Source of the DNA: Cellulophaga sp. BC115SP | GTDB lineage: Bacteria; Bacteroidota; Bacteroidia; Cytophagales; Spirosomataceae | Assembly: GCF_009905545.1 (NCBI RefSeq) | Contig: NZ_JAAALB010000006.1 | Location: forward strand, 62,001-126,000 | Length of the DNA: 64,000 nt | Reading direction: 5' to 3' | In this document: piece after piece, positions 1 to 64,000 of the stretch | How the letters are laid out: each line of letters begins with the position of its first letter | Position numbering within the stretch: position 1 is the stretch's first letter | Made by a program: the position numbers and the translations under genes | The notes under the pieces: generated by a model | Seen by the model: the letters and a program-made list of their open reading frames with translations, nothing else | The model's database searches: none | What the model was told of the DNA's origin: nothing

Positions 1-101
1 AGCTATCGGCTTTGGGCTTTTGGCAATTGCTAAGTTAGAGATGAGTCATTTCTAATTTTAGAGTATATTTAAAAAATATTTAGCGGTTGTAGAAAAACGA
101 T

Positions 102-210
102 ATTTCCGTTTGACACTCCTTACTTTTCTTGTCTTGACACAAGAAAAGTAACAAAAGAAAGTCAAGAAATCCTAAACTCGCCTGCGGCTCAAACAACAGG
201 ATTTCAGAAA
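102..210. repeat. dispersed intergenic repeat, copy 1
   Basis: A stretch of about 109 bp containing an internal hairpin (CTTTTCTTGT and ACAAGAAAAG arms around CTTGAC) followed by a conserved tail ending in CAGGATTTCAGAAA. Nearly the same sequence occurs at 51459-51581, where it carries an extra 14-bp all-G+C insert. No open frame in it looks coding. The function is unknown. Confidence 0.8.
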
Positions 211-290
211 TGCAAATACAATTTTTTCTTCTTCAATAGCTTTTAAAATTTAAACATGCTTTTAGAACTGGGCTTATTGTCAAACTATTC

Positions 291-335
291 ATCAAAAAAG
301 GCGTTCGAAATGAGTTTTCGAACGCCTTTTTTGAT
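291..335. terminator. bidirectional terminator hairpin at the nudK 3' end
   Basis: A perfect 20-bp inverted repeat (291-310 with 316-335, 5-base loop) with A-rich and T-rich feet, so it could terminate on either strand. It sits 3' of nudK (minus strand). It shares the outer ATCAAAAAA foot with the hairpins at 2597, 45751 and 60856, while the inner stem sequence differs. Confidence 0.7.
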
Positions 336-436
336 AGTCTCTTAAAAAACACCTCTTTAGACGCAAAATTTGGTGTATCTGCAAATGAAATTCATCTTAA
401 AATAATCACTCATGCACTCAATCACCAATCACTCAA

Positions 437-1009
437 TTAGAAATTTTTATGTAGTTGTAAATACTGCAACAACATAATTGTTTTTCCATCTTTGATTTCG
501 CCTGTTTTTACCATATCTAAGGCCTGCTCAAAGGGTAATTCAAGGACATCTATTTCTTCGTCTTCAACTCCACCACCTTCATTTGCAACGTCTTCTTGTG
601 AATACTCAGCAATAAAGAAATATAAAATTTCAGTTACCGAACCTGGACTCATATAGGCTTCAAAAACTTTTTCTACTTCCGAAATACGATAACCCGTTTC
701 TTCTTCAGTTTCTCGCTTGATAGCGGTTTCGGGCTCATCTTGGTCGAGCAAACCTGCGCAAGCTTCGATAAGCATTCCGTCTTTGTTGCCATTGACATAA
801 GTCGGAATTCTAAATTGTCGAGTCAAAATCACCGTTTTTTTCCGACTATTGTATAAAAGAATGGTAGCGCCATTACCTCGGTCATAGACTTCACGAGATT
901 GGGTTTCGACAATACCATTTTTGCGTTGATATTCAAACGTATATTTTTTTAAAATGTACCAATTGTCAGACAAAAGCTTTTCGTCGATAATTTTGATGGA
1001 AGAAGTCAT
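437..1009 (-). CDS. nudK: Nudix hydrolase, GDP-mannose pyrophosphatase NudK type
   Basis: The 190-residue protein matches the usual NudK length (about 190). The Nudix signature lies at residues 86-107 (GLLDQDE...RETEEETGY), with the metal-binding glutamates of the REx2EE core. The one-residue longer spacing between the first Glu and the RE pair is the form I recall for NudK. The following YMSPGSVTE segment is also typical of the ADP-sugar/GDP-mannose pyrophosphatase branch. The expected reaction is Mg-dependent hydrolysis of GDP-mannose to GMP and mannose-1-phosphate in the cytoplasm; other nucleoside-diphosphate sugars are possible. The gene is divergent from the DeoR-type regulator at 1081, and the 71-bp gap holds a direct repeat that may be an operator. 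Confidence 0.85.
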
Positions 1010-1020
1010 AAAATCAATTT

Positions 1021-1056
1021 GATTATTTTTGATTAAAAATGATTATTTTTGATTAA
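1021..1056. promoter_or_regulatory. direct repeat between divergent nudK and deoR-type genes, possible operator
   Basis: The 16-mer GATTATTTTTGATTAA occurs twice (1021-1036 and 1041-1056) with a 20-bp period, about two helical turns, between the two divergent starts. DeoR/GlpR-family proteins commonly bind repeated sites in their own promoter, so this is a plausible autoregulatory operator; that role is inference. Confidence 0.4.
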
Positions 1057-1080
1057 TTATTCAAAACAACTAAATTTTCT

Positions 1081-1833
1081 ATGAATTACCAACTCCGCAA
1101 ACAGCTTATTTTACAAACGGTCGAAGAAAAAGGCTCGGTGGAAGTCAAGGACTTAGCCGAATTGTTACAAACTTCTGAGATTACAGTTCGAAGAGATTTG
1201 GCAACCTTGTCTGAGCAAGGTCTTTTGTATCGCACACATGGCGGAGCTATGAAGATGAGTTTGGTACAAGCACCTACGAGTTTTGCCAACAAATCCACCA
1301 GCCGCATGGCTGAGAAAGACTATATCTGCCAACTAGCAAGTCAACTGATACAAGAGGGTGATGTGATATTTTTGGATTGCGGAAGTACTGTATCTCGTTT
1401 ATGCCAATTTATCAAACATAAACGTATCAAAGTCATTACTAATTCGTTGCCAATTGTGTATGAATTAATGGGAACAGAGGTATCCGTAAATCTTATTGGT
1501 GGAGAGTTAGATGCAGAGCGACAAGCCATTCATGGAACAATTGCACTAGAGCATATCGCCCGTTATCAGGCCAATAAAGCATTTTTGGGTATCGATGGTA
1601 TTTCGTTAGCTAGAGGGCTGAGTGCTGCCTCCGAAAAGGAAGCTAGTATTGCAACGACTCTTGCACAACATGCTCAACAGGTCATTTTGTTATGCGATGC
1701 CTCTAAGCTCGAAAAAGAAGCATATCTACAATTTGCTTCCTTCGATATGCTCGATGTATTGATTACTGACGCCTCAGCAGATAAGGATTTATTGGTGAAG
1801 TATGAGCAAAAAGGCTTAAAAATTATTTGTTAG
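1081..1833 (+). CDS. DeoR/GlpR-family transcriptional regulator
   Basis: This 250-residue cytoplasmic regulator has the family's usual length (about 250). Residues 1-57 form the DeoR-type winged HTH: LRKQLILQTVEEKG, then the recognition helix around SEITVRRDL and the wing LYRTHGGA. Residues about 75-235 are the DeoR sensor domain, a sugar-phosphate-isomerase-like fold, including VIFLDCGSTVSRL and GIDGIS. Members bind phosphorylated sugars and usually repress sugar catabolic genes. The target is not evident here: the only neighbour is divergent nudK, and the repeat at 1021-1056 lies in the shared promoter. The start is the first ATG and aligns with the family N-terminus. Confidence 0.85.
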   Translation: MNYQLRKQLILQTVEEKGSVEVKDLAELLQTSEITVRRDLATLSEQGLLYRTHGGAMKMSLVQAPTSFANKSTSRMAEKDYICQLASQLIQEGDVIFLDCGSTVSRLCQFIKHKRIKVITNSLPIVYELMGTEVSVNLIGGELDAERQAIHGTIALEHIARYQANKAFLGIDGISLARGLSAASEKEASIATTLAQHAQQVILLCDASKLEKEAYLQFASFDMLDVLITDASADKDLLVKYEQKGLKIIC

Positions 1834-1932
1834 TATCTCAATAAGTAGAGTTTTTCTAAAAAGCTATTCCGATATTTGTATATTGGTTAGAGATATACCC
1901 ACTCTAATGCTATCACTTTTTCTTGGAGTCAC

Positions 1933-2481
1933 ATGGATAAATCTTTTTTACAATATCTTTTTTCAGAAGACATTATTTACAAAATTCCTGCTAATACAGA
2001 GAACAAACAAGACCTTACGGTTCCTGTTGTAAAAGTATCTGAAGAAATTCAACCAGAAAAAGTACAAAAAAACGTAGCGCCACCAACACCCGCTCCTGTG
2101 GCGAGTGTGCCAGACTTTATCCCATATAATCCTAAAAATCAGGTGTTGATTCTGGTCGATAATATCAATCAAGAAGAAATGGAGCTTTTGGGGAAAATCT
2201 TGGGGGCAGTTCAATTGCAAATCAACCAAGTAGACTTATTGGACTTATCAAAAGTAGGCGATACGAGTCTAAAAAATATTTTGACTCAAAAATCACTTCG
2301 ACAACTACTTACCTTTGGGGTATCTTTATTCAGAATACAATTAGAGATTCCTCTCACACCCTATCAGATTCGAGAAGTGCAAGGCGTAAGATTTTTATAT
2401 TCGGATGCTTTAGGAGAAATCAAAGACGACGTGACACGCAAAAAAGCCCTCTGGTCAGCGATGAAAGCCTTTTTTGCTTAA
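1933..2481 (+). CDS. conserved hypothetical protein with proline-rich linker
   Basis: 182 residues, function not recognised. Three parts are visible: a short N-terminal segment (MDKSFLQYLFSEDIIYKIP), a low-complexity Lys/Pro/Val linker at about residues 25-65, and a folded C-terminal domain from about 70 onward (VLILVDNINQEEMELLGKIL to the end). The C-terminal part, ending in KKALWSAMKAFF, loosely resembles the uracil-DNA-glycosylase-like fold of the DNA polymerase III psi subunit (HolD), but this is only an impression. It stands alone between the regulator and a repeat-filled gap, 99 bp after the deoR-type gene and on the same strand. No signal peptide or membrane segment is seen. Confidence 0.6.
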   Translation: MDKSFLQYLFSEDIIYKIPANTENKQDLTVPVVKVSEEIQPEKVQKNVAPPTPAPVASVPDFIPYNPKNQVLILVDNINQEEMELLGKILGAVQLQINQVDLLDLSKVGDTSLKNILTQKSLRQLLTFGVSLFRIQLEIPLTPYQIREVQGVRFLYSDALGEIKDDVTRKKALWSAMKAFFA

Positions 2482-2795
2482 AGTAAAACATGAGTCATTC
2501 CGAATTTGGCGGATGAGTAATGAGGTAAAAATTTGTATTCTAGCAGTAGAGATGCAATGATTGCGTCTTAAGCCAAGTTATATCAAGCATAGTAGTATCA
2601 AAAAAGCGGTTGGAAAATATTTTCCAACCGCTTTTTTGATGAAAATTTGGAGAATAATCCCAATCTTAAAAATTCGGGATGACTCATGTTTTGATACTAT
2701 ATTTCAAAATGACACCTCTTTAGACGCAATCATTGCATCTCTACTGATAGAAATCACTCAATTTGGAGTGATTCATGTCTATTTATCACATCATT
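2482..2795. repeat. 314-bp intergenic region: composite repeat with terminator hairpin and inverted partner
   Basis: The region between the hypothetical gene and tsaD (convergent) holds no gene. It contains a GTAGAGATGCAATGATTGCG copy at about 2546-2565, a strong hairpin at 2597-2640, and an inverted copy of the same GAGACGCAAT-type motif at 2721-2744. Related modules lie at 45691-45786 and 60807-60907, both near gene 3' ends. Confidence 0.7.
2597..2640. terminator. terminator hairpin (convergent gap before tsaD)
   Basis: Perfect 21-bp inverted repeat (2597-2617 with 2620-2640) with a 2-base loop and A-run/T-run feet. It can act for the gene upstream on the plus strand and for tsaD on the minus strand. 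Confidence 0.75.
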
Positions 2796-3794
2796 TTACC
2801 ATGCCATTCGTGGCATAGGACTTACATCCTGACCACAAAATTCACCTTTTTCTGCTTTGAAATGTGCAGCCATCGCAATCATCCCAGCGTTGTCGGTACA
2901 ATATTGAAACTGAGGAATATATACATTCCAACCCAACTCCTCTCCTAGTCGTTGCAATTCGGCACGCAAGCCTGAATTAGCCGACACCCCACCAGCAATC
3001 GCAATATCTTTAATTTTGTATTGCTTGGCTGCTTTTTTGAGTTTTTGAAGCAAAATTTTAATCAAGGTATGTTGCATTGAAGCACAAATATCCTTGATAT
3101 TCTCTTCAACGAAATTAGGATTCTTGGCTGTTTCTTTCTGTAAAAAGTACAAAAACGCTGTTTTAATTCCAGAGAAAGAATAATTCAAACCTTGCATTTC
3201 AACAGTCGGAAACTCAAAGCGTAAAGGATTACCTTCCTTGGCATATTTGTCGATTAATGGTCCACCAGGATAAGGCAAATTCAATAGTTTGGCTGTTTTG
3301 TCAAAAGCTTCACCAACGGCGTCGTCTTGGGTTTCGCCAATAATTTCCATATCGAGTGGCGAACGAACAAACACAATTTGTGTATGACCACCGCTGACTG
3401 TCAAACAAAGGAATGGAAACTGAGGCTTTGGCTCATCAATAAAATGCGCCAAAACGTGTGCTTGCATGTGGTGGACATCGATCAGTGGAATATTTAAACC
3501 AAGTGCCAATGCTTTGGCAAAAGAAGTACCCACTAATAAAGAGCCCAAAAGCCCTGGTCCGCGTGTAAAAGCTATGGCATTTAGGTCAGATTTTGTTATC
3601 TTCGCTGTGGCTAAAGCTTCGGCTACTACAGGCACAATATGTTGCTGATGGGCACGGCTGGCAAGTTCGGGAACAACGCCGCCCCATTTTTGATGTATGG
3701 CTTGGCTTGCGACAATATTGGAATGAAGTTTGCCATCAATAATAACGGCTGCTGAACTGTCGTCGCAAGAGGATTCTATCGCTAAAATGGTCAT
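2796..3794 (-). CDS. tsaD: tRNA N6-adenosine threonylcarbamoyltransferase
   Basis: 332 residues, normal family length (about 335). TsaD transfers the threonylcarbamoyl group from threonylcarbamoyl-AMP onto A37 of ANN-decoding tRNAs, forming t6A, in a complex with TsaB and TsaE in the cytoplasm. The N-terminal ASKHA signature MTILAIESSCDDSSAAV is present. The metal site H109-x3-H113 (HHMQAH) and the phosphate-binding loop CLTVSGGHTQI follow. The C-terminal AIAGGVSANSGLR and the DNAGMIA segment complete the fold. It is a core gene. Its 3' end faces the gene at 1933, and it is divergent from the tamB-like gene at 4018. A CAAAGATA box at 3811-3818 reads as TATCTTTG on the minus strand and may be its -7 element. 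Confidence 0.95.
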   Translation of the reverse strand: MTILAIESSCDDSSAAVIIDGKLHSNIVASQAIHQKWGGVVPELASRAHQQHIVPVVAEALATAKITKSDLNAIAFTRGPGLLGSLLVGTSFAKALALGLNIPLIDVHHMQAHVLAHFIDEPKPQFPFLCLTVSGGHTQIVFVRSPLDMEIIGETQDDAVGEAFDKTAKLLNLPYPGGPLIDKYAKEGNPLRFEFPTVEMQGLNYSFSGIKTAFLYFLQKETAKNPNFVEENIKDICASMQHTLIKILLQKLKKAAKQYKIKDIAIAGGVSANSGLRAELQRLGEELGWNVYIPQFQYCTDNAGMIAMAAHFKAEKGEFCGQDVSPMPRMAW

Positions 3795-4017
3795 GTTTCA
3801 AAATTTTTCACAAAGATAACCAATCATTTTTAAAGCTGGTTAACATTGACAAATAGGTAGCTTAGCAACCACGTCAGGTAAACATCTTTAAACTTAATAT
3901 ACGGCTTTTGCTTCTGTTTCGTTTTAAAAGCATAACATCCAAATCTATCTCTTAGTTTGAATCAGCGCAATATTCCGTCGATTCATATACCCAACCCCGA
4001 TTACCATTTCGAGTTAA

Positions 4018-7000
4018 ATGATTTTCAATGCACTCAAAATATCAACAAAAACCGTCCTTTATGCTTTAGTAGGGGTCATGATTTTGGTTGTATTATTGGT
4101 GTCGGTACTGAGAACTTCCTATGTACAAACGAAACTTGCACAATATTTTGCGCCCAAAATTTCGACTGCCTTAGGCTATCCTATCGAAGTGGATAAAGTT
4201 ACGATTCACTTTTTTGACGAAGCTACGCTCGAAGGCGTACGTGTAAAAGATTATCAAGGCTATCAGATGATAGATATTGAAAAACTAGATGTAGATTTTC
4301 AATTAAAAAGTTTAGTACAAGATAGCACCCAAAACGTACTCGATTATGTTCGTTTATTTCGTCCAAAGGTAGTTTTGGTTATTGATAAGAAAGGCGATTT
4401 GAATATTGATGAATTTATTCGTCGTATCAACAAGCTTACAGCCTCCAAAGAACCTAGGCCCAAAAATCACAAGCCCTCCCCTTTTATTATTCGAGAAGCG
4501 GATATTCAGGACGGTATTTTTACCTTAAATGATGAATCTGAACCATATTTGAATAGTCGCCAATCTTTCGACCATTATCATTTTACGCTCCATGAATTAG
4601 AGGCGCACCTCAATGACTTTACCCTGATTAGAGATACGGTAAGTTTCAAAACGACCTTGAAAGGATATGATCGTTTTTCAAATACAAGAATCAAAGAGTT
4701 AACGACCAATTTCTTGATTTCGGATACGCAAATGCGTTTTGATAATCTGTTGCTAAAGCTCAATAACTCGACGGTCAAAAATCAAATTTTGATGTCTTTC
4801 AAATCACAAAAAGACTTCAAGCATTGGAACTCCAAAGTCAGGATGCGAGCCAATTTTGATTCAACATTTGTGACTTCAGATGATTTAGGGCGGTTTGTCA
4901 ACGATATGTATGAATTCAAAGATGCCTATTATTTGAATGGCAAATTTGATGGTATTGTTAACGATTTTAAACTCCAAAATTTTGATTTGTACTTTGGCAA
5001 AAAATCAAAATTGCGGGGTGACTTTGCCTTTAAAGGGCTACCTTCTATCTCAAAAGCCGACATGAAATTGTCGATGAAAAAATCACATGTACAGGTAGAA
5101 GATTTACAAAACTATATCGGTCCTGACCCTGTAAAAGCAATTAAGAAATTTGGTTACGTCAATTTTGATGGGACTTTTGTTGGAACCATTTCAGAGTTTA
5201 AAACTACAGGTTTACTTGAATCCGAATTAGGCAAATTGGACGTGGATGTGAGTATGGTACTCAAGCCAGAATCCGCCAAATCAACCTATTCGGGATTAGT
5301 CAAGGCACAGGAGTTTAAAATAGGAACTTTGCTGGAAGAGACCTTGCTTGGGAATGTGTCGCTCAATGGTAAAATTGAAGGTCATGGCTTTAGTTGGAAA
5401 GACTCTGAGCTTCAATTTGATGGCGATATCAATAGTTTACAGTTTAATAAATATGACTACAAAAATGTGTATGTCAAAGGCAAACTAGCCAAGCAACTTT
5501 TTGATGGTCGGGTGATTGTGAATGATACCAACTTGGTGTTTAACCTTTATGGAAAAGTTGACTTAAGAAATCAAAAAGAACAAGTTGACCTTTTTGGCAA
5601 ACTCACAAAAGCTAATTTACGGAATCTATTTTTCACCAAAGACGATTGGCGCATTTCTACCTATTTGGATGTCGAATTTGATGGTATCAATGTCGACAAA
5701 CTGAAAGGGGGAGCTTTGCTATATCATACCGTGTTGGGTTATAATACTCGCAATTTGTATGTAGATACGGTAAGATTTACCTCAAAAATATTGCCTCAAG
5801 AGCGCTTATGGTCTTTGGAATCGCCACAAGCGGATGTTGCTTTTAGAGGAAAGTTTTTGCCCTCAAAAGCGACCCAAGATTTAATGCAACTAGTCAAAGA
5901 ATATTCACTCTATTTTGTGGGTAATGAGCAAGAGCGAAATGACTATTATGCTAAAAAACCGTATTTCGTACCGCTCAACTATGAAATAGATTATTTGCTG
6001 ACATTGAAGGACTTCTATCCCTTCATGGCGCTGGTATATCCTGAGGGAAAAATTTCTAAAAACACCCAATTTAAAGGTAGTTTCGGCATAGGTTCAACCT
6101 CTACTTTTTCCTTAGAATCTAAAATTGACACCTTGATTTTGGGTAAAAACTACCAATTCTATGGTAGCCATATTGACCTCAATTCTTCCAAGTTTTATAA
6201 CTCTCCAGCGGTGCTAGCATCGGTGGTTTTGAATTCTCAAAAGCAAAAAATCAGTATTCTTGAACCTACCGAAAAGTTTGATTTAGAGGCATCATGGGGC
6301 GATGACAATAGCATTCGTTTTACGAGTAAAATTCGCCAACAAAATACCACCAATGAGGCTACACTCAATGGAACATTAGGCTTTATGCAAGAAGGTATAT
6401 CGCTAAAATTCAATAAGTCGGAGTTTAAAGTATTGGACAAACGTTGGCAGATAAATCCTGAAAACCTAGTAACGATTGTTGGCAAAGATTTAGGAGCTCA
6501 AAACTTCATGATTGCCAATGATGACCAATATATTGCCCTAGATGGGAAAATTTCGGAAGACTCGACCGAGGCTATGAACTTTAAGGCCAAAAACTTTAGT
6601 CTGGAAACATTAGCCCCTGTCGTAGCCCTCAATATTAGTGGTACCGTCGATGCCGATGTATCTCTCAAAGAAGTTTATAAGCATATTAATGCCGACTCCC
6701 AACTGAGAATAGAAGGACTTACACTAGATAATTTCCTGATTGGCAATTTTGAAGGTTCTGGTATTTATGACCAAGAGGCACATATCGTTCGTTTGGATTA
6801 TGACCTCGAACGCCTCAATAATCATATCCTGAAGTTTCAGGGAACGTATGACCCTATGCAGGAAACCAACTCTCTCAATTTGACCGCTAATCTAAACCAG
6901 ACTAGTTTGCAGATTCTGGAGCCATTTACCAAAGGGGTATTCTCTAATTTGAAAGGAACAGCCAGCGGCGATTTGAAGATAACAGGCAACCTTCGCCACC

Positions 7001-8526
7001 CTATTTTCAATGGTGTTATAGATGTCAAAAAAGGCTCTTTGTTTTTTGACTATCTCAAAACTACCTTGAACTTCGAAGATAAAATCCACTTTGACGTCGA
7101 TGAAATTTTTGCCAAGAAAATGACAGTTTATGACGACGAAGGCAATAGAGCCTCGCTAATGGGCGGGGTGTATTACGATGGTAGTAACAATTTTTCATTG
7201 GGTTTGAACTTGAATTTATCCCGCTTCAAATTACTGAATACCACCAAACGTGACAACAACCTTTATTACGGAACAGGCTATGCCAGTGGCAAAGTATCCA
7301 TAGACGGCCCGTTCAACAATATTGTGATTGATGCCAATTTGATTAGTGATAGAGGGACTCGATTGTACATTCCTTTAGACAATGCACAAGATGCTGGAAG
7401 TCAAGAAGAAATAGAGTTTTTGGTAGCAAAAAATCCAGACGAAAGTAAGAACGAGAAGAAGAAAAAAGAAGATACATCGAGTCGTATTCGAATGGATTTC
7501 AAATTTGAATTTACGCCTGACGCCTACGGAGAAGTCCAATTTGATAAGCAAACAGGTGACATTATGCGTGCTTATGGAGCAGGCAAAATCAACTTAAAAA
7601 TCGATACTAAAGGCGACTTTAGCATGACTGGCGACTATGCTCTTGATAGAGGAGATTATACATTTACTTTCCAGAATATTATCAATAAAAAATTCTCTAT
7701 TCAAAGAGGAAGTCGCATTAGTTGGTCTGGCAATCCGTATGAGGCAATGCTCGATATTAGAGCAGCGTATACACAAAATGTTAACTATTTGGGTTCTGTG
7801 ATTGATACTGTTTCAACTGGTTCATCGACCTATAAAAACCGTCCAGAATTTACGCGTCGTTACCCTGTCGATGTCATTATTCAGTTGCGAGATAGGTTGT
7901 TGCAACCAGCTATTAGTTTCGATTTGAAATTACACGATTATCCACAAAATCCAGAATTTAACTCGGGGGTAACAGCGTTTCAAAACCGTATTCGTACCGA
8001 TGAACAAGAGCTCAATCGTCAGGTAAGTAATGTATTGCTTTTGGGTCAAATGGTATCCAATTCGGCAGCGGCTTTTGCTTCGGTCAATTTGGTCAATAAC
8101 CTAATGGAATTGGCTTCTAATCAGCTGAGTAATGTATTTTCAAAAATTGACCAAAACCTTAATGTCGACTTAACTTTCAACGGAAGTGGCTTGAATCAGG
8201 ACTTAATCAATAATCTCCAGTTACGTTTTTCATACAACTTCAACGATAGATTCAGAATCACCCGAAGTGGTGGTTTTACTACCGCCTTAAACCAAACCAA
8301 TGCCCTATCATTGATTGGAGACTGGTCGTTAGAATGGTTTATTCAGCGTGACGGAAGTTTGCGTTTGAAGACCTACAACCGTAATGTACAAACCTCTATA
8401 TTGGGTTCTTTAAACACCCAATATCAAACCTTCACCTCAGGAGGGATGTCGATCCTTTATTCAAAAAGTTTCAACTATTTGTTTCCTAACAAGTACAAAA
8501 AACCAGCCAAAGAAACAGCAGAATAG
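4018..8526 (+). CDS. tamB: TamB-like translocation/assembly module protein (DUF490)
   Basis: 1502 residues, within the large range of Bacteroidota TamB/AsmA-like proteins. A single N-terminal hydrophobic segment (about residues 14-31, LYALVGVMILVVLLVSVL) anchors it in the inner membrane. The body is a long series of beta-rich repeats expected to form a hydrophobic-groove beta-taco across the periplasm. The C-terminal ~400 residues carry the TamB domain, with motifs such as GTASGDLKITG, IQRGSRISWSGNPYEA and YPVDVIIQLRD. Family members move lipids or outer-membrane proteins between membranes, in Proteobacteria with TamA; no TamA partner lies next to it here. A Lys/Glu-rich insert near residue 1145 (NEKKKKED) is probably a flexible loop. 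The gene is monocistronic. Confidence 0.85.
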   Translation: MIFNALKISTKTVLYALVGVMILVVLLVSVLRTSYVQTKLAQYFAPKISTALGYPIEVDKVTIHFFDEATLEGVRVKDYQGYQMIDIEKLDVDFQLKSLVQDSTQNVLDYVRLFRPKVVLVIDKKGDLNIDEFIRRINKLTASKEPRPKNHKPSPFIIREADIQDGIFTLNDESEPYLNSRQSFDHYHFTLHELEAHLNDFTLIRDTVSFKTTLKGYDRFSNTRIKELTTNFLISDTQMRFDNLLLKLNNSTVKNQILMSFKSQKDFKHWNSKVRMRANFDSTFVTSDDLGRFVNDMYEFKDAYYLNGKFDGIVNDFKLQNFDLYFGKKSKLRGDFAFKGLPSISKADMKLSMKKSHVQVEDLQNYIGPDPVKAIKKFGYVNFDGTFVGTISEFKTTGLLESELGKLDVDVSMVLKPESAKSTYSGLVKAQEFKIGTLLEETLLGNVSLNGKIEGHGFSWKDSELQFDGDINSLQFNKYDYKNVYVKGKLAKQLFDGRVIVNDTNLVFNLYGKVDLRNQKEQVDLFGKLTKANLRNLFFTKDDWRISTYLDVEFDGINVDKLKGGALLYHTVLGYNTRNLYVDTVRFTSKILPQERLWSLESPQADVAFRGKFLPSKATQDLMQLVKEYSLYFVGNEQERNDYYAKKPYFVPLNYEIDYLLTLKDFYPFMALVYPEGKISKNTQFKGSFGIGSTSTFSLESKIDTLILGKNYQFYGSHIDLNSSKFYNSPAVLASVVLNSQKQKISILEPTEKFDLEASWGDDNSIRFTSKIRQQNTTNEATLNGTLGFMQEGISLKFNKSEFKVLDKRWQINPENLVTIVGKDLGAQNFMIANDDQYIALDGKISEDSTEAMNFKAKNFSLETLAPVVALNISGTVDADVSLKEVYKHINADSQLRIEGLTLDNFLIGNFEGSGIYDQEAHIVRLDYDLERLNNHILKFQGTYDPMQETNSLNLTANLNQTSLQILEPFTKGVFSNLKGTASGDLKITGNLRHPIFNGVIDVKKGSLFFDYLKTTLNFEDKIHFDVDEIFAKKMTVYDDEGNRASLMGGVYYDGSNNFSLGLNLNLSRFKLLNTTKRDNNLYYGTGYASGKVSIDGPFNNIVIDANLISDRGTRLYIPLDNAQDAGSQEEIEFLVAKNPDESKNEKKKKEDTSSRIRMDFKFEFTPDAYGEVQFDKQTGDIMRAYGAGKINLKIDTKGDFSMTGDYALDRGDYTFTFQNIINKKFSIQRGSRISWSGNPYEAMLDIRAAYTQNVNYLGSVIDTVSTGSSTYKNRPEFTRRYPVDVIIQLRDRLLQPAISFDLKLHDYPQNPEFNSGVTAFQNRIRTDEQELNRQVSNVLLLGQMVSNSAAAFASVNLVNNLMELASNQLSNVFSKIDQNLNVDLTFNGSGLNQDLINNLQLRFSYNFNDRFRITRSGGFTTALNQTNALSLIGDWSLEWFIQRDGSLRLKTYNRNVQTSILGSLNTQYQTFTSGGMSILYSKSFNYLFPNKYKKPAKETAE

Positions 8527-8530
8527 AGGT

Positions 8531-8757
8531 TTTTGGATTTCGGATGTGGGATTTCGGATTGCGGAAGTAGGGCGATTTAGCTTACACCTTTATAGAGCCA
8601 TATATATCCGAAATCCCACATTAGGACTGTACGAAGTATTTCAAACAATTTCAGATTTGGGATTTATGATTTCGGAAATGTAGAAATATACCTTTATTTT
8701 TTACAAAATATAGCATCTTACACTTCTGAAATCCAACATCCGAAATCCGAAATTTCA
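8531..8757. repeat. palindromic 'ATTTCGGA' intergenic repeats, two tandem units
   Basis: The 238-bp gap between the tamB-like and DinB-like genes is built of inverted TCCGAAAT / ATTTCGGA units. One unit has 14-bp arms (TGTGGGATTTCGGA at 8545-8558 with its complement at 8607-8620). A second, looser one spans about 8648-8757. A relative lies at 43690-43791. Transcribed, they would fold into long hairpins between convergent genes. Confidence 0.65.
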
Positions 8758-8764
8758 AAGTTGC

Positions 8765-9283
8765 CTATCCCAAATATCTCTCACGTATAATTGATAAGTG
8801 ATGGGCTTCATGACCTGCGATAGCCCAAGCGTAAGCCCGAGCAGATACCGCAAAACCATTGGCATTTCCCATGCGTGAGGCCACGTCCTCTATCATAGAG
8901 CGGTAAAGGGCAATCGACGACTCACGAACTAGGCGATATTGCTCCAATAAATCCTCGAAAGGTTGAGATTCGAAATTGGCAGCCTCCATATATTCATTTT
9001 CATCAAAGCCAGGCAAAGGATTTTTTTCGCCACGGGCAATACATACAGAACGATAAGAAAAAATACGTTCAGTGTCGGTGATATGTCCCAATAATTCCTG
9101 AATTGACCACTTTCCTTCGGCATATCGGTATTTTTGTTGCTCAACAGACAAATTTTTCATCAAAAAAAGTACTTCTTCTTTCTGTTTGGTAAGCATCTCA
9201 ATAACATCCTGACTATCAGAATACTCTATATATCTTGAGAAATACTTATGTTGAGGATACTCAGATTTTTCGGCCTGTCTCAT
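8765..9283 (-). CDS. DinB/DfrB-superfamily four-helix-bundle protein
   Basis: 172 residues, the usual length of the DinB_2 superfamily of metal-binding four-helix bundles (relatives include YfiT-type hydrolases and bacillithiol/mycothiol S-transferases). The metal triad is likely H67 (LLGHITD), H158 and H162 (AGHEAHHLSII). The KWSIQELLGHI helix and the C-terminal GHEAHH helix are the family hallmarks. Substrate and reaction cannot be read from the sequence. The protein is cytoplasmic and monocistronic. It is the last gene before the first tRNA-Asp copy and so marks the left border of the defence block. Confidence 0.8.
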   Translation of the reverse strand: MRQAEKSEYPQHKYFSRYIEYSDSQDVIEMLTKQKEEVLFLMKNLSVEQQKYRYAEGKWSIQELLGHITDTERIFSYRSVCIARGEKNPLPGFDENEYMEAANFESQPFEDLLEQYRLVRESSIALYRSMIEDVASRMGNANGFAVSARAYAWAIAGHEAHHLSIIRERYLG

Positions 9284-9312
9284 ATTTTTTTTTGCTTTTT
9301 TTTTACAAAAGT

Positions 9313-9343
9313 ATTGACTTCTACAAAAAAAGCACTAATTTTG
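9313..9343 (+). promoter_or_regulatory. promoter of tRNA-Asp copy 1
   Basis: ATTG at 9313-9316, a 19-bp spacer, then TAATTTTG at 9336-9343, fitting the Bacteroidota housekeeping consensus TTTG-N19-TAnnTTTG. The same -7 box with the same spacing precedes the second tRNA copy. Confidence 0.75.
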
Positions 9344-9389
9344 CATCACAATTCAGCAACGCAATCGCAAAAAGCAAAAATTGTACAAA

Positions 9390-9463
9390 GGTTTGGTAGT
9401 TCAGTTGGTTAGAATACATGCCTGTCACGCATGGGGTCGCGGGTTCGAGTCCCGTCCAGACCG
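9390..9463 (+). tRNA. tRNA-Asp (GTC), copy 1
   Basis: 74 nt that fold into a standard cloverleaf. The acceptor stem is GGTTTGG with CCAGACC and discriminator G. The anticodon loop CTGTCAC carries GTC (Asp), and the T arm is CGGGTTCGAGTCCCG. CCA is not encoded. A second copy with the same sequence lies at 31064-31137, so the two genes bracket a 21.7-kb block of mostly defence genes. Confidence 0.97.
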
Positions 9464-9464
9464 C

Positions 9465-9496
9465 AAAAGCTCAGAAAGAAATTTCTGAGCTTTTTT
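9465..9496 (+). terminator. terminator of tRNA-Asp copy 1
   Basis: AAAGCTCAGAAA and TTTCTGAGCTTT arms with a GAAA loop and a following T-run, directly after the tRNA. The second copy ends in a hairpin with the same stem. Confidence 0.85.
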
Positions 9497-9607
9497 GTGC
9501 TTATACCATTCTCATTTTTTTATTTTTTTGCCAATTCTGAATAATAGAATTGGCTTTTATGTTTAAAACCAGTCAATATTTTAAAATACTAAATTCGTTT
9601 TAGCTAT

Positions 9608-9615
9608 TATCTTTG
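9608..9615 (+). promoter_or_regulatory. -7 promoter element upstream of hsdM
   Basis: TATCTTTG fits TAnnTTTG, 38 bp before the hsdM start. No good -33 TTTG is seen at the right distance, so this is tentative. Confidence 0.4.
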
Positions 9616-9652
9616 TTCAAAAGGTAGTAACCTAAATTAAGTATAATCCCGT

Positions 9653-12241
9653 ATGAACAAACAACAGTTAGCCGCAAAAATCTGGGAATCAGCCAATCAG
9701 ATGCGTTCGAAGATAGAAGCGAATGAATATAAAGATTACATTCTTGGGTTTATTTTCTATAAATACTTATCCGATAAACAAATTCAGTTTGCTAAAAAAG
9801 AAGAGTTTTCGGATGATGATATAAAAAATTTGTCGGAAGAAGATGCCGATACTACCAAACACTTCCAAGACAACCTCGGGTATTTTATTGCTTACAAAGA
9901 TTTGTTTTCTACATGGATTGACATGGGCAAGGATTTTAATGTCTCTAATGTCCGTGATGCCCTATCGGCGTTTAGCCGATTGATTAGCCCAAATCACAAA
10001 AAACTGTTTGATGGCATATTTGATACTTTACAGACTGGTTTGAGTAAATTGGGCGATAATGCTGCCTCACAGTCAAAGGCAATCAGTGACCTGATTCACT
10101 TGATTAAGGCTATTCCGATGGATGCCAAGCAAGACTATGATGTTCTTGGTTTTATTTATGAATACTTGATTGAGAAGTTTGCCGCCAATGCAGGCAAAAA
10201 AGCTGGTGAGTTTTATACGCCTTTCGAGGTATCTTTCTTGATGTCTGAAATTATTGCACATCATCTGAAAGATAAAAAAGAAATTCAAATTTATGACTCT
10301 ACCAGTGGCTCGGGTTCTCTCCTTATCAATATTGGTAGAAGTGTGTCTAAACACATTGAAGATAAAGCCAAAATCAAATATTACGCCCAAGAACTCAAGA
10401 AAAATACCTACGACCTTACTCGTATGAACTTGGTCATGCGTGGTATTAGCCCCGATAATATTGTTACTCGTAATGGCGATACCTTGGAAGAAGATTGGCC
10501 ATTTTTTGAAGAAAACGACCCTATCAACTCCTACAATGCCTTGTATGTGGATGCAGTGGTGTCGAATCCGCCGTATTCTCAACAATGGGATTCGAGCAAC
10601 AAAGAAACTGACCCTCGCTATGCTCGCTTTGGGCTTGCTCCCAAAACTAAAGCCGACTACGCTTTTTTGTTACATGATTTGTACCACGTAAAACCCGACG
10701 GTATCATGATGATTGTGTTGCCGCATGGGGTTTTGTTCCGTGGTGGTGAAGAGGGAATTATTCGTAAAAAACTTATCGAAGAAAATCATATCGATGCCAT
10801 TATTGGGCTTCCTGCTAATATTTTCTTTGGCACGGGTATTCCAACAACGATTATTGTTTTAAAACAAAAACGCCCCAATACAGACGTACTGATTGTAGAT
10901 GCGTCAAAAGGTTTTATCAAAGTAGGAAAAAATAATAAACTCAGGGCTTCGGATATAAAAAAATGTGTTGATGCCATTATTCATCGTGAAAACCTTCCGA
11001 AATATGCTAAACTCGTAAGTCGTGAAGAAATCCGAGCTAATGACTATAACCTGAATATTCCTCGCTATGTAGATTCGTCTGAAAATGCCGAAAGTTGGGA
11101 TATTTACGCTACAATGTTTGGCGGAATCCCTACCAACGAAATTGATGAACTGTATCCGTTTTGGCAGGCTTTCCCTCGTTTGCGAGAAGCCCTTTTTGTG
11201 GCAACGTCAAGCCATCATGCCCAACTCAATACTACTGAAATCAAAAAGGAAATTACCCAACATTCTGATGTTAAGGCGTTTGTTGAAAATTTCAATGCGG
11301 CGTTTGCCAACTTCGATACGTTTTTGAAGGACGAATTACTCAAAAATATGATGGCGGTAAATACCTCAAACGAGGAAGATGTGTTGAGCCATGCTATTTT
11401 TGAGCGAATGACATCTGTGCCATTGATTGATAAATACGAGGCGTACCAACTCCTCAATGATAATTGGGTACATATTGCTGTCGATTTGGAGATTATCCAA
11501 ACGGAGGGCTTTGAAGCTACTCGTATCGTTGAGCCCAACATGGTGATGAAAAAGAAGGACGGTAAAGAGTACGAAGTACAAGAGGGTTGGATTGGTCGTA
11601 TTATGCCTTTTGAATTGGTACAGCAAACTTACCTACAAACCGAACTCGACGCTCTAAAAGCCACGGAAGAGCGCTTAGCAAACATTACGGCTGAATTTGA
11701 AGCCTTGTTTGACTCACTTACAGAAGAAGACAAAGAAGCCGATACGGTCAACGAAACCAAAGATGGCTTTGTGGCGGCAGCAGTGGCAAAAGAAGCCAAA
11801 CAGTTTTTAACAGAAAGTAAGAAAAAAGGTGTCCGACAGGAAGGTTTTGAGGCAGACTCTTACGAAACAAAAATTTGTACAGCCAACAAGTTATTTACCG
11901 AAGAAAAAGCGCTTAAAAAGGAGTTTGCTACGCAAAAAAATGACCTTCACCTTTTGACCAAAGCGACCATTGAGCAACTAAGCGACGTACAGGTATATCA
12001 TTTGCTCGAATACAAATGGATAACTCCTTTAGTAAAGGAATTGAACAAACTGCCCGATGTACTTATACACCAACTGACTACCAAAGTACAGGCTTTGGCA
12101 GACAAATACGCCACTACCTACGCCCAAGTAGTAGCCGAAATACAGGAAACCGAAAACTCCCTAACGGCATTGATGGACGAACTAACGGGTAATGAATTTG
12201 ATATACAAGGACTCAATGAGTTTAAAACCCTTTTGAAATGA
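9653..12241 (+). CDS. hsdM: type I restriction-modification system, DNA methyltransferase subunit M
   Basis: 862 residues. HsdM methylates adenine N6 in the target site using S-adenosylmethionine and works as M2S1, or M2S1R2 with the nuclease. The HsdM N-terminal helical domain is at residues 1-150. FYTPFEVSFLM precedes the SAM-binding motif I (STSGSGSLL, about 215-225), and the catalytic motif IV NPPY starts at residue 305. Beyond about residue 480 there is a long Glu/Lys-rich, probably coiled-coil extension that makes it much longer than the classical ~520-residue HsdM; this longer form is known among type I systems. The stop overlaps the hsdS start by 4 bp, so the two are translationally coupled. 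It is the first gene after the left tRNA-Asp. Confidence 0.93.
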   Translation: MNKQQLAAKIWESANQMRSKIEANEYKDYILGFIFYKYLSDKQIQFAKKEEFSDDDIKNLSEEDADTTKHFQDNLGYFIAYKDLFSTWIDMGKDFNVSNVRDALSAFSRLISPNHKKLFDGIFDTLQTGLSKLGDNAASQSKAISDLIHLIKAIPMDAKQDYDVLGFIYEYLIEKFAANAGKKAGEFYTPFEVSFLMSEIIAHHLKDKKEIQIYDSTSGSGSLLINIGRSVSKHIEDKAKIKYYAQELKKNTYDLTRMNLVMRGISPDNIVTRNGDTLEEDWPFFEENDPINSYNALYVDAVVSNPPYSQQWDSSNKETDPRYARFGLAPKTKADYAFLLHDLYHVKPDGIMMIVLPHGVLFRGGEEGIIRKKLIEENHIDAIIGLPANIFFGTGIPTTIIVLKQKRPNTDVLIVDASKGFIKVGKNNKLRASDIKKCVDAIIHRENLPKYAKLVSREEIRANDYNLNIPRYVDSSENAESWDIYATMFGGIPTNEIDELYPFWQAFPRLREALFVATSSHHAQLNTTEIKKEITQHSDVKAFVENFNAAFANFDTFLKDELLKNMMAVNTSNEEDVLSHAIFERMTSVPLIDKYEAYQLLNDNWVHIAVDLEIIQTEGFEATRIVEPNMVMKKKDGKEYEVQEGWIGRIMPFELVQQTYLQTELDALKATEERLANITAEFEALFDSLTEEDKEADTVNETKDGFVAAAVAKEAKQFLTESKKKGVRQEGFEADSYETKICTANKLFTEEKALKKEFATQKNDLHLLTKATIEQLSDVQVYHLLEYKWITPLVKELNKLPDVLIHQLTTKVQALADKYATTYAQVVAEIQETENSLTALMDELTGNEFDIQGLNEFKTLLK

Positions 12242-13485
12242 TGAAAAATAATAAACCTGTTATTCGTTTTAAAGGATTTAGTGAGGAGTGGAACGAGAAG
12301 GAGTTGGGGGAAATTGCAACTATGAAAGCAAGAATTGGCTGGCAAGGACTAACACAAAAAGAGTTTCTTGATTGTGGTGATTACTATCTTATAACTGGTA
12401 CTGATTTTAATAATGGTAGCATAGATATTAAGAACTGTCATTATATTGGTGCAGATAGATATAATCAAGATTCAAATATTCAGATAAAAGACAATGATGT
12501 ATTAATTACAAAAGATGGTACGATTGGAAAGGTAGCTTTTGTTAAAAATCTGGACAAACCAGCTACACTTAATGCAGGTGTTTTTGTAGTTAGAGGAAAA
12601 AATGAAAATATTAGTAATTTATATCTTTATCATCATTTAGCAAGTCCTTTACTATTAGATTTTGCAGATAAACAAGCTACAGGAGGAACAATAAAGCATT
12701 TAAACCAAAATGTTTTAGTTCGTTTTCCAGTTCCTTTACCTCAATTTCAAGAACAAACCCAAATAGGCAATTTCTTTAAAAACCTCGATAACCTTATTAC
12801 GTTACATCAACGGAAATATGAGAAGTTGGGCGTTTTAAAGAAAGCCATGCTCGAAAAGATGTTTCCTAAAAAGGGGGCTAATGTACCCGAAATTCGTTTT
12901 AAGGGATTTGAGGGGGCTTGGGAGGAGAGAACTTTGGGAGAAATGTGTGTGATTGGTGATATAGATCACAGAATGCCAGAATCTGTTAAAGATGGAATTC
13001 CCTACATTATGACTGGAAGTTTTGTTGGTATTAATGATATTGACTTCGAGAATTCTAAATTAATATCCATAGAAGATTACGAACAGCTTTCAAAGAAAAT
13101 AAAACCAGAATTAGGGGATATTTTATTTGCAAGATATGCTTCTGTTGGAGCTGTAAGATATGTGGAAGCACAAAAGAATTTTTTAGTATCATACTCTTGT
13201 GCAATCTTAAAGAGCAATAGTACTTTCAGTAGCAAATACCTATTTTATTACTTGCAATCAAATGAAACACAACGTCAAATTGAATTAGAGATTAACACTG
13301 GCTCTCAACGAAATATCGGTATAGATTCATTGAAAAAACTTATCATTTTTTTACCACAAGATAAAGAACAAGAAAAAATAGGCACATATTTCAAAAACCT
13401 TGATGATTTATTAAGGCTTCATGAAAAGGAGTTGGAGAAATTGAAAAACCTTAAAAAAGCCTTGTTGGAGAAGATGTTTGTTTAA
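12238..13485 (+). CDS. hsdS: type I restriction-modification system, specificity subunit S
   Basis: 415 residues, normal length. HsdS reads the bipartite DNA target through two target-recognition domains. Both half-repeats are visible: each begins with a related phrase (IRFKGFSEEWNEKELGE at about residue 8, IRFKGFEGAWEERTLGE at about 220) and each ends in a conserved coiled helix (FFKNLDNLITLH..., YFKNLDDLLRLH...) closing with LEKMF. The two recognition domains between these repeats differ in sequence, so the two half-sites differ. It overlaps hsdM by 4 bp (ATGA). No second hsdS or recombinase is nearby, so phase-variable shuffling is not indicated. Its 3' flank carries a perfect palindrome (13501-13557). 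Confidence 0.93.
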   Translation: MMKNNKPVIRFKGFSEEWNEKELGEIATMKARIGWQGLTQKEFLDCGDYYLITGTDFNNGSIDIKNCHYIGADRYNQDSNIQIKDNDVLITKDGTIGKVAFVKNLDKPATLNAGVFVVRGKNENISNLYLYHHLASPLLLDFADKQATGGTIKHLNQNVLVRFPVPLPQFQEQTQIGNFFKNLDNLITLHQRKYEKLGVLKKAMLEKMFPKKGANVPEIRFKGFEGAWEERTLGEMCVIGDIDHRMPESVKDGIPYIMTGSFVGINDIDFENSKLISIEDYEQLSKKIKPELGDILFARYASVGAVRYVEAQKNFLVSYSCAILKSNSTFSSKYLFYYLQSNETQRQIELEINTGSQRNIGIDSLKKLIIFLPQDKEQEKIGTYFKNLDDLLRLHEKELEKLKNLKKALLEKMFV

Positions 13486-13500
13486 CCAACGAAACGAACG

Positions 13501-13557
13501 AACGTCGGGTTTAACGTCGGGGAGGTTTTAAACCTCCCCGACGTTAAACCCGACGTT
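13501..13557. repeat. REP-like palindrome 1 upstream of the RAYT
   Basis: A perfect palindrome with two 28-bp arms around a single central T. The inner core GTCGGGGAGGTTT is shared with the elements at 13875 and, apart from the loop, at 14321. G+C-rich arms stand out from the A+T-rich surroundings. It lies 16 bp after hsdS and 60 bp before the transposase. Confidence 0.9.
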
Positions 13558-13616
13558 AAATAAACGACTTAAATCCCTGACATTAAACAACGTTCTACCC
13601 CTTAAATTAAGATTAC

Positions 13617-14309
13617 ATGAAAAAACATACCCACCCCTTAGAACCTAATAGGATTTATCATATTTATAACAGAGGTATAAACGGTGAAAATATTTTCAAA
13701 GAAGAAAGAAACTATCGTTATTTCTTAGAAAAATACGCAAAATGTATTTCGCCCATTGCCGATACTTACGCGTATTGCCTATTGAAAAACCACTTTCATT
13801 TGGCTGTGAAAATAAAAACAGAACAAGAGATTTTAGCTTTTTATCGGGCTAAAAAAAATATCACAGATGAAACAAACGTCATTTTTAACGTCGGGGAGGT
13901 TTTAAACCTCCCCGACGCTAAAAATGACGTTAAAATTCCAGATGTTACGAAAATAATTAATCAGCAATTTGCTGTTTTGTTTAACGGCTACGCACAGGCC
14001 ATAAACAAGGCTTACAATCGTACAGGAGGGCTTTTTGAGGAGTCTTTTCGTAGAATTATAGTAGATAATGATAACTATTTTACACAACTGATTTATTATA
14101 TTCACCAAAATCCTATAAAACATGGGTTTGTCAATGATTTGAGAGATTACCCTCATTCTTCGTATCACTCACACCTCAGTACGGCTTTGACCAAACTTAA
14201 AAGAGATGAAGTATTAGAATGGTTTGGCAATAGAACTGAGTATGAAAAATTCCACCTTGAAAATCAACACTTAAACAATCTTGATAGATTTTCTATTGAG
14301 TTTGAATAA
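13617..14309 (+). CDS. REP-associated tyrosine transposase (RAYT, IS200/Y1 HUH family)
   Basis: 230 residues. RAYTs are single-domain Y1 HUH-type nucleases that nick and rejoin single-stranded REP palindromes. The protein opens with the family signature IYHIYNRG and has the metal-binding HUH motif as H59-F-H61 (KNHFHLAVKI). The likely catalytic tyrosine is near residue 161 in YYIHQNPIKHGFV, followed by DYPHSSYHSH. Residues 87-105 are encoded by a 57-bp palindrome (13875-13931) sitting exactly in frame. Related palindromes lie 60 bp upstream and 12 bp downstream of the gene. It interrupts the hsd operon between hsdS and hsdR. It is probably a single-copy domesticated-type RAYT rather than an active insertion sequence. 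Confidence 0.9.
   Translation: MKKHTHPLEPNRIYHIYNRGINGENIFKEERNYRYFLEKYAKCISPIADTYAYCLLKNHFHLAVKIKTEQEILAFYRAKKNITDETNVIFNVGEVLNLPDAKNDVKIPDVTKIINQQFAVLFNGYAQAINKAYNRTGGLFEESFRRIIVDNDNYFTQLIYYIHQNPIKHGFVNDLRDYPHSSYHSHLSTALTKLKRDEVLEWFGNRTEYEKFHLENQHLNNLDRFSIEFE
13875..13931. repeat. REP-like palindrome 2 inside the RAYT coding sequence
   Basis: 57 bp, two 28-bp arms with one G/T-type mismatch and a single central T, the same architecture as the element at 13501. It starts on a codon boundary and is exactly 19 codons long, so the reading frame is preserved. The outer arm differs from element 1 (AACGTCATT instead of AACGTCGGG), with the complementary change in the other arm. Confidence 0.9.
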
Positions 14310-14320
14310 CGTGATTTTAA

Positions 14321-14369
14321 TGTCGTTTAATGTCGGGGAGGATCAAAACCTCCCCGACATTAAACGACA
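14321..14369. repeat. REP-like palindrome 3 downstream of the RAYT
   Basis: Two perfect 21-bp arms (14321-14341 and 14349-14369) around a 7-base loop ATCAAAA. The core GTCGGGGAGG is shared with elements 1 and 2. It lies between the RAYT stop codon and hsdR. Confidence 0.9.
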
Positions 14370-14487
14370 AGCCAACGCACAGGCAATTTCTTTTACTATA
14401 CCCTTGCAAAAAAGGTATTTGAAAGTAATACAAGAACGAGTGGAAAAGATAGGAATAAACTAGAACACATAAAAGCATCTAAACACC

Positions 14488-17400
14488 ATGATATTTTCGT
14501 CGGAGGCACACTTTGAAGATAGCCTTATTACCCTATTAACACACAAAGGCTGGGAAAAAGAAATCATTAAATACCCTACGGAAGAAGACCTCCTTCAAAA
14601 CTGGGCTAAGATTCTGTTTGAAAACAATCGAGACCAAGACCGCCTCAATGACTCGCCTCTTACTGAAGGCGAAATGCAGCAGATTCTAGCCCAAATAAAC
14701 GCTCTTAAAACGTCCCTAAAGCTCAATGCCTTTATCAATGGAAAAACCGTGGTGATTACCCGTGACAATCCAGCAGATACGCTACATTTTGGGAAAGAAG
14801 TAAGTTTAAAAATATACGACCGTCGAGAGATAGCCGCAGGGCAAAGCCGTTATCAAATCGTGGCACAGCCAAAATTCAAAAGCAAATCCAAAATTCTACA
14901 AGACCGCCGAGGCGATATATTGTTGCTCATCAACGGAATGCCCTTGATACACCTCGAACTCAAAAAAAGTGGCGTACCCCTCAGTCAGGCATACAACCAA
15001 ATCGAAAAATACTCGACCGAAGGCATTTTTTCGGGCTTATTTTCGCTGATTCAGATTTTTGTAGCCATGACACCCGAAGAAACGGTGTATTTTGCCAATC
15101 CTGGCGTAGATGGCAAATTCAACAAAGATTACTATTTCCATTGGGCAGATTTCAACAACGAACCCATCAACCATTGGAAAGTTATAGCTTCTACCTTGCT
15201 TTCTATCCCGATGGCTCATCAACTCATTGGTTTTTATACAGTAGCCGATGCCACCGATGGCGTACTAAAAGTGATGCGGAGCTACCAGTATTTTGCAGCC
15301 AATGCCATCAGCGATAAAGTTGCCAAAACCAACTGGAAAGCAAAAAATATCTTGGGCGGTTATGTATGGCATACCACAGGATCGGGTAAAACCATGACCA
15401 GTTTCAAGTCGGCACAACTCATAGCCAACTCAAAAGATGCCGATAAAGTACTCTTTTTGATGGACAGAATTGAGCTTGGTACACAGTCGCTGTTGGAGTA
15501 CCGTGGATTTGCCGATGAAAACGAAGAAATACAAGCCACCGAAAACACCGCCGTGCTGATTACGAAGCTAAAAAGCAACAATCCTGCTGATACCCTGATT
15601 GTTAGCTCGATTCAGAAAATGAGTAATATCAAAAGCGAAAGCGAAGGATTACTCAACAGCCACGATATAGCCCTTATCAATGCCAAACGGCTTGTATTTA
15701 TCATCGACGAAGCACATCGTTCTACCTTTGGCGATATGCTTATTCTGATCAAAAACACCTTTCCGAACGCCTTATTTTTTGGATTTACGGGTACGCCAAT
15801 CCAACAAGAAAATCAAAAAAAGCGAAATACCACTTCGACCGTTTTTGGCGACGAGCTACATCGTTACAGCATCGCCGATGGCATCCGAGATAAAAACGTA
15901 TTGGGATTTGATCCTTACAAAGTACTTACTTACCGAGATAGAGATTTAAAAAGAGCTGTAGCTTTAGAAAAAGCCAGAGCAGCAAGTGAAGCGGAAGTAT
16001 TTGCCAATCCTAGCAAAACCGAAATATTCAATGAGTATATGAGGCTAAGAATGGCAGGACATTTGGGCGATAATGGTATTTGGGTAGAAGGCATAGAGGA
16101 TTATGTGCCTAAATCACAATACGAGCGAATAGAACACCAAGAAAAAGTAGTAGAAGATATAGTAGATAACTGGCTAACACTCAGCCAAGGTAATAAATTT
16201 CACGCCATTTTTGCCACCAGTAGTATCAACGAAGCCCTTGAATATTACCGACTGCTGAAACAGCACAAACCTACGTTGAAAGTGACAGTCTTGTTTGACC
16301 CAACTATCGACAACAACGGAGGAGCACAGTACAAGGAAGAAGGCTTAGTAGAAATCATTCAAGATTACAATCAACGTTATCAACAAGATTTTGCATTAGC
16401 CAATCATGCCAAGTTTAAGAAAGACATTGCGGCAAGACTTGCCCACAAAAAGCCCTATTTACGTATAGAACGCACACCCGAAAAACAAATCGACTTATTG
16501 ATAGTAGTTGACCAAATGCTCACAGGTTTTGATTCAAAGTGGATAAATACCTTATACTTAGACAAAGTATTGAAGTACGAAAATATCATTCAAGCCTTTT
16601 CTCGAACCAATCGACTCTTTGGACCAGATAAACCTTTTGGTACTATTCGTTATTATCGCTATCCGCACACGATGGAATATAACATCGAAGAAGCTATAAG
16701 AATCTATTCGGGCAACCGACCAATGGGTTTGTTTGTGGAGCAATTGCCACACAATTTAGAAAGGCTCAATGCTACTTTTGATGAAATCAGCCATTTATTT
16801 ATGTTGGCTGGTATTGAAAACTTTGAAAAGCTCCCAGAAGACAGAGCAGAACGTGGACGATTTGCCAAGCTTTTCAAATTATTAAATGACCATTTAGAAG
16901 CCGCCAAAATCCAAGGATTTAAGTGGAGTAAATCAGAATATAGTTTTGGTAAAGGAAAGTCAAAACATATCATCGTCATGAACTTCGATGAAAATACTTA
17001 TTTGATTCTGGCATTGCGTTACAAAGAGCTATTAAGTGGAGGAAATGGAGGTGGACTAGATGAACTACCTTTTGAGATTGAGGGCTATCTTACTCAAATA
17101 GACACAGGCATAATAGATGCCAATTACATGAACTCAAGGTTTGATAAATACCTTAAAACATTACAGGCAGATGACAGCGAACATTTACAGCAGACACTCG
17201 ACGAACTACACAAGTCTTTTGCCTCCCTTACCCAAGAAGAACAGAAGTTTGCCAATATTTTTATCCATGATGTTCAAAGTGGTAATGTTATCTTAGAAAG
17301 CAATAAGACCTTTCGAGAATACATTACAGAGTATCAGTCAAAGGCAAAAAATGCAGAAATTTATCAGCTTTCGCAAGTACTAGGTTTGGATGAATCCAAG

Positions 17401-17616
17401 CTTAAAAACATGATGATTTTAAATCTAAACTCATTAAATATCAACGAATACGGTCGCTTCGATGACCTAAAAAGCACTGTTGATAAAACAAAGGCAAAAG
17501 CATATTTTGAAAAATTAGAAGGACAAACACTACCGCCATTTAAAGTAAATATCAAAGTCCATAATTTACTTCAAAGCTTTATCCTAAACGGTGGTTTTGA
17601 AACAGAAAATGTTTGA
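14488..17616 (+). CDS. hsdR: type I restriction enzyme, nuclease/translocase subunit R
   Basis: 1042 residues, the usual HsdR length. It translocates DNA by ATP hydrolysis and cuts at a distance from unmethylated sites. The N-terminal PD-(D/E)xK nuclease has its acidic residue near 142 (GDILLLI) and LELKKSG near 155-160. The SF2 helicase core follows: Walker A TTGSGKT at about 296, DEAH at 407 (IIDEAHRSTFG), GFTGTPI near 430, and motif VI QAFSRTNR near 705. The C-terminal helical domain binds the methylase. The gene is intact and co-directional with hsdM and hsdS but separated from hsdS by the RAYT and its three palindromes. Confidence 0.93.
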   Translation: MIFSSEAHFEDSLITLLTHKGWEKEIIKYPTEEDLLQNWAKILFENNRDQDRLNDSPLTEGEMQQILAQINALKTSLKLNAFINGKTVVITRDNPADTLHFGKEVSLKIYDRREIAAGQSRYQIVAQPKFKSKSKILQDRRGDILLLINGMPLIHLELKKSGVPLSQAYNQIEKYSTEGIFSGLFSLIQIFVAMTPEETVYFANPGVDGKFNKDYYFHWADFNNEPINHWKVIASTLLSIPMAHQLIGFYTVADATDGVLKVMRSYQYFAANAISDKVAKTNWKAKNILGGYVWHTTGSGKTMTSFKSAQLIANSKDADKVLFLMDRIELGTQSLLEYRGFADENEEIQATENTAVLITKLKSNNPADTLIVSSIQKMSNIKSESEGLLNSHDIALINAKRLVFIIDEAHRSTFGDMLILIKNTFPNALFFGFTGTPIQQENQKKRNTTSTVFGDELHRYSIADGIRDKNVLGFDPYKVLTYRDRDLKRAVALEKARAASEAEVFANPSKTEIFNEYMRLRMAGHLGDNGIWVEGIEDYVPKSQYERIEHQEKVVEDIVDNWLTLSQGNKFHAIFATSSINEALEYYRLLKQHKPTLKVTVLFDPTIDNNGGAQYKEEGLVEIIQDYNQRYQQDFALANHAKFKKDIAARLAHKKPYLRIERTPEKQIDLLIVVDQMLTGFDSKWINTLYLDKVLKYENIIQAFSRTNRLFGPDKPFGTIRYYRYPHTMEYNIEEAIRIYSGNRPMGLFVEQLPHNLERLNATFDEISHLFMLAGIENFEKLPEDRAERGRFAKLFKLLNDHLEAAKIQGFKWSKSEYSFGKGKSKHIIVMNFDENTYLILALRYKELLSGGNGGGLDELPFEIEGYLTQIDTGIIDANYMNSRFDKYLKTLQADDSEHLQQTLDELHKSFASLTQEEQKFANIFIHDVQSGNVILESNKTFREYITEYQSKAKNAEIYQLSQVLGLDESKLKNMMILNLNSLNINEYGRFDDLKSTVDKTKAKAYFEKLEGQTLPPFKVNIKVHNLLQSFILNGGFETENV

Positions 17617-17719
17617 AAATAGACAGGATAAAAAGCTTGTTGAAAACCTTGAAATTATTGAACTAAAATTCACTATCAATCATTATATTTACAAATAAAT
17701 AAACTTATAGGTTGATTTC

Positions 17720-18268
17720 ATGAGAATTTCAGATATTTTTGTCATAAAAAAAAATGTTCTATACTCCTTAGCTTATGATAATCAGGTGCATGAGTTCAGG
17801 CGATTGTTTACATTATGGATAGAAGATTTAGCATTTTTAGATTCATTTTTTGATGATAATATTAAAGATTTAGAGAGTGGCTATTGGGGAGATATAACGA
17901 TAGAGGAAGCCATAGAACAAACTCGGTTTATGGCAATTAAACTAAGACAAAAATTTAAAAACTTATTGGCATCCAACCAACCATTACAAACACTATTTCA
18001 ACCATTAGACAACAACCAGTATCAAGAAAAAGCATTATCCAAGGAAAAATCAAAAGAAGGTTGGCTTAGAATTTATGCTATTCGCATCAGTACAAACACC
18101 TATGTAATTACAGGTGGTGCTATCAAACTTACGTTTAAGATGCATGAAGCAGAACATCTCAAAATTGAGCTTCAAAAACTAACAATTGCAAAATCATACT
18201 TGATAGATGAAGGGCTTACAGATGAATCGGATTTCGGTTACTTTGAATTTATGTCAGACATACCATGA
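17720..18268 (+). CDS. putative toxin of a three-gene toxin-antitoxin-chaperone cassette
   Basis: 182 residues, no confident family match. The C-terminal ~70 residues (EGWLRIYAIRISTNTYVITG, then GAIKLTFKMHEAEHLKIELQ) read like the RelE/HigB-type 'own residues on a beta-sheet core plus C-terminal helix' pattern that I associate with Bacteroidota proteins encoded just upstream of an Xre regulator. The N-terminal ~100 residues are helical and unassigned. The stop overlaps the next gene (an Xre-type regulator) by 4 bp, and that gene overlaps a SecB-like gene by 1 bp. Toxin-first order fits HigBA. The toxin role is inferred from context and is not shown by a catalytic motif. Confidence 0.55.
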   Translation: MRISDIFVIKKNVLYSLAYDNQVHEFRRLFTLWIEDLAFLDSFFDDNIKDLESGYWGDITIEEAIEQTRFMAIKLRQKFKNLLASNQPLQTLFQPLDNNQYQEKALSKEKSKEGWLRIYAIRISTNTYVITGGAIKLTFKMHEAEHLKIELQKLTIAKSYLIDEGLTDESDFGYFEFMSDIP

Positions 18269-18765
18269 AAAATCAAAAACTTATTGAAAACCTCAACAAG
18301 GTTGCCAAAGAAGATACTTCTTGGCAAGATGACGTTGATTTTTACGAGAATAATAAAAAATGGCTTGATTATTCTGCACAGATAGCAATTTCAATTCTGA
18401 GCAAATTAAGAGCAAACAGGAGAGAAGGAAAGTTTCCAAGCACTCAAAAAGAGTTGGCTGAATTAATGAATGTAAGTCCTCAACAAATCAATAAATATGT
18501 ACGAGGAACTGAAAATTTAACCATAGAAACCATCATTCGCATATCAAAAGCCATCGGATATGAATTGGTTAACTTTGACGTAAACAATCAAGAATCTCCA
18601 ACACTCACTTATAATAATGCTTTTTCGACTACTTTATCACACAGTCAATTAATTATTCCAAGTAACAACGGAGGATTTATCAATCAGGCTGCTTTCACCG
18701 TTGAAGGCAATACACAATCAGAAACCAAAGCAGTCGGAAAGCTTCAATACGCAATGGCATCATAA
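18265..18765 (+). CDS. Xre-family HTH protein, putative antitoxin with C-terminal tail
   Basis: 166 residues. A helix-turn-helix of the Xre/Cro type is clear at about residues 65-95 (STQKELAELMNVSPQQINKY, then VRGTENLTIETI), preceded by a helical region. The last ~55 residues are Asn/Thr/Ser-rich and look unstructured. In toxin-antitoxin-chaperone systems the HigA antitoxin carries such a C-terminal chaperone-addiction extension that the SecB-like chaperone binds. It probably represses its own operon and neutralises the protein encoded at 17720. It overlaps its upstream neighbour by 4 bp and its downstream neighbour by 1 bp, so the three are surely co-translated. Confidence 0.75.
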   Translation: MKNQKLIENLNKVAKEDTSWQDDVDFYENNKKWLDYSAQIAISILSKLRANRREGKFPSTQKELAELMNVSPQQINKYVRGTENLTIETIIRISKAIGYELVNFDVNNQESPTLTYNNAFSTTLSHSQLIIPSNNGGFINQAAFTVEGNTQSETKAVGKLQYAMAS

Positions 18766-19199
18766 TGAAACAGACAGAAAAGAACATAGGTTTTAGTATT
18801 ATTCAAATTAGTACAGAACAGTTTGCTTTATTACCAGAAGCTTATCAGGTATCAAAACCTGCTCAAATTCAACATGAATTATCATTTGGAATAGACAAAG
18901 ATAATAAGCGAATTTATGTAAAAAAAACGGCTCGATTTCATCATGTAGGCAACAATTACCCTTTTATTATCATAGCAGTATCATGTCAGTTTCAGGTCAA
19001 TCCAGACGACTGGTCAATGCTTGAAGAAGCCCACAAAATTGTGTTACCTCAGAATTTTGGCATTCATTTAGGGATGTTGGTAGTTGGCACTTTAAGGGGC
19101 GTGCTATATACTAAAACTGAAAATACTATTTTTAACCAATTCATTTTACCAACTATTGACGTAACGGCATTAGTGCCAAATGATGTGACATTTGAATGA
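18765..19199 (+). CDS. SecB-like protein, putative chaperone of the cassette
   Basis: 144 residues, close to SecB length (about 150). The second half has the features of a SecB-like fold: a strand-rich region (HVGNNYPFIIIAVSCQFQV), then a helix ending in LVVGTLRGVLYTKTE, and a terminal FILPTIDVTAL segment analogous to the LAPVNF-type end of SecB. I read it as the SecB-like chaperone of a toxin-antitoxin-chaperone module, by analogy with Rv1957 of Mycobacterium tuberculosis. The similarity was judged by eye only and is modest. It starts on the last base of the antitoxin stop codon. Export chaperoning of other proteins is the main alternative. Confidence 0.55.
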   Translation: MKQTEKNIGFSIIQISTEQFALLPEAYQVSKPAQIQHELSFGIDKDNKRIYVKKTARFHHVGNNYPFIIIAVSCQFQVNPDDWSMLEEAHKIVLPQNFGIHLGMLVVGTLRGVLYTKTENTIFNQFILPTIDVTALVPNDVTFE

Positions 19200-19201
19200 T
19201 A

Positions 19202-19277
19202 TGTATAGGAAACAGCCTTTTTTATACACATCTACGTTATCATGTATAGAAAATTGCCTTTTTCTATACATGATAAC
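19202..19277. repeat. two tandem hairpins with TGTATAG arms
   Basis: The gap between the cassette and mcrB holds an imperfect hairpin near 19203-19229 and a perfect one (GTTATCATGTATAGAAA at 19236-19252 with its complement at 19261-19277). Both share a GTATAG...GCCTTTTT...TATAC layout. They may terminate the upstream operon or serve as operators. Confidence 0.6.
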
Positions 19278-19344
19278 TTAACTTTTATATACACTTATCA
19301 ATAAAGTCAAACCAACGTAACACTCCTAATGCTCATATTTTAGC

Positions 19345-21138
19345 ATGACCAAATTACAACAACTACACGAAGACATCTATTCTTTTCTATTAGACTGCCA
19401 CAAAAAAAATAATGATTTTAGGTTTATTCCCCGAATTGAGCAAAGTGATAAACTAAAAAATAGATATTGGTTGACTGGAGGAGAAACAGAAATACTAATT
19501 GGACTTTCATCGACTAATGATTTACGCACTAAAAATTTATGTCTACGTTTTATTCACAATAAAGAAAAAATTTCTAAATGTCAATTGTTAGTAATGTTTA
19601 GAAGTGAAGAAAATGATGAAAATTTAAAAATGTATTATGAATTAATTGCTGAATTAGAAAAAACTCAACTATTAAGTAACAGCAGAGAAGAGCAAATTCA
19701 AAAATATAGATATTTTACCCTCCCAACAAATTCAAATTGGAAGGATAGTATAGTATTTTATATAGAAAAGATAAAACCTGTAATAAATTCGTTTGTGAGT
19801 AAATATCAACTCAATAATACATTTGAAGTTAACGAAGAACTTTTTAAGAAATACATCGGTGTTATAGAAAATCAAAGACATTCTATTTCTATTTTACCAA
19901 ACAAATCTATCGACATGGCAATGCCCAATTCCTACCCGCTCAACCAAATCCTCTACGGACCTCCTGGGACTGGTAAAACATATCAGACGGTGGCTTTGGC
20001 TTATAAAATTGTCCATCAGCTGCCATTGAATCAGGACATTGACTACACAGCGGCTAGAGCTTGGTACAAACAAGAATTAGCCAAAAATCACGACCGTCAG
20101 GTGGAGTTTATTACCTTTCATCAAAATTATAGTTATGAGGATTTTATAGCAGGTATTAAGCCAGCTCTCAATGACGATACCCTTGGCTTTAGAGAACATA
20201 AAGGGATTTTCTTTGAGGTATGCCAAAGGGCTTTGAAGAACCTACAACAAGCTACTCAGGCAAATTATCAAGAAATACCTAGCTTTCAAGAGGTTTTTGA
20301 TACGTTTATTGTAGACCTTATTCAAAATGATAGACCTGTTGAGGTAGGTTTAAAGCGTGGCGGTAGTTTCTCTATTACTAAAGTTAACGCCAAAAATATA
20401 GAGTTTAAAAAACAAAGCGGAACTTCTGAACACACATTAAGTATTCAGACTCTTGAAGAAATTTATTCTAATCAAAGAGAGTTTACTTCAGGACTTGCCA
20501 CATATTATAACCAGATAGTTGATAAACTACGAGAAATTGCCTCAGGATTGACAAGGAGTATTCCTGCTCAACCGCTCAAAAACTACGTCTTAATCATCGA
20601 CGAAATCAACCGTGCCAATATTTCAAGGGTTTTTGGAGAGCTTATTACGTTATTGGAAGAAGATAAACGTTGGGGGAATGATTTTGAAACAGAGGTTTTG
20701 CTTCCTGACGGCTTTACTAAATTTACTGTACCCAAAAATCTGTATATAATCGGTACGATGAATACTGCCGATAAATCTATTGCCTTACTGGATATTGCCC
20801 TCCGTCGACGCTTTGAGTTTATTCCTTTGTACCCAGATGTTTCAATGGTTAAGGATGACTATCAAGTGTTTTTCAATACATTAAATCAAATTATTAAAGA
20901 CAAAAAAGGTATTGATTTTTGTATTGGACATGCCTACTTTATGCCTCATCAAGGTCGTGATTTTGATTTTGTTAAAGTTATGAATCAAAAGGTTATTCCA
21001 TTGCTTACAGAGTATTTTTATAATGCTCGTACAACACAAAACGATGTTAAGCAATTGCTTGAGGAGGCCTTTAGAAGATCTGGTTTATCTTTCCAAATTG
21101 AAGAAAACATGTTCCAAATCATGATTGTAGGTTCATAA
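19345..21138 (+). CDS. mcrB: McrB-like AAA+ GTPase of a McrBC-type restriction system
   Basis: 597 residues. McrB is the DNA-recognising, GTP-hydrolysing ring motor that drives McrC to cut modified DNA. The N-terminal ~190 residues are a variable DNA/modification-reading domain that I cannot assign. The AAA+ module follows: Walker A GPPGTGKT at 205, Walker B VLIIDEINRAN around 419, then the McrB-specific MNTADKS at 472 and the LRRRFEF arginine-finger region. An insertion of about 80 residues lies between Walker A and B, as in other members of this family. The N-terminal half is more A+T-rich than the AAA+ half, consistent with domain exchange. mcrC follows after 28 bp. Confidence 0.9.
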   Translation: MTKLQQLHEDIYSFLLDCHKKNNDFRFIPRIEQSDKLKNRYWLTGGETEILIGLSSTNDLRTKNLCLRFIHNKEKISKCQLLVMFRSEENDENLKMYYELIAELEKTQLLSNSREEQIQKYRYFTLPTNSNWKDSIVFYIEKIKPVINSFVSKYQLNNTFEVNEELFKKYIGVIENQRHSISILPNKSIDMAMPNSYPLNQILYGPPGTGKTYQTVALAYKIVHQLPLNQDIDYTAARAWYKQELAKNHDRQVEFITFHQNYSYEDFIAGIKPALNDDTLGFREHKGIFFEVCQRALKNLQQATQANYQEIPSFQEVFDTFIVDLIQNDRPVEVGLKRGGSFSITKVNAKNIEFKKQSGTSEHTLSIQTLEEIYSNQREFTSGLATYYNQIVDKLREIASGLTRSIPAQPLKNYVLIIDEINRANISRVFGELITLLEEDKRWGNDFETEVLLPDGFTKFTVPKNLYIIGTMNTADKSIALLDIALRRRFEFIPLYPDVSMVKDDYQVFFNTLNQIIKDKKGIDFCIGHAYFMPHQGRDFDFVKVMNQKVIPLLTEYFYNARTTQNDVKQLLEEAFRRSGLSFQIEENMFQIMIVGS

Positions 21139-21166
21139 ATTCGCAGTACAATTTAAGGCTACTTTT

Positions 21167-22456
21167 ATGAAAATAGATACATTTGAGTTTGGCAATACCT
21201 TTACCATTCCTGATACACACGTCAGGGGGTTGAAGAACTATTTGAGTGAGGTTTGGAAAAATCGCCTAAAATACCAATCCTTTGAAAATGTAGAAGATGA
21301 TACCAGCGGCGCAAAAGAGTATGAAAGGATTTTTCATTTTGATGGTAATCAATTGCGTGCTAAAAACTATATAGGCTTTATCCAATATCAAGATCTTCGA
21401 ATCAATATTTACCCTAAAATTGTTGCTCAGCAACCTCACAAAGAGGAGATAATTCCGAAGGTTTTATATTGGTTATCGTATAGTAATCACCTACAATTTC
21501 CTTTTTCAGAAATTTCGTTAGAACAACAGCCATTTGATGATTGGTTGGAAGCTTATATCTATTTGTTTGCTCAATATACCTCTGAGGTTTTGAGCACTCA
21601 CCCCTACCATGCCTATCAAGAGGTAGTTGAGGAAACAAGTTTTCTTCGTGGAAGCCTAGCCATGACAGAATATATTCAGCAAAACCTTTCAACTGGTAGA
21701 CACCAATATTTTCAGAGCAGACATGAGCCTTTTCTCTATGACAATTTGTTTAATCGTATTGTCAAATATGTAGCAAGATTGTTGCTTTCTTTCACTCAAA
21801 ATATCACTAATCAGACGACATTACAAGAGTTAGTATTTATCCTAGATGGTGTTTCGGAGGCTGAATATCAAGCGCTGGATTGTGACAAAGTGGTGCTAAA
21901 TCCCCTCTATCAAGACTTAAAGCTAGTATTATCGATGGCTAAAATGTTTTTGGAATCTAGCGCCATTCATCATTCACAGCATCAACACACAATGTCCCTT
22001 TTGCTTCCAATGGAGGTAATTTATGAGGATTTTTTGAGTGGATTTATTAAAAAGAATTTTCAATCTAGGAACCCAGTTACTCAGAAAATGGGATTTCTAG
22101 CCCAAAATGAACGCATGCTACCTGTATTTGCAACAAAACAAGACCTAGTGTTATACTCGCCCAACGTCATTGTAGACACCAAGTACAAAATAAGACAAAA
22201 ACAAGATGCAAAGAGAGGTGTGTCTCAAAATGATTTGTACCAAATGGTCGCGTATTCGATTCGTAGCAATATCGAATACATAGTCTTGCTCTACCCCAAA
22301 GCATGGAATCAGGATAGCTCAATCGATACCTTTACCATTGAAGATACATTAGCATGTCCCCCTCAAAAAATTCAAATCAAAGCCGTGGATGTGGATATTT
22401 GTGTGGATGATGCTCAAATTAATGCTCAACTAGCCAATATTTTGAGTATAGACTAA
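21167..22456 (+). CDS. mcrC: McrC-like nuclease subunit of a McrBC-type restriction system
   Basis: 429 residues. McrC binds the McrB ring and supplies the PD-(D/E)xK nuclease. The N-terminal beta-rich part (about 1-120, with NYIGFIQYQDLRINIYPKI) is the McrB-interacting domain. The central helical part contains SFLRGSLAMTEY, a family signature. The nuclease site is seen as LVLYSPNVIVDTKYK, with D337 and K339 forming the DxK pair and an upstream acidic residue. The gene follows mcrB by 28 bp on the same strand and is intact. With mcrB it forms a type IV, modification-dependent restriction system. Confidence 0.9.
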   Translation: MKIDTFEFGNTFTIPDTHVRGLKNYLSEVWKNRLKYQSFENVEDDTSGAKEYERIFHFDGNQLRAKNYIGFIQYQDLRINIYPKIVAQQPHKEEIIPKVLYWLSYSNHLQFPFSEISLEQQPFDDWLEAYIYLFAQYTSEVLSTHPYHAYQEVVEETSFLRGSLAMTEYIQQNLSTGRHQYFQSRHEPFLYDNLFNRIVKYVARLLLSFTQNITNQTTLQELVFILDGVSEAEYQALDCDKVVLNPLYQDLKLVLSMAKMFLESSAIHHSQHQHTMSLLLPMEVIYEDFLSGFIKKNFQSRNPVTQKMGFLAQNERMLPVFATKQDLVLYSPNVIVDTKYKIRQKQDAKRGVSQNDLYQMVAYSIRSNIEYIVLLYPKAWNQDSSIDTFTIEDTLACPPQKIQIKAVDVDICVDDAQINAQLANILSID

Positions 22457-22612
22457 AGTCAGTATATTTTAATCTTTTCACAAAACCCCTAAACATATCA
22501 AAATACATTTTAATTTTGCCATACAAATCAGATATTAGTCTTATTGGGTTTTCAAATTAGAGCACTAAATAAGACTAATATTCCTTTCATTTCCAATACC
22601 ACCACCTTATTT

Positions 22613-23206
22613 ATGACTGTAGGAATTTTATTTTTGATTATTGGGGCGATTGTTTTTGTGTTTTTAAAAAATGAAAATTCTCCACAAACTACACAGCATT
22701 ACAACGATTACGACACTGATTACTCCTCCTCTGGCGACTACTCGCCCGAACATGAAAAGGGTGAGGCTTTTGAAAAATATGTGGTCCAAAAATTTTCAAG
22801 AAATCTCTTCAAGGTAAAAGAGTGGCGTGGCGATAAGTTTGTGAATGGGCAATATGCCGAAACTACCACCTATCCCGACCTTACGCTAGAATTTAACTTT
22901 CGTGATATTGCCCAGACTTTTGCGGTTGAATGCAAATACCGTAGCGACTATTATCGCGATGGCATAGAATGGTGTAAGCCTTACCAGCTCGAAAATTATA
23001 GGCATTATGCCCAACGTTTTCGAATGCCTGTTTTTGTGGTCATTGGCGTTGGATATTCACCTTATGAACCTGACGAATTGTATGTGATTCCGCTCAAGGC
23101 GTTGCATCATACTTTTGTTAGTAGGGCTTTTTTGAAAAACTATCAGAAATATAATTTTCAAGAATCTAACTTCTTTTTTGACCCTCAAACCCACACTTTG
23201 CGCTGA
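22613..23206 (+). CDS. membrane-anchored PD-(D/E)xK nuclease-like protein
   Basis: 197 residues from the ATG at 22613. A longer reading frame begins with TTG at 22544, but the ATG places a transmembrane helix right at the N-terminus (MTVGILFLIIGAIVFVFL), so I prefer it. After an acidic Tyr/Asp/Ser-rich linker (about 25-50) comes a restriction-endonuclease-like fold: GEAFEKYVV, then D89 (YPDLTLEF) and E106-C-K108 (FAVECKYR), the PD...ExK triad. The protein is probably tethered to the inner membrane with the nuclease in the cytoplasm. It resembles Mrr-like nucleases in layout. It follows mcrC by 156 bp. Its DNA target is unknown. Confidence 0.75.
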   Translation: MTVGILFLIIGAIVFVFLKNENSPQTTQHYNDYDTDYSSSGDYSPEHEKGEAFEKYVVQKFSRNLFKVKEWRGDKFVNGQYAETTTYPDLTLEFNFRDIAQTFAVECKYRSDYYRDGIEWCKPYQLENYRHYAQRFRMPVFVVIGVGYSPYEPDELYVIPLKALHHTFVSRAFLKNYQKYNFQESNFFFDPQTHTLR

Positions 23207-23323
23207 TTTGATATACTTTTTGGCGTCTTTTGCTTGGTCTTTAGATGGTTCTCTTAAATTTGTAGTTTGCCTTATTGGTAAAATATTTTTTTTGAATCAT
23301 TTACAAACCTAATATTAAATCGT

Positions 23324-23926
23324 ATGCCTTATTTGATACTCGATTTAGAAATGTCAGGCCAAGAGGCTGGCTATCATGATATCATTCAGATTGGCGCTCT
23401 TTTAGCAGATAATGATTGGAAGGTACTTTCCAAATTTGAGACGCTCGTATATCCAGATAACGAAGAAACATTTTCGAGTTATTCCGAAAAAGTCCACGGA
23501 ATTTCATTAGAAGATTTAGAAGATGCCCCTTCCTCGTACGATGCCTTGGAGGATTTTGAGACTTGGATTCGTAAGACACTTCGCCGCGATAGCCATGAGC
23601 GTCTGCATGATGTAGTAATTTGTGGACAAAGCGTCATCAACGATATTAATTTTCTCAAAGCTACCTACGACGACCTCAATATTGATTGGCCATTTTCTTT
23701 CAAATTAGTTGACTTGATGAGTATTTCGGTATTGATGTTTCAGGTATTTGAAAACAACAAAATGGCAACACCCAAGTCGTATAGTCTCAAATCTGTAGCC
23801 GATTACTTTGGCATATACCGCAAAGACACTACACACAATGCCTTAGAGGATGCCGATATTACTTATCAGTGTTTTAAAAAGTATTTTGAGTTGGCAAAAC
23901 AGGCAAAACTACCCACTAATTCTTAA
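23324..23926 (+). CDS. DEDDh-type 3'-5' exonuclease
   Basis: 200 residues. The RNase T/DnaQ exonuclease fold is evident: Exo I motif with D7 and E9 (LILDLEMSG), the Exo II aspartate probably in CGQSVINDINFLKA, and Exo III HNALEDADIT near residue 172, where the His makes it DEDDh. These enzymes remove nucleotides 3'-5' from DNA or RNA using two metal ions. The length is near that of oligoribonuclease or RNase T, but the sequence is not clearly either. It stands alone between the membrane nuclease and a palindromic element and may be a defence accessory or a housekeeping exonuclease. Confidence 0.85.
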   Translation: MPYLILDLEMSGQEAGYHDIIQIGALLADNDWKVLSKFETLVYPDNEETFSSYSEKVHGISLEDLEDAPSSYDALEDFETWIRKTLRRDSHERLHDVVICGQSVINDINFLKATYDDLNIDWPFSFKLVDLMSISVLMFQVFENNKMATPKSYSLKSVADYFGIYRKDTTHNALEDADITYQCFKKYFELAKQAKLPTNS

Positions 23927-23948
23927 AGGCAATATCATTGTTTAAAGT

Positions 23949-24219
23949 GTATTAATGCAAAATAAAATTGCATTAATACGCTTTAAGCGGTAAGCTGTAA
24001 GCATTAGGCAAAAATCTATTCATGCTTTTTTTAAAACTCTTTTATACTTTAAACTTACGGAATATGGCTTAATACCTATTACGGTTTACCCGCATTAAAC
24101 TCTAGGCTTTATGCGGTAGGCAAAAAGTTAAATAGTATTTCTCATGAAGTAATAGAATCTTTTTTGCCTAATGCTTACTGCATAAAGCATATTAATGCAA
24201 CTTTATTTTGCATTAATAC
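23949..24219. mobile_element. 271-bp MITE-like element with ~60-bp terminal inverted repeats
   Basis: The left end reads GTATTAATGCAAAATAAA and continues ATTGCATTAATACGCTTTAA; the right end is its near-perfect reverse complement. Homology of the ends continues inward for about 60 bp (GTAAGCATTAGGCAAAAA). There is no coding capacity. Each end itself contains a small palindrome (ATTAATGCAA with TTGCATTAAT), so the ends can cruciform. It fills most of the 396-bp gap before the MoxR-vWA operon. No transposase of matching type is in the window. Confidence 0.75.
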
Positions 24220-24322
24220 TTACTCGCTCCAGTATTATCTCCTGACTTTGAATCTTTTATCTTCCTTAGTCAAAACTTCTTAGATTTTTGTATATTGCTT
24301 TTCTATAACTGAACACCTGACC

Positions 24323-24937
24323 ATGAACTCAACCTATTTTGTGGATTTGCTTCAGACCATTCGGGAAGAAGAAAGCGCCATTCTTTATAATAATCTCCCT
24401 GAAATTTCGGATGCCGAAAAGCAACAAGCTATTATATATCTTAGAAAAACATACCATGAGGAATGTATAGGTTATCCACGTGGTTATCCTCCTTTTGATG
24501 AAAAAGCTGCCTTGTGGGGTGCACAAATACTCTATATTTCTTGTCAATTAGTCTTATTCAGAAAACAAAACCTTGAGGATATACAGGTTTTATTAAACGA
24601 CTTCTCTAGTCCTAAAACACCAAGTACGATACTTTCAGCAGACTTAATGCTTCGTTTTCTTCCGAGTGTAATCGAAATACTCCAGTCTTTAACGCCAGAA
24701 GATCCTTTGATAGAACTATTAACCCAATTGCTGGAAAAATGGCATTATTCGGGAATAGCTTTTCCACTCAATAGTGAAAATCTTTCTTTCGAAACGGAAC
24801 TTCAAGATCCTTGTCTTCGACAATTATACCTTGATAGAGTTGTCGAAAATTCAAGACTAGACCTTATAGAAAACCCTATATTGAACCCTCTCTTGAGAGC
24901 TAACTATGGAATTCATTACCAATACTTTACCCGCTAA
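24323..24937 (+). CDS. first gene of the MoxR-vWA operon, unknown helical protein
   Basis: 204 residues, family not recognised. It is predicted to be all-helical and acidic, with no signal peptide or membrane segment. Features are an Asp/Glu-rich N-terminus, a YPRGYPPFDEKAALWGAQIL stretch at about residues 48-67, and a C-terminal FYTR-like end. It opens a five-gene, tightly overlapping operon whose second gene is a MoxR-type AAA+ ATPase. In the MoxR-vWA-beta-propeller 'ternary' systems described computationally, small accessory proteins of this size sit next to the ATPase and are named bpX domains; it may be one of them, but I cannot assign a number. It ends 16 bp before the likely start of the ATPase gene. 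Confidence 0.7.
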   Translation: MNSTYFVDLLQTIREEESAILYNNLPEISDAEKQQAIIYLRKTYHEECIGYPRGYPPFDEKAALWGAQILYISCQLVLFRKQNLEDIQVLLNDFSSPKTPSTILSADLMLRFLPSVIEILQSLTPEDPLIELLTQLLEKWHYSGIAFPLNSENLSFETELQDPCLRQLYLDRVVENSRLDLIENPILNPLLRANYGIHYQYFTR

Positions 24938-26084
24938 ACAACTTCATTTACACATGAATGCTATTGCCCAATTAAACCAAGTTTTAGAATACCTCAAAAA
25001 CACCTTTGTAGGAAAAGATGAAATTATAGATTTACTAGGAATTTGCCTTGTAGCTCGTGAAAATGCCTTTTTACTTGGTCCTCCAGGCACGGCCAAAAGT
25101 GCTATTGTTCGCGCCCTATCACAATGTATTGTCGACGGAAATAATTTTGAATACCTCCTCACACGTTTTACTGAACCTAGTGAAATTTTTGGTCCATTTG
25201 ATATTAGAAAGCTTAAGGAAGGCGAACTCCTCACCAACACAGAAGGCATGATGCCTGAAGCATCGTTGGTGTTTCTGGATGAAATCTTCAACGCTAATAG
25301 TGCTATTCTTAACAGCCTCCTCATGGCCTTGAATGAGCGCATCTTTAGAAGAGGTCGAGAAACTCGATTGCTTCCTGCGTTGATGTTTGTAGGTGCTAGT
25401 AACCAACTGCCACAAGAAGAAACGCTCAATGCATTGCTAGATAGATTTTTGATCAGGGTCAACTGCAACTATGTAGCTCCCGACCAATTAGAACAGGTAT
25501 TGATTCAAGGTTGGAAACAACAGAAAAATCCTATTCAAGATATTCCTAGTATTACCCCAAATGCGATCCAGGACTTACAAGCCATGAGTAAAAACATAGA
25601 TTTGAGCCCTATTCGTGCCCAATACGTCGATTTAATTCATAGTTTACGCAATACAGGATTTAGTGTATCAGATAGGCGAGCAGTTAAAATCCAAAATTTG
25701 ATTGCAGCATCTGCCCTACTGGCTGGTAGACAAGAGGTTATTACTTCCGACCTTTGGGTGATGCGCAATATCTGGGATACCGAAGAGCAAATTGAAACGC
25801 TGCAAGCCATGATTGAGGGAGTCATAGGAAAAGAACCTATTCCTGATAGCCACCCTCAAGCTTTTCAAAATGCCTTACCTGATGCGGAGGTACTTATGCA
25901 AGAAATTATTTCATTAACAGAGCGCTGGAAACAATCAGCAGAGAATTGGGAAGAGAAAAATCTCATTAAAGATCAATTACGTTTTTTACAAAATCGTAAT
26001 AACTGGTTGCAATCAGAGGAAAAACGTCGATATATCCAACAAAACATAGATGCATTATGGCAAAAAATCTTGGCACAGAGTTAG
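24906..26084 (+). CDS. MoxR-family AAA+ ATPase of a ternary conflict system
   Basis: 392 residues from the first ATG, or 376 from M17 (24954), which avoids a 32-bp overlap and is the likelier start. MoxR/RavA ATPases are hexameric chaperone-like motors that usually act with a vWA-domain partner. Walker A is GPPGTAKS at 58-65, with Ser in place of Thr as in other MoxR proteins. Walker B is VFLDEIF with D125, sensor 1 is ASNQLP near 165, and the arginine-containing LNALLDRFLIRV follows. A C-terminal helical lid and a Trp/Gln-rich tail (EQIETLQAMIEG to the end) complete it. It overlaps the next gene by 28 bp. Co-translation with the vWA-like gene supports a joint machine. Confidence 0.88.
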   Translation: MEFITNTLPAKQLHLHMNAIAQLNQVLEYLKNTFVGKDEIIDLLGICLVARENAFLLGPPGTAKSAIVRALSQCIVDGNNFEYLLTRFTEPSEIFGPFDIRKLKEGELLTNTEGMMPEASLVFLDEIFNANSAILNSLLMALNERIFRRGRETRLLPALMFVGASNQLPQEETLNALLDRFLIRVNCNYVAPDQLEQVLIQGWKQQKNPIQDIPSITPNAIQDLQAMSKNIDLSPIRAQYVDLIHSLRNTGFSVSDRRAVKIQNLIAASALLAGRQEVITSDLWVMRNIWDTEEQIETLQAMIEGVIGKEPIPDSHPQAFQNALPDAEVLMQEIISLTERWKQSAENWEEKNLIKDQLRFLQNRNNWLQSEEKRRYIQQNIDALWQKILAQS

Positions 26085-26803
26085 GGGCTTTTTACCTATG
26101 CACTTCAATGAAAGACGAGCGTTTTTGGGGTAACATTCGTCACTGGGAAAATCTGAGTATTGCTTATGAAGGCGATAATATTTGGCTAAGAGGATTGACA
26201 TTAATACAAACTCAATCTGTGGAAGTGATGAGTTTGCTACACAAGCAACTTTTTGTCCAAAAGGAAGAAAAGCTCTTTAAAGTAGGAAGCTTATTACCTG
26301 AAAGAAGCATCCCAGATTTAGCGTGGATACCTCTCAAAAAAGCTGTTGGTATAGAGTTACCTAGTTTTAATTTCAACTTTTTTTATTTATCCGAAAAAGT
26401 AAGATTTGATTTGGTTCAAGCAACACAGCTACGGGAGTCTGTAGCTATGCTAGTGGATTTATCGGTACTGAAAGACTATGTAGAAACCGCTCCAGCTTTA
26501 CGACTATCGGTTTTAAAGTGGGTTATACTGGGAAGTCAACACGCTTTTGTATTAGGGACTCCCCTATTACCAATACAAGGGCTTAGTTTTTGGCAAAAAG
26601 GAAGATGTTTTTTCCCTGATGGTCTACAACCAGAGTTCCCCATTTTGTTACCTACACTAGAACAAAAACTCGGTAGCAATCCACTAGACTATCTGGTATT
26701 TAACTCCAATGGTCAAATACTTACAGTTTCAGCCTATCAGTTCAAGCAACTTTCGAGAAGTTCTTTTAGACTAAGCTATGAGAAAACCCTTGCATCACAC
26801 TAA
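26057..26803 (+). CDS. ternary-system accessory protein, unknown
   Basis: 248 residues, or 231 if translation starts at M18 (26108), which would remove the overlap with the ATPase gene. No recognised family. The composition is beta-rich with many aromatics (DERFWGNIRHWENLSIAYEG, DNIWLRGLTL, QGLSFWQKGRCFFPDGLQPE) and lacks a signal peptide. The last block resembles the 'variable-strand plus FPDG' style of the bpX domains of MoxR-vWA-beta-propeller systems. Its place directly between the ATPase and the vWA-like gene suggests it bridges them or binds a target. The assignment to that system is contextual. Confidence 0.65.
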   Translation: MAKNLGTELGAFYLCTSMKDERFWGNIRHWENLSIAYEGDNIWLRGLTLIQTQSVEVMSLLHKQLFVQKEEKLFKVGSLLPERSIPDLAWIPLKKAVGIELPSFNFNFFYLSEKVRFDLVQATQLRESVAMLVDLSVLKDYVETAPALRLSVLKWVILGSQHAFVLGTPLLPIQGLSFWQKGRCFFPDGLQPEFPILLPTLEQKLGSNPLDYLVFNSNGQILTVSAYQFKQLSRSSFRLSYEKTLASH

Positions 26804-26823
26804 CTATTGAACCACATTGCCTA

Positions 26824-29169
26824 TTGAATGATATGAATAACCTAGAGTATTATTTGCAATATCAAGACTATTTTTGGGAATGGGATGTTGACTCCACTAT
26901 CGGGCAACTTTGTATTTCTATGCCTCATGGTGATACGATTATCTATGAAGAACAACTCATTGAAACCCTCAGAGTACTATCAAAAACAGGCATTCCTCGC
27001 TTGGGTACACTATTGTTGTTATTCATCGCAACAAGCGCAAATGGTCAGCAAAACATTGACAAGCTCTATTATCAGTTTTTAAAACTTGACAATGGACTGC
27101 ACGGTAACAATATTGTCGGTGATGCTATTAAGTTCTTACGTCTTGTCTCCAAACTACCCGCAAATCTAAAAAGAGGTAGTCAACGGATATTGGTTCTTCA
27201 GCAACTCTTGGAAGGTAGCCACAACAATTATGCAATCAAGAAATCTATTAGCATATTTAATAGCTTGGGGTACTTTTGTAAAAGCCAAAACCATTTTCCA
27301 GAAAAACAACCTTTAAGCAGTAGCATCTTTGAAAAAGATGTTCGCCCCATTGCACTTCTACTAAAAAAATATCCTAATGCTGAAAGTATTATAGCCAAAC
27401 TAAGCAATATCCAAGAGATTAACCTTGAGGATTTTGAGCAAGAAATCGAACAGTCAAATGATAACCATACAGTAGATTGGCATGAAGAGCTATTATCGAA
27501 TCCTAAAACTTTTCATAGCGCCGCACTAATCAAAAGCTTATGGGCAGGGTTACATATACCTTTTCAAGGAGATATTCCTAGTCAACAACCCTTGGGTGGG
27601 GTTACCGATTTGAGCAATAAAGGCAACCTTGAACGTTTACTTTTATCAGAACTTGCCCATGAGGATATAGTGCTTTTATCGAGACTAGCGCATAACGAAG
27701 CGCTTTATTTACAACGTGAACTTCCTCCACAAAACAACCCTAAAAAGCGAGTATTTTTAATAGATATTTCGATTAAAAATTGGGGAACACCCAAAACACT
27801 TGCTTTCTCTATTTGGCTGTCATTGCTCAAGCATCCAAAAGCCAAAATGTCGGCAGAATCTTTTGTCATTGGCAATGATTACACCGCCATTTCAGCCGAG
27901 AATATCGAGTCTATTATCCAAGGACTTGACCTCCTCGATTATTCGCTTCATGCTGGCAATGGTATAAAAAAGTTTTTCGATACTCAATCATTCAAGAAGT
28001 CTCAACAAGAAATCTTCTATATTTCGAACAAAGCATCGACCGCATATCCAGCTATGCAAAAAGAATTGTCGTTGGTTGCACCGATGATTAACTACTGGAT
28101 TTATGTAACTGCTGAAGGGAAAATAGAGATTCATTATCAGCAAAACAAAGGTCTTAAGCCAGTACAAGAGCTCTTGTTACCCTTGAAATCACTTTGGGAA
28201 AAAACACCACCCATTAGTAAGCAGACCACACCTCAAAAGAGAGAGCGAAACAGCAATGCCTATCCAATATTGATACCTCCTCAGCCTCAATTGGCACGTT
28301 TCACCTTCAAGGCAAAAGATGGCAATACCTATTTTATTGTTGCCAATGCCCTTTGTAAAGCGCTAGACGAAAACAAAGGTTGGGAAGTTTTACTTGATCG
28401 TAAGGAAATGGCAGAATCCTATGCCCTAGGAATCAATATGTCAAATGAGGTGATACTGCTGGCTTTTGTACTTGCACAGCATTCACATAAGAAATTAAGT
28501 ATTTACAATATCAATACAGGATATTGGGGCTCAACAGGACTTGCCAGTTTTAAATGGAAAAACCTCTTTTTTGATGGAAATCATTTCTACATGATACAGA
28601 AAAACATGAAGTACACTTATGTGTTAGAGAACGGAGAATCACCTCAAACTGGCGCTATAAAAATCGAGACATCTACAGTAGAAACAAATGATTTTGAGAC
28701 AACCAAAAAAGTAAATATTCAAGCTAAAAAATCAGAGACAAAGTCCAGTGTTAACTTTCTTAAAAACATTACTGAGGTAGGTATTAGTAAGGAAAATAAA
28801 ATTTTATTAAACAGACATAGCTTGTATTTTGATGATAATAATAGAGTTACTATCCAATCAAGCCTATCGACAACCATGCATCTAACTGCCCAAGCGATAA
28901 AGAATGGCATTTTTGAGTTTCCGAATGGCGCTAGAATCCACACCAATACATTTGGATTATGTATTCTGGAAAATACAGCTCAGAATCAGATTATTTACTT
29001 TCCTACAGTGATGGAAGAACCTATTGCCATGAGTACCAAAGAGGATTGTTGTGGCAATACTTCCTTTTTACCCAACCTGCCACTCAAGAAACTAGAGGTA
29101 AAGGATTTTAGGAAAAAATATATAGATACATTTATTCAAGATATCATTAACCATGGAACTACGACTTAA
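26824..29169 (+). CDS. large vWA-like protein with C-terminal beta-rich (bpX/propeller-like) region
   Basis: 781 residues with three visible parts. Residues 1-270 are helical and unassigned. Residues about 300-420 look like a von Willebrand A-type fold: RVFLIDISIKNWGTPKTLAF starts with D314, an alternating strand-helix pattern follows, and a downstream FYISN strand is present. The MIDAS signature is degenerate: DxSxK instead of DxSxS. Residues about 480-760 are strand-rich with repeated Trp/Tyr/Gly motifs (GNTYFIVANALCKAL, KLSIYNINTGYWGSTG, NLFFDGNHFYMIQ), consistent with a beta-propeller-like domain. In MoxR systems the vWA partner docks on the ATPase ring. It overlaps the last gene of the operon by 17 bp. 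Confidence 0.75.
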   Translation: MNDMNNLEYYLQYQDYFWEWDVDSTIGQLCISMPHGDTIIYEEQLIETLRVLSKTGIPRLGTLLLLFIATSANGQQNIDKLYYQFLKLDNGLHGNNIVGDAIKFLRLVSKLPANLKRGSQRILVLQQLLEGSHNNYAIKKSISIFNSLGYFCKSQNHFPEKQPLSSSIFEKDVRPIALLLKKYPNAESIIAKLSNIQEINLEDFEQEIEQSNDNHTVDWHEELLSNPKTFHSAALIKSLWAGLHIPFQGDIPSQQPLGGVTDLSNKGNLERLLLSELAHEDIVLLSRLAHNEALYLQRELPPQNNPKKRVFLIDISIKNWGTPKTLAFSIWLSLLKHPKAKMSAESFVIGNDYTAISAENIESIIQGLDLLDYSLHAGNGIKKFFDTQSFKKSQQEIFYISNKASTAYPAMQKELSLVAPMINYWIYVTAEGKIEIHYQQNKGLKPVQELLLPLKSLWEKTPPISKQTTPQKRERNSNAYPILIPPQPQLARFTFKAKDGNTYFIVANALCKALDENKGWEVLLDRKEMAESYALGINMSNEVILLAFVLAQHSHKKLSIYNINTGYWGSTGLASFKWKNLFFDGNHFYMIQKNMKYTYVLENGESPQTGAIKIETSTVETNDFETTKKVNIQAKKSETKSSVNFLKNITEVGISKENKILLNRHSLYFDDNNRVTIQSSLSTTMHLTAQAIKNGIFEFPNGARIHTNTFGLCILENTAQNQIIYFPTVMEEPIAMSTKEDCCGNTSFLPNLPLKKLEVKDFRKKYIDTFIQDIINHGTTT

Positions 29170-30859
29170 GCCTCACCAACAAAATCTGTATCCCAAGGCA
29201 GGTTTGTTAATTGCTGGAAGTGCTATTAAATCTTGGCTTTTTGAGCTCCAAGCCTTAGGATTAAGTCTTGAAAACATCACCTGTTTTCCCATTCCTGATG
29301 CTATACCCAATAGTCTTTGGGGATGTTTGGTGATTATTCCCGAACAGCATTTTCCAATAGATATTCGTCAGCATCAAATTATCTATCGGGCATTTAACAA
29401 AGTATATATCCCAGAAAAGTCAACAGTATTCCCTTCACTCACAGAAGAGGATGCCTGCTTTTTATTTTCTCGTATGTCTGTTTTGATACATCCTTACTTA
29501 GGATTTATCGAACTTTCAGTACCTATCAATTGGATAGAAATAGTACAAACTCCTGATTTGTGGGAGACTGAACCAATAACTCCTGCCAATAGCCTGACTT
29601 TACCTAGTAGAATTAAAACATTATTGCTAAACCCCTCAGAAAGTCCAGACGAAATTATTTCACGATTAGAAACACAACCAACACCAGAAAAATCGCTGTT
29701 AGACAAACCTCTGAACATTTTTGAAAAAGCATTATTACTGTTCTACAAAATCATTATCTCTATTGCGTCGAATATGTTGCTAAGTTTTAAGGCTACCTCA
29801 GCTAACGATAACGCAAAACAGCTTTTGCGCAAAACCAAAGAGGATTCTTTGTTGTCGAAAATGCTAGACCACTTTAACTCATTAGAAAATCGTAAACAAA
29901 AATATCTTGATAAACTGTTTGATTTATTAGCCCAAAATCCCTTGGAAGCGCTCAAATATGCCATTCCTATCGACGATGGCACCCATAGAGGTTCTGAGAA
30001 TAATGGCTCATTAGGATTTTCGAAATATCGTGATTCACTTTCATTATTTGGCAATAACACACATGCGCATGGTGGAGGAAGTTTAAATATAAACGACAGT
30101 AGTATCGAACGATTACGAAGACAATATCGTGAAACAGCAGAACAGCTCATCCGTGAAGAAAAGTACACAGAAGCAGCCTTTGTTTACCTGAAATTATTGA
30201 AAGAATATTATTTAGCGGCTCAAACATTGGAGAAGGGCGAAAAATATCAAGAAGCAGCTTCTATCTATATTAAATACCTCAAAAACTATCATCAAGCCGC
30301 TATTTGCTACGAAAAAGCTAACCTTATATATAAAGCGATAGAATACTACATAAAAACAGAGCAATATGAAAAAGTAGGAGATTTATATACTAAACTCGAG
30401 AAGCATGATGAAGCGATATTGTATTATCAAAAAGTGGCAGAGAATTACCATATCGCAGGTCAATTGGTAAAAGCATCTTTGGTTTACAAAAATAAGATGC
30501 ACATGTTCAATAGAGCTCAAGCCATTCTGTGGGAAGGTTGGGAAAAAAATCAAGACGCGTTTAATTGTCTTGGTTTATATTTCAGTAATATACCTGATGA
30601 TACTGTATGTTGGCAGAAACTTCAGCAAGTATCCGCTTCATTAACCAACAAACAGTATCATTCCTTTTTAGATTTACTTAAAAATGTCTTTAAAAACCGT
30701 TTGGAGCTTCAACCCAACATCAAAGAGTTAGCCTATGAAATTATTTCAACGCAACTTAAAAATGACTCAAGCATAAGCACCTACCTTTCTTTTTTTGTAC
30801 CTAATGACCCACTTTTGATAAAAGATACTATCAGATTCAGATTAAATTACCGATTTTAA
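29153..30859 (+). CDS. TPR/SEL-like helical-repeat protein, last gene of the ternary operon
   Basis: 568 residues. Residues 1-145 are a beta-rich domain of unknown type (RLKPHQQNLYPKAGLLIAGS), followed by a helical linker with a short hydrophobic patch near 200. From about 325 to 450 there are at least five degenerate ~18-20-residue helical repeats of the form YxEAAxxYxK (TEAAFVYLKLLKEYYLAAQT, EAASIYIKYLKNYHQAAICY), which should build a TPR-like solenoid for protein binding. The final ~110 residues are helical. As the last gene of the five-gene operon it may be the substrate-recognition or effector-scaffolding part. It ends about 160 bp before the promoter of the second tRNA-Asp. Confidence 0.7.
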   Translation: MELRLKPHQQNLYPKAGLLIAGSAIKSWLFELQALGLSLENITCFPIPDAIPNSLWGCLVIIPEQHFPIDIRQHQIIYRAFNKVYIPEKSTVFPSLTEEDACFLFSRMSVLIHPYLGFIELSVPINWIEIVQTPDLWETEPITPANSLTLPSRIKTLLLNPSESPDEIISRLETQPTPEKSLLDKPLNIFEKALLLFYKIIISIASNMLLSFKATSANDNAKQLLRKTKEDSLLSKMLDHFNSLENRKQKYLDKLFDLLAQNPLEALKYAIPIDDGTHRGSENNGSLGFSKYRDSLSLFGNNTHAHGGGSLNINDSSIERLRRQYRETAEQLIREEKYTEAAFVYLKLLKEYYLAAQTLEKGEKYQEAASIYIKYLKNYHQAAICYEKANLIYKAIEYYIKTEQYEKVGDLYTKLEKHDEAILYYQKVAENYHIAGQLVKASLVYKNKMHMFNRAQAILWEGWEKNQDAFNCLGLYFSNIPDDTVCWQKLQQVSASLTNKQYHSFLDLLKNVFKNRLELQPNIKELAYEIISTQLKNDSSISTYLSFFVPNDPLLIKDTIRFRLNYRF

Positions 30860-31020
30860 AAGTATAAATTCTGTCTAAAAAGGTGCATTTTAGGCCTATT
30901 TAGCACCACTTTAATTTTTTTTATAAAAAATTTCAAATTTTTTCATTTTCATTTTATTCAGATAATGAGATAGTTATGACAACCATTACAAAAAACTTTT
31001 CAGAAAGTACTTGAAGTGAG
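30860..31020. other. A+T-rich gap between the ternary operon and tRNA-Asp copy 2
   Basis: About 160 bp with long A and T runs, including TTTAATTTTTTTTATAAAAAA. No gene, attachment-site core or integrase remnant is visible. Confidence 0.5.
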
Positions 31021-31051
31021 TTTGCATTGTAAGAAATAAGTACTAATTTTG
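31021..31051 (+). promoter_or_regulatory. promoter of tRNA-Asp copy 2
   Basis: TTTG at 31021-31024, a 19-bp spacer and TAATTTTG at 31044-31051: an exact match to the Bacteroidota TTTG-N19-TAnnTTTG consensus. Confidence 0.85.
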
Positions 31052-31063
31052 CATCAACAAAAC

Positions 31064-31137
31064 GGTTTGGTAGTTCAGTTGGTTAGAATACATGCCTGTC
31101 ACGCATGGGGTCGCGGGTTCGAGTCCCGTCCAGACCG
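31064..31137 (+). tRNA. tRNA-Asp (GTC), copy 2
   Basis: 74 nt with the same sequence as the gene at 9390-9463: the same GTC anticodon, acceptor and T arm. The promoter -7 box, the terminator stem and the two flanks outside them allow comparison; the leader between promoter and tRNA differs in length (12 versus 46 bp), so this looks like a gene duplicate rather than a bare attachment site. Confidence 0.97.
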
Positions 31138-31170
31138 CAAAAGCTCAGAAATTTTTTCTGAGCTTTTTTA
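31138..31170 (+). terminator. terminator of tRNA-Asp copy 2
   Basis: AAAGCTCAGAA and TTCTGAGCTTT arms plus a T-run, the same stem as at 9465-9496. Confidence 0.85.
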
Positions 31171-31417
31171 TTATATTGTTATTTTCTTTTTCAGCGATAG
31201 ACATTATTATTCTACGTATTTTATATTTAATTCATTGTTCTTTTTTTTCTAGCTAGGTTTCAATAATTTTATGTTAGAAAAATATTAAAATCTATTTTTT
31301 ACCGCTACCCTTCAATACAATAAAGCGTCCTTTTGATTTCTTCTTTCACATAGGACGTAACTATTACACAACATTGATTCATTTGATAATACAATCGCAA
31401 TAACACATTTATTGTCG

Positions 31418-31449
31418 TTTGTTGGTATTGCTTACCCATTTTATCTTTG
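31418..31449 (+). promoter_or_regulatory. promoter of the LytTR regulator gene
   Basis: TTTG at 31418-31421, a 20-bp spacer and TATCTTTG at 31442-31449. It lies about 50 bp before the ATG at 31501 and shows that a possible upstream start at 31447 cannot be used. Confidence 0.7.
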
Positions 31450-31500
31450 TTCACATTGGCATATTTGTACCGTCATCTATGCTATTATAGTTGTGTAATT

Positions 31501-32202
31501 ATGAATAACAATGCTTACCTCCTCATTAATCCGCTAAAAGAGTCGTCACTTGATTTAGCAAACAAAATCAAAAAACATACCTCAGGAAAGGTATTTTTGG
31601 CGCCAAATATCGCTGCAGCTCAATTGTACCTACAACAAGAATTGTTTGATGCGATTTTTCTTACTTTAACAAACGATCAAGATATTCAGTCTCTGATTTA
31701 CCAGTTACCGTCCAGTATTCCTATTGTGGTGGTTAGCCCTATCAAAGAATTGGCTTCATCAGCTTATGAGTACGAAAATATCGTCGACTTTTTGCTCCAA
31801 CCTTCTTGTGAGGCGCGTGTATGGAGAGCTTTGAATAGAGCTCAATACACTCCTATTTTATCAAATACTCGTATTGAAGATAGCTATGCTTTTATACGAT
31901 CTGAAACTCAAATACTTAAATTTAATTTTAATGAGATTGAGTATTTCTCTGCGTTTGGTAGCTATTCAAAGGTTCATACCAAAAACAACGTTCATATTGT
32001 TAATGAGTCTATCGAAGGCTTGATGAATATTCTCCCAAGCGGTGTTTTTAGAAGAGTTCACTATGCTTATCTGATCAATATCTATAAAATAACAGCAGTG
32101 GATTCGAGAAGCTTTTTTGTTTATGACCGAGATATTCCAATTGGAAAATCATACCAAAAATCGATCAACTTCCTTTTCAATGTAAAAGCCCTATTTGTAT
32201 AA
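31501..32202 (+). CDS. LytTR-domain regulator with a pseudo-receiver domain
   Basis: 233 residues from the ATG at 31501; an in-frame start at 31447 overlaps the promoter and is rejected. The C-terminal half (about 128-230) is a LytTR DNA-binding domain, with IEYFSAFGSYSKVHTKN, SIEGLMNILPSGVFRRVHYA and the DIPIGKSYQ end. The N-terminal ~120 residues follow the strand/helix rhythm of a response-regulator receiver, but the site of the phospho-accepting Asp is occupied by Thr in FDAIFLTLTND. It is therefore probably not controlled by classical phosphotransfer. No histidine kinase is adjacent. A strong hairpin follows the stop codon. Confidence 0.8.
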   Translation: MNNNAYLLINPLKESSLDLANKIKKHTSGKVFLAPNIAAAQLYLQQELFDAIFLTLTNDQDIQSLIYQLPSSIPIVVVSPIKELASSAYEYENIVDFLLQPSCEARVWRALNRAQYTPILSNTRIEDSYAFIRSETQILKFNFNEIEYFSAFGSYSKVHTKNNVHIVNESIEGLMNILPSGVFRRVHYAYLINIYKITAVDSRSFFVYDRDIPIGKSYQKSINFLFNVKALFV

Positions 32203-32230
32203 ATTTTAATGCCAATAGCATTAATACTTA

Positions 32231-32277
32231 AAAATGGTTAGGAATACCTTCAAATTGAAGTACTCCTAACCATTTTT
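32231..32277. terminator. bidirectional terminator between convergent genes
   Basis: Near-palindromic AAAATGGTTAGGAATACCTT with its complement, ending in CCATTTTT. The arms are about 20 bp with few mismatches. It serves the LytTR gene on the plus strand and the repeat protein on the minus strand. Confidence 0.75.
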
Positions 32278-32294
32278 AGCAATGCACAAAACCC

Positions 32295-34874
32295 TTAATT
32301 TGCAGTAATTCTAGTTTCGACAATATTATTATCCACACGGCCTTCCCCTCCCGAGCCATAAAGAATCGTTACAGTGATATTTTGGCTAGTATTGGCAGGA
32401 ATACCATCTTTTCGAGTAACAGTAAATCCTATTTTTTTAAAACTATTTTGAGGAATACTAACTCCTGGTTTTGCCATTACGGTAATAAAATTGGTATTTT
32501 CAGAAAATAACCAATCTCCATTACTGTTAGTAGCCCCTCCCATGACATTGGACGTTCCTGTGTTGATAGAATAAGTAATATCAAACCCTGAGATTTTGGT
32601 AATTCTAAATCCTGTGATATTCCCTGATACATTTTGAACATTATTTTTTTCAAAAACATTTACAACAATATCTTTTGCATTAGAGGAACCCGAAAAATCT
32701 AAGCTATTGATTTCAGTAGTTGGGGTTAAATCTGGAATTGGAGCATCTTTCCAGTCACTCGACGAGCCATCAGATACATTTGGCACACCATCGCCATCGG
32801 TGTCGCAGTTTCCTGTACAATCTATTTTGCCATCATCATCCAAATCCCAATTGGGGTTTAGCCCAGCCTCTAAAAGATCCGAAATGCCATTATTATCGCT
32901 ATCTACGTCGTAAGGGTTCGGCTTACCATCAAGGTCAGTATCGGGTGGCGTTAGCCCCAAACCCGCTGCAGCCGCTAATGGTACGCCTTGCAGATTGACA
33001 GGTCCATCTACCATCCCATCTTCATTCAAATCTATACCCAGCGTTTCGGCTACATCTCTGATACCATCATTATCACTATCTAAATCTATCCTGTTGGGTG
33101 TTCCATCTCCATCGGTATCAGCACTAAGTTGGGCGTTTTCTACGGTATCTAAAATACCATCATTATCATCGTCCAAATCTGTTACATCTGCCAAGCCATC
33201 TTTATCTGTATCCAATGGACAACCATTTGGTGCAATCCCAGCTACCAATGGACAAGCATCGACTTTATCGTTGAAAGTATCGCCATCGGTATCAGGGTTT
33301 TGGGGATTGGTAGTATTCAAATCAGGGATACCGTCATTGTTTGGGTCTATTTCCTCTTTGTTGGTGAGTCCATCGCCATCACAATCCAAGGCTTTCCACG
33401 CCAATGTTGTGGAGGCATACACTTGGTCACCAGTATTATAGCTACATCCATCTTTTGGATTGGTATTATCTAGGGTAGTTAGGGCATTGTTGTCTGTACC
33501 TGTAAGCTCCTTATAATTGGTTACGCCATCTCCATCACAGTCGGCATTCCGCCATAATGTGGAGGTATTGGCTAGTATTTGGTTGGTAGCATTGTAGCTA
33601 CACCCATCTGTATAGTTTGTTCCATCCGTTATTTCTTGAGTGTTTGAAACGCCATCACCGTCCATATCTGGATTTGATTCTCGGTAATCTGGCGTACCTG
33701 AATTGCTGAGGTCTGGGAGAGTTGGGCTGTTGGCATCCCCATAACTGGTAGATCCGTCGACTGAGACAATAATTCCGTCGGCATCAAGGTCGAGGATACT
33801 ATCTATTTTTCCGTCACCATTTAGATCCAAAGTAATAGTATTACTAATACCACTTTCGAGTAAATCTGATAAACCATCATTATCACTATCTAAATCGAGG
33901 TAATCTGCGCCTGTTGTACCATCACTATTGAGAGGAACAGGGTCGTTAGCGTCGCCCCAATTAGAGCTTCCATCGGCACTACTCATAATACCGTCAAGAT
34001 CGCTATCAGTTCCATCAACGATTCCGTCGCCATTGGCATCCACCAATGTTGCATTGCCGCTTTCGATGATGTCATTGATTCCATCATTATCACTATCTAA
34101 GTCATACGGATTTTTGCGAGTGTCTAGGTCTGTATCAGACAATATCAAACCAGTGCCAGCGCTTGCAGGTATTCCAGTTCCACCAATAATGCCATCTGCA
34201 ATTCCATCAAAATCGGTGTCGATACCACCTCCCTCGATTACGTCATTGATACCGTCGTTATCACTATCCAAGTCGATACGGTTTGGGACACCATCTCCGT
34301 CTGTATCAGCATTAGACTGTGCATTTTCTATGGTATCCAAAATACCATCATTATCATCATCCAAATCGATGCTATCTGCTACTCCGTCGTTGTCGGTATC
34401 AAGATATACCGTGATTGAAGTTGTGCTATTGTCATTACCAGTCAAATTGCCAGTCGTTTGCGGGCCATTAAATCCTAGTGTTCCTGTGATGGTGAGCGGA
34501 CCACCGACATTTACACCAGTATAACCAACCTCGATTTGACTACAAGTCCCTGGGGCAATAGGAAGGGTGTTTTCTAGACGAATGGTCTGTCCATCGTTGG
34601 AGAGGACTGTCCAACCTGTAATACTGATAGGAACCACCGTCGACCCAACTAGGAGGCTTGGAAAGCTAATAAGGGGTCTTAGCTTATTGGCCACAGCCGT
34701 TCGGATACCACCATCGTTGTTACAAATATCAATTGTGACTCGACCAACACTAGAGCCTTTGGCTACAGCAGCGGGTTGATTCAAAATATTTATACTAACA
34801 TCTTGGGCGGCCGCTATTTCAACAATACAGCTGAAAATAGCACAGAATAATACTACTCTTGGCAAAATGTACAT
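32295..34874 (-). CDS. secreted calcium-type (thrombospondin type 3) repeat protein
   Basis: 859 residues from the Met at 34874, chosen because it starts a normal signal peptide (MYILPRVVLFCAIFSCIV, cleaved near EIAAAQ); a start at 34937 would add 21 residues. The mature protein opens with a beta-sandwich-like domain (SINILNQPAAVAKGSSVG). About 500 residues of TSP3-type repeats follow, rich in DxDxDGxxD loops such as DLDSDNDGINDVIE, which bind calcium. A block of ~110 residues near residue 160 recurs near residue 560, an internal duplication. The C-terminal ~110 residues form another beta domain. It should be a rigid, calcium-stiffened surface or secreted protein. No clear type 9 secretion C-terminal domain is seen. 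Confidence 0.85.
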   Translation of the reverse strand: MYILPRVVLFCAIFSCIVEIAAAQDVSINILNQPAAVAKGSSVGRVTIDICNNDGGIRTAVANKLRPLISFPSLLVGSTVVPISITGWTVLSNDGQTIRLENTLPIAPGTCSQIEVGYTGVNVGGPLTITGTLGFNGPQTTGNLTGNDNSTTSITVYLDTDNDGVADSIDLDDDNDGILDTIENAQSNADTDGDGVPNRIDLDSDNDGINDVIEGGGIDTDFDGIADGIIGGTGIPASAGTGLILSDTDLDTRKNPYDLDSDNDGINDIIESGNATLVDANGDGIVDGTDSDLDGIMSSADGSSNWGDANDPVPLNSDGTTGADYLDLDSDNDGLSDLLESGISNTITLDLNGDGKIDSILDLDADGIIVSVDGSTSYGDANSPTLPDLSNSGTPDYRESNPDMDGDGVSNTQEITDGTNYTDGCSYNATNQILANTSTLWRNADCDGDGVTNYKELTGTDNNALTTLDNTNPKDGCSYNTGDQVYASTTLAWKALDCDGDGLTNKEEIDPNNDGIPDLNTTNPQNPDTDGDTFNDKVDACPLVAGIAPNGCPLDTDKDGLADVTDLDDDNDGILDTVENAQLSADTDGDGTPNRIDLDSDNDGIRDVAETLGIDLNEDGMVDGPVNLQGVPLAAAAGLGLTPPDTDLDGKPNPYDVDSDNNGISDLLEAGLNPNWDLDDDGKIDCTGNCDTDGDGVPNVSDGSSSDWKDAPIPDLTPTTEINSLDFSGSSNAKDIVVNVFEKNNVQNVSGNITGFRITKISGFDITYSINTGTSNVMGGATNSNGDWLFSENTNFITVMAKPGVSIPQNSFKKIGFTVTRKDGIPANTSQNITVTILYGSGGEGRVDNNIVETRITAN

Positions 34875-34937
34875 AGTATAGATTGTGTTTGGTAAAAAAT
34901 AAATGGATGTGAATTTCCTTTTACTTGGTAGTACCAA

Positions 34938-35488
34938 ACAAGGATGCTTATGCGGCTAAGATGCGCAGATTATTGTGCGAGAGACTCTATTTAATTGGAT
35001 AACCCAATAATAATATCTACTTAGTGCGATTCGTGCTTTCTTGTTTTGATACTAGAACATCTATTTAAGCTACTGCTATTTTTGATAGGTTTTTTGTCCT
35101 TTCTGTAAACGGCAATAGGCTCAGTAAAATTAATGTGCGGTTAAGTTTACTGAACTGTTTCAAATTTTGATGTAAGGATAAAGGAAGATTACACTAGAAA
35201 TTCTTCATTGATAATAATAAAGAATAGTATTTCTCTAACAATATTCGTGCCGTAGTTATCAGCTTATATTTAAGACTTTAGTAGCTATACGTAATTACCA
35301 TTACACTTCAACAATCTTCATAAATAAGGATTTTTATCTATATCAGTAGATTGAGTATTTTTCTTGATTGAGCTTCATTTTTTAGCATAATTTTCTGAGC
35401 ATAGCGCATCTGAAGCGTCTTTTATTTTAAACAATTTCCTGATTATTGGCTTACATCATCTATCTTCACGGTAAAAAACGTTTAAAAT
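34938..35488. other. 551-bp A+T-rich intergenic region
   Basis: Region between the divergent repeat protein and the hopJ-like gene. No gene, strong hairpin or match to the window's repeat families was found. It presumably holds the two divergent promoters. Confidence 0.5.
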
Positions 35489-35827
35489 ATGTCTGTTAAT
35501 TCTCTCATTGAAAAAATAAAAACTAGCCCTGAAGCTATCGAGTTTCAGGAAGTGATTGCGGTAATCGATGCCTCGTACCAATTCCAACCAACAAAATTTC
35601 GCAATGGAAATACCGTTAATGAAGCAGGTCAAAACTCTGGTTCATGCAAGGTTTTTTCGTTTGCTAAACTCAATGGTTTGAGTCAAGAAGAAACATTGGC
35701 TTGTTTTGGCGCATTTTATCGTAACGATGTATTACAAAATCCAGAAGGTACAGACCACCAAAATATTCGCAATTTTATCGAGTTTGGCTGGGATGGTATC
35801 GAGTTTGAAGGACAAGCCTTGCAATAA
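35489..35827 (+). CDS. HopJ-family protein (type III effector HopJ-like)
   Basis: 112 residues, the full length of the HopJ family. It has no signal peptide and is presumably cytoplasmic. Recognisable phrases are FQEVIAVIDASYQFQPTKFR, AGQNSGSCKVFSFAKLNGL, ETLACFGAFYR and the C-terminal HQNIRNFIEFGWDGI. The family is named after a Pseudomonas syringae effector candidate, but it is widespread in free-living bacteria without type III secretion, so the name does not imply an effector. No function is established. A hairpin with CTGTCGGATA/TATCCGACAG arms lies between it and the next gene. Confidence 0.85.
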   Translation: MSVNSLIEKIKTSPEAIEFQEVIAVIDASYQFQPTKFRNGNTVNEAGQNSGSCKVFSFAKLNGLSQEETLACFGAFYRNDVLQNPEGTDHQNIRNFIEFGWDGIEFEGQALQ

Positions 35828-35957
35828 GCGTAGAACTGTCGGATAACGACTTTGATTACTTAATCTATTTACTCAAAGATGGTATCCGACAGCTAAATAC
35901 CTCATGAGCTTTTCAACGAAAATCCTTAAATTTGTGAATTAACGACTACCATAAGAA

Positions 35958-37013
35958 ATGTTTGCAGAAATAGAAAACCCTTTGTTTATCGATGCCCATG
36001 AACTTGACCATTATTTGGCCGATGGGTGGTTTAGAATGGGGCAAAGTGTTTTTACGACAAACTTTCTTAAGTTCAACCACGTATTCTACAGTGCACTTTG
36101 GCTTAGAATCAACCTTCTTGAAGCTGAGTTTCCTACTACCAAAAGCAAACTTCAAAAGCTTAACAGCAAATTTGAAGTAGAAATCCAGCCTGCTCAAATC
36201 AAACCGATTCAAGAAACGCTATTTGATAAATATCGTAGTCATATTACCTTCGAAACCTCGAATTCGTTGGAACAACTACTTTTTAACAATACCAAAAGAG
36301 ATATCTTTAATGCTTACGAGGTAAATGTTTATGACAAAGAGAAACTTATTGCTACAGGTTTTTTTGACTTAGGACACGATAGCGGTGCGGGTATTTCTTG
36401 TTTTTACGACCCTGATTACAAAAAACATAGTCTTGGCAAATATTTGATGTTTCTGAAAATGGACTTTTGCATCAAGCGTGGGCTAACATTCTTTTACCCA
36501 GGCTATTTTGTGCCAGGCTATCGATTGTTTGATTATAAGCTTGACCTTGCCAAAACTGCGATGGAATTTCTTGATTTTCGAGATAATCAATGGTATCCTA
36601 TGTCGGCTTTTTCTGCTGATAACACCCCTTTGGTCGAAATTCAGGAACGTTTAAAAGAGCTTCAAATTCTTATAGAGCAAGCAGGGCAAGTGAGTAAAGT
36701 GTACCGTTATGAATATTTTGATGCTAACCTTGTACCTTCTCTCAATGGATTAGGCCTACTAGATCATCCTATTATGCTGGTGTGTTTTGAAAGACAACCC
36801 AACCAAATCAACCCAATTGTACTTTATGATATTCGCAAAAAGCATTATCAACTTTGGCTTTGTAATAGTGTCTATGGTATGACCTACGAGGCCGAGCATG
36901 ATGATTTTTATGGCGAACATTTACTACATCCTTTCCGTCATCTTGTTAGTTGTGATTCGGCAGAAGCCATGGCACAGGTGGTCACTACAGCGCTAGTCAA
37001 AGTCGAAGATTAA
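35958..37013 (+). CDS. arginyl-tRNA--protein transferase-like protein (ATE/Bpt superfamily)
   Basis: 351 residues. The central and C-terminal region carries the GNAT-fold transferase motif of aminoacyl-tRNA-protein transferases: LIATGFFDLGHDSGAGISCF, DPDYKKHSLGKYLMFLKMDF and YPGYFVPGYRLFDYK. Classical enzymes add Arg or Leu to N-terminal acidic residues as a degradation signal (N-degron pathway). The N-terminal ~90 residues lack the usual CxxC zinc-like cluster, with only isolated residues such as RMGQSVFTTNF, so the exact activity is uncertain. TAAATTTG at 35927-35934 fits a -7 element 24 bp before the start, so it probably has its own promoter. Confidence 0.75.
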   Translation: MFAEIENPLFIDAHELDHYLADGWFRMGQSVFTTNFLKFNHVFYSALWLRINLLEAEFPTTKSKLQKLNSKFEVEIQPAQIKPIQETLFDKYRSHITFETSNSLEQLLFNNTKRDIFNAYEVNVYDKEKLIATGFFDLGHDSGAGISCFYDPDYKKHSLGKYLMFLKMDFCIKRGLTFFYPGYFVPGYRLFDYKLDLAKTAMEFLDFRDNQWYPMSAFSADNTPLVEIQERLKELQILIEQAGQVSKVYRYEYFDANLVPSLNGLGLLDHPIMLVCFERQPNQINPIVLYDIRKKHYQLWLCNSVYGMTYEAEHDDFYGEHLLHPFRHLVSCDSAEAMAQVVTTALVKVED

Positions 37014-37262
37014 AATCACTTTCACTCAGAACTATTACGTCTATTCCTTCGGTATTTTTTTGAAAAAATTTATTATTTAGGATTTGTAGAGCTAAGTTTC
37101 CGAAACATAAATTATTCGCACAAAATTAGCACATTCCAGATAAACGTCGTATTTTACAATACAATTGCAGAAATTAAGGGAGTATTTTTTACTTATCGAT
37201 TGACAATTACTTTATATCCTGTATCCCTTAAGATATCTTGAAAACAATCTAACCAAGCGACT

Positions 37263-40200
37263 ATGAGGTTCTTGAGTGGAAAAAATAAGAGCATTAATCT
37301 CGTAAGACGATTGGTGCTTATCATAAGTTTATTTACTATTTTTGATACAGTTTACGCTACTAATTCGGGACAAATAGATTTGAGAAGTGTAAATTTAGAT
37401 GAACACGCTCCCATTTCTTTAGATGGAGAGTGGGCATTTTATTGGGAAAAACTTTTTACACTTCAACAAGTTCAGCAACATCAACCCGACTACTTCATAA
37501 AATTTACTAAAGTATGGAATGAAATCCCTCAAATCAATGAGTCGGCCAAGGCGTATGGCTATGCTACATACCATTTGAGATTGCTTATCGATGCTCAAAA
37601 AACACCTGTTTTAGCATTTTCAATCCCTTCTATTTATACCAGTTATCGTTTTTGGGTGAATAATGTAGAAATAGCCCACAATGGAATAGTCGCTAAAGAT
37701 AAAGCACATTATGAGCCTCATTGGTTACCGCAGGTTCAGGTATATGCCGTGCAAAAAGATACCCTCGACCTAGTAATTCAAATCGCCAATTTTGATCACT
37801 ATAAAGGGGGAGCTTCACGCCCTATCAAAATCGGCACGCCTAGTCGTGTATATCATGAGCGTGAGTTAGAGTTAGCATCAGATATGTTACTCACAGGGAT
37901 TTTGGTGATGGGTGGTTTGTTGTTTTTTGGGTTGTATCTGATGGGACAACACGAAAAGGAAGTACTCTATTTTGGCGTATTCTGTTTGCTTTTTGTATAT
38001 CGAGTAATTGGCGTAGACAATCTCTATTTTTTCCATTATTTATTCCCTAGTCTCGACTGGCATTTGACAATCCATCTCGAATATGGTGCTATGTTTTTGG
38101 GCATATTCATTTACAGTTTATTCTTAAGAAAACTTTATCCAGACGAAACCGACGACCTTTTTATCTATTTTATGGCAGGAGTAAGCTTGGCTTTTTTCAT
38201 TATGATGCTTGCCGCACCTGTTCATGTGTTTACCTACAGCGCTAACCTTTTCTATTACTTAGTATTAGTTTTTGTTGGGTATAATTTCCTTACGGTAGTT
38301 AGAGCCTATTTTAACAAGCGACAAGGTACACTTTACGCTATGCTGAGCATGGCTTTTTTTGGTATAGCTATCAGTCTTAGTATTTTAGGACATTACCAAG
38401 TAATTGATTATTATCCTATTTATTTTTCGATGGGCTATCTGGGTTTTATCTTTTTCCAAAACCTTATTTTAACTTATCGTTTTGCTTTTTCGTTACGTAA
38501 TTCCAAAGAACTCGCCGAACAAGGCGCCAGAGCGAAGTCTGAATTTTTGGCTAATATGAGTCATGAAATCAGAACACCTCTCAACGGTATCATCGGATTT
38601 ACGGACTTATTGATGAAAACCAAGCTAGAGGAAACTCAACGAAAGTATATGTCGACGGTTTCGCAATCGGCACATTCGTTATTGGACATTATCAATGACA
38701 TTCTTGATTTCTCGAAAATAGAAGCTGGCAAATTAGAATTATCCATCGAAAAAACCGACATATTCGATTTAGGTAATCAGATTATTAGCATGATAGCTTT
38801 TCAGGCGGACAGCAAAAAGCTAGAAGTCCTTCTCAATATTTCTCATGATATTCCAAGATTTGTCTGGACTGACCCTATTCGTTTAAGACAAATTTTAGTA
38901 AACCTTTTGGGCAATGCCGTCAAGTTTACCACCCAAGGAGAGGTAGAGTTAAAAGTAGAAGCATACCAAAGTTATAATGAAGGTGAATGGCATTTTAAGT
39001 TTTCGGTAAGAGATACAGGTATCGGTATTGACGAAGCCAATCAGGCTAAGATTTTTAATGCTTTTTCACAAGAAGATGAATCTACAACTCGCAAATTTGG
39101 TGGTACAGGCTTAGGTTTGACCATTTCAAATAAGCTTTTGGGCTTAATGAAAAGTACCCTCCAACTCAAGAGTAAAAAAGGAATTGGGAGTACATTTTAC
39201 TTCGAAATCACCGTAAAAGCTGAAGAAGGAGACCCATTGCAATGGGATAATTTGGAAAAACTACAGAAAGTATTGATTGTAGATGACAACGCCAACAACC
39301 GACATATTTTAAAAGAAATGTTGGCGATTAAGTCTATTGCCACTGACGAAGCTGAAAATGGTATTCAGGCTTTAGATTTCCTGAAAGAAGGTCGCAAATA
39401 TGATTTGGTGTTGATGGACTACCACATGCCATACATGGATGGTCTCGAAAGTATCAAACACATTCGAAAACTGCCTGACTACACACCCGAAAAACAAGAT
39501 ATTCTTTTGTTATGCAGTTCGTCAGACAACCAAGAAATTATAGATGCCTGCAAAACATATTCGGTGAAGCAAAGATTAATGAAACCTATTGGCTTAAGTA
39601 ATCTTTTCAATGCTTTATCGCAGTTGGATTCGCTTCATGCAGGAGAGAACCTAACACCAGAAGCTCCACCGTGGCTCAGTGCTGAAGAAATAAACATCAT
39701 GATTGTGGAGGATAACCCCGTAAACATGATGCTGGCTCGAACGATTGTAAAAGGGCTCTTACCACAAGCCAAACTTTTGGAGGCTGAAAATGGCAAAGTT
39801 GCTGTAGATTTGTTTAAGCTCAATTGGGTAGATATTATTCTAATGGACGTTCAAATGCCTATTATGAGTGGTTACGAAGCAACGCGCTTGATTCGTGAAC
39901 ATGAAAATGGTAAAATGAAAACGCCTATTATTGCCTTAACCGCAGGAACCGTAAAAGGCGAAAGAGATAAATGCTTAGAGGCAGGTATGAATGATTATAT
40001 TACCAAACCTATTGTAAAAGGAGCTTTGGAAAAAGCCCTTCAAGAATGGCTCAATCTTGAACCCAACTTGGAACCGATAGCTGTTAAAGGAGAAGGTGCA
40101 CCTTCTAATGAAAAAATCCATTTTAATAAACTGGATTTGTCTCACAGGTTAGGAAATGATACTGTATTTATGAGTCAGTTACTTGAAATTGCAGATAGAC

Positions 40201-40442
40201 AATTACAAGAGTTTTTGGTAGAGTTGCATGAATTATTTGCCCAGCAAAACCTTAATGGTATCAAGTCACTAGCTCACAAACTCAAAGGAACTGCCTTATC
40301 GAGTGGCTTTGATGAATTAGCTCATTTGGCTGAAAAACTAGAGAAGCGCGAAGAATTTGACCATGATTATTTTGAACAGGTTATCAAGGAATTAGAACAA
40401 GAAATACTTATTACGAGAGGAATTATTGCGAAAGAGATGTAG
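37263..40442 (+). CDS. hybrid sensor histidine kinase with two receivers and an HPt domain
   Basis: 1059 residues. An N-terminal signal/anchor is followed by a periplasmic 7TMR-DISM extracellular domain (about 35-195, with [13 protein letters not shown]) and a seven-helix membrane region (about 205-405). The kinase core comes next: HisKA with the phospho-His at 434 ([12 protein letters not shown]), then HATPase with [14 protein letters not shown] and FGGTGLGL. Receiver 1 has D719 ([12 protein letters not shown]), receiver 2 has D862 ([12 protein letters not shown]), and the C-terminal HPt carries H1005 ([10 protein letters not shown]). All relay residues are present, so a full phosphorelay within one chain is possible. 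The ligand and the final output regulator are unknown; no response-regulator gene is adjacent. Confidence 0.92.
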
Positions 40443-40467
40443 GGTGCTGGTTTACCCATAAAACAAA

Positions 40468-40496
40468 TAAGGTTGACGAAAATTTCGTCAACCTTA
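40468..40496. terminator. bidirectional terminator between convergent genes
   Basis: Perfect inverted repeat TAAGGTTGACGAAA/TTTCGTCAACCTTA with almost no loop, between the hybrid kinase and the universal stress protein gene. Confidence 0.7.
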
Positions 40497-40517
40497 AACC
40501 TCAACTTTATTTTGTAA

Positions 40518-41363
40518 TCAATATTTCTTTTGTAACACCAACAAAGGAATTTGCGAACTGAGTGTCAAGTGCTTGATAATGCTTTCATGAAAAAGTTTTT
40601 CGACAAAGCCTTTAGGGCGTTGTGCCAAAATCACAGCATCTGGTTTTTGATTTCGAATGTATGTGTCGATACCTACGATGGTGTCATCTCGATACAAATT
40701 GCGGAAAATGATTTTTTCGCCTCCGAACTCCTCCTCTAATAAATCAATGATTTCACTTGATGGGAATACCTCTGGGCTCAAGTATTCTTTCACATGAACC
40801 AACTTGGTATGATCTATTCCCAACAGCTCCCCAATGTTGATAATCTTGTTGATACAGCCTACTTCATCTCCCTCCAAATCACTGGCGTATATCACTTCCT
40901 TAATGGTGTGTATTGTGGATTGTTGTGGTATAATCCACACTGGGATTTTGCTTTTTTGAACAATACTTAATGCTGTCGAACCAAACAGATTGGCCAAAAT
41001 ACCACCTTCTCCTAAACTTCCTATTACTAAAAAATCAGGTCTTAATTCTTCTGAGGCTTCCAAAATATTATCTACTGGATTGCCAAAAACCAATTTTGTT
41101 TCAAGCTTATTGGCTAACACATCTCCATATTTTGCCAGCATATCGTCCTTGGTTTGTGCCAACAATGTACGTGTTTCTTCCAAAGCTTCTTGCATCAAAC
41201 CCTGCTGGGGCAAAGGCAATACAAAGGGGGTTGTCGAAACAGGCGATTCGTAAGCATGTAGCAAGATAATCTTTGCATCGATAAGCCCAGCCAACGATAC
41301 CGCAAAGTCGGCAGCGTGCTTGGCATTGAGACTAAAATCTGTTGGCAACAAGATCGTTTTCAT
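40518..41363 (-). CDS. universal stress protein with two UspA domains
   Basis: 281 residues from the ATG at 41363; a GTG 24 bp further upstream is less likely because MKTILLPTDFS is the canonical UspA start. There are two tandem UspA-like domains (about 1-140 and 145-281). The first has the ATP-binding signature GSLGEGGILANLFGSTA, close to the G-2x-G-9x-G(S/T) form. The second (KEVIYASDLEGDEVGCINKI) lacks a full version. UspA proteins bind ATP or AMP and support stress survival; they are cytoplasmic. It is convergent with the hybrid kinase and shares its terminator. Confidence 0.88.
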   Translation of the reverse strand: MKTILLPTDFSLNAKHAADFAVSLAGLIDAKIILLHAYESPVSTTPFVLPLPQQGLMQEALEETRTLLAQTKDDMLAKYGDVLANKLETKLVFGNPVDNILEASEELRPDFLVIGSLGEGGILANLFGSTALSIVQKSKIPVWIIPQQSTIHTIKEVIYASDLEGDEVGCINKIINIGELLGIDHTKLVHVKEYLSPEVFPSSEIIDLLEEEFGGEKIIFRNLYRDDTIVGIDTYIRNQKPDAVILAQRPKGFVEKLFHESIIKHLTLSSQIPLLVLQKKY

Positions 41364-41526
41364 AGCTTTATCTGTTTTGTTGAGCACAAATCTCCTTTAA
41401 AATAGCTATAAATCTCATGAGCTCAGTTAGCTGATTTTGTGACCTTTATCAGTAAATCCGCTACTGATAAAAGTCATTATTTGTACCCTTTAAACTCATT
41501 CTATTGAGCTATTTCTTCTTGAATAT

Positions 41527-41856
41527 TTGCTATCAAAACAGGGGATAAAATTTGAAATACTTATGGCAAGTCACACACAAACACCAGTCCTTATGTTGTT
41601 CTACGAAACTCATAAGGAAGAGTTGGAGGTTTTTGAAAGACTCAAAAAAAACAATCCAACCATTGCAAGCTATCTTGCGGTTAGTGTAAAAAATAACCCA
41701 GAGGTAGCCAAGACTTTCAAGGTGACTCAATTGCCGACCTATTTAATTTTATACAATGGGAAGGAGTGTTGGCGTCATGTTGGAAATGCAAATATCGATT
41801 TACTGAAAAACAATCTGGCCCTGATTGAACCCATCAATCGTGAAGCATTCATATAA
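41527..41856 (+). CDS. thioredoxin-fold protein without a CXXC site
   Basis: 109 residues, or 97 from the alternative ATG at 41563, which fits the thioredoxin N-terminus better. The thioredoxin fold is visible: a beta strand TPVLMLFYE, the helix after it, VAKTFKVTQLPTYLILYNG with the cis-proline of the family (QLPT), and a C-terminal helix. The active-site position that would be CxxC reads ETHKEE, so no disulfide exchange is expected. A binding or regulatory role is more likely. A hairpin (GCCTTTTGTC arms, 41863-41888) follows the stop codon. Confidence 0.7.
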   Translation: MLSKQGIKFEILMASHTQTPVLMLFYETHKEELEVFERLKKNNPTIASYLAVSVKNNPEVAKTFKVTQLPTYLILYNGKECWRHVGNANIDLLKNNLALIEPINREAFI

Positions 41857-41862
41857 TACAGT

Positions 41863-41888
41863 GCCTTTTGTCTATCATGACAAAAGGC
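41863..41888 (+). terminator. hairpin downstream of the thioredoxin-fold gene
   Basis: GCCTTTTGTC with GACAAAAGGC, 6-base loop. No T-run follows, so termination is uncertain. Confidence 0.45.
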
Positions 41889-42084
41889 CTGTAGCATTTG
41901 AACAAATACCAACAAACGACTTGCTTTTCTATCATCAAGCACATTGTCTTCAAGCGAACCAATCAAGACTCTTCTACAATTGTCGCTACTTTCCCTTCTT
42001 TTGATTGAAACGCTTGGTACAAAAGGCATTTCCAAGCATTCATTGATGAATTTATCATTTGCCTAACCTAAATCAATAAACAGC

Positions 42085-43641
42085 ATGAAAGCGCAATCTT
42101 ACCTTAAAAAACTATTAACATTTTGTCTCATTATTGGAATGACATGGAACAATACTTCTATTGCTCAAACACAAGAAGATTTAAAATCCTTTATTCAAAA
42201 ATTGCATTCTGACCAAGCTTATGCCAAAGAGTTGCAAATAGAAAATCCTTCTGAAGTGGCAGCTTTTTATCAAAGTATTTCTTACAAAACTGTTTGGCTG
42301 GAAGGTACATCGGATTATCAAAAAGAATACCTAGAGGTACTCAAACACGCTTCTGACTACGGACTCAATCGTGCAAAATATCACTATAGTTATTTGACGT
42401 CTAAGCATTTCCCAACCTTGGAATATGAACTTATCCTAACGCACTCTATTATGGAGTTTTATAAGGATATTGCCAATGGTGTTACGTCTGTAGATTTATC
42501 CTATAATGGTTTGGGATATACTAATCATTGCCTCAATCCTACTGCGATGCTCCTCAACACCTACGCCAAAGGCAGTGTCAAGGATGTTATTTCTTTTTTA
42601 CAACCGCAATCTTATGGATATCAGGCTACACAAAATTTATTGACTCGGCTAAATATATTCGTTGAAAATGATAGTTTTCAGGAACCACTTGTCACTCAGA
42701 CTATGACTTTTGCCGAAAATAAAGAGCTCATCAAAAAGCTCTATTATTTAGGTTTTTTGCCAACGATGACCGACGTTAGTCTTCTCAAAGAAGGTATGAT
42801 TACGAATGCGCTGAAAGGTTTTCAGTCTTTATACAATATTGTTCCTGATGGAATTCTTGGACCAGTTACTCTGTCAAAACTATCGATTCCATTAACCAAG
42901 TTGCGTGCGCAGCTCATTCTCAATCTTAATCGTTGGCGCGTCATCAATTGTCTTGACAATCAGCGATATATACAAATCAACATTCCCTCTGCTACCTTGG
43001 CGCTATATGACCGAGATAGCTTGGTGATGCGTATGAAGACGATTGTGGGTAAGCCTATTACCCCAACACCAACGCTCTGTTCGGAAATCAATAAAATTAC
43101 CTTTTTCCCTTACTACGAAGTTCCTAAAAATGTAGCGCTCAACGAGCTATTGCCAGTTCAACAAAAAGAACCTAGTTTTTTTGAAAATAATGGCTATCAA
43201 TTAATCGATGAAAAAGGATTTGTGCTAGAAGCCAACAGTATTGATTGGAGCACGGTATCGAAAGACCATTTTCCTTATGAAGTCCGTCAGGTAGCGGGGT
43301 GTGATAATTCATTGGGATTGCTCAAATTTGACTTTGATAGTCCGTATGCTCTGTATTTGCACGATACCAATCGTAAAGATTTGTTTAGTAAAAATAAGCG
43401 CTACCTAAGCAATGCCTGTATTCGTCTCGAAAAACCTTATGAATTAGCAACTATGCTTTTTCAAGATAGAAATCTGGTAGAAGAGTTTGTCAAAAAGCGT
43501 TTTGAGCCACACTTGAGTCCTACTAGCTTTAGTTTAGAAACTCCTGTGAAAGTCTTCATTACCTATATCACTGCCGATGTTGACGATTTTGGAAGTTTGG
43601 TAATTTACGATGATATCTATAAGAAAGATATTCTAAAATAG
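42085..43641 (+). CDS. L,D-transpeptidase, YcbB-like, with peptidoglycan-binding domain
   Basis: 518 residues. A signal peptide (MKAQSYLKKLLTFCLIIGMT, cleaved near SIAQT) directs it to the periplasm. A helical scaffold domain (about 30-210) precedes a peptidoglycan-binding module (GFQSLYNIVPDGILGPVTLS, about 240-270). The YkuD catalytic domain spans about 295-470. The catalytic region has H426 (LHDTN) and C445 within SNACIR; family members usually have SxGCxR, so Gly is replaced by Ala here. Such enzymes form 3-3 crosslinks or anchor lipoproteins in peptidoglycan. The gene is monocistronic and ends before a repeat-filled gap. Confidence 0.88.
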   Translation: MKAQSYLKKLLTFCLIIGMTWNNTSIAQTQEDLKSFIQKLHSDQAYAKELQIENPSEVAAFYQSISYKTVWLEGTSDYQKEYLEVLKHASDYGLNRAKYHYSYLTSKHFPTLEYELILTHSIMEFYKDIANGVTSVDLSYNGLGYTNHCLNPTAMLLNTYAKGSVKDVISFLQPQSYGYQATQNLLTRLNIFVENDSFQEPLVTQTMTFAENKELIKKLYYLGFLPTMTDVSLLKEGMITNALKGFQSLYNIVPDGILGPVTLSKLSIPLTKLRAQLILNLNRWRVINCLDNQRYIQINIPSATLALYDRDSLVMRMKTIVGKPITPTPTLCSEINKITFFPYYEVPKNVALNELLPVQQKEPSFFENNGYQLIDEKGFVLEANSIDWSTVSKDHFPYEVRQVAGCDNSLGLLKFDFDSPYALYLHDTNRKDLFSKNKRYLSNACIRLEKPYELATMLFQDRNLVEEFVKKRFEPHLSPTSFSLETPVKVFITYITADVDDFGSLVIYDDIYKKDILK

Positions 43642-44003
43642 GGAAATAGGAATCAGGCAAAAAGGCATTAGATGAAGGGGCTGTAACGATTGGGGATTGG
43701 GGATTTCTGATTGCGGAAATAGGGGAAAAATACTTTTGTTTCTTCCAAAAAGGAGGATATACATCCGAAATCTGACATCCAATATCCGACATCAAACATT
43801 CCGGGTACTGCCTTGCCTAATCGTTTGGCTCTTTCCAACAAAAATCATATCTGCAAATGACTTTACTCTTAGTTTACCTATAAGGAATAAGCCAAATTTG
43901 TAGCATAATCAATTGCTAATCAAGCAGTATGAAAGATACTATTATTACCATCTTGACTTAGTCTTTTTATATTTTTCTATAACAAAACAAAACCTTTACC
44001 ATC
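43642..44003. repeat. 362-bp intergenic region with an 'ATTTCGGA'-family repeat
   Basis: About 43690-43791 carries a GGGGATTTCTGATTGCGGAA unit facing ATATACATCCGAAATCTGAC, the same family as at 8531-8757. The rest is A+T-rich leader of the next gene with no recognised motif. Confidence 0.6.
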
Positions 44004-44411
44004 ATGAGCACTATCGAAAACCTAGAAGTTGACCGTTCATTTAAGTATCAATTCTATCACCGCGAGAATAGCGAATGGCTCAAATCTTTGGATTTTTTCA
44101 AAGAAGAAATCAAATATCTAAAAGGACTTATTGCGAATGTTAACAAGAAAAACACTTCGCATGAAGTACAAAATGAAACCTTTATTTTCAATCGTGAATT
44201 AGACAATCTTGCTGGCGACATTGATGCCGTAAATCAGTCTATTATTGAAGAAGAATGGGGATTTGATGATGACGCCATGGGTAAAGACTTTTTACTGGGT
44301 GAAGAAATCTATAATCGCCATATTGTCATTCGTGAAAATTTCCAAAAAGCAGAAAAGGCTTTCTATGATATAAAACATCGTTTGTACAGATTTTTGTGCA
44401 AATCGTTGTAA
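44004..44411 (+). CDS. small helical protein, paralogue 1 of 3
   Basis: 135 residues, no known family. It is the first of three tandem relatives. Shared features are an opening KYQFYHRENSEWLKSLDFFK, with the motif F-x-H-x-E-N-x-x-W followed by an L-x-F-x-x-x-E-I-x-x-x helix, and a C-terminal helix ending FYDIKHRLYRFLCKSL. All three are acidic, lack Cys in conserved positions and lack a signal peptide. The predicted structure is a helical bundle or coiled coil. The function is unknown. A terminator-like hairpin (44487-44520) separates it from the next copy. Confidence 0.8.
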   Translation: MSTIENLEVDRSFKYQFYHRENSEWLKSLDFFKEEIKYLKGLIANVNKKNTSHEVQNETFIFNRELDNLAGDIDAVNQSIIEEEWGFDDDAMGKDFLLGEEIYNRHIVIRENFQKAEKAFYDIKHRLYRFLCKSL

Positions 44412-44486
44412 TACAAACGATCGGATGTGTGCAGGAAGTAAAGCACATTTCCACAAATAATTTTACTTGTTAGTTTGGGATGGCGA

Positions 44487-44520
44487 ACGGTTTTCTTGGT
44501 TGAGGAAACCGTTTTTTTAG
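44487..44520 (+). terminator. terminator after paralogue 1
   Basis: AACGGTTTTCT facing AGGAAACCGTT, followed by TTTTTT. Confidence 0.75.
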
Positions 44521-44653
44521 GCTCTCGGCCGTTGTAGATATTTTTCCCAACAGTCCCACAAACTGCTTTTTTCACTTTGACTTTTATCAGTATTACTTAT
44601 GACGAATGTTCTATGTTAGGTTCCTAAAAAGGTAGAACTTTGACATATCAAAA

Positions 44654-45076
44654 ATGACAAACGCTATGGAAAACGTTCTATTTGAGCCCAAAACAAGTTC
44701 GTTGAAGTTTGAACTTTATCATAGAGAAAACCAGCAATGGTTATCAAATTTGAGCTTCATTCGAGATGAAATTCAATATTTCGAAACTTGGATGGAACAT
44801 TTGAGAGAGTTGAACCTTTCAAGACCATTACAAAACGAATGGATTGCTTTGGAGGAACAATTTGCGCAAGAAAGAACAGAAACTCAAGCCTTGCTCAAAG
44901 CCATCGAACATGAAGAATATCTTTTTGGTTTGGAGACTCAACAGAAGGACTTTCAACTAGGCGAAGAGCATTATCTAAAGCACCGCAATTTACGAGTTCG
45001 TTTTAGGGCTTTAGAAAAAGATTTTCATGCCAGCAAGCACTCATTTTATGAATTTATGACCGACATAATGAACTAG
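44654..45076 (+). CDS. small helical protein, paralogue 2 of 3
   Basis: 140 residues. It aligns along its length with the proteins at 44004 and 45079: KFELYHRENQQWLSNLSFIR at the start, then EEHYLKHRNLRVRFRALEKD and a C-terminal FHASKHSFYEFM. It is followed after only 2 bp by paralogue 3, so those two are co-transcribed. The family is unknown to me. The conserved FxLYHxEN...W motif and the E-K-D-F-x-x-x-K-H end hint at a shared interaction surface. Confidence 0.8.
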   Translation: MTNAMENVLFEPKTSSLKFELYHRENQQWLSNLSFIRDEIQYFETWMEHLRELNLSRPLQNEWIALEEQFAQERTETQALLKAIEHEEYLFGLETQQKDFQLGEEHYLKHRNLRVRFRALEKDFHASKHSFYEFMTDIMN

Positions 45077-45078
45077 CT

Positions 45079-45459
45079 ATGGAAACTTTAAAATTTGAGT
45101 TATGCCATTTTGAAAACACCAAATGGGCCGAAAGTTTGACTTTCTATGCTGGTGAAATTAAGTTTTTTGTCAGACTGCTCAATGATGTTTTGCAACACAA
45201 TACAGCTGACAATGTCACCACAAAAGCGCGAGACTTTTTGGCATTATTTAAACACAGTGAATCGGAAATAGAAAGCTTAGCCATTGCGATTTTAGCACAA
45301 GAAAAATCTTTTGCCGAATACGCTCAAGGCAAGCAGTTTTTGTTTGACCAGCAAATTCAAATGATTCATGAGCGTCGTCGCTCAGCATTTCAAACACTCG
45401 AAAAAGACTTTATTTTACACAAACATCAATTGTATCAGTTTTTATCGAATGTATTGTAA
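45079..45459 (+). CDS. small helical protein, paralogue 3 of 3
   Basis: 126 residues, the shortest and most divergent of the three. The family pattern is kept: KFELCHFENTKWAESLTFYA at the start and TLEKDFILHKHQLYQFL at the end. It starts 2 bp after the stop codon of paralogue 2. A terminator-like hairpin lies at 45577-45607. The function is unknown. Confidence 0.8.
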   Translation: METLKFELCHFENTKWAESLTFYAGEIKFFVRLLNDVLQHNTADNVTTKARDFLALFKHSESEIESLAIAILAQEKSFAEYAQGKQFLFDQQIQMIHERRRSAFQTLEKDFILHKHQLYQFLSNVL

Positions 45460-45896
45460 AGTTATTAGTTAATCGCCTATCTGTTTTTGGAAACAGATTC
45501 GTCATTAAAAGGATGATTTACGAAAACTCGATAACTTATTTAATGAGAAATAACAAGTGGTTTAGAGATAGATTTGAATGGCTCCCTTCTTTAAAGGAAG
45601 CCATTTTTGTTTGTGCAAAGAGCTTTAAAAAGCGCTTAATTTAGTGAATTGAGATTGAGTGAATGAGTGATTATTTTTATTTGAAATTTACCAGTAGAGA
45701 CGCAATGATTGTGTCCTAAGCCGAATAATATCTAGCTATGGTAGTATCAAAAAAAGCGGTCGAAAATTACTTTCCGACCGCTTTTTCCTCTTAGTGTGCA
45801 ACTTAAGTCGCACACTAAGAGGAAAAGAAATTCTCTACTATTTTAATCTCATCACTCAAAACTCAGCACTCTACACTCCATTATAACTCGTACACT
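45460..45896. repeat. 437-bp intergenic region with three hairpins and a composite repeat
   Basis: Between the paralogue cluster and ldhA (convergent). It holds a terminator at 45577-45607 (AATGGCT...AGCCATT), a GTAGAGACGCAATG-type repeat at about 45692, the related hairpin at 45751-45786, and a further hairpin at 45783-45826 (CCTCTTAGTGTGC arms). No gene is seen. Confidence 0.7.
45751..45786. terminator. composite-repeat hairpin, ldhA 3' side
   Basis: AAAAAGCGGTCG facing CGACCGCTTTTT with one mismatch further in. Same foot and position as the hairpins at 2597 and 60856. Confidence 0.65.
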
Positions 45897-46916
45897 CTAT
45901 TGCAATTCTTCGAGCGGATGTATTTTCCCGACCTTTGCATTACATTCTTCTGGTGTACCCAACTGCCACTCATCGAGATTTTGAATCGTTTTATCTGCAA
46001 TATTGGTTAATGCTTCTTGCGTTAAAAATGCTTGATGTCCAGTAATAATCACATTGTTGAAGTTGAGTAAATCGGTCAATAACTCATCACGTCCTTCGGT
46101 TTCGAAATGGTTTTTGAAGAAAATACCTCTTTCATTTTCGTAAACGTCCAAACCTAAATAACCGATTTTTCCATCGCGCAAGCCCTGTAAGACATCCTCT
46201 GTTTTGACCAAACCTCCACGACTGGTATTAATAAGCATAACACCCGTTTTCATTTTGTCGATTTGCTCTTTGGTAATCATATATTTAGTTTCCTCTGTCA
46301 AGGGTGCGTGAAGCGTAATAATATCCGAAGTAGCAAGCAATTCGTTGAGTGTCACAAAAGTTACCCCTTCGTAGTCATCTGCCTCCTCCGCGTATTTGTC
46401 AAACACCAACAGCCTACAACCAAAGCCTTTCAGAATATCCGCTACTACTTTTCCAATAGTCCCCAAACCAATAATTCCGACTGTTTTTTGGTACATATCA
46501 AACCCAATCAGGCTACTCAAATCGAACTGGTAGTTATGGGCTTTGGTATCGGCCATGATAAGCTTTCTATTCAAAGCCATCATTAATGCTACGGTATGCT
46601 CTGCTACAGAATTAGGAGAATAATGCGGTACATTAGCCACTCGAATACCCAACTCGGCTGCTACTTTAAGATTTATATGATCGACACCCACCGAACGAGT
46701 CGCTACATATTTTACGCCCAAATCATTTAAGGCACGAAGTACAGGCTCAGAGGCATCGTCGTTGGTAAAAAGTACCACTACATCAAATCCTTCTGCCATT
46801 TTCACGGTATCCATATTCAAAGGTTTTCCTGTAACCGTAATATCGTGTTTTTGTTGGTTAGCGTTTTGCAACGATGCTTTTTCAAACTCTTTAGTACTAT
46901 AAATCAGCGCTTTCAT
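45897..46916 (-). CDS. ldhA: D-lactate dehydrogenase / 2-hydroxyacid dehydrogenase
   Basis: 339 residues, normal length for D-LDH. It reduces pyruvate to D-lactate with NADH in the cytoplasm, usually under fermentative or oxygen-limited conditions. The substrate domain opens with MKALIYSTKEFEKAS. The Rossmann nucleotide loop is GIIGLGTIGKVVAD (about 150-165). The substrate Arg lies in INTSRGGLVK, the Glu in YENERGIFF, and the catalytic His near 294 in GHQAFLT. The YVATRSVGVDHI and NVPHYSPNSVAEHTVAL segments are characteristic of the LdhA branch. It is convergent with the paralogue cluster and divergent from the thiamine operon. Confidence 0.92.
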   Translation of the reverse strand: MKALIYSTKEFEKASLQNANQQKHDITVTGKPLNMDTVKMAEGFDVVVLFTNDDASEPVLRALNDLGVKYVATRSVGVDHINLKVAAELGIRVANVPHYSPNSVAEHTVALMMALNRKLIMADTKAHNYQFDLSSLIGFDMYQKTVGIIGLGTIGKVVADILKGFGCRLLVFDKYAEEADDYEGVTFVTLNELLATSDIITLHAPLTEETKYMITKEQIDKMKTGVMLINTSRGGLVKTEDVLQGLRDGKIGYLGLDVYENERGIFFKNHFETEGRDELLTDLLNFNNVIITGHQAFLTQEALTNIADKTIQNLDEWQLGTPEECNAKVGKIHPLEELQ

Positions 46917-47076
46917 ACGGGATAGAATTTTGGTTAATAAAAGAAGGTTTAGCCTTTTTTATGTTTCAAAATTATCCTTCTATCTCACTTTTATCCATGA
47001 CATTTATCAGTCTATTAGCTACTTATGCTCATCCACACAAAGTCATGACTGATTTTAAATAAAAAACACATTTCTC

Positions 47077-47107
47077 TTTTTTCTTTCAAAAACGTCCTTT
47101 AAGTTTG
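47077..47107 (+). promoter_or_regulatory. promoter of the thiamine operon
   Basis: TAAGTTTG at 47100-47107 fits TAnnTTTG. Nineteen bases upstream is TTTT (47077-47080) in place of TTTG. The predicted start site falls right at the beginning of the riboswitch. Confidence 0.65.
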
Positions 47108-47111
47108 TAGC

Positions 47112-47196
47112 AGACTTTAGGGGTGCCTTAATATACGGGCTGAGATTATACCCTTTGAACCTGAACAGCGTAATGGTTGCGAAGGAAAAAGCAGAG
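47112..47196 (+). promoter_or_regulatory. TPP riboswitch (THI element)
   Basis: The conserved TPP aptamer blocks are present in order: ACTTTAGGGGTGCC, then GGGCTGAGATTATACCC, TTTGAACCTGAACAGCGTAA and TGGTTGCGAAGGAAAAA. The CTGAGA and ACCTGA...GTAATG...GCGAAGG segments bind the pyrimidine and pyrophosphate of thiamine pyrophosphate. It lies about 250 nt before thiS and should shut the operon down when TPP is abundant. Confidence 0.95.
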
Positions 47197-47449
47197 CAAA
47201 ATACTTTTCGTAGAATAGCCTTTATGGGCTATCTCCAAAATATTTCAAGCTGAAGTTTTTGATTGATGATAAAGGAAATTGTTGGGATAGTTTGTCCTAT
47301 ACAGACCGATTGTGTTGGGCTGTATTTGATAAATGGCGCTTCAATCCTATACCGAGCACAATAGCATTCGCTCGCAAAATCATTTAAGCAAAAACTGTTC
47401 TGTCTAATCCACTCCTAAGGGTCGCGTTGGTATTTAATATTTTACAAAC
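47197..47449 (+). other. unusually long leader between TPP riboswitch and thiS
   Basis: About 250 nt without a gene. One hairpin (ATAGCC...GGGCTAT, about 47214-47229) follows the aptamer but has no T-run. How the aptamer signals to thiS is not evident from the sequence. Confidence 0.5.
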
Positions 47450-49568
<2,119 letters not shown>

Positions 49569-49935
49569 GTGATGAGTTGGGAGTTTTGAGTGTGGAGTTG
49601 TCCTTTGTCCTTGCCTAAAATAGGTTGCCCTGAGTTTTTAAAATTCAAGTAGTGAATATATGTGATTTTTACTTTTAAGATAATCATAAAAATGGAAGCT
49701 AAAGGAGAAACTTTATCTTCAAGGAAAAGTAAAAGGTTAATTTCAAGGATTTTATAGAAATAAAACTTCATGTTAATTCCATTAATCGGAAACATTCTTT
49801 TCTGAAAAGTATTGTATATTTTGAAGTTATCAAATATCGCTTTGCCTTTGTTTATTGCTATTTGAGGGCAACGTATTTTAGGCAAGAAAATTAAGAAACT
49901 CATTACTCAAAACTTATCACACAACCTTTAACATC
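49569..49935. mobile_element. MITE-like element in the thiC-thiE gap
   Basis: Terminal inverted repeats CTTGCCTAAAATAGGTTGCC (from 49610) and the complement of CTTGCCTAAAATACGTTGCC (to 49886), 21 of 22 matching when extended; the element is 277 bp with no coding potential. The flank GAGTTTTGAGT...GTCCTTTGTCCTTGCC is repeated in inverted orientation at the far end of the element at 53605. Confidence 0.7.
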
Positions 49936-50559
49936 ATGTTTATACTCCTGCTCACACCCCCAGAATTTATACCAAATGAAGTTCAGATACTAGAACAGCT
50001 TTTTGAAGCTGGTCTAACGACTTTACATGTGCGAAAGCCCAATGCGTCACTGGAACAAATTGAAGATTTTATTCGACAATTTAAACCGCAGTATATGAAG
50101 CGATTGGTACTACATAGTCAATATCAATTGATGGCGAAATACAATATCAAGGGGATTCATCTTACTACGCACGTTTGGGAGGAATTACAGGAGCAAGGAC
50201 AACTAAAAGAATATATTCGCCCAGTACAGCGAAGAGGTTTAACAGTAAGCGCTTCGGTACATAAGTTTGAAGAAATACTGAAAATGCCTTCAAAACTCGA
50301 CTATGTATTTCTCAGTCCGTTTTTTGACAGTATTTCAAAACCTGGTTACAAAGCTGCTATTTCGCCAGAAGTGGTGGAGGATTTTGTATTTAACAATAGC
50401 AAAGTCCCTCCTATCGTCGCCTTAGGTGGCATTGAGCAAAACAATATTCATTCCCTCAAAAACAAGAATATTGCAGGAGTAGCATTATTGGGTAGTGTAT
50501 GGCAAGCACCCTCACCTGTAGAAGCCTTTTCCGAAATACAAACAGCTTTGAGTTCTTAG
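49936..50559 (+). CDS. ThiE/TenI-family protein, first of two paralogues
   Basis: 207 residues. The TIM barrel of the thiamine-phosphate synthase/TenI superfamily is evident: GLTTLHVRKPNASLEQI, VLHSQYQLMAKYNIKGIHLT, YVFLSPFFDSISKPGY and PPIVALGGIEQNNI. Some substrate residues of true ThiE, such as the IVNDxxxxA motif and a GPxxxTxTK loop, are replaced or reduced (SPFFDSISKPGYK). It may therefore be a TenI-like partner, thiazole tautomerase, rather than the synthase. It follows the MITE-like element and precedes the second paralogue by 27 bp. Confidence 0.8.
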   Translation: MFILLLTPPEFIPNEVQILEQLFEAGLTTLHVRKPNASLEQIEDFIRQFKPQYMKRLVLHSQYQLMAKYNIKGIHLTTHVWEELQEQGQLKEYIRPVQRRGLTVSASVHKFEEILKMPSKLDYVFLSPFFDSISKPGYKAAISPEVVEDFVFNNSKVPPIVALGGIEQNNIHSLKNKNIAGVALLGSVWQAPSPVEAFSEIQTALSS

Positions 50560-50586
50560 AACCAAAGCTCAAAATTTAACAACACG

Positions 50587-51231
50587 ATGATTTCAAGACT
50601 TCATTATATAACCCAAGATCTCGCACATATTCCTCACTGGGAGCAAGCGCAACGTGCCTGTGAAGGTGGTGCAGACTGGGTGCAGTTAAGAGTAAAAACT
50701 CAAGAAGAATCTCAATGGCTCGAAACGGCTTTACGCACTCAAGAGGTATGTAAAAGTTTTGGTGCCAAATTGATTGTAAATGACAATTCTCATATCGCTG
50801 CGAAAATACAATCAGAAGGTTTGCATTTGGGCAAACAAGATATGTCGCCCTTAGAAGCTCGTCAGATTGTGGGTGAAAAAATGATTATTGGTGGCACTGC
50901 CAATACCCTCCAAGATATGCTCAAACATGTAGCCAGTGGAACAGTACAATACATTGGACTAGGACCTTTGAGGTTTACGGATACCAAGAAAAACCTAAGT
51001 CCCATCGTAGGGTTAGAGGGATATAAACGTATCCTAACTCAGTTCAGAACATTAGGGCACAATCTACCTGTAGTGGGTATTGGAGGCGTAAAAGCAGATG
51101 ATATTGAGGATTTACTAGCAGCAGGTTTACACGGAGTTGCGGTATCCTCTTTAATAAATATAGCCGAAAATCCTTCAGCAGTCACACAAGAGTTATTGGG
51201 TATGTTAAACTTAGCGGTGAGTGCGAAATGA
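50587..51231 (+). CDS. thiE: thiamine-phosphate synthase ThiE
   Basis: 214 residues. ThiE joins hydroxymethylpyrimidine pyrophosphate and thiazole phosphate to give thiamine phosphate. Key motifs are GGADWVQLRVK, KLIVNDNSHIAAKIQSEGLH, LGKQDMSPLEARQIVGEKMI, GGTANTLQDM, YIGLGPLRFTDTKKN and VVGIGGVKADDI. These cover the pyrophosphate- and thiazole-binding residues better than in the preceding paralogue, so this is the likelier synthase. The GPxxFTDTK version is the one common in Bacteroidota. It follows the paralogue by 27 bp. The next thi gene is 468 bp away, where thiD would be expected. Confidence 0.88.
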   Translation: MISRLHYITQDLAHIPHWEQAQRACEGGADWVQLRVKTQEESQWLETALRTQEVCKSFGAKLIVNDNSHIAAKIQSEGLHLGKQDMSPLEARQIVGEKMIIGGTANTLQDMLKHVASGTVQYIGLGPLRFTDTKKNLSPIVGLEGYKRILTQFRTLGHNLPVVGIGGVKADDIEDLLAAGLHGVAVSSLINIAENPSAVTQELLGMLNLAVSAK

Positions 51232-51248
51232 TAGGAATAAGTGCATAT

Positions 51249-51420
51249 TGAAGCTGTTTAAACTTTCATAAACATGCTCGCGTAAGCAATGAATTTATAC
51301 TGTTTGAGCGAAGCGAGTTTATAAATTCTTGATTTTTTTGTTACTTTTTGTATCAAGACAAAAAGTAAGACGAAGAATTAATCAATAAAATATGCTTTTT
51401 GAAAAGTTTAAACAGCTTCA
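51249..51420. mobile_element. 172-bp palindromic element between thiE and thiG
   Basis: Perfect 18-bp terminal inverted repeats: TGAAGCTGTTTAAACTTT at 51249-51266 and its complement at 51403-51420. The interior holds a divergent, inverted relative of the repeats at 102 and 51459 (TTGTTACTTTTTGTATCAAG). No coding potential. Confidence 0.7.
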
Positions 51421-51458
51421 TTTATAAGTTTTATCTAACCTTTATCAAATAAAACTAA

Positions 51459-51581
51459 ATTTCCTTTCGACACACCTTACTTTTCTTGTCTTGACACAAG
51501 AAAAGTAACCGCGCGGCGGCCGCAAAAGAAAGTCAAGAAATCCTAAACTCGCCTGCGGCTCAAACAACAGGATTTCAGAAA
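51459..51581. repeat. dispersed intergenic repeat, copy 2, with a G+C-only insert
   Basis: Matches 102-210 nearly base for base but carries an extra 14 bp made only of G and C (51510-51523, CGCGCGGCGGCCGC) after AAAAGTAAC. It lies in the thiE-thiG gap next to the 172-bp palindromic element. Confidence 0.8.
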
Positions 51582-51699
51582 ACTAAACACGCAAGACGCA
51601 ATGCACTCATTTTAAATACCTTAAGAATATCAAACATACTCTAAGGAAAAAAATCATCAAATATCTAATATCTGAAATCCTCCCTCTCATTACTCAACT

Positions 51700-52464
51700 A
51701 TGTCTTTACAAATTGCAGATAAAACCTTTCAGTCTAGGTTATTTACAGGGACTGGAAAATTTAGTAGTGCTTCTCTTATGGAAGAGAGCATTCTGGCATC
51801 AGGGTCAGAATTGGTGACTGTTGCCCTCAAACGAGTAAGTCTTACTGAAAAGGAGGATGATATCCTGTCATATCTCCACCATGATCGCATCAATTTGCTG
51901 CCTAATACCTCTGGTGTTCGAAATGCGAAAGAGGCCATTTTTGCCGCACAAGTTGCTCGTGAGGCATTAGAAACCAATTGGTTAAAACTCGAAATTCACC
52001 CTGACCCAAAATACTTAATGCCTGACCCAATCGAGACGCTAAAAGCAGCTGAGGAATTGGTCAAACTAGGTTTTGTAATATTACCCTATATCCATGCCGA
52101 CCCTGTGCTGTGCAAGAGACTCGAAGAGGTTGGCGTAGCCGCAGTAATGCCATTGGGGTCGCCTATTGGTAGTAATAAAGGCTTGAAAACGATTGATTTT
52201 CTTGAAATAATTATCGAACAAAGCCGTGTACCAGTAGTCGTAGATGCTGGAATCGGAGCACCTTCGGATGCAGCTAAGGCGATGGAAATGGGTGCAGATG
52301 CAGTATTGGTCAACACGGCAATAGCCGTTTCGGAAAACCCTGTTCAAATGGGTCTGGCATTCAAATATGCCGTTGAAGCTGGACGCATGGCGTATGAAGC
52401 CAAATTAGCTCCTATGCAACAACAGGCTGTGGCTAGTAGCCCATTAACGACATTTTTGAATTAG
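51700..52464 (+). CDS. thiG: thiazole synthase ThiG
   Basis: 254 residues, normal length. ThiG condenses deoxyxylulose-5-phosphate, ThiS-thiocarboxylate sulfur and dehydroglycine into the thiazole phosphate moiety. Family motifs are [53 protein letters not shown] (with the Schiff-base lysine region), [16 protein letters not shown] and [20 protein letters not shown]. The C-terminal [11 protein letters not shown] is also conserved. Eight base pairs separate it from thiH, with which it forms the ThiGH partner pair. Confidence 0.95.
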
Positions 52465-52471
52465 TGGAAAT

Positions 52472-53584
52472 ATGGACTTTTATCAAGTTTTTCAACAACA
52501 TACTTGGGACGAAATCCGAGAGAGTATTTATCAAAAAACACCTCAGGATGTCATAAGAGCACTCCAAAAATCTGGTAAGCGAGATTTGGAAGATTTCAAA
52601 GCGTTGATTTCGCCTGCTGCTACTGGTTTTTTGGAAGAAATGGCTCAATTAAGTCACAGACTGACTCAAAAGCGTTTTGGCAAAACCATACAGATGTATG
52701 TGCCGCTGTATCTTTCGAATGAGTGTCAAAATATCTGTACTTATTGTGGGTTTAGTTTTGATAACAAAATCAGAAGAAAGACACTTACCGAAGAAGAGAT
52801 TTTGCAGGAAGTAGCTGTGCTCAAACGCATGGGGTATGAACACGTACTATTGGTAACTGGTGAAGCTAATCAGACGGTTGGCGTACCCTATTTGCAAAAA
52901 GTAATTCGATTGATAAAACCCTATTTTTCTCAAATATCTATCGAAATACAGCCCCTCGACCAAGACGAATATGAAATTTTGGTTGCTGAAGGGGTACACG
53001 CAGTACTGGTATATCAAGAAACTTATCATGAGGAGGATTACAAAAAACATCATCCAAAAGGTAAAAAATCGAATTTCCAGTACAGAATCCAAACACCAGA
53101 CCGATTAGGTGCAGCGGGGATTCACAAAATGGGTCTGGGAGTACTCATAGGCTTGGAAGATTGGCGGGTTGATTGCTTTTTCACAGCCTTGCATCTTAGA
53201 TATTTAGAAAAGCGCTATTGGCAAAGTACCTATTCCATCTCTTTTCCGAGGCTTCGACCATTTTCGGGCGGCTTAGAGCCAAAAGTAGAAATGTCAGATA
53301 GAGAGTTAGTACAGCTGATTTGTGCCTATCGCATTTTTGACGAAGAAGTAGAATTATCTATTTCTACCCGAGAAAATGAGATTTTTAGAGACAATATTAT
53401 CAAACTCGGTATTACGTCGATGAGTGCTGGTTCCAAAACCAACCCAGGTGGATATGTGGTTGAACCAGAATCTTTGGAACAATTTGAAATCAGCGATGAG
53501 CGCTCACCACAGGCAATCGCCTCTGTTATTCAGGCGCAAGGTTATGAACCTGTTTGGAAGAATTGGGATAGACTTTTGCAATGA
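52472..53584 (+). CDS. thiH: 2-iminoacetate synthase ThiH (tyrosine lyase)
   Basis: 370 residues, normal length. ThiH is a radical SAM enzyme that cleaves tyrosine to dehydroglycine and p-cresol for ThiG. The [4Fe-4S] motif C85-x3-C89-x2-C92 appears in NECQNICTYCGFSFDNKIRR. Other landmarks are LVTGEANQTVGVPYLQKVI, HAVLVYQETYHEEDYKKHHP and ISFPRLRPFSGG. It begins 8 bp after thiG. No thiF or moeB homologue follows; instead a MITE-like element does. Confidence 0.95.
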   Translation: MDFYQVFQQHTWDEIRESIYQKTPQDVIRALQKSGKRDLEDFKALISPAATGFLEEMAQLSHRLTQKRFGKTIQMYVPLYLSNECQNICTYCGFSFDNKIRRKTLTEEEILQEVAVLKRMGYEHVLLVTGEANQTVGVPYLQKVIRLIKPYFSQISIEIQPLDQDEYEILVAEGVHAVLVYQETYHEEDYKKHHPKGKKSNFQYRIQTPDRLGAAGIHKMGLGVLIGLEDWRVDCFFTALHLRYLEKRYWQSTYSISFPRLRPFSGGLEPKVEMSDRELVQLICAYRIFDEEVELSISTRENEIFRDNIIKLGITSMSAGSKTNPGGYVVEPESLEQFEISDERSPQAIASVIQAQGYEPVWKNWDRLLQ

Positions 53585-54038
53585 GAATAATGTTGAATTG
53601 TGAATTGTCCTTGCCTAAAATAGGTTGCCTTATCTTCAGTAAATTTTCAACATTATTCAATTCTTTTGAAGAGAAAAGTGTATTGACTCAGAAAATCGTA
53701 AGGAAAACTAACACCATTTACTTTAGCGCCGTAGGTGCGAAAGAACACCAACTATCGTGAAGTCTTTCGCACCTACGGCGCTCTAAAGGGACTTTTATTT
53801 CTATATATTCTACCAAACTGTCGCTCCTACGGAGCTTTTCTCAGCAATAATAATACTATTCGCTAAATCTAAAAAGCAACCTATTTTAGGCAAGGACAAA
53901 GGACAACTCAAAACTCTCAACTCATAATTCAGCATTAATACTTACTTATCATTCATCAAAACCAAAAAAGCTTAAGGCAGGGCCTTAAGCTTTTCTTCAT
54001 TACACCAATATAAAAAATCCTAACGGACTTCTTGTCTT
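53585..54038. mobile_element. MITE-like element with nested palindrome, 3' of thiH
   Basis: Terminal inverted repeats TTGTCCTTGCCTAAAATAGG (from 53605) and its complement (to 53899); length about 295 bp. Inside is a perfect 19-bp inverted repeat (AGCGCCGTAGGTGCGAAAG at 53724-53742 with its complement at 53764-53782). It shares only the ends with the element at 49610. A terminator hairpin at 53967-53994 follows. Confidence 0.7.
53967..53994. terminator. terminator between thiH and the lipoprotein gene
   Basis: AAAAGCTTAAGGC facing GCCTTAAGCTTTT, short loop, T/A-rich feet on both sides. Confidence 0.75.
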
Positions 54039-55361
54039 TTAGTACTCAGTAGTTTGAGGATTGAAATTCGTCCATTTTTGAGTCCAATCATTTGAGCCAT
54101 CAAAAGCACCTCTGAAACTCGCTGAATCGAAACCTGTTGGCAATACTACGCCATCAGCTAATATTCTTGAACCTTTTTGTGGGCTGAATTTTGGAGCACC
54201 CAAAAGGTTGAAATCTGCTTGTAAACCTAAATCTGTTAATGACCAGCTAATAGCATTTTTACGGTTCGCATCATTAAACATGGCTGTCTCAACGTTCAAA
54301 ATCGGAGCAGTTGTTCCTGTAATTACAACTCCTTTATAATCCGACTTGCCATTTTTGAAATTGTCTTGTGACAACGTTCCTTCTAATTCTAAACCAGCTT
54401 TTGGAAATGCACCATTTACAACGGTATTATAAATACTCAAAGCAGAGTTACGTCTGATACGGAAAGCAGAACGGTATTTTTTGTCAACAGTACCGTTAGC
54501 AATATAGATACTCACGTTTGCAAATTTGGCAGAGGTTTGTGGCAATGCCGTTGAACCAGAACCATCGTTATCTGATTCAAAACCATTTGAGTCAGAACAA
54601 CTACACTGGTCAGCTACTAATGGGTCACGGAGTGCTACTGCATATTGTACATTTCCTGAGAAACCATTGTCTGTATCAAAATCATCATCCAGAGTACGGT
54701 ATGAAATCAAGTGTTTGGCATTTACAGCACCACCAAACCATTCGAAAGCGTCATCGCCAGAATGCGAAACTTGTACATAGTCTATTTTTGTTCCGTAACC
54801 TACACCACCAAGCGTCAAACCGTTAACTTCTTTATCTGTTTCGAAAGCAACACCTGCAAATTCGATACGTACATATTTCAAAATACCAGAGTTATCAGCA
54901 TCGTTGGTTCCACCAAAAGTTGTTACGTTTTCACCTTCAATTGTGATAGGCGTCTTATTTACTTTAGCTTTTCCTAAAATAATTACACCACCCCAGTCAC
55001 CAGCTTTACGTTGACCGATTGCTTGGTTAGACGTAAATACGATAGGTTTATCTTCTGTGCCTTCTGCTAAAATTTTTGCCCCTGGCTTGATAATCAAAGT
55101 ACCTTTTGTTGGCAAATCACCTTTGATGATTGTCCCAGGCTGAATCGTTAGGGTTACGCCTTCTTCTACGTAAACAAAACCATTTAAAAGGTATTTCTTA
55201 TCGGCAGTCCAAGTTGTATTTGATGTAATAGAACCTTTTACTACCACCATTTCACGACTTGCTACTGGTGTTGGTTCTTGAAAATCGTTTTCCAATTTAC
55301 CACATGAAGTAGTTGCTAAAGCAATGGCAGTGATGTAAAGAAGTTTATGTATATTTTTCAT
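54039..55361 (-). CDS. outer-membrane lipoprotein with beta-helix-like repeats, partner of a TonB receptor
   Basis: 440 residues. The N-terminus MKNIHKLLYITAIALATTSC is a lipoprotein signal with the lipobox Cys at 20. The body begins with a parallel-beta-type series: LNGFVYVEEGVTLTIQPGTI, GTLIIKPGAKILAEGTEDKP, DWGGVIILGKAKVN. It then has the conserved patch KIDYVQVSHSGDDAFEWFGG and an acidic DDDFDTDNGFSG segment. This combination belongs to a Bacteroidota family usually encoded beside a TonB-dependent receptor, as here (180 bp downstream of it on the same strand). It is likely an exposed accessory of that receptor; the substrate is unknown. Confidence 0.8.
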   Translation of the reverse strand: MKNIHKLLYITAIALATTSCGKLENDFQEPTPVASREMVVVKGSITSNTTWTADKKYLLNGFVYVEEGVTLTIQPGTIIKGDLPTKGTLIIKPGAKILAEGTEDKPIVFTSNQAIGQRKAGDWGGVIILGKAKVNKTPITIEGENVTTFGGTNDADNSGILKYVRIEFAGVAFETDKEVNGLTLGGVGYGTKIDYVQVSHSGDDAFEWFGGAVNAKHLISYRTLDDDFDTDNGFSGNVQYAVALRDPLVADQCSCSDSNGFESDNDGSGSTALPQTSAKFANVSIYIANGTVDKKYRSAFRIRRNSALSIYNTVVNGAFPKAGLELEGTLSQDNFKNGKSDYKGVVITGTTAPILNVETAMFNDANRKNAISWSLTDLGLQADFNLLGAPKFSPQKGSRILADGVVLPTGFDSASFRGAFDGSNDWTQKWTNFNPQTTEY

Positions 55362-55541
55362 GATTTCTGATATTGGCTTTCACAAAATAGCTAAGCGATG
55401 GCTTATGTTTATTCTGTTAAAAAAGTTTGTGTACGGTTTTACAAAGCTGAATTTAGTTTCACTCCTGAAGCTACCACTCAGCTAATGGATTTTGATAATT
55501 TACTGATAACTGATATACAATTAACCAATCTTCTCACTGGA

Positions 55542-58358
55542 TTAGAACTTGTAATTGATACCGATCGTTGATGTTGTACCACGTTTGTAAGTTCTGAACA
55601 CATCATCTTTTCCAGTTTCAATCTTCTTATCGTTGTTAGTATCGTTATAGAATCTAAATGGCTGATTCAACAAATCTTGGATACCTACTTTCACTTCGAT
55701 ATGCTTTCCGAAACCTTTTGTAACGTTTAAGTCGATTACATTTCTTGGCATTTCATATACTGTTGGGAATACAACACCATCACCTACCAAGAAAATACGA
55801 GAACCTACAACATTATAAAGAACGTTGGCAGAAAGGTTGCTTTCGTTATCGTTGTAATAAACACCAGCGTTAATCAAGTATGGAGACTGACCTTGTAAGA
55901 AACGGCTGTCTGAAGATTGTCCGCTAAAACCTGTTTTCACATCTGAATCAATGATTGAAGCGTTCAACAAAAGTGTTAGGTTATCCACAAATTTTGAACT
56001 AGCTAAGCCCTTCAATGATTTACGCATTTCTAATTCCAAACCTCTACTGAATGCTTTTTCTGCATTTCCAACACCGAAGGCAATACCCGAACCTGCATTC
56101 AAAATTCTAGCTTCGATTGGGTTTGTAAATTGCTTGTAGAAGGCCGCAAGTGAGATTACTTCACCTTCTGAAGGATAGAATTCGTAACGTAAATCGTAGT
56201 TAGCGATGGTTGCTGTTTTCAACTCAGAGTTACCTACACGAGTTACGTCATAGTTAAAGTCATAATAAGGAAATGGCGCTAACTCACGGAATTCAGGACG
56301 GTTTACTGTTTGGCTGTAAGCTGCACGAATCTGGTTTTTGTCGTTCAATACATAAGAAAGTGTTACAGAAGGCAACCAGCTTAATAATGGTCTGTCTACG
56401 TTTAATTTCTCGCCACTACCACGTTTCAAGGTTACTAATTGCTGACGGTTTTGTTCTGCTCTTACACCAAACGAAGCGTTGAATTTACTTGAGAAAGGCA
56501 CATAAGCATTTACATAACCTGCGTACAATTCGTTACGAGCTTTGTACGCATCTTCGTAACCAGTACCTTCGTTATAAAACAATCCTGTTGTAGATAGGTT
56601 GGCTGGGTCGAAGAATTTGTCTGGTGATTGCGTCAAAATTGCATCTCCTACATTATTGGCATTTACGATACCAAACCAACGAGCAGCAAAATTACGGTCT
56701 TTCTTTTCGAGATATGTACCAGCACGAAGCTTAATCAATTCTTTTTCAGATGCATCTGCTTTACCGATACGGTGCTCTAAGTCGATACGTCCCGATACTA
56801 CATTTTCAGTTAATGCTGAGTAAAAACGTGCCGCTTGTTGTAAAGTTGGACTTTGCGATTGTTGAATATTGATGGTGAATGGATCGTTGCTACCCAATGT
56901 ACGGCTCGAAGTAAAACGACGGTTGTCTGGTTCCTGACGGTTTGTGTATCCGTAACCACCTGTCCAAGTCAACTTAGTCATATCTGACAATTCGTGCGTA
57001 CCACTCAACTGACCAGAGTAAATACTCTTTTGCTCGTAAGTCATCGAGTAGTTTTTCAACTCAATATTATTGTTGTTATAACCATTTCTCAAAACAGTTT
57101 CTTTAGAGCCCAATTGGTTAAACAAATTACGGAATTCAATTTTGTTAGCAGGGTTAATAATCAAAGCCCAGTTTGACATTACACCTACTCTAACGTTTTC
57201 AGCATAAGCGTTATCGTTGTAAGCAAATTCTTTTTCACTAGCTGTATTACCAGCATCAGCGTTGTAAGCATAACGATAAAACTCGATATTTGGCGTTCTT
57301 TGGTGAGTAAGACTGTAGTTAACAGCATTGATAGTTGCTACTTCTAAATTACCAACATTAAAACGACGTGTCATTCCTAAGTTACCTCTAAAATCTGGCA
57401 ATACCGATAGTGAGCTTTGGTTGAAATAACTTGGCAAAGATTTGAAAGCATTTACTACAGCAGGAGTATTAGCACCAGATAAGATTGTACTTGTGCTAGG
57501 GATAGAAGAAGGCAAACCTCTCAAACCGTTATCGAAACCTAAAAAGTCTGTACCGCTTCCTTTATACGTAGTAGCTGTTTGGAAAGTTGTATTACTACGA
57601 TGTCCTAATGAAAAACCAGCTGTGAAAGAATTTCCATCTGGAATGGTTTTAGTATAAATCTTAATCACACCACCACCAAATTCACCAGGAAGATCAGCAG
57701 ACCCCGATTTGAAAATCAACATACGGTCGATGGCTGTAGAAGGAATCAAGTCGAATGAGAATGCTTTTGTATCTACTTCAGTAGAAGGCGTAATCGCATC
57801 GTTGAGCATTACGGTATTGTAACGTTCGTTCAAACCACGTACAATCACAAAACGGTCATCTTGGATAGATACCCCTGGCACACGACGTACAACAGCCGAA
57901 GCGTCACGGTCTTGTGTTTTTTGGATTTGCTGTGCCGAAATACCAACAGCTATTTGTTCTACTTTTTTAATTTCTGTAATAACCGAAACCTCAGTTCCTT
58001 TATTTTTAGTACCACGTACTACCACTGCATCGAGTGTAGTGTTGGCCTCAGCAATCGTTGTGTTTATTAAGGTTGTTTTTCCTGCTTCAACTCTTACATT
58101 TGAAATTACTTTGCTTTCGTAACCTACAAATGAAAAAATAACAGTGTGAACTCCAGCAGGTACACGCGATAATTCAAATTCGCCTTGCATATTTGTTTGT
58201 GTACCGATTTGTGTTCCTTCTACTCTTACCGCAGTTCCTAACATTAGCTCGTTAGATTTTGCATCTTTAAGGCTACCTTTAATGCTTCCTGTTTGAGCAA
58301 AAGACACTAAAGCAGTGAATAAAAATAGAAGAGTACTGAGTAATAAATTTCGTTGCAT
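55542..58358 (-). CDS. TonB-dependent outer-membrane receptor with CarboxypepD_reg domain
   Basis: 938 residues. A signal peptide (LLLSTLLFLFTALVSFAQ) is followed by a carboxypeptidase-regulatory-like domain (GSIKGSLKDAKSNELMLGTA, about 25-105). The plug domain contains QIQKTQDRDASAVVRRVPGV and FVIVRGLNERYNTVMLN. A long 22-strand-type barrel ends in RGTTSTIGINYKF with the terminal Phe. It imports a TonB-energised substrate; the acidic lipoprotein gene downstream is its probable partner. CAAAATTA at 58403-58410 reads as TAATTTTG on the minus strand and is a candidate -7 element. CTTAACAT is repeated at 58485 and 58505, 20 bp apart, upstream of it. Confidence 0.9.
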   Translation of the reverse strand: MQRNLLLSTLLFLFTALVSFAQTGSIKGSLKDAKSNELMLGTAVRVEGTQIGTQTNMQGEFELSRVPAGVHTVIFSFVGYESKVISNVRVEAGKTTLINTTIAEANTTLDAVVVRGTKNKGTEVSVITEIKKVEQIAVGISAQQIQKTQDRDASAVVRRVPGVSIQDDRFVIVRGLNERYNTVMLNDAITPSTEVDTKAFSFDLIPSTAIDRMLIFKSGSADLPGEFGGGVIKIYTKTIPDGNSFTAGFSLGHRSNTTFQTATTYKGSGTDFLGFDNGLRGLPSSIPSTSTILSGANTPAVVNAFKSLPSYFNQSSLSVLPDFRGNLGMTRRFNVGNLEVATINAVNYSLTHQRTPNIEFYRYAYNADAGNTASEKEFAYNDNAYAENVRVGVMSNWALIINPANKIEFRNLFNQLGSKETVLRNGYNNNNIELKNYSMTYEQKSIYSGQLSGTHELSDMTKLTWTGGYGYTNRQEPDNRRFTSSRTLGSNDPFTINIQQSQSPTLQQAARFYSALTENVVSGRIDLEHRIGKADASEKELIKLRAGTYLEKKDRNFAARWFGIVNANNVGDAILTQSPDKFFDPANLSTTGLFYNEGTGYEDAYKARNELYAGYVNAYVPFSSKFNASFGVRAEQNRQQLVTLKRGSGEKLNVDRPLLSWLPSVTLSYVLNDKNQIRAAYSQTVNRPEFRELAPFPYYDFNYDVTRVGNSELKTATIANYDLRYEFYPSEGEVISLAAFYKQFTNPIEARILNAGSGIAFGVGNAEKAFSRGLELEMRKSLKGLASSKFVDNLTLLLNASIIDSDVKTGFSGQSSDSRFLQGQSPYLINAGVYYNDNESNLSANVLYNVVGSRIFLVGDGVVFPTVYEMPRNVIDLNVTKGFGKHIEVKVGIQDLLNQPFRFYNDTNNDKKIETGKDDVFRTYKRGTTSTIGINYKF

Positions 58359-58846
58359 GTGTATGTGTATTAAATAGAAATGTCTCTATATCTTCGACGC
58401 AACAAAATTATTACTTGAATATTACCTATGTGTTTGTGAATTTTAAACAAACTGTTAAGGATATCCTCTATTTGATAACATTATCTTAACATTAGAAACA
58501 ATCACTTAACATAAAGTACTTTTAGGGTATTTTATTAGACTATTTCTAGTAAAAAGTACTCAAAAGAGTCATTACCGAAAAATTAAGTCTGTTAAGAATT
58601 ATCGACAAATGACGAAAAAGAGTTTAACTATTTTGTTACAATCTTAGTAAAAGAGATACTGTTTGGTGTCTATATTATCACACTGCTGTATTTTTCCCTC
58701 ATAAATCAGTTGGTGATTAAAAACCGCTTTAGCATGGTTCTTGCTCGGATATTTTACTACTATTGTATTGTAGTAAAAGTTAAATTTGTAAGAACAATGA
58801 GGGGAATAACCTCAGAATTAGCCTGCCTTTTTACCTTTTTCAAAAA
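58359..58846. promoter_or_regulatory. 488-bp divergent promoter region
   Basis: Between the TonB receptor and the membrane TPR protein. It holds candidate -7 boxes for both directions (TAATTTTG, minus, at 58403-58410; TAAATTTG, plus, at 58781-58788) and a CTTAACAT direct repeat at 58485 and 58505. No gene is seen. Confidence 0.45.
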
Positions 58847-60766
58847 ATGTCAAAGAAAAATAAATCGCCCAAAGTAGAAACACAGTCCCCCAAAGCGACT
58901 TCAGAAACGGTAATCACAACGCCATCAAACACTTCAAAAAATACTATTTTAACCATCATTGTATTTGCAGTTGTTGTATTACTTGGATTTAGCGGAGGTT
59001 TTAGTAATCAATTTGTTGACTGGGACGACCACGTGTATGTAGTCGAAAATATCCTTGTTACCCATCCATCAGGACATTGGCTTGAAGCTTGGCAAAGCCA
59101 CGTAGCCAGTAACTATCATCCCCTAACGATGTGGTCACTGATGCTCAACGCTGTAATGTCAGGAGCAGAATCAGCAAGAGCTTTTATCGTAACCAATACC
59201 TTTATACATTTTCTTAATGTTATTCTGGTTTGGCTTTTGGCTCAAAAACTTCTTGAAAGTTATGAGACAGGTGAACGTCAAAAGAAATTCATTGCCATTC
59301 TTACTGCGCTACTTTTTGCCATTCACCCCATGCGTGTCGAGTCAGTTATTTGGGTGTCGGAGCGCAAAGACGTTTTATATGTATTTTTTCTACTGTTGGG
59401 TAGCTTGCAGTATTTCAAATATGTGGATAAAGGTCAAAAAGTGATTCATTTGATTTTTGCATTCTTACTATATCTAGCCTCATGTTTGTCAAAAGGACAA
59501 GCTGTTATTTTTCCATTAGTCCTATTTCTTTTTGACTATTGGAGAAATAGAGAATTTTCTGTCAAAGTTTTTGTAGAAAAAATTCCGTTTTTCGTGGTAT
59601 CTGTTGTATTCGGTCTAATAGCCATTAATATACAAGGAGGAGGAAATTTGGGAGGAATGATTCATCCAATTGCAGCAACAGGCGTAGCATTCAAACCAGA
59701 AGATATTAGCTATTTCAAAACGATTACCTACGCAGGATACGGTTTTATGATGTATTGGGTACACTTGGTGGCTCCTATTGGATTACGCTCAATGTACATG
59801 TATGAAGACCCAACACTATTTCATTCTGAGTATTATTTGGGTTTAGTAGTAATGCTCGGAATTTTGGGCTGGGGAATATTTAATATCAAACGCAATAAAC
59901 TCATCGCCTTTGGGATTGGCTTTTTTACGGTAACTATCATTCTAGTGCTTCAAATTCTGCAAGTGGGTGGCGCTATTATGGCCGACCGATATACTTATTT
60001 GCCCTATATAGGTTTGTTTTTTATGCTAGCGGTGGGTATTTCAAAACTAACAGAAAATCCCAAAATGCAGCAGGCTGTATGGGCAGGCTGTATCATTTGG
60101 TTAGGAATTTTGCTTGTCATTACTAGAAAACAAGTAGGTACATGGCAAAACTCCGGAACGCTTTTTTCTCGAAGAATAGAACTAGCACCAGAAAAAGATG
60201 AAAGAGCCTATAGCGCCGCAGGGCAATATTATGGTGCAAAAGAAAATAATCTGGATTTGGCTATTGCCTACAGCGAAAAGGCGATTCAGTTGGGTTACAA
60301 AATTGATGTTACGCCATTGGGCAATCTAGCTTCGGCTTATGAACGTAAAGGCGACTATCCTAAAGCAATAGAATATTTGACAAAAGCCATTCAGCAATTT
60401 CCATCCGCAGATACCTATCTGAATCGAGGCAATACGTATCTCAATGCCCAGATGCCAGACAAGGCACTTCCTGATTTAGAAAAAGCACTCACGATGCCCG
60501 AAAACAAGCGCATTGGGGTCAACTACGGTTCTTTGGCAACGGCACAACTTAATACCAACAAAACAGAAGAAGCCCTCAAAAACTTCAATATCGCTATTGA
60601 TCAATATGGTAGTCAGAACCCTGAGCATTTTTATAATAGAGGTGTAACTCATCATAAATTAGGTCATTTAGAGGCCGCAATTATTGATATTAAACGATGT
60701 CTACAATTAAAACCAGACCATCCACAAGCCACTCAGGCATTGAGTCTTTTAGGAGTGAAGAGGTAA
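58847..60766 (+). CDS. membrane protein with C-terminal TPR repeats (GT-C/TMTC-like)
   Basis: 639 residues. A charged N-terminus is followed by a first membrane helix near 45-65. The extracytoplasmic motif FVDWDDHVYVVENI carries the paired Asp of GT-C glycosyltransferases of the PMT/TMTC type. About 10-11 transmembrane helices lie between 40 and 440 with FAIHPMRVESVIWVSERKD, a motif typical of TMTC-like proteins. From about 465 on there are four to five TPR units (DLAIAYSEKAIQLGYK, PKAIEYLTKAIQQFPSADTY, PDLEKALTMPENKRIG). This arrangement is common in Bacteroidota and is thought to be a glycosyltransferase, but its acceptor is unknown. Confidence 0.8.
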   Translation: MSKKNKSPKVETQSPKATSETVITTPSNTSKNTILTIIVFAVVVLLGFSGGFSNQFVDWDDHVYVVENILVTHPSGHWLEAWQSHVASNYHPLTMWSLMLNAVMSGAESARAFIVTNTFIHFLNVILVWLLAQKLLESYETGERQKKFIAILTALLFAIHPMRVESVIWVSERKDVLYVFFLLLGSLQYFKYVDKGQKVIHLIFAFLLYLASCLSKGQAVIFPLVLFLFDYWRNREFSVKVFVEKIPFFVVSVVFGLIAINIQGGGNLGGMIHPIAATGVAFKPEDISYFKTITYAGYGFMMYWVHLVAPIGLRSMYMYEDPTLFHSEYYLGLVVMLGILGWGIFNIKRNKLIAFGIGFFTVTIILVLQILQVGGAIMADRYTYLPYIGLFFMLAVGISKLTENPKMQQAVWAGCIIWLGILLVITRKQVGTWQNSGTLFSRRIELAPEKDERAYSAAGQYYGAKENNLDLAIAYSEKAIQLGYKIDVTPLGNLASAYERKGDYPKAIEYLTKAIQQFPSADTYLNRGNTYLNAQMPDKALPDLEKALTMPENKRIGVNYGSLATAQLNTNKTEEALKNFNIAIDQYGSQNPEHFYNRGVTHHKLGHLEAAIIDIKRCLQLKPDHPQATQALSLLGVKR

Positions 60767-60806
60767 ATTTTAATTGAGTGAATATTCTAAAATTTGTATT
60801 CTAGCT

Positions 60807-60907
60807 GTAGAGACGCAATGCTTTGCGTCTAAAGACTTATCCTTCTAAAAATTATAATATCAAAAACGGCGGTCTAAAAACTAATTTAGATCGCCGTTTT
60901 TGATATT
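60807..60907. repeat. composite repeat with terminator hairpin
   Basis: GTAGAGACGCAATGCTTTGC at 60807, then a hairpin at 60856-60907 (AATATCAAAAACGGCG facing CGCCGTTTTTGATATT, one G/T mismatch inside). The layout is the same as at 2546-2640 and 45691-45786. Confidence 0.75.
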
Positions 60908-60914
60908 GTATATG

Positions 60915-61781
60915 TTACAGTTCATTATTTTTAAAAAGCTCAAACATTTTCCGTAATAGCTCCTTTTGCTTTGGCTCAAACTGATTTGCAACAAATATGT
61001 CAAACTTGTAAAATACAAAATAGCCAAATCTAGAATAGTTATTTTCAGGCTCTTGGAGTTTGACAATTCGTTTAAATACTACATTTAAACCTCCACGAAA
61101 TCTATCCTGAGCTGAGTTATTGCTCATATCGAGTAAAAACTCACGTAATAACTCTTTGATTTCAGCAATGATTTCTTTTAATGATTTATATCTTGCAAAA
61201 ACAAGCGGTTCTCTATTGAGCTTTAACTTCTCGATGGTAATTTCTGCTCGATTTGTTAATCCTTTGATTGTTCCATCAGGCATAAAAATAAGATGCTCCT
61301 CCACCTTGTCAACCTCTGGATTTAAAAATGAGGCTTTCTCGGCAAAAAGCACTTCAGAATTGATAGACACAAAGTCCCAATGAGCAACTCCTTCAGGCGT
61401 TAGATTTGGAGCAAACACCCTATTACCCTCCACTGGGAAACTATTACTTTTATTCCCATTACAAGTACTACACCCCAATGTCAAATTTGTCCATTCGTAT
61501 GCAAGCCAATAATAACCTAAATGGTCTGTATCTTCAATTAACTTAGCTTTGGGTCTGTAATGCTCTACTTGTAAAGTTGCACCAGCCAAGGTGTTTGTTT
61601 CACAATAAGCGCATTTGTTTTTATAAATCGCCAACAGCTCTTTATATGTCTTATCTCTGTAAATGCTCTTCTTGAACTTATGTTCATTTTTTGTTCCCAA
61701 AACCTCTTTTAATAATGCATCTGTAACAGATTTTAGAAGACCTTCAGGAGGGTTATCAAATTCTTTTTTAACACTAATCAT
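60915..61781 (-). CDS. ptuB: HNH endonuclease, PtuB-like (Septu defence system)
   Basis: 288 residues. The HNH nuclease is built on two CxxC pairs around residues 55-115: NKCAYCET, VEHYRPK with the catalytic His, then LGYYWLAYEWTNLTLGCSTC followed by NGNKSNSFP. This is the TIGR02646-type HNH module found in PtuB of Septu systems. The remaining ~150 residues are helical. It is encoded 12 bp after an AAA ATPase gene on the same strand, the ptuA-ptuB order of Septu. The PtuA-PtuB complex is known to degrade DNA during phage attack. No reverse transcriptase is nearby, so a retron-linked version is not indicated. Confidence 0.88.
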   Translation of the reverse strand: MISVKKEFDNPPEGLLKSVTDALLKEVLGTKNEHKFKKSIYRDKTYKELLAIYKNKCAYCETNTLAGATLQVEHYRPKAKLIEDTDHLGYYWLAYEWTNLTLGCSTCNGNKSNSFPVEGNRVFAPNLTPEGVAHWDFVSINSEVLFAEKASFLNPEVDKVEEHLIFMPDGTIKGLTNRAEITIEKLKLNREPLVFARYKSLKEIIAEIKELLREFLLDMSNNSAQDRFRGGLNVVFKRIVKLQEPENNYSRFGYFVFYKFDIFVANQFEPKQKELLRKMFELFKNNEL

Positions 61782-61793
61782 ACAGGTAGAAAA

Positions 61794-63383
61794 CTATTTA
61801 GGATTGCTTTTGGGTAAAAATAATTCATCAGGGAATTGTTGATTACTTTCCTCAAACTCTTTCAGATATTCTTCCACTTTGAGGTTTTCTTCTAGTTCTT
61901 CATACGAATCCTCCGTTCTGACTTCTCCTAAATTTTGATGTTGAACAGAAACAAAGTCTTCCAAATCAAATACCCCTGAAGTAAGCAACAAATTTGGCGT
62001 AAGATTTTTTAAATCTATGTTTACTCTTTCAAGTTCAATACCGTTCTTTTTTGTTCTCGTAACTTTGATGATAATACTATTGGCATAAGCACCTAACAGA
62101 GGGATGGGGCTATGCGTGGTAACGATGAATTGTATTTGGGGAAAAATTGATGAAAACTTCCCTACTATCTCACGTTGTAATTTAGGATGCAAGTGTAAAT
62201 CCAATTCATCGATTAGTACAATCCCTTTCAAGTCGTGTGGATTTTTAATATCAGGCTGTTTACGAGAAAGTCTCAATATAATATCTCCCGCCAGTGCTAT
62301 TATCGCTTTAAAACCAGAGGCTAATTTTTTAAAGGGCAAAGGCTGATATATAGCATCTCCAGAAGCATCTATTTCTTTTTCTATATACTCAATTTTATCA
62401 GTATCTGGATTATATCGTATATCATCAAGTTGAGGAATTAAAGTACAAAATGCCTTTTTTACTAACGTAAATCGAGGGTCATCTTTTAGGGTCCATTTAA
62501 CTAATTCATATTCAATATTGAGCAACCAACCATCTGAGTTAAAGAGATTATATGAAATAGAACTTTTGCCCTCTTCGTCATTCTGTGTACCTGACAAATT
62601 TAATCGAATAGGGCCATAAGCCACTAGATGTTTTAGTGGGTGGTGATTGTTGAAAATATCATTTATGAAGCTTTCTTCTTGACTTTTATATTCTACCTGT
62701 ATTACACAATTAGCTTCTTCTACCAGATTAGTATTACCATCCAAGCGTCCGTTTAACCCTAAAAATATAGATTGTAAAACAGTGGTTTTGCCAAAACCAT
62801 TTTCGCCTACCAAGAAAATCCATTGTGCATCTACAGGGATAGCTTCTAATTTGGTCTGTAGAATACCTTGAAAGTTTGAAACAGATAGCTGCTTTAAAGT
62901 ATATGGTAACTCCTTTTGCTCAGGAAGTAGGTAAACGTTAGGTTCATTGACTAGAGGCTCAGATACTGGGGAGTCTATTTCAAATAAATCTGAATAGTCA
63001 ATACTTGAAGTCTCTGTCGCTGTAATACTTGGGGTTAAAGCATGAAGAGATTTCAAATAAAGTAGTAATACATTTATTACATCATTCATATTTGTTGAGA
63101 ATGAATAAATTCCCCTTATGCTGTAGATAAATGTGGCGCTTTTCTTATTAAATGTTAAATTCAACTGAGTCTTATTTTCAAAATCATACGACTCATATTT
63201 CGCAATACTGTCTATCCTAAAAAATAATTCTTCGTGTCCTTTTGGATAAATTAACAATAGGCAATCGTCAGTGGCTTGTTTAGCGACTAATGGATAATCT
63301 GTGGTCAAGTTAAACTTCTTAACTTGTTCAGAAATATCTTTTAGTAAATCTATTACACCTTTGGGTAATTCTTTTCTATTCAT
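61794..63383 (-). CDS. ptuA: AAA ATPase, PtuA-like (Septu defence system)
   Basis: 529 residues. A RecF/SMC-type ABC-like ATPase: Walker A GENGFGKTT near residue 195, and Walker B GIVLIDELDLHLHP near 390, followed by LQREIVGKF and the H-loop VTTHSPIPLL near 420. The N-terminal ~170 residues are a family-specific domain of unknown role. The C-terminus is acidic. It pairs with the HNH protein encoded 12 bp downstream. In Septu, PtuA senses the nucleotide or infection state and controls the nuclease PtuB. The genes lie outside the tRNA-bracketed block, about 30 kb to its right. Confidence 0.87.
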   Translation of the reverse strand: MNRKELPKGVIDLLKDISEQVKKFNLTTDYPLVAKQATDDCLLLIYPKGHEELFFRIDSIAKYESYDFENKTQLNLTFNKKSATFIYSIRGIYSFSTNMNDVINVLLLYLKSLHALTPSITATETSSIDYSDLFEIDSPVSEPLVNEPNVYLLPEQKELPYTLKQLSVSNFQGILQTKLEAIPVDAQWIFLVGENGFGKTTVLQSIFLGLNGRLDGNTNLVEEANCVIQVEYKSQEESFINDIFNNHHPLKHLVAYGPIRLNLSGTQNDEEGKSSISYNLFNSDGWLLNIEYELVKWTLKDDPRFTLVKKAFCTLIPQLDDIRYNPDTDKIEYIEKEIDASGDAIYQPLPFKKLASGFKAIIALAGDIILRLSRKQPDIKNPHDLKGIVLIDELDLHLHPKLQREIVGKFSSIFPQIQFIVTTHSPIPLLGAYANSIIIKVTRTKKNGIELERVNIDLKNLTPNLLLTSGVFDLEDFVSVQHQNLGEVRTEDSYEELEENLKVEEYLKEFEESNQQFPDELFLPKSNPK

Positions 63384-63463
63384 GTGCTATTTATCGCTTT
63401 AGAATCCTAGTCATTACACAAATTTGAATAATTTATTTGGCACTTTCAAGAACATATACAAAT

Positions 63464-63501
63464 AGAAAGTCCCCTTAGTAAGCTTGCTAAGGGGACTTTC
63501 T
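63464..63501. terminator. bidirectional terminator between ptuA promoter side and MFS gene
   Basis: GAAAGTCCCCTTAG facing CTAAGGGGACTTTC with an internal AAGCTT, arms of about 18 bp. It serves the MFS gene on the minus strand. Confidence 0.75.
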
Positions 63502-63506
63502 ATTTT

Positions 63507-64000
63507 CTACTTTATCTCTATCCTCTCAATCTTCGGAATCAGCAATTTCAGTAGCGTAAAGGCTATCATATAGGCACTTGCTGCATAGGCGAATAGAGGA
63601 GTATAACTCCCCGTTTTTTCTAATACCCATCCTATAATCATCGAAAACAATACGCCTCCCAATGCACCTGCCATACTGCCAAATCCTACAACGGTTGCCA
63701 CAGCATTGCTCGGAAAAATATCTGACACAAGCGTGTAAGCATTGGAAGACCAAGCTTGTTGTGCTGCCAAGGCAATACCTACCATTATGACAGCAAACCA
63801 TAAATTGGTAAAATAACTTCCGAAAAACATGGGTAATACTGCACAAGCACATACCAAAAATGCGGTTTTGCGTGCGCTGTCGATACTATATGATTTCTTT
63901 TGAATCAGCCATGTGGGAAACCACCCTCCTATCACACTACCTGCATCGGATAATAAGTAAACTGTCATTAATGGCAAACTCAGTTTGCCAAGAGGAATGC
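63507..64000 (-). CDS. MFS transporter, C-terminal part (partial at window edge)
   Basis: The visible frame encodes the last ~164 residues of a 12-helix major facilitator transporter; the N-terminal part lies beyond position 64000, and the frame stays open to the edge. Helices and loops such as VYLLSDAGSVIGGWFPTWLI, AQQAWSSNAYTLVSDIFPSN and GFGSMAGALGGVLFSMIIGW resemble the anion/hexuronate (ExuT-like, ACS) branch. In that branch the substrate is a sugar acid such as galacturonate. The apparent start inside the window (TTG at 63977) is not the real start. Confidence 0.8.
   Translation of the reverse strand, partial: IPLGKLSLPLMTVYLLSDAGSVIGGWFPTWLIQKKSYSIDSARKTAFLVCACAVLPMFFGSYFTNLWFAVIMVGIALAAQQAWSSNAYTLVSDIFPSNAVATVVGFGSMAGALGGVLFSMIIGWVLEKTGSYTPLFAYAASAYMIAFTLLKLLIPKIERIEIK

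Follow-up and report, generated by a model that had tools for sequence, protein, structure and literature searches.

What a compact row of five genes among restriction systems does for its host is the question raised by positions 24,323–30,859 of the 64,000-nucleotide stretch of Cellulophaga sp. BC115SP DNA analysed here (the window). An earlier note, made from the letters alone, had read the genes as a MoxR–vWA–β-propeller operon, with three of the five proteins belonging to no nameable family and with a defence role suggested by the neighbouring restriction genes. The five consecutive forward-strand open reading frames are all present as it described them, and a Pfam search assigned bp families to every product, in the order bpX4, bpMoxR, bpX2, bpX0…bpX1 and bpX3:

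24323..24937, + strand: bpX4 protein (204 aa; PF19920, E 1.3e-66, residues 5–202)
24906..26084, start probably 24954, + strand: bpMoxR AAA+ ATPase (PF20030, E 1.2e-100)
26057..26803, + strand: bpX2 protein (248 aa, mixed α/β; PF19918, E 6e-67)
26824..29169, start probably 26833, + strand: large protein, with bpX0 (PF19915, E 3.4e-31, residues 36–192), vWA-like, propeller-like and bpX1 (PF19917, E 2.1e-13, residues 697–774) parts in this order
29153..30859, + strand: bpX3 protein with a hydrophobic segment and putative TPRs (568 aa; PF19919, E 9.1e-39, residues 2–172)

E-values of this size exclude a chance match, and from its sequence the operon is almost certainly a complete five-gene MoxR–vWA–β-propeller ternary system, adding one further copy to the kind already described computationally by Kaur et al. 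2020 in eLife (PMC7159879). The assignment of the earlier note thus held, and the profile search against bpX0–bpX6 that it had proposed returned bpX4, bpX2, bpX0, bpX1 and bpX3; its statement that three proteins lack a family is refuted, as each of the five has a dedicated one. In agreement with its remark that no molecular function is settled, a non-exhaustive literature search found none in print, no experiments on this subtype and no assignment of a trigger or client. A literature search on SWIM, WGR, MoxR and vWA gave no result.

Compared with subsystem 4 of Kaur et al. (PMC7159879), the operon shares the signature families, the GXXXTAKS P-loop, a third component with putative TPRs, two additional conserved proteins and a propeller-like region carboxy-terminal to the vWA-like domain. 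It differs in that no β-propeller was recognised in the third component, its large protein carries no L12 insertion, and its membrane segment is only borderline. The VMAP, iSTAND and FtsH ternary systems of the same study have the MoxR and vWA core in common with it, but their VMAP, inactive STAND and FtsH domains found no match among the five proteins in the Pfam search, in which effector domains went unrecognised as well. NorQ–NorD and RavA–ViaA also pair a MoxR AAA+ ATPase with a vWA partner, and the mechanical principle is likely the same, but they comprise two proteins with known clients as opposed to five proteins here. The RavA equivalog model PRK13531 (NF010054) scored 188.9 bits against the MoxR protein of the operon, far under its cut-off of 681. 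Neither NorQ–NorD nor RavA–ViaA is known to contain bpX families.

The genes had been described as overlapping or nearly touching; the open reading frames do lie close together, but the overlap of the first two is probably a start-codon artefact, since the 11 relatives aligned start at about residue 17 of the MoxR frame as listed, where an ATG lies at 24954, past the stop codon of bpX4 (24937). Likewise, ten aligned relatives place the start of the large protein probably at its residue 4 (26833) and not at the TTG at 26824. The MoxR Walker A motif, GPPGTAKS, fits the P-loop signature, with one substitution in one of 86 aligned rows, and the Walker B Asp-Glu as well as the catalytic Asn and Arg positions are kept in all 86. 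The AlphaFold2 model of bpX2 reached a mean pLDDT of 88.7 and gave no clear match against the PDB.

For the large protein, both bpX0 and bpX1 were matched by Pfam in all 55 homologues scanned, including the operon's own. The proposed vWA-like core is supported by the predicted model (mean pLDDT 82.6), in which strands alternate with helices over residues 308–428, and by the invariant Asp314 (82/82 rows), but not by any Pfam vWA profile at cut-off, the best being ivWA with an E-value of 0.24. Ser/Thr316 is also kept in 82/82 rows and Lys/Arg at 318 in 79/82. Position 404, just past the strand 395–402, is acidic in 60/82 rows and Ala here, and as judged from the alignment the metal site is reduced. 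The β-rich carboxy-terminus could be specified as propeller-like, a region supported by the model and by partial superpositions on solved structures; the best Foldseek match was a propeller lectin (E 6.6e-6). By analogy with NorD, a β-hairpin at residues 433–451 of the model is a candidate for a finger that would reach into the MoxR pore. A ribosomal L7/L12 carboxy-terminal domain lies inside 32 of the 55 large proteins scanned with Pfam, the operon's own protein not among them; a home-made L12 profile had counted 63/81 (with or without the operon's own) and was discarded as contaminated by the bpX1 flanks.

The TPR solenoid suggested for the bpX3 protein received weak profile support, below the cut-offs (residues 335–456; SNAP 3.4e-4, TPR_1 0.013), and no propeller family of Pfam matched this protein. 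Its residues 194–212 are hydrophobic with a mean hydropathy of 1.85, borderline as a membrane segment; transmembrane-like segments, defined by a mean hydropathy above 2.0, occur in 43/73 bpX3 proteins. None of the five proteins showed a recognisable nuclease, protease or other catalytic effector domain. PADLOC-DB 2.0.0 gave no match below E 0.002 for any of them, the weak matches being RtcR/PspF (0.0024), PtuB (0.0082) and DrmD (0.038).

We then considered the surroundings of the operon, which is enclosed in a 21.7-kb restriction island with duplicated tRNA-Asp genes at both ends:

9390..9464, + strand: tRNA-Asp(GTC), left island boundary (ARAGORN; 91-nt direct repeat, 99% identical)
9653..22456, + strand: HsdM, HsdS, HsdR, McrB-like ATPase and McrC (Pfam; island context, outside the system)
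23324..23926, + strand: RNase_T (DEDDh) exonuclease adjoining the operon, outside the system (PF00929, E 6.9e-23)
23902..30913, no strand: 7.0-kb segment with the operon, missing in two same-genus genomes (blastn)
31064..31138, + strand: tRNA-Asp(GTC), right island boundary, downstream of the operon by ~0.2 kb (ARAGORN; direct repeat)

We infer the McrB-like label from an AAA_5 match and the McrC neighbour. In blastn comparisons with the two genomes lacking the segment (G001, locus L157; G003, locus L159), the left match stops at 23901 and 23900 and the right match resumes at 30914 and 30916, respectively, and bpX2 is found in two of the five genomes of the genus. The operon is thus accessory in its own genus, an optional passenger of a defence island bounded by tRNA-Asp genes. 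The adjoining RNase_T gene appears incidental, since its homologues are spread more widely (17/39 relatives against 3/39 for bpX2, query included in both counts) and it is retained at both empty sites.

Of 367 candidate relatives, 80 were listed. The five genes are complete and co-linear at 79 of the 86 distinct loci compared, fitting a multi-subunit machine. Over 79 rows, pairwise identity averages 37% in the large protein, 38% in the amino-terminal 180 residues of bpX3 and 43% in bpX2 and bpX4. Presence is patchy in a phylum sample (10/395) and in Flavobacterium bpX2 occurs in 10/150 species, but it is near-core in Chryseobacterium (108/118 species). The earlier note had named conservation as core metabolism outside defence neighbourhoods as evidence against its reading, and the Chryseobacterium distribution provides this in part. 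In this genus the operon has metabolic neighbours, and also ones concerned with RNA processing and stress. Published data link these systems modestly to multicellular bacteria (118 organisms, 44 multicellular, P 0.0094; PMC7159879, Table 1).

The defence setting is evident locally from the type I genes, the McrB-like ATPase, McrC and the exonuclease, but could not be shown to hold more widely. We compared with PADLOC the two nearest open reading frames per side at 37 loci, comprising one Flavobacterium locus (L072) and otherwise drawn from the 43 loci that belong to neither Flavobacterium nor the Chryseobacterium group, leaving out the short L039, L075, L078, L082 and L086 and the near-duplicates L093 and L103. 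These 137 frames matched 67 families, none in more than two members, and the 25 families listed were all reverse-transcriptase models. For the control, 20 stretches picked by hand in nine further Bacteroidota genomes supplied 154 frames, of which six above 1000 aa were dropped; the remaining 148 matched 13 families, again none in more than two members. This comparison is coarse, counts families rather than distinct members and has a control unmatched by genome, so that a weak enrichment could escape it. A restriction-island setting is not the rule for these operons.

A different neighbourhood recurs in two groups. Genes of RNA-repair type, comprising RLIG1-like or Rnl2-like ligase, cREC, exonuclease, cyclic-phosphate/phosphoesterase and metallophosphoesterase genes, lie within ~10 kb at 22/26 Flavobacterium loci, mostly upstream of the operon, and at 13/17 Chryseobacterium-group loci, mostly downstream, as against 0/43 of the other loci among the relatives listed, within the flanking DNA covered. 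No such cluster lies beside the operon studied here, whose RNase_T neighbour is not part of it. An RLIG1-like ligase was found in 10/150 Flavobacterium species (one partial), eight of which also carry bpX2 on the same contig, 5.3–12.4 kb away. Similarly, 82 of the 108 bpX2-bearing Chryseobacterium species have a close Rnl2 homologue, compared to one of the ten without bpX2, and in 78 of the 82 it shares the bpX2 contig at a distance of 9.0–14.8 kb. On the MoxR tree the association falls into three clades, with five changes, and Fisher tests of it are inflated by shared ancestry within each clade. Equally recurrent, with names read from sequence, are a purine-nucleoside-phosphorylase-like gene at 15 Chryseobacterium-group loci and an acyl-CoA-synthetase-like gene at 12 Flavobacterium loci, and one Flavobacterium genome (G513) keeps the RNA-repair set with the operon absent. 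The words ‘exonuclease’ and ‘RNA ligase’ do not occur in the main text of Kaur et al. (PMC7159879), which thus seems not to discuss this neighbourhood.

Regarding function, we see about an even chance that the five-gene system is an ATP-driven machine for remodelling under stress or conflict. From NorQ–NorD and the domain order we infer its hexamer, docking, client and biological role as follows. The MoxR protein would form an ATP-driven hexamer, with the large protein as its co-chaperone, whose vWA-like domain would dock on the ring and whose bpX0 and propeller-like parts would grip the client. bpX2 and bpX4 would be obligate adaptors and the bpX3–TPR protein, often membrane-anchored, the scaffold. 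ATP hydrolysis would tug on the co-chaperone and thereby reshape or assemble the client complex, protecting or remodelling host components rather than cutting invader DNA. Since RNA-repair-type genes accompany it at most of the Flavobacterium and Chryseobacterium loci examined, we would guess first at damaged RNA or components of translation as the client. That RNA damage specifically triggers the system is doubtful, with the 43 other loci, G513, the metabolic-looking neighbours and the clade-bound association counting against the link. Equally speculative, and in our estimate improbable, is the reading of the system as the missing motor of a bacterial RNA-damage defence, in which a membrane-tethered AAA+ machine would take apart ribosomes or RNPs whose tRNA or rRNA has been cleaved, leaving the RNA to be repaired or cleared by the ligases, phosphoesterases and exonucleases encoded nearby in the two groups. 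Midasin is a ribosome-remodelling ATPase, to which such a motor would be akin in principle, and co-chaperones bearing L7/L12 would reach translation factors.

Alternatively, the operon may be a stand-alone anti-phage system, its propeller and TPR parts sensing infection, MoxR–vWA setting the threshold and a membrane-proximal bpX3 effector killing or arresting the cell, as proposed by Kaur et al. for the subtype, whose third component is described there as having a membrane segment and a variable amino-terminus (PMC7159879). Patchiness among relatives and in the phylum sample and the clean presence or absence within the restriction island agree with this reading, which we hold possible if on the unlikely side: bpX2 is near-core in Chryseobacterium, the amino-terminal 180 residues of bpX3 do not evolve markedly faster than other parts of the system (the middle segment may be the variable one), the hydrophobic segment is borderline here, no PADLOC model fits the five proteins, and the coarse flank test gave no clear defence enrichment at 37 other loci. 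That same near-core status, together with the lack of a recognised effector, the membrane segments in many bpX3 proteins and the metabolic-looking genes recurring beside the operon within single genera, would suit an assembly chaperone for an envelope, respiratory or metabolic complex of the host, working like RavA–ViaA or with the MoxR and vWA logic of NorQ–NorD (PMC13036017, PMC9976466), the defence neighbours being an accident of an insertion hotspot. We find this improbable, as the two commonest metabolic-looking neighbours are each restricted to one of the two groups, the vWA metal site is reduced here whereas NorD requires its MIDAS for the client (PMC13036017, PMC9976466), and a maturation factor would rarely be so patchily distributed as the operon is in other groups, since its client would have to be just as patchy. 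Selfish or neutral cargo at tRNA-Asp hotspots, as the clean 7.0-kb absence could suggest, is very unlikely and already disfavoured by long-term conservation: the + strand frames of the segment are the five bp genes, with no recombinase recognised, their order is kept in nearly all loci listed, and bpX2 persists across Chryseobacterium.

For the proposed machine, neither ‘defence system’ nor ‘housekeeping’ fits all copies, since it is also found as optional restriction-island cargo here. The question has become more testable through the near-core version in Chryseobacterium, through the natural Flavobacterium contrast of G513 without the operon and its close relative ACN2 (L049) with it, and through the concrete candidate partners in the recurrent RNA-repair-type neighbourhood of the two groups. 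On mobile elements, a MoxR-only search of phage records gave 13 records at 28–37% identity, some being bacterial contigs filed as phage, and a plasmid search with bpX2 and MoxR located the operon on one non-mobilizable Hymenobacter plasmid. A 37-kb stretch of this plasmid is annotated with a site-specific integrase, an HNH-domain protein, a RES-domain protein and an antitoxin.

The earlier note had placed a five-gene MoxR-vWA-TPR operon, a candidate ternary conflict system, at 24323–30859, and five consecutive plus-strand open reading frames (ORFs) are indeed present there. Profile searches bore out the assignment, yielding Pfam matches to bpX4, bpMoxR, bpX2, bpX0 together with bpX1, and bpX3 in gene order, every one a family that was set up to describe this single type of system. 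Membership of the MoxR-vWA-beta-propeller ternary systems is, for practical purposes, certain. The same five proteins gave no NCBIfam equivalog above cut-off and no PADLOC match below E 0.002. Across the genome bpX2 matches once, and bpMoxR gives a single strong match at 336.9 bits, the runner-up reaching 53.3 bits. Alignment with 11 and 10 relatives, respectively, places the probable start of the MoxR gene at 24954 and that of the large-protein gene (bpX0 to bpX1) at 26833.

We compared the gene order across 91 loci (11 plus the best 80 of 367 candidates), leaving 86 distinct loci once five duplicates were removed. The order bpX4-MoxR-bpX2-large protein-bpX3/TPR was complete in 79 of these; six of the remaining seven reach the end of the sequenced stretch compared, and in the seventh (L086) the stretch stops past the large-protein gene and the upstream genes were missed by ORF picking. 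An additional ORF lies within the operon in 4/86 loci (L036, L046, L115 and L117), encoding a DUF4919 protein in L036 and, between bpX2 and the large-protein gene of L046 (3784–5493), a predicted AAA-ATPase that carries a PD-(D/E)XK nuclease domain. In Chryseobacterium loci including L034, L036 and L037 the bpX3 and TPR parts are split into two genes, many of these loci having a transmembrane-like segment at the end of the bpX3 protein. The sole plasmid-borne copy found, on a Hymenobacter plasmid (L128), has a far longer bpX3-TPR gene (959 aa).

In the window, the operon lies within a variable island of 21.7 kb bounded by two nearly identical tRNA-Asp genes:

9387–9477: direct repeat of 91 nt, 99% alike to the right copy; left tRNA-Asp gene starting at 9390
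22544–23206: small protein, weakly matching a restriction enzyme (PADLOC E 0.0076)
31061–31151: direct repeat of 91 nt, 99% alike to the left copy; right tRNA-Asp gene starting at 31064

Between them are encoded HsdM, HsdS, the product of a small gene whose transposase match falls below threshold, HsdR, an HTH protein, a McrB-like ATPase and McrC, followed by the small protein of 22544–23206, an RNase_T exonuclease and the operon. The two genes preceding the operon are retained together in two genomes of the same genus, G001 and G003, the island contents of which differ. The left match to the window stops at 23901 in G001 and 23900 in G003 and the right match restarts at 30914 and 30916, with 54 and 56 bp in between, so that the operon and ~0.4 kb upstream form a clean 7.0-kb presence/absence unit, for which insertion and deletion are indistinguishable. 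Two tRNA-Asp genes still flank the McrBC part in G003, whereas the 20 kb examined in G001 contain one. In a further congener, G004, the operon is absent from this junction and lies ~22 kb away from the gene homologous to window gene 35958, in opposite relative orientation, with the exonuclease homologue on a different contig. A defence role is plausible; its basis here is the location in one island.

Hairpin repeats occur at 13479–14376, beside the small gene at 13617 with the weak transposase match; the ARAGORN 'tRNA-Leu' at 13479–13565, overlapping a hairpin, is probably false. On the minus strand, a large protein with aspartate-rich repeats (32295–34937; no Pfam match at E 0.01) adjoins a LytTR regulator (31447).

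Scored by bpX2, the system was present in 2/5 genomes of the window's genus, 3/39 relatives (query genome counted), 10/395 genomes of a phylum sample, 10/150 Flavobacterium and 108/118 Chryseobacterium genomes, one of the latter carriers being a 75%-complete genome with a broken bpX2. Outside a single genus, in which it is near-core, the system is therefore accessory. In the MoxR phylogeny the window pairs, on a long branch, with Arcicella (94/23, not starred).

Clustering of 921 flanking ORFs from the 86 loci revealed recurrent neighbours: RNase_T exonuclease (26 loci), an ATP-grasp-like protein (18; named from its sequence, no Pfam match over cut-off), Band_7 (15), RNase H-like (14), RLIG1-like RNA ligase (13), metallophosphoesterase (11), cREC (10) and endonuclease V (7), along with the metabolic-looking purine-nucleoside-phosphorylase-like (15) and acyl-CoA-synthetase-like (12) proteins, likewise named from sequence. 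The RNA-repair genes share the operon strand in both genera: in Flavobacterium they are mostly upstream, and in Chryseobacterium the genes for RNase H-like, cREC, metallophosphoesterase and exonuclease proteins follow downstream. There, longer stretches of single genomes also hold an Rnl2-type ligase, accompanied by SWIM/DUF6493 genes in G247 and by HAD, PRTase, TerD and TelA genes in G050. Around 37 other loci the flanks matched 163 Pfam families, of which the 25 commonest look ordinary except for two reverse transcriptases.

In a set of 150 Flavobacterium genomes, eight carried both bpX2 and the RLIG1-like ligase (5.3–12.4 kb apart), two had bpX2 alone and two the ligase alone, one of these ligases being a 74-residue partial match. 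Of 118 Chryseobacterium genomes 84 had a ligase match, 83 being close homologues, some partial; these were present in 82/108 bpX2 carriers versus 1/10 non-carriers, on one contig with bpX2 in 78/82 (9.0–14.8 kb apart). The Chryseobacterium-type ligase occurred at at least 60% identity in three genomes of the phylum sample, two of which, from two families, have bpX2 within 11 kb, on opposite sides. Two genomes argue against a tight dependence. G513 (L129, 3082–10044) is a natural empty site: the operon is missing, yet the RNA-repair set persists at 92–99% identity to that of the nearest relatives, and the outer flanks are similar. G481 (L130) no longer has the operon or most of the set; at 9854–10661, where relatives have both, a truncated ligase frame and a single small gene remain. 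Scored on the MoxR tree (35 loci positive, 34 negative, 17 uncalled), the RNA-repair neighbourhood requires five changes, all positives falling into two clades of Flavobacterium or into the Chryseobacterium group.

The broader data lean towards a conserved, ATP-powered remodeller that acts in stress or conflict. RNA damage as its specific trigger is the most specific hint, still an unlikely, minority bet. At least one of the ligase, cREC, exonuclease and metallophosphoesterase genes neighbours 22/26 Flavobacterium and 13/17 Chryseobacterium-group loci and 0/43 others, the last count having slightly lowered the weight given to RNA damage; endonuclease V is also found at L040 and L079. Kaur et al. 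(PMC7159879) define the subtype, term it enigmatic owing to absent effectors and infer a membrane-proximal role. In the literature consulted, which included PMC7159879, PMC10910872, PMC8195603, PMC11090510, PMC7824862, PMC9976466 and PMC13036017, no experiment on the subtype was found.

SWIM zinc-finger and WGR-like (read from sequence) or DUF6493 proteins were also observed near the operon in several loci, among them L081, L090, L091 and L119.
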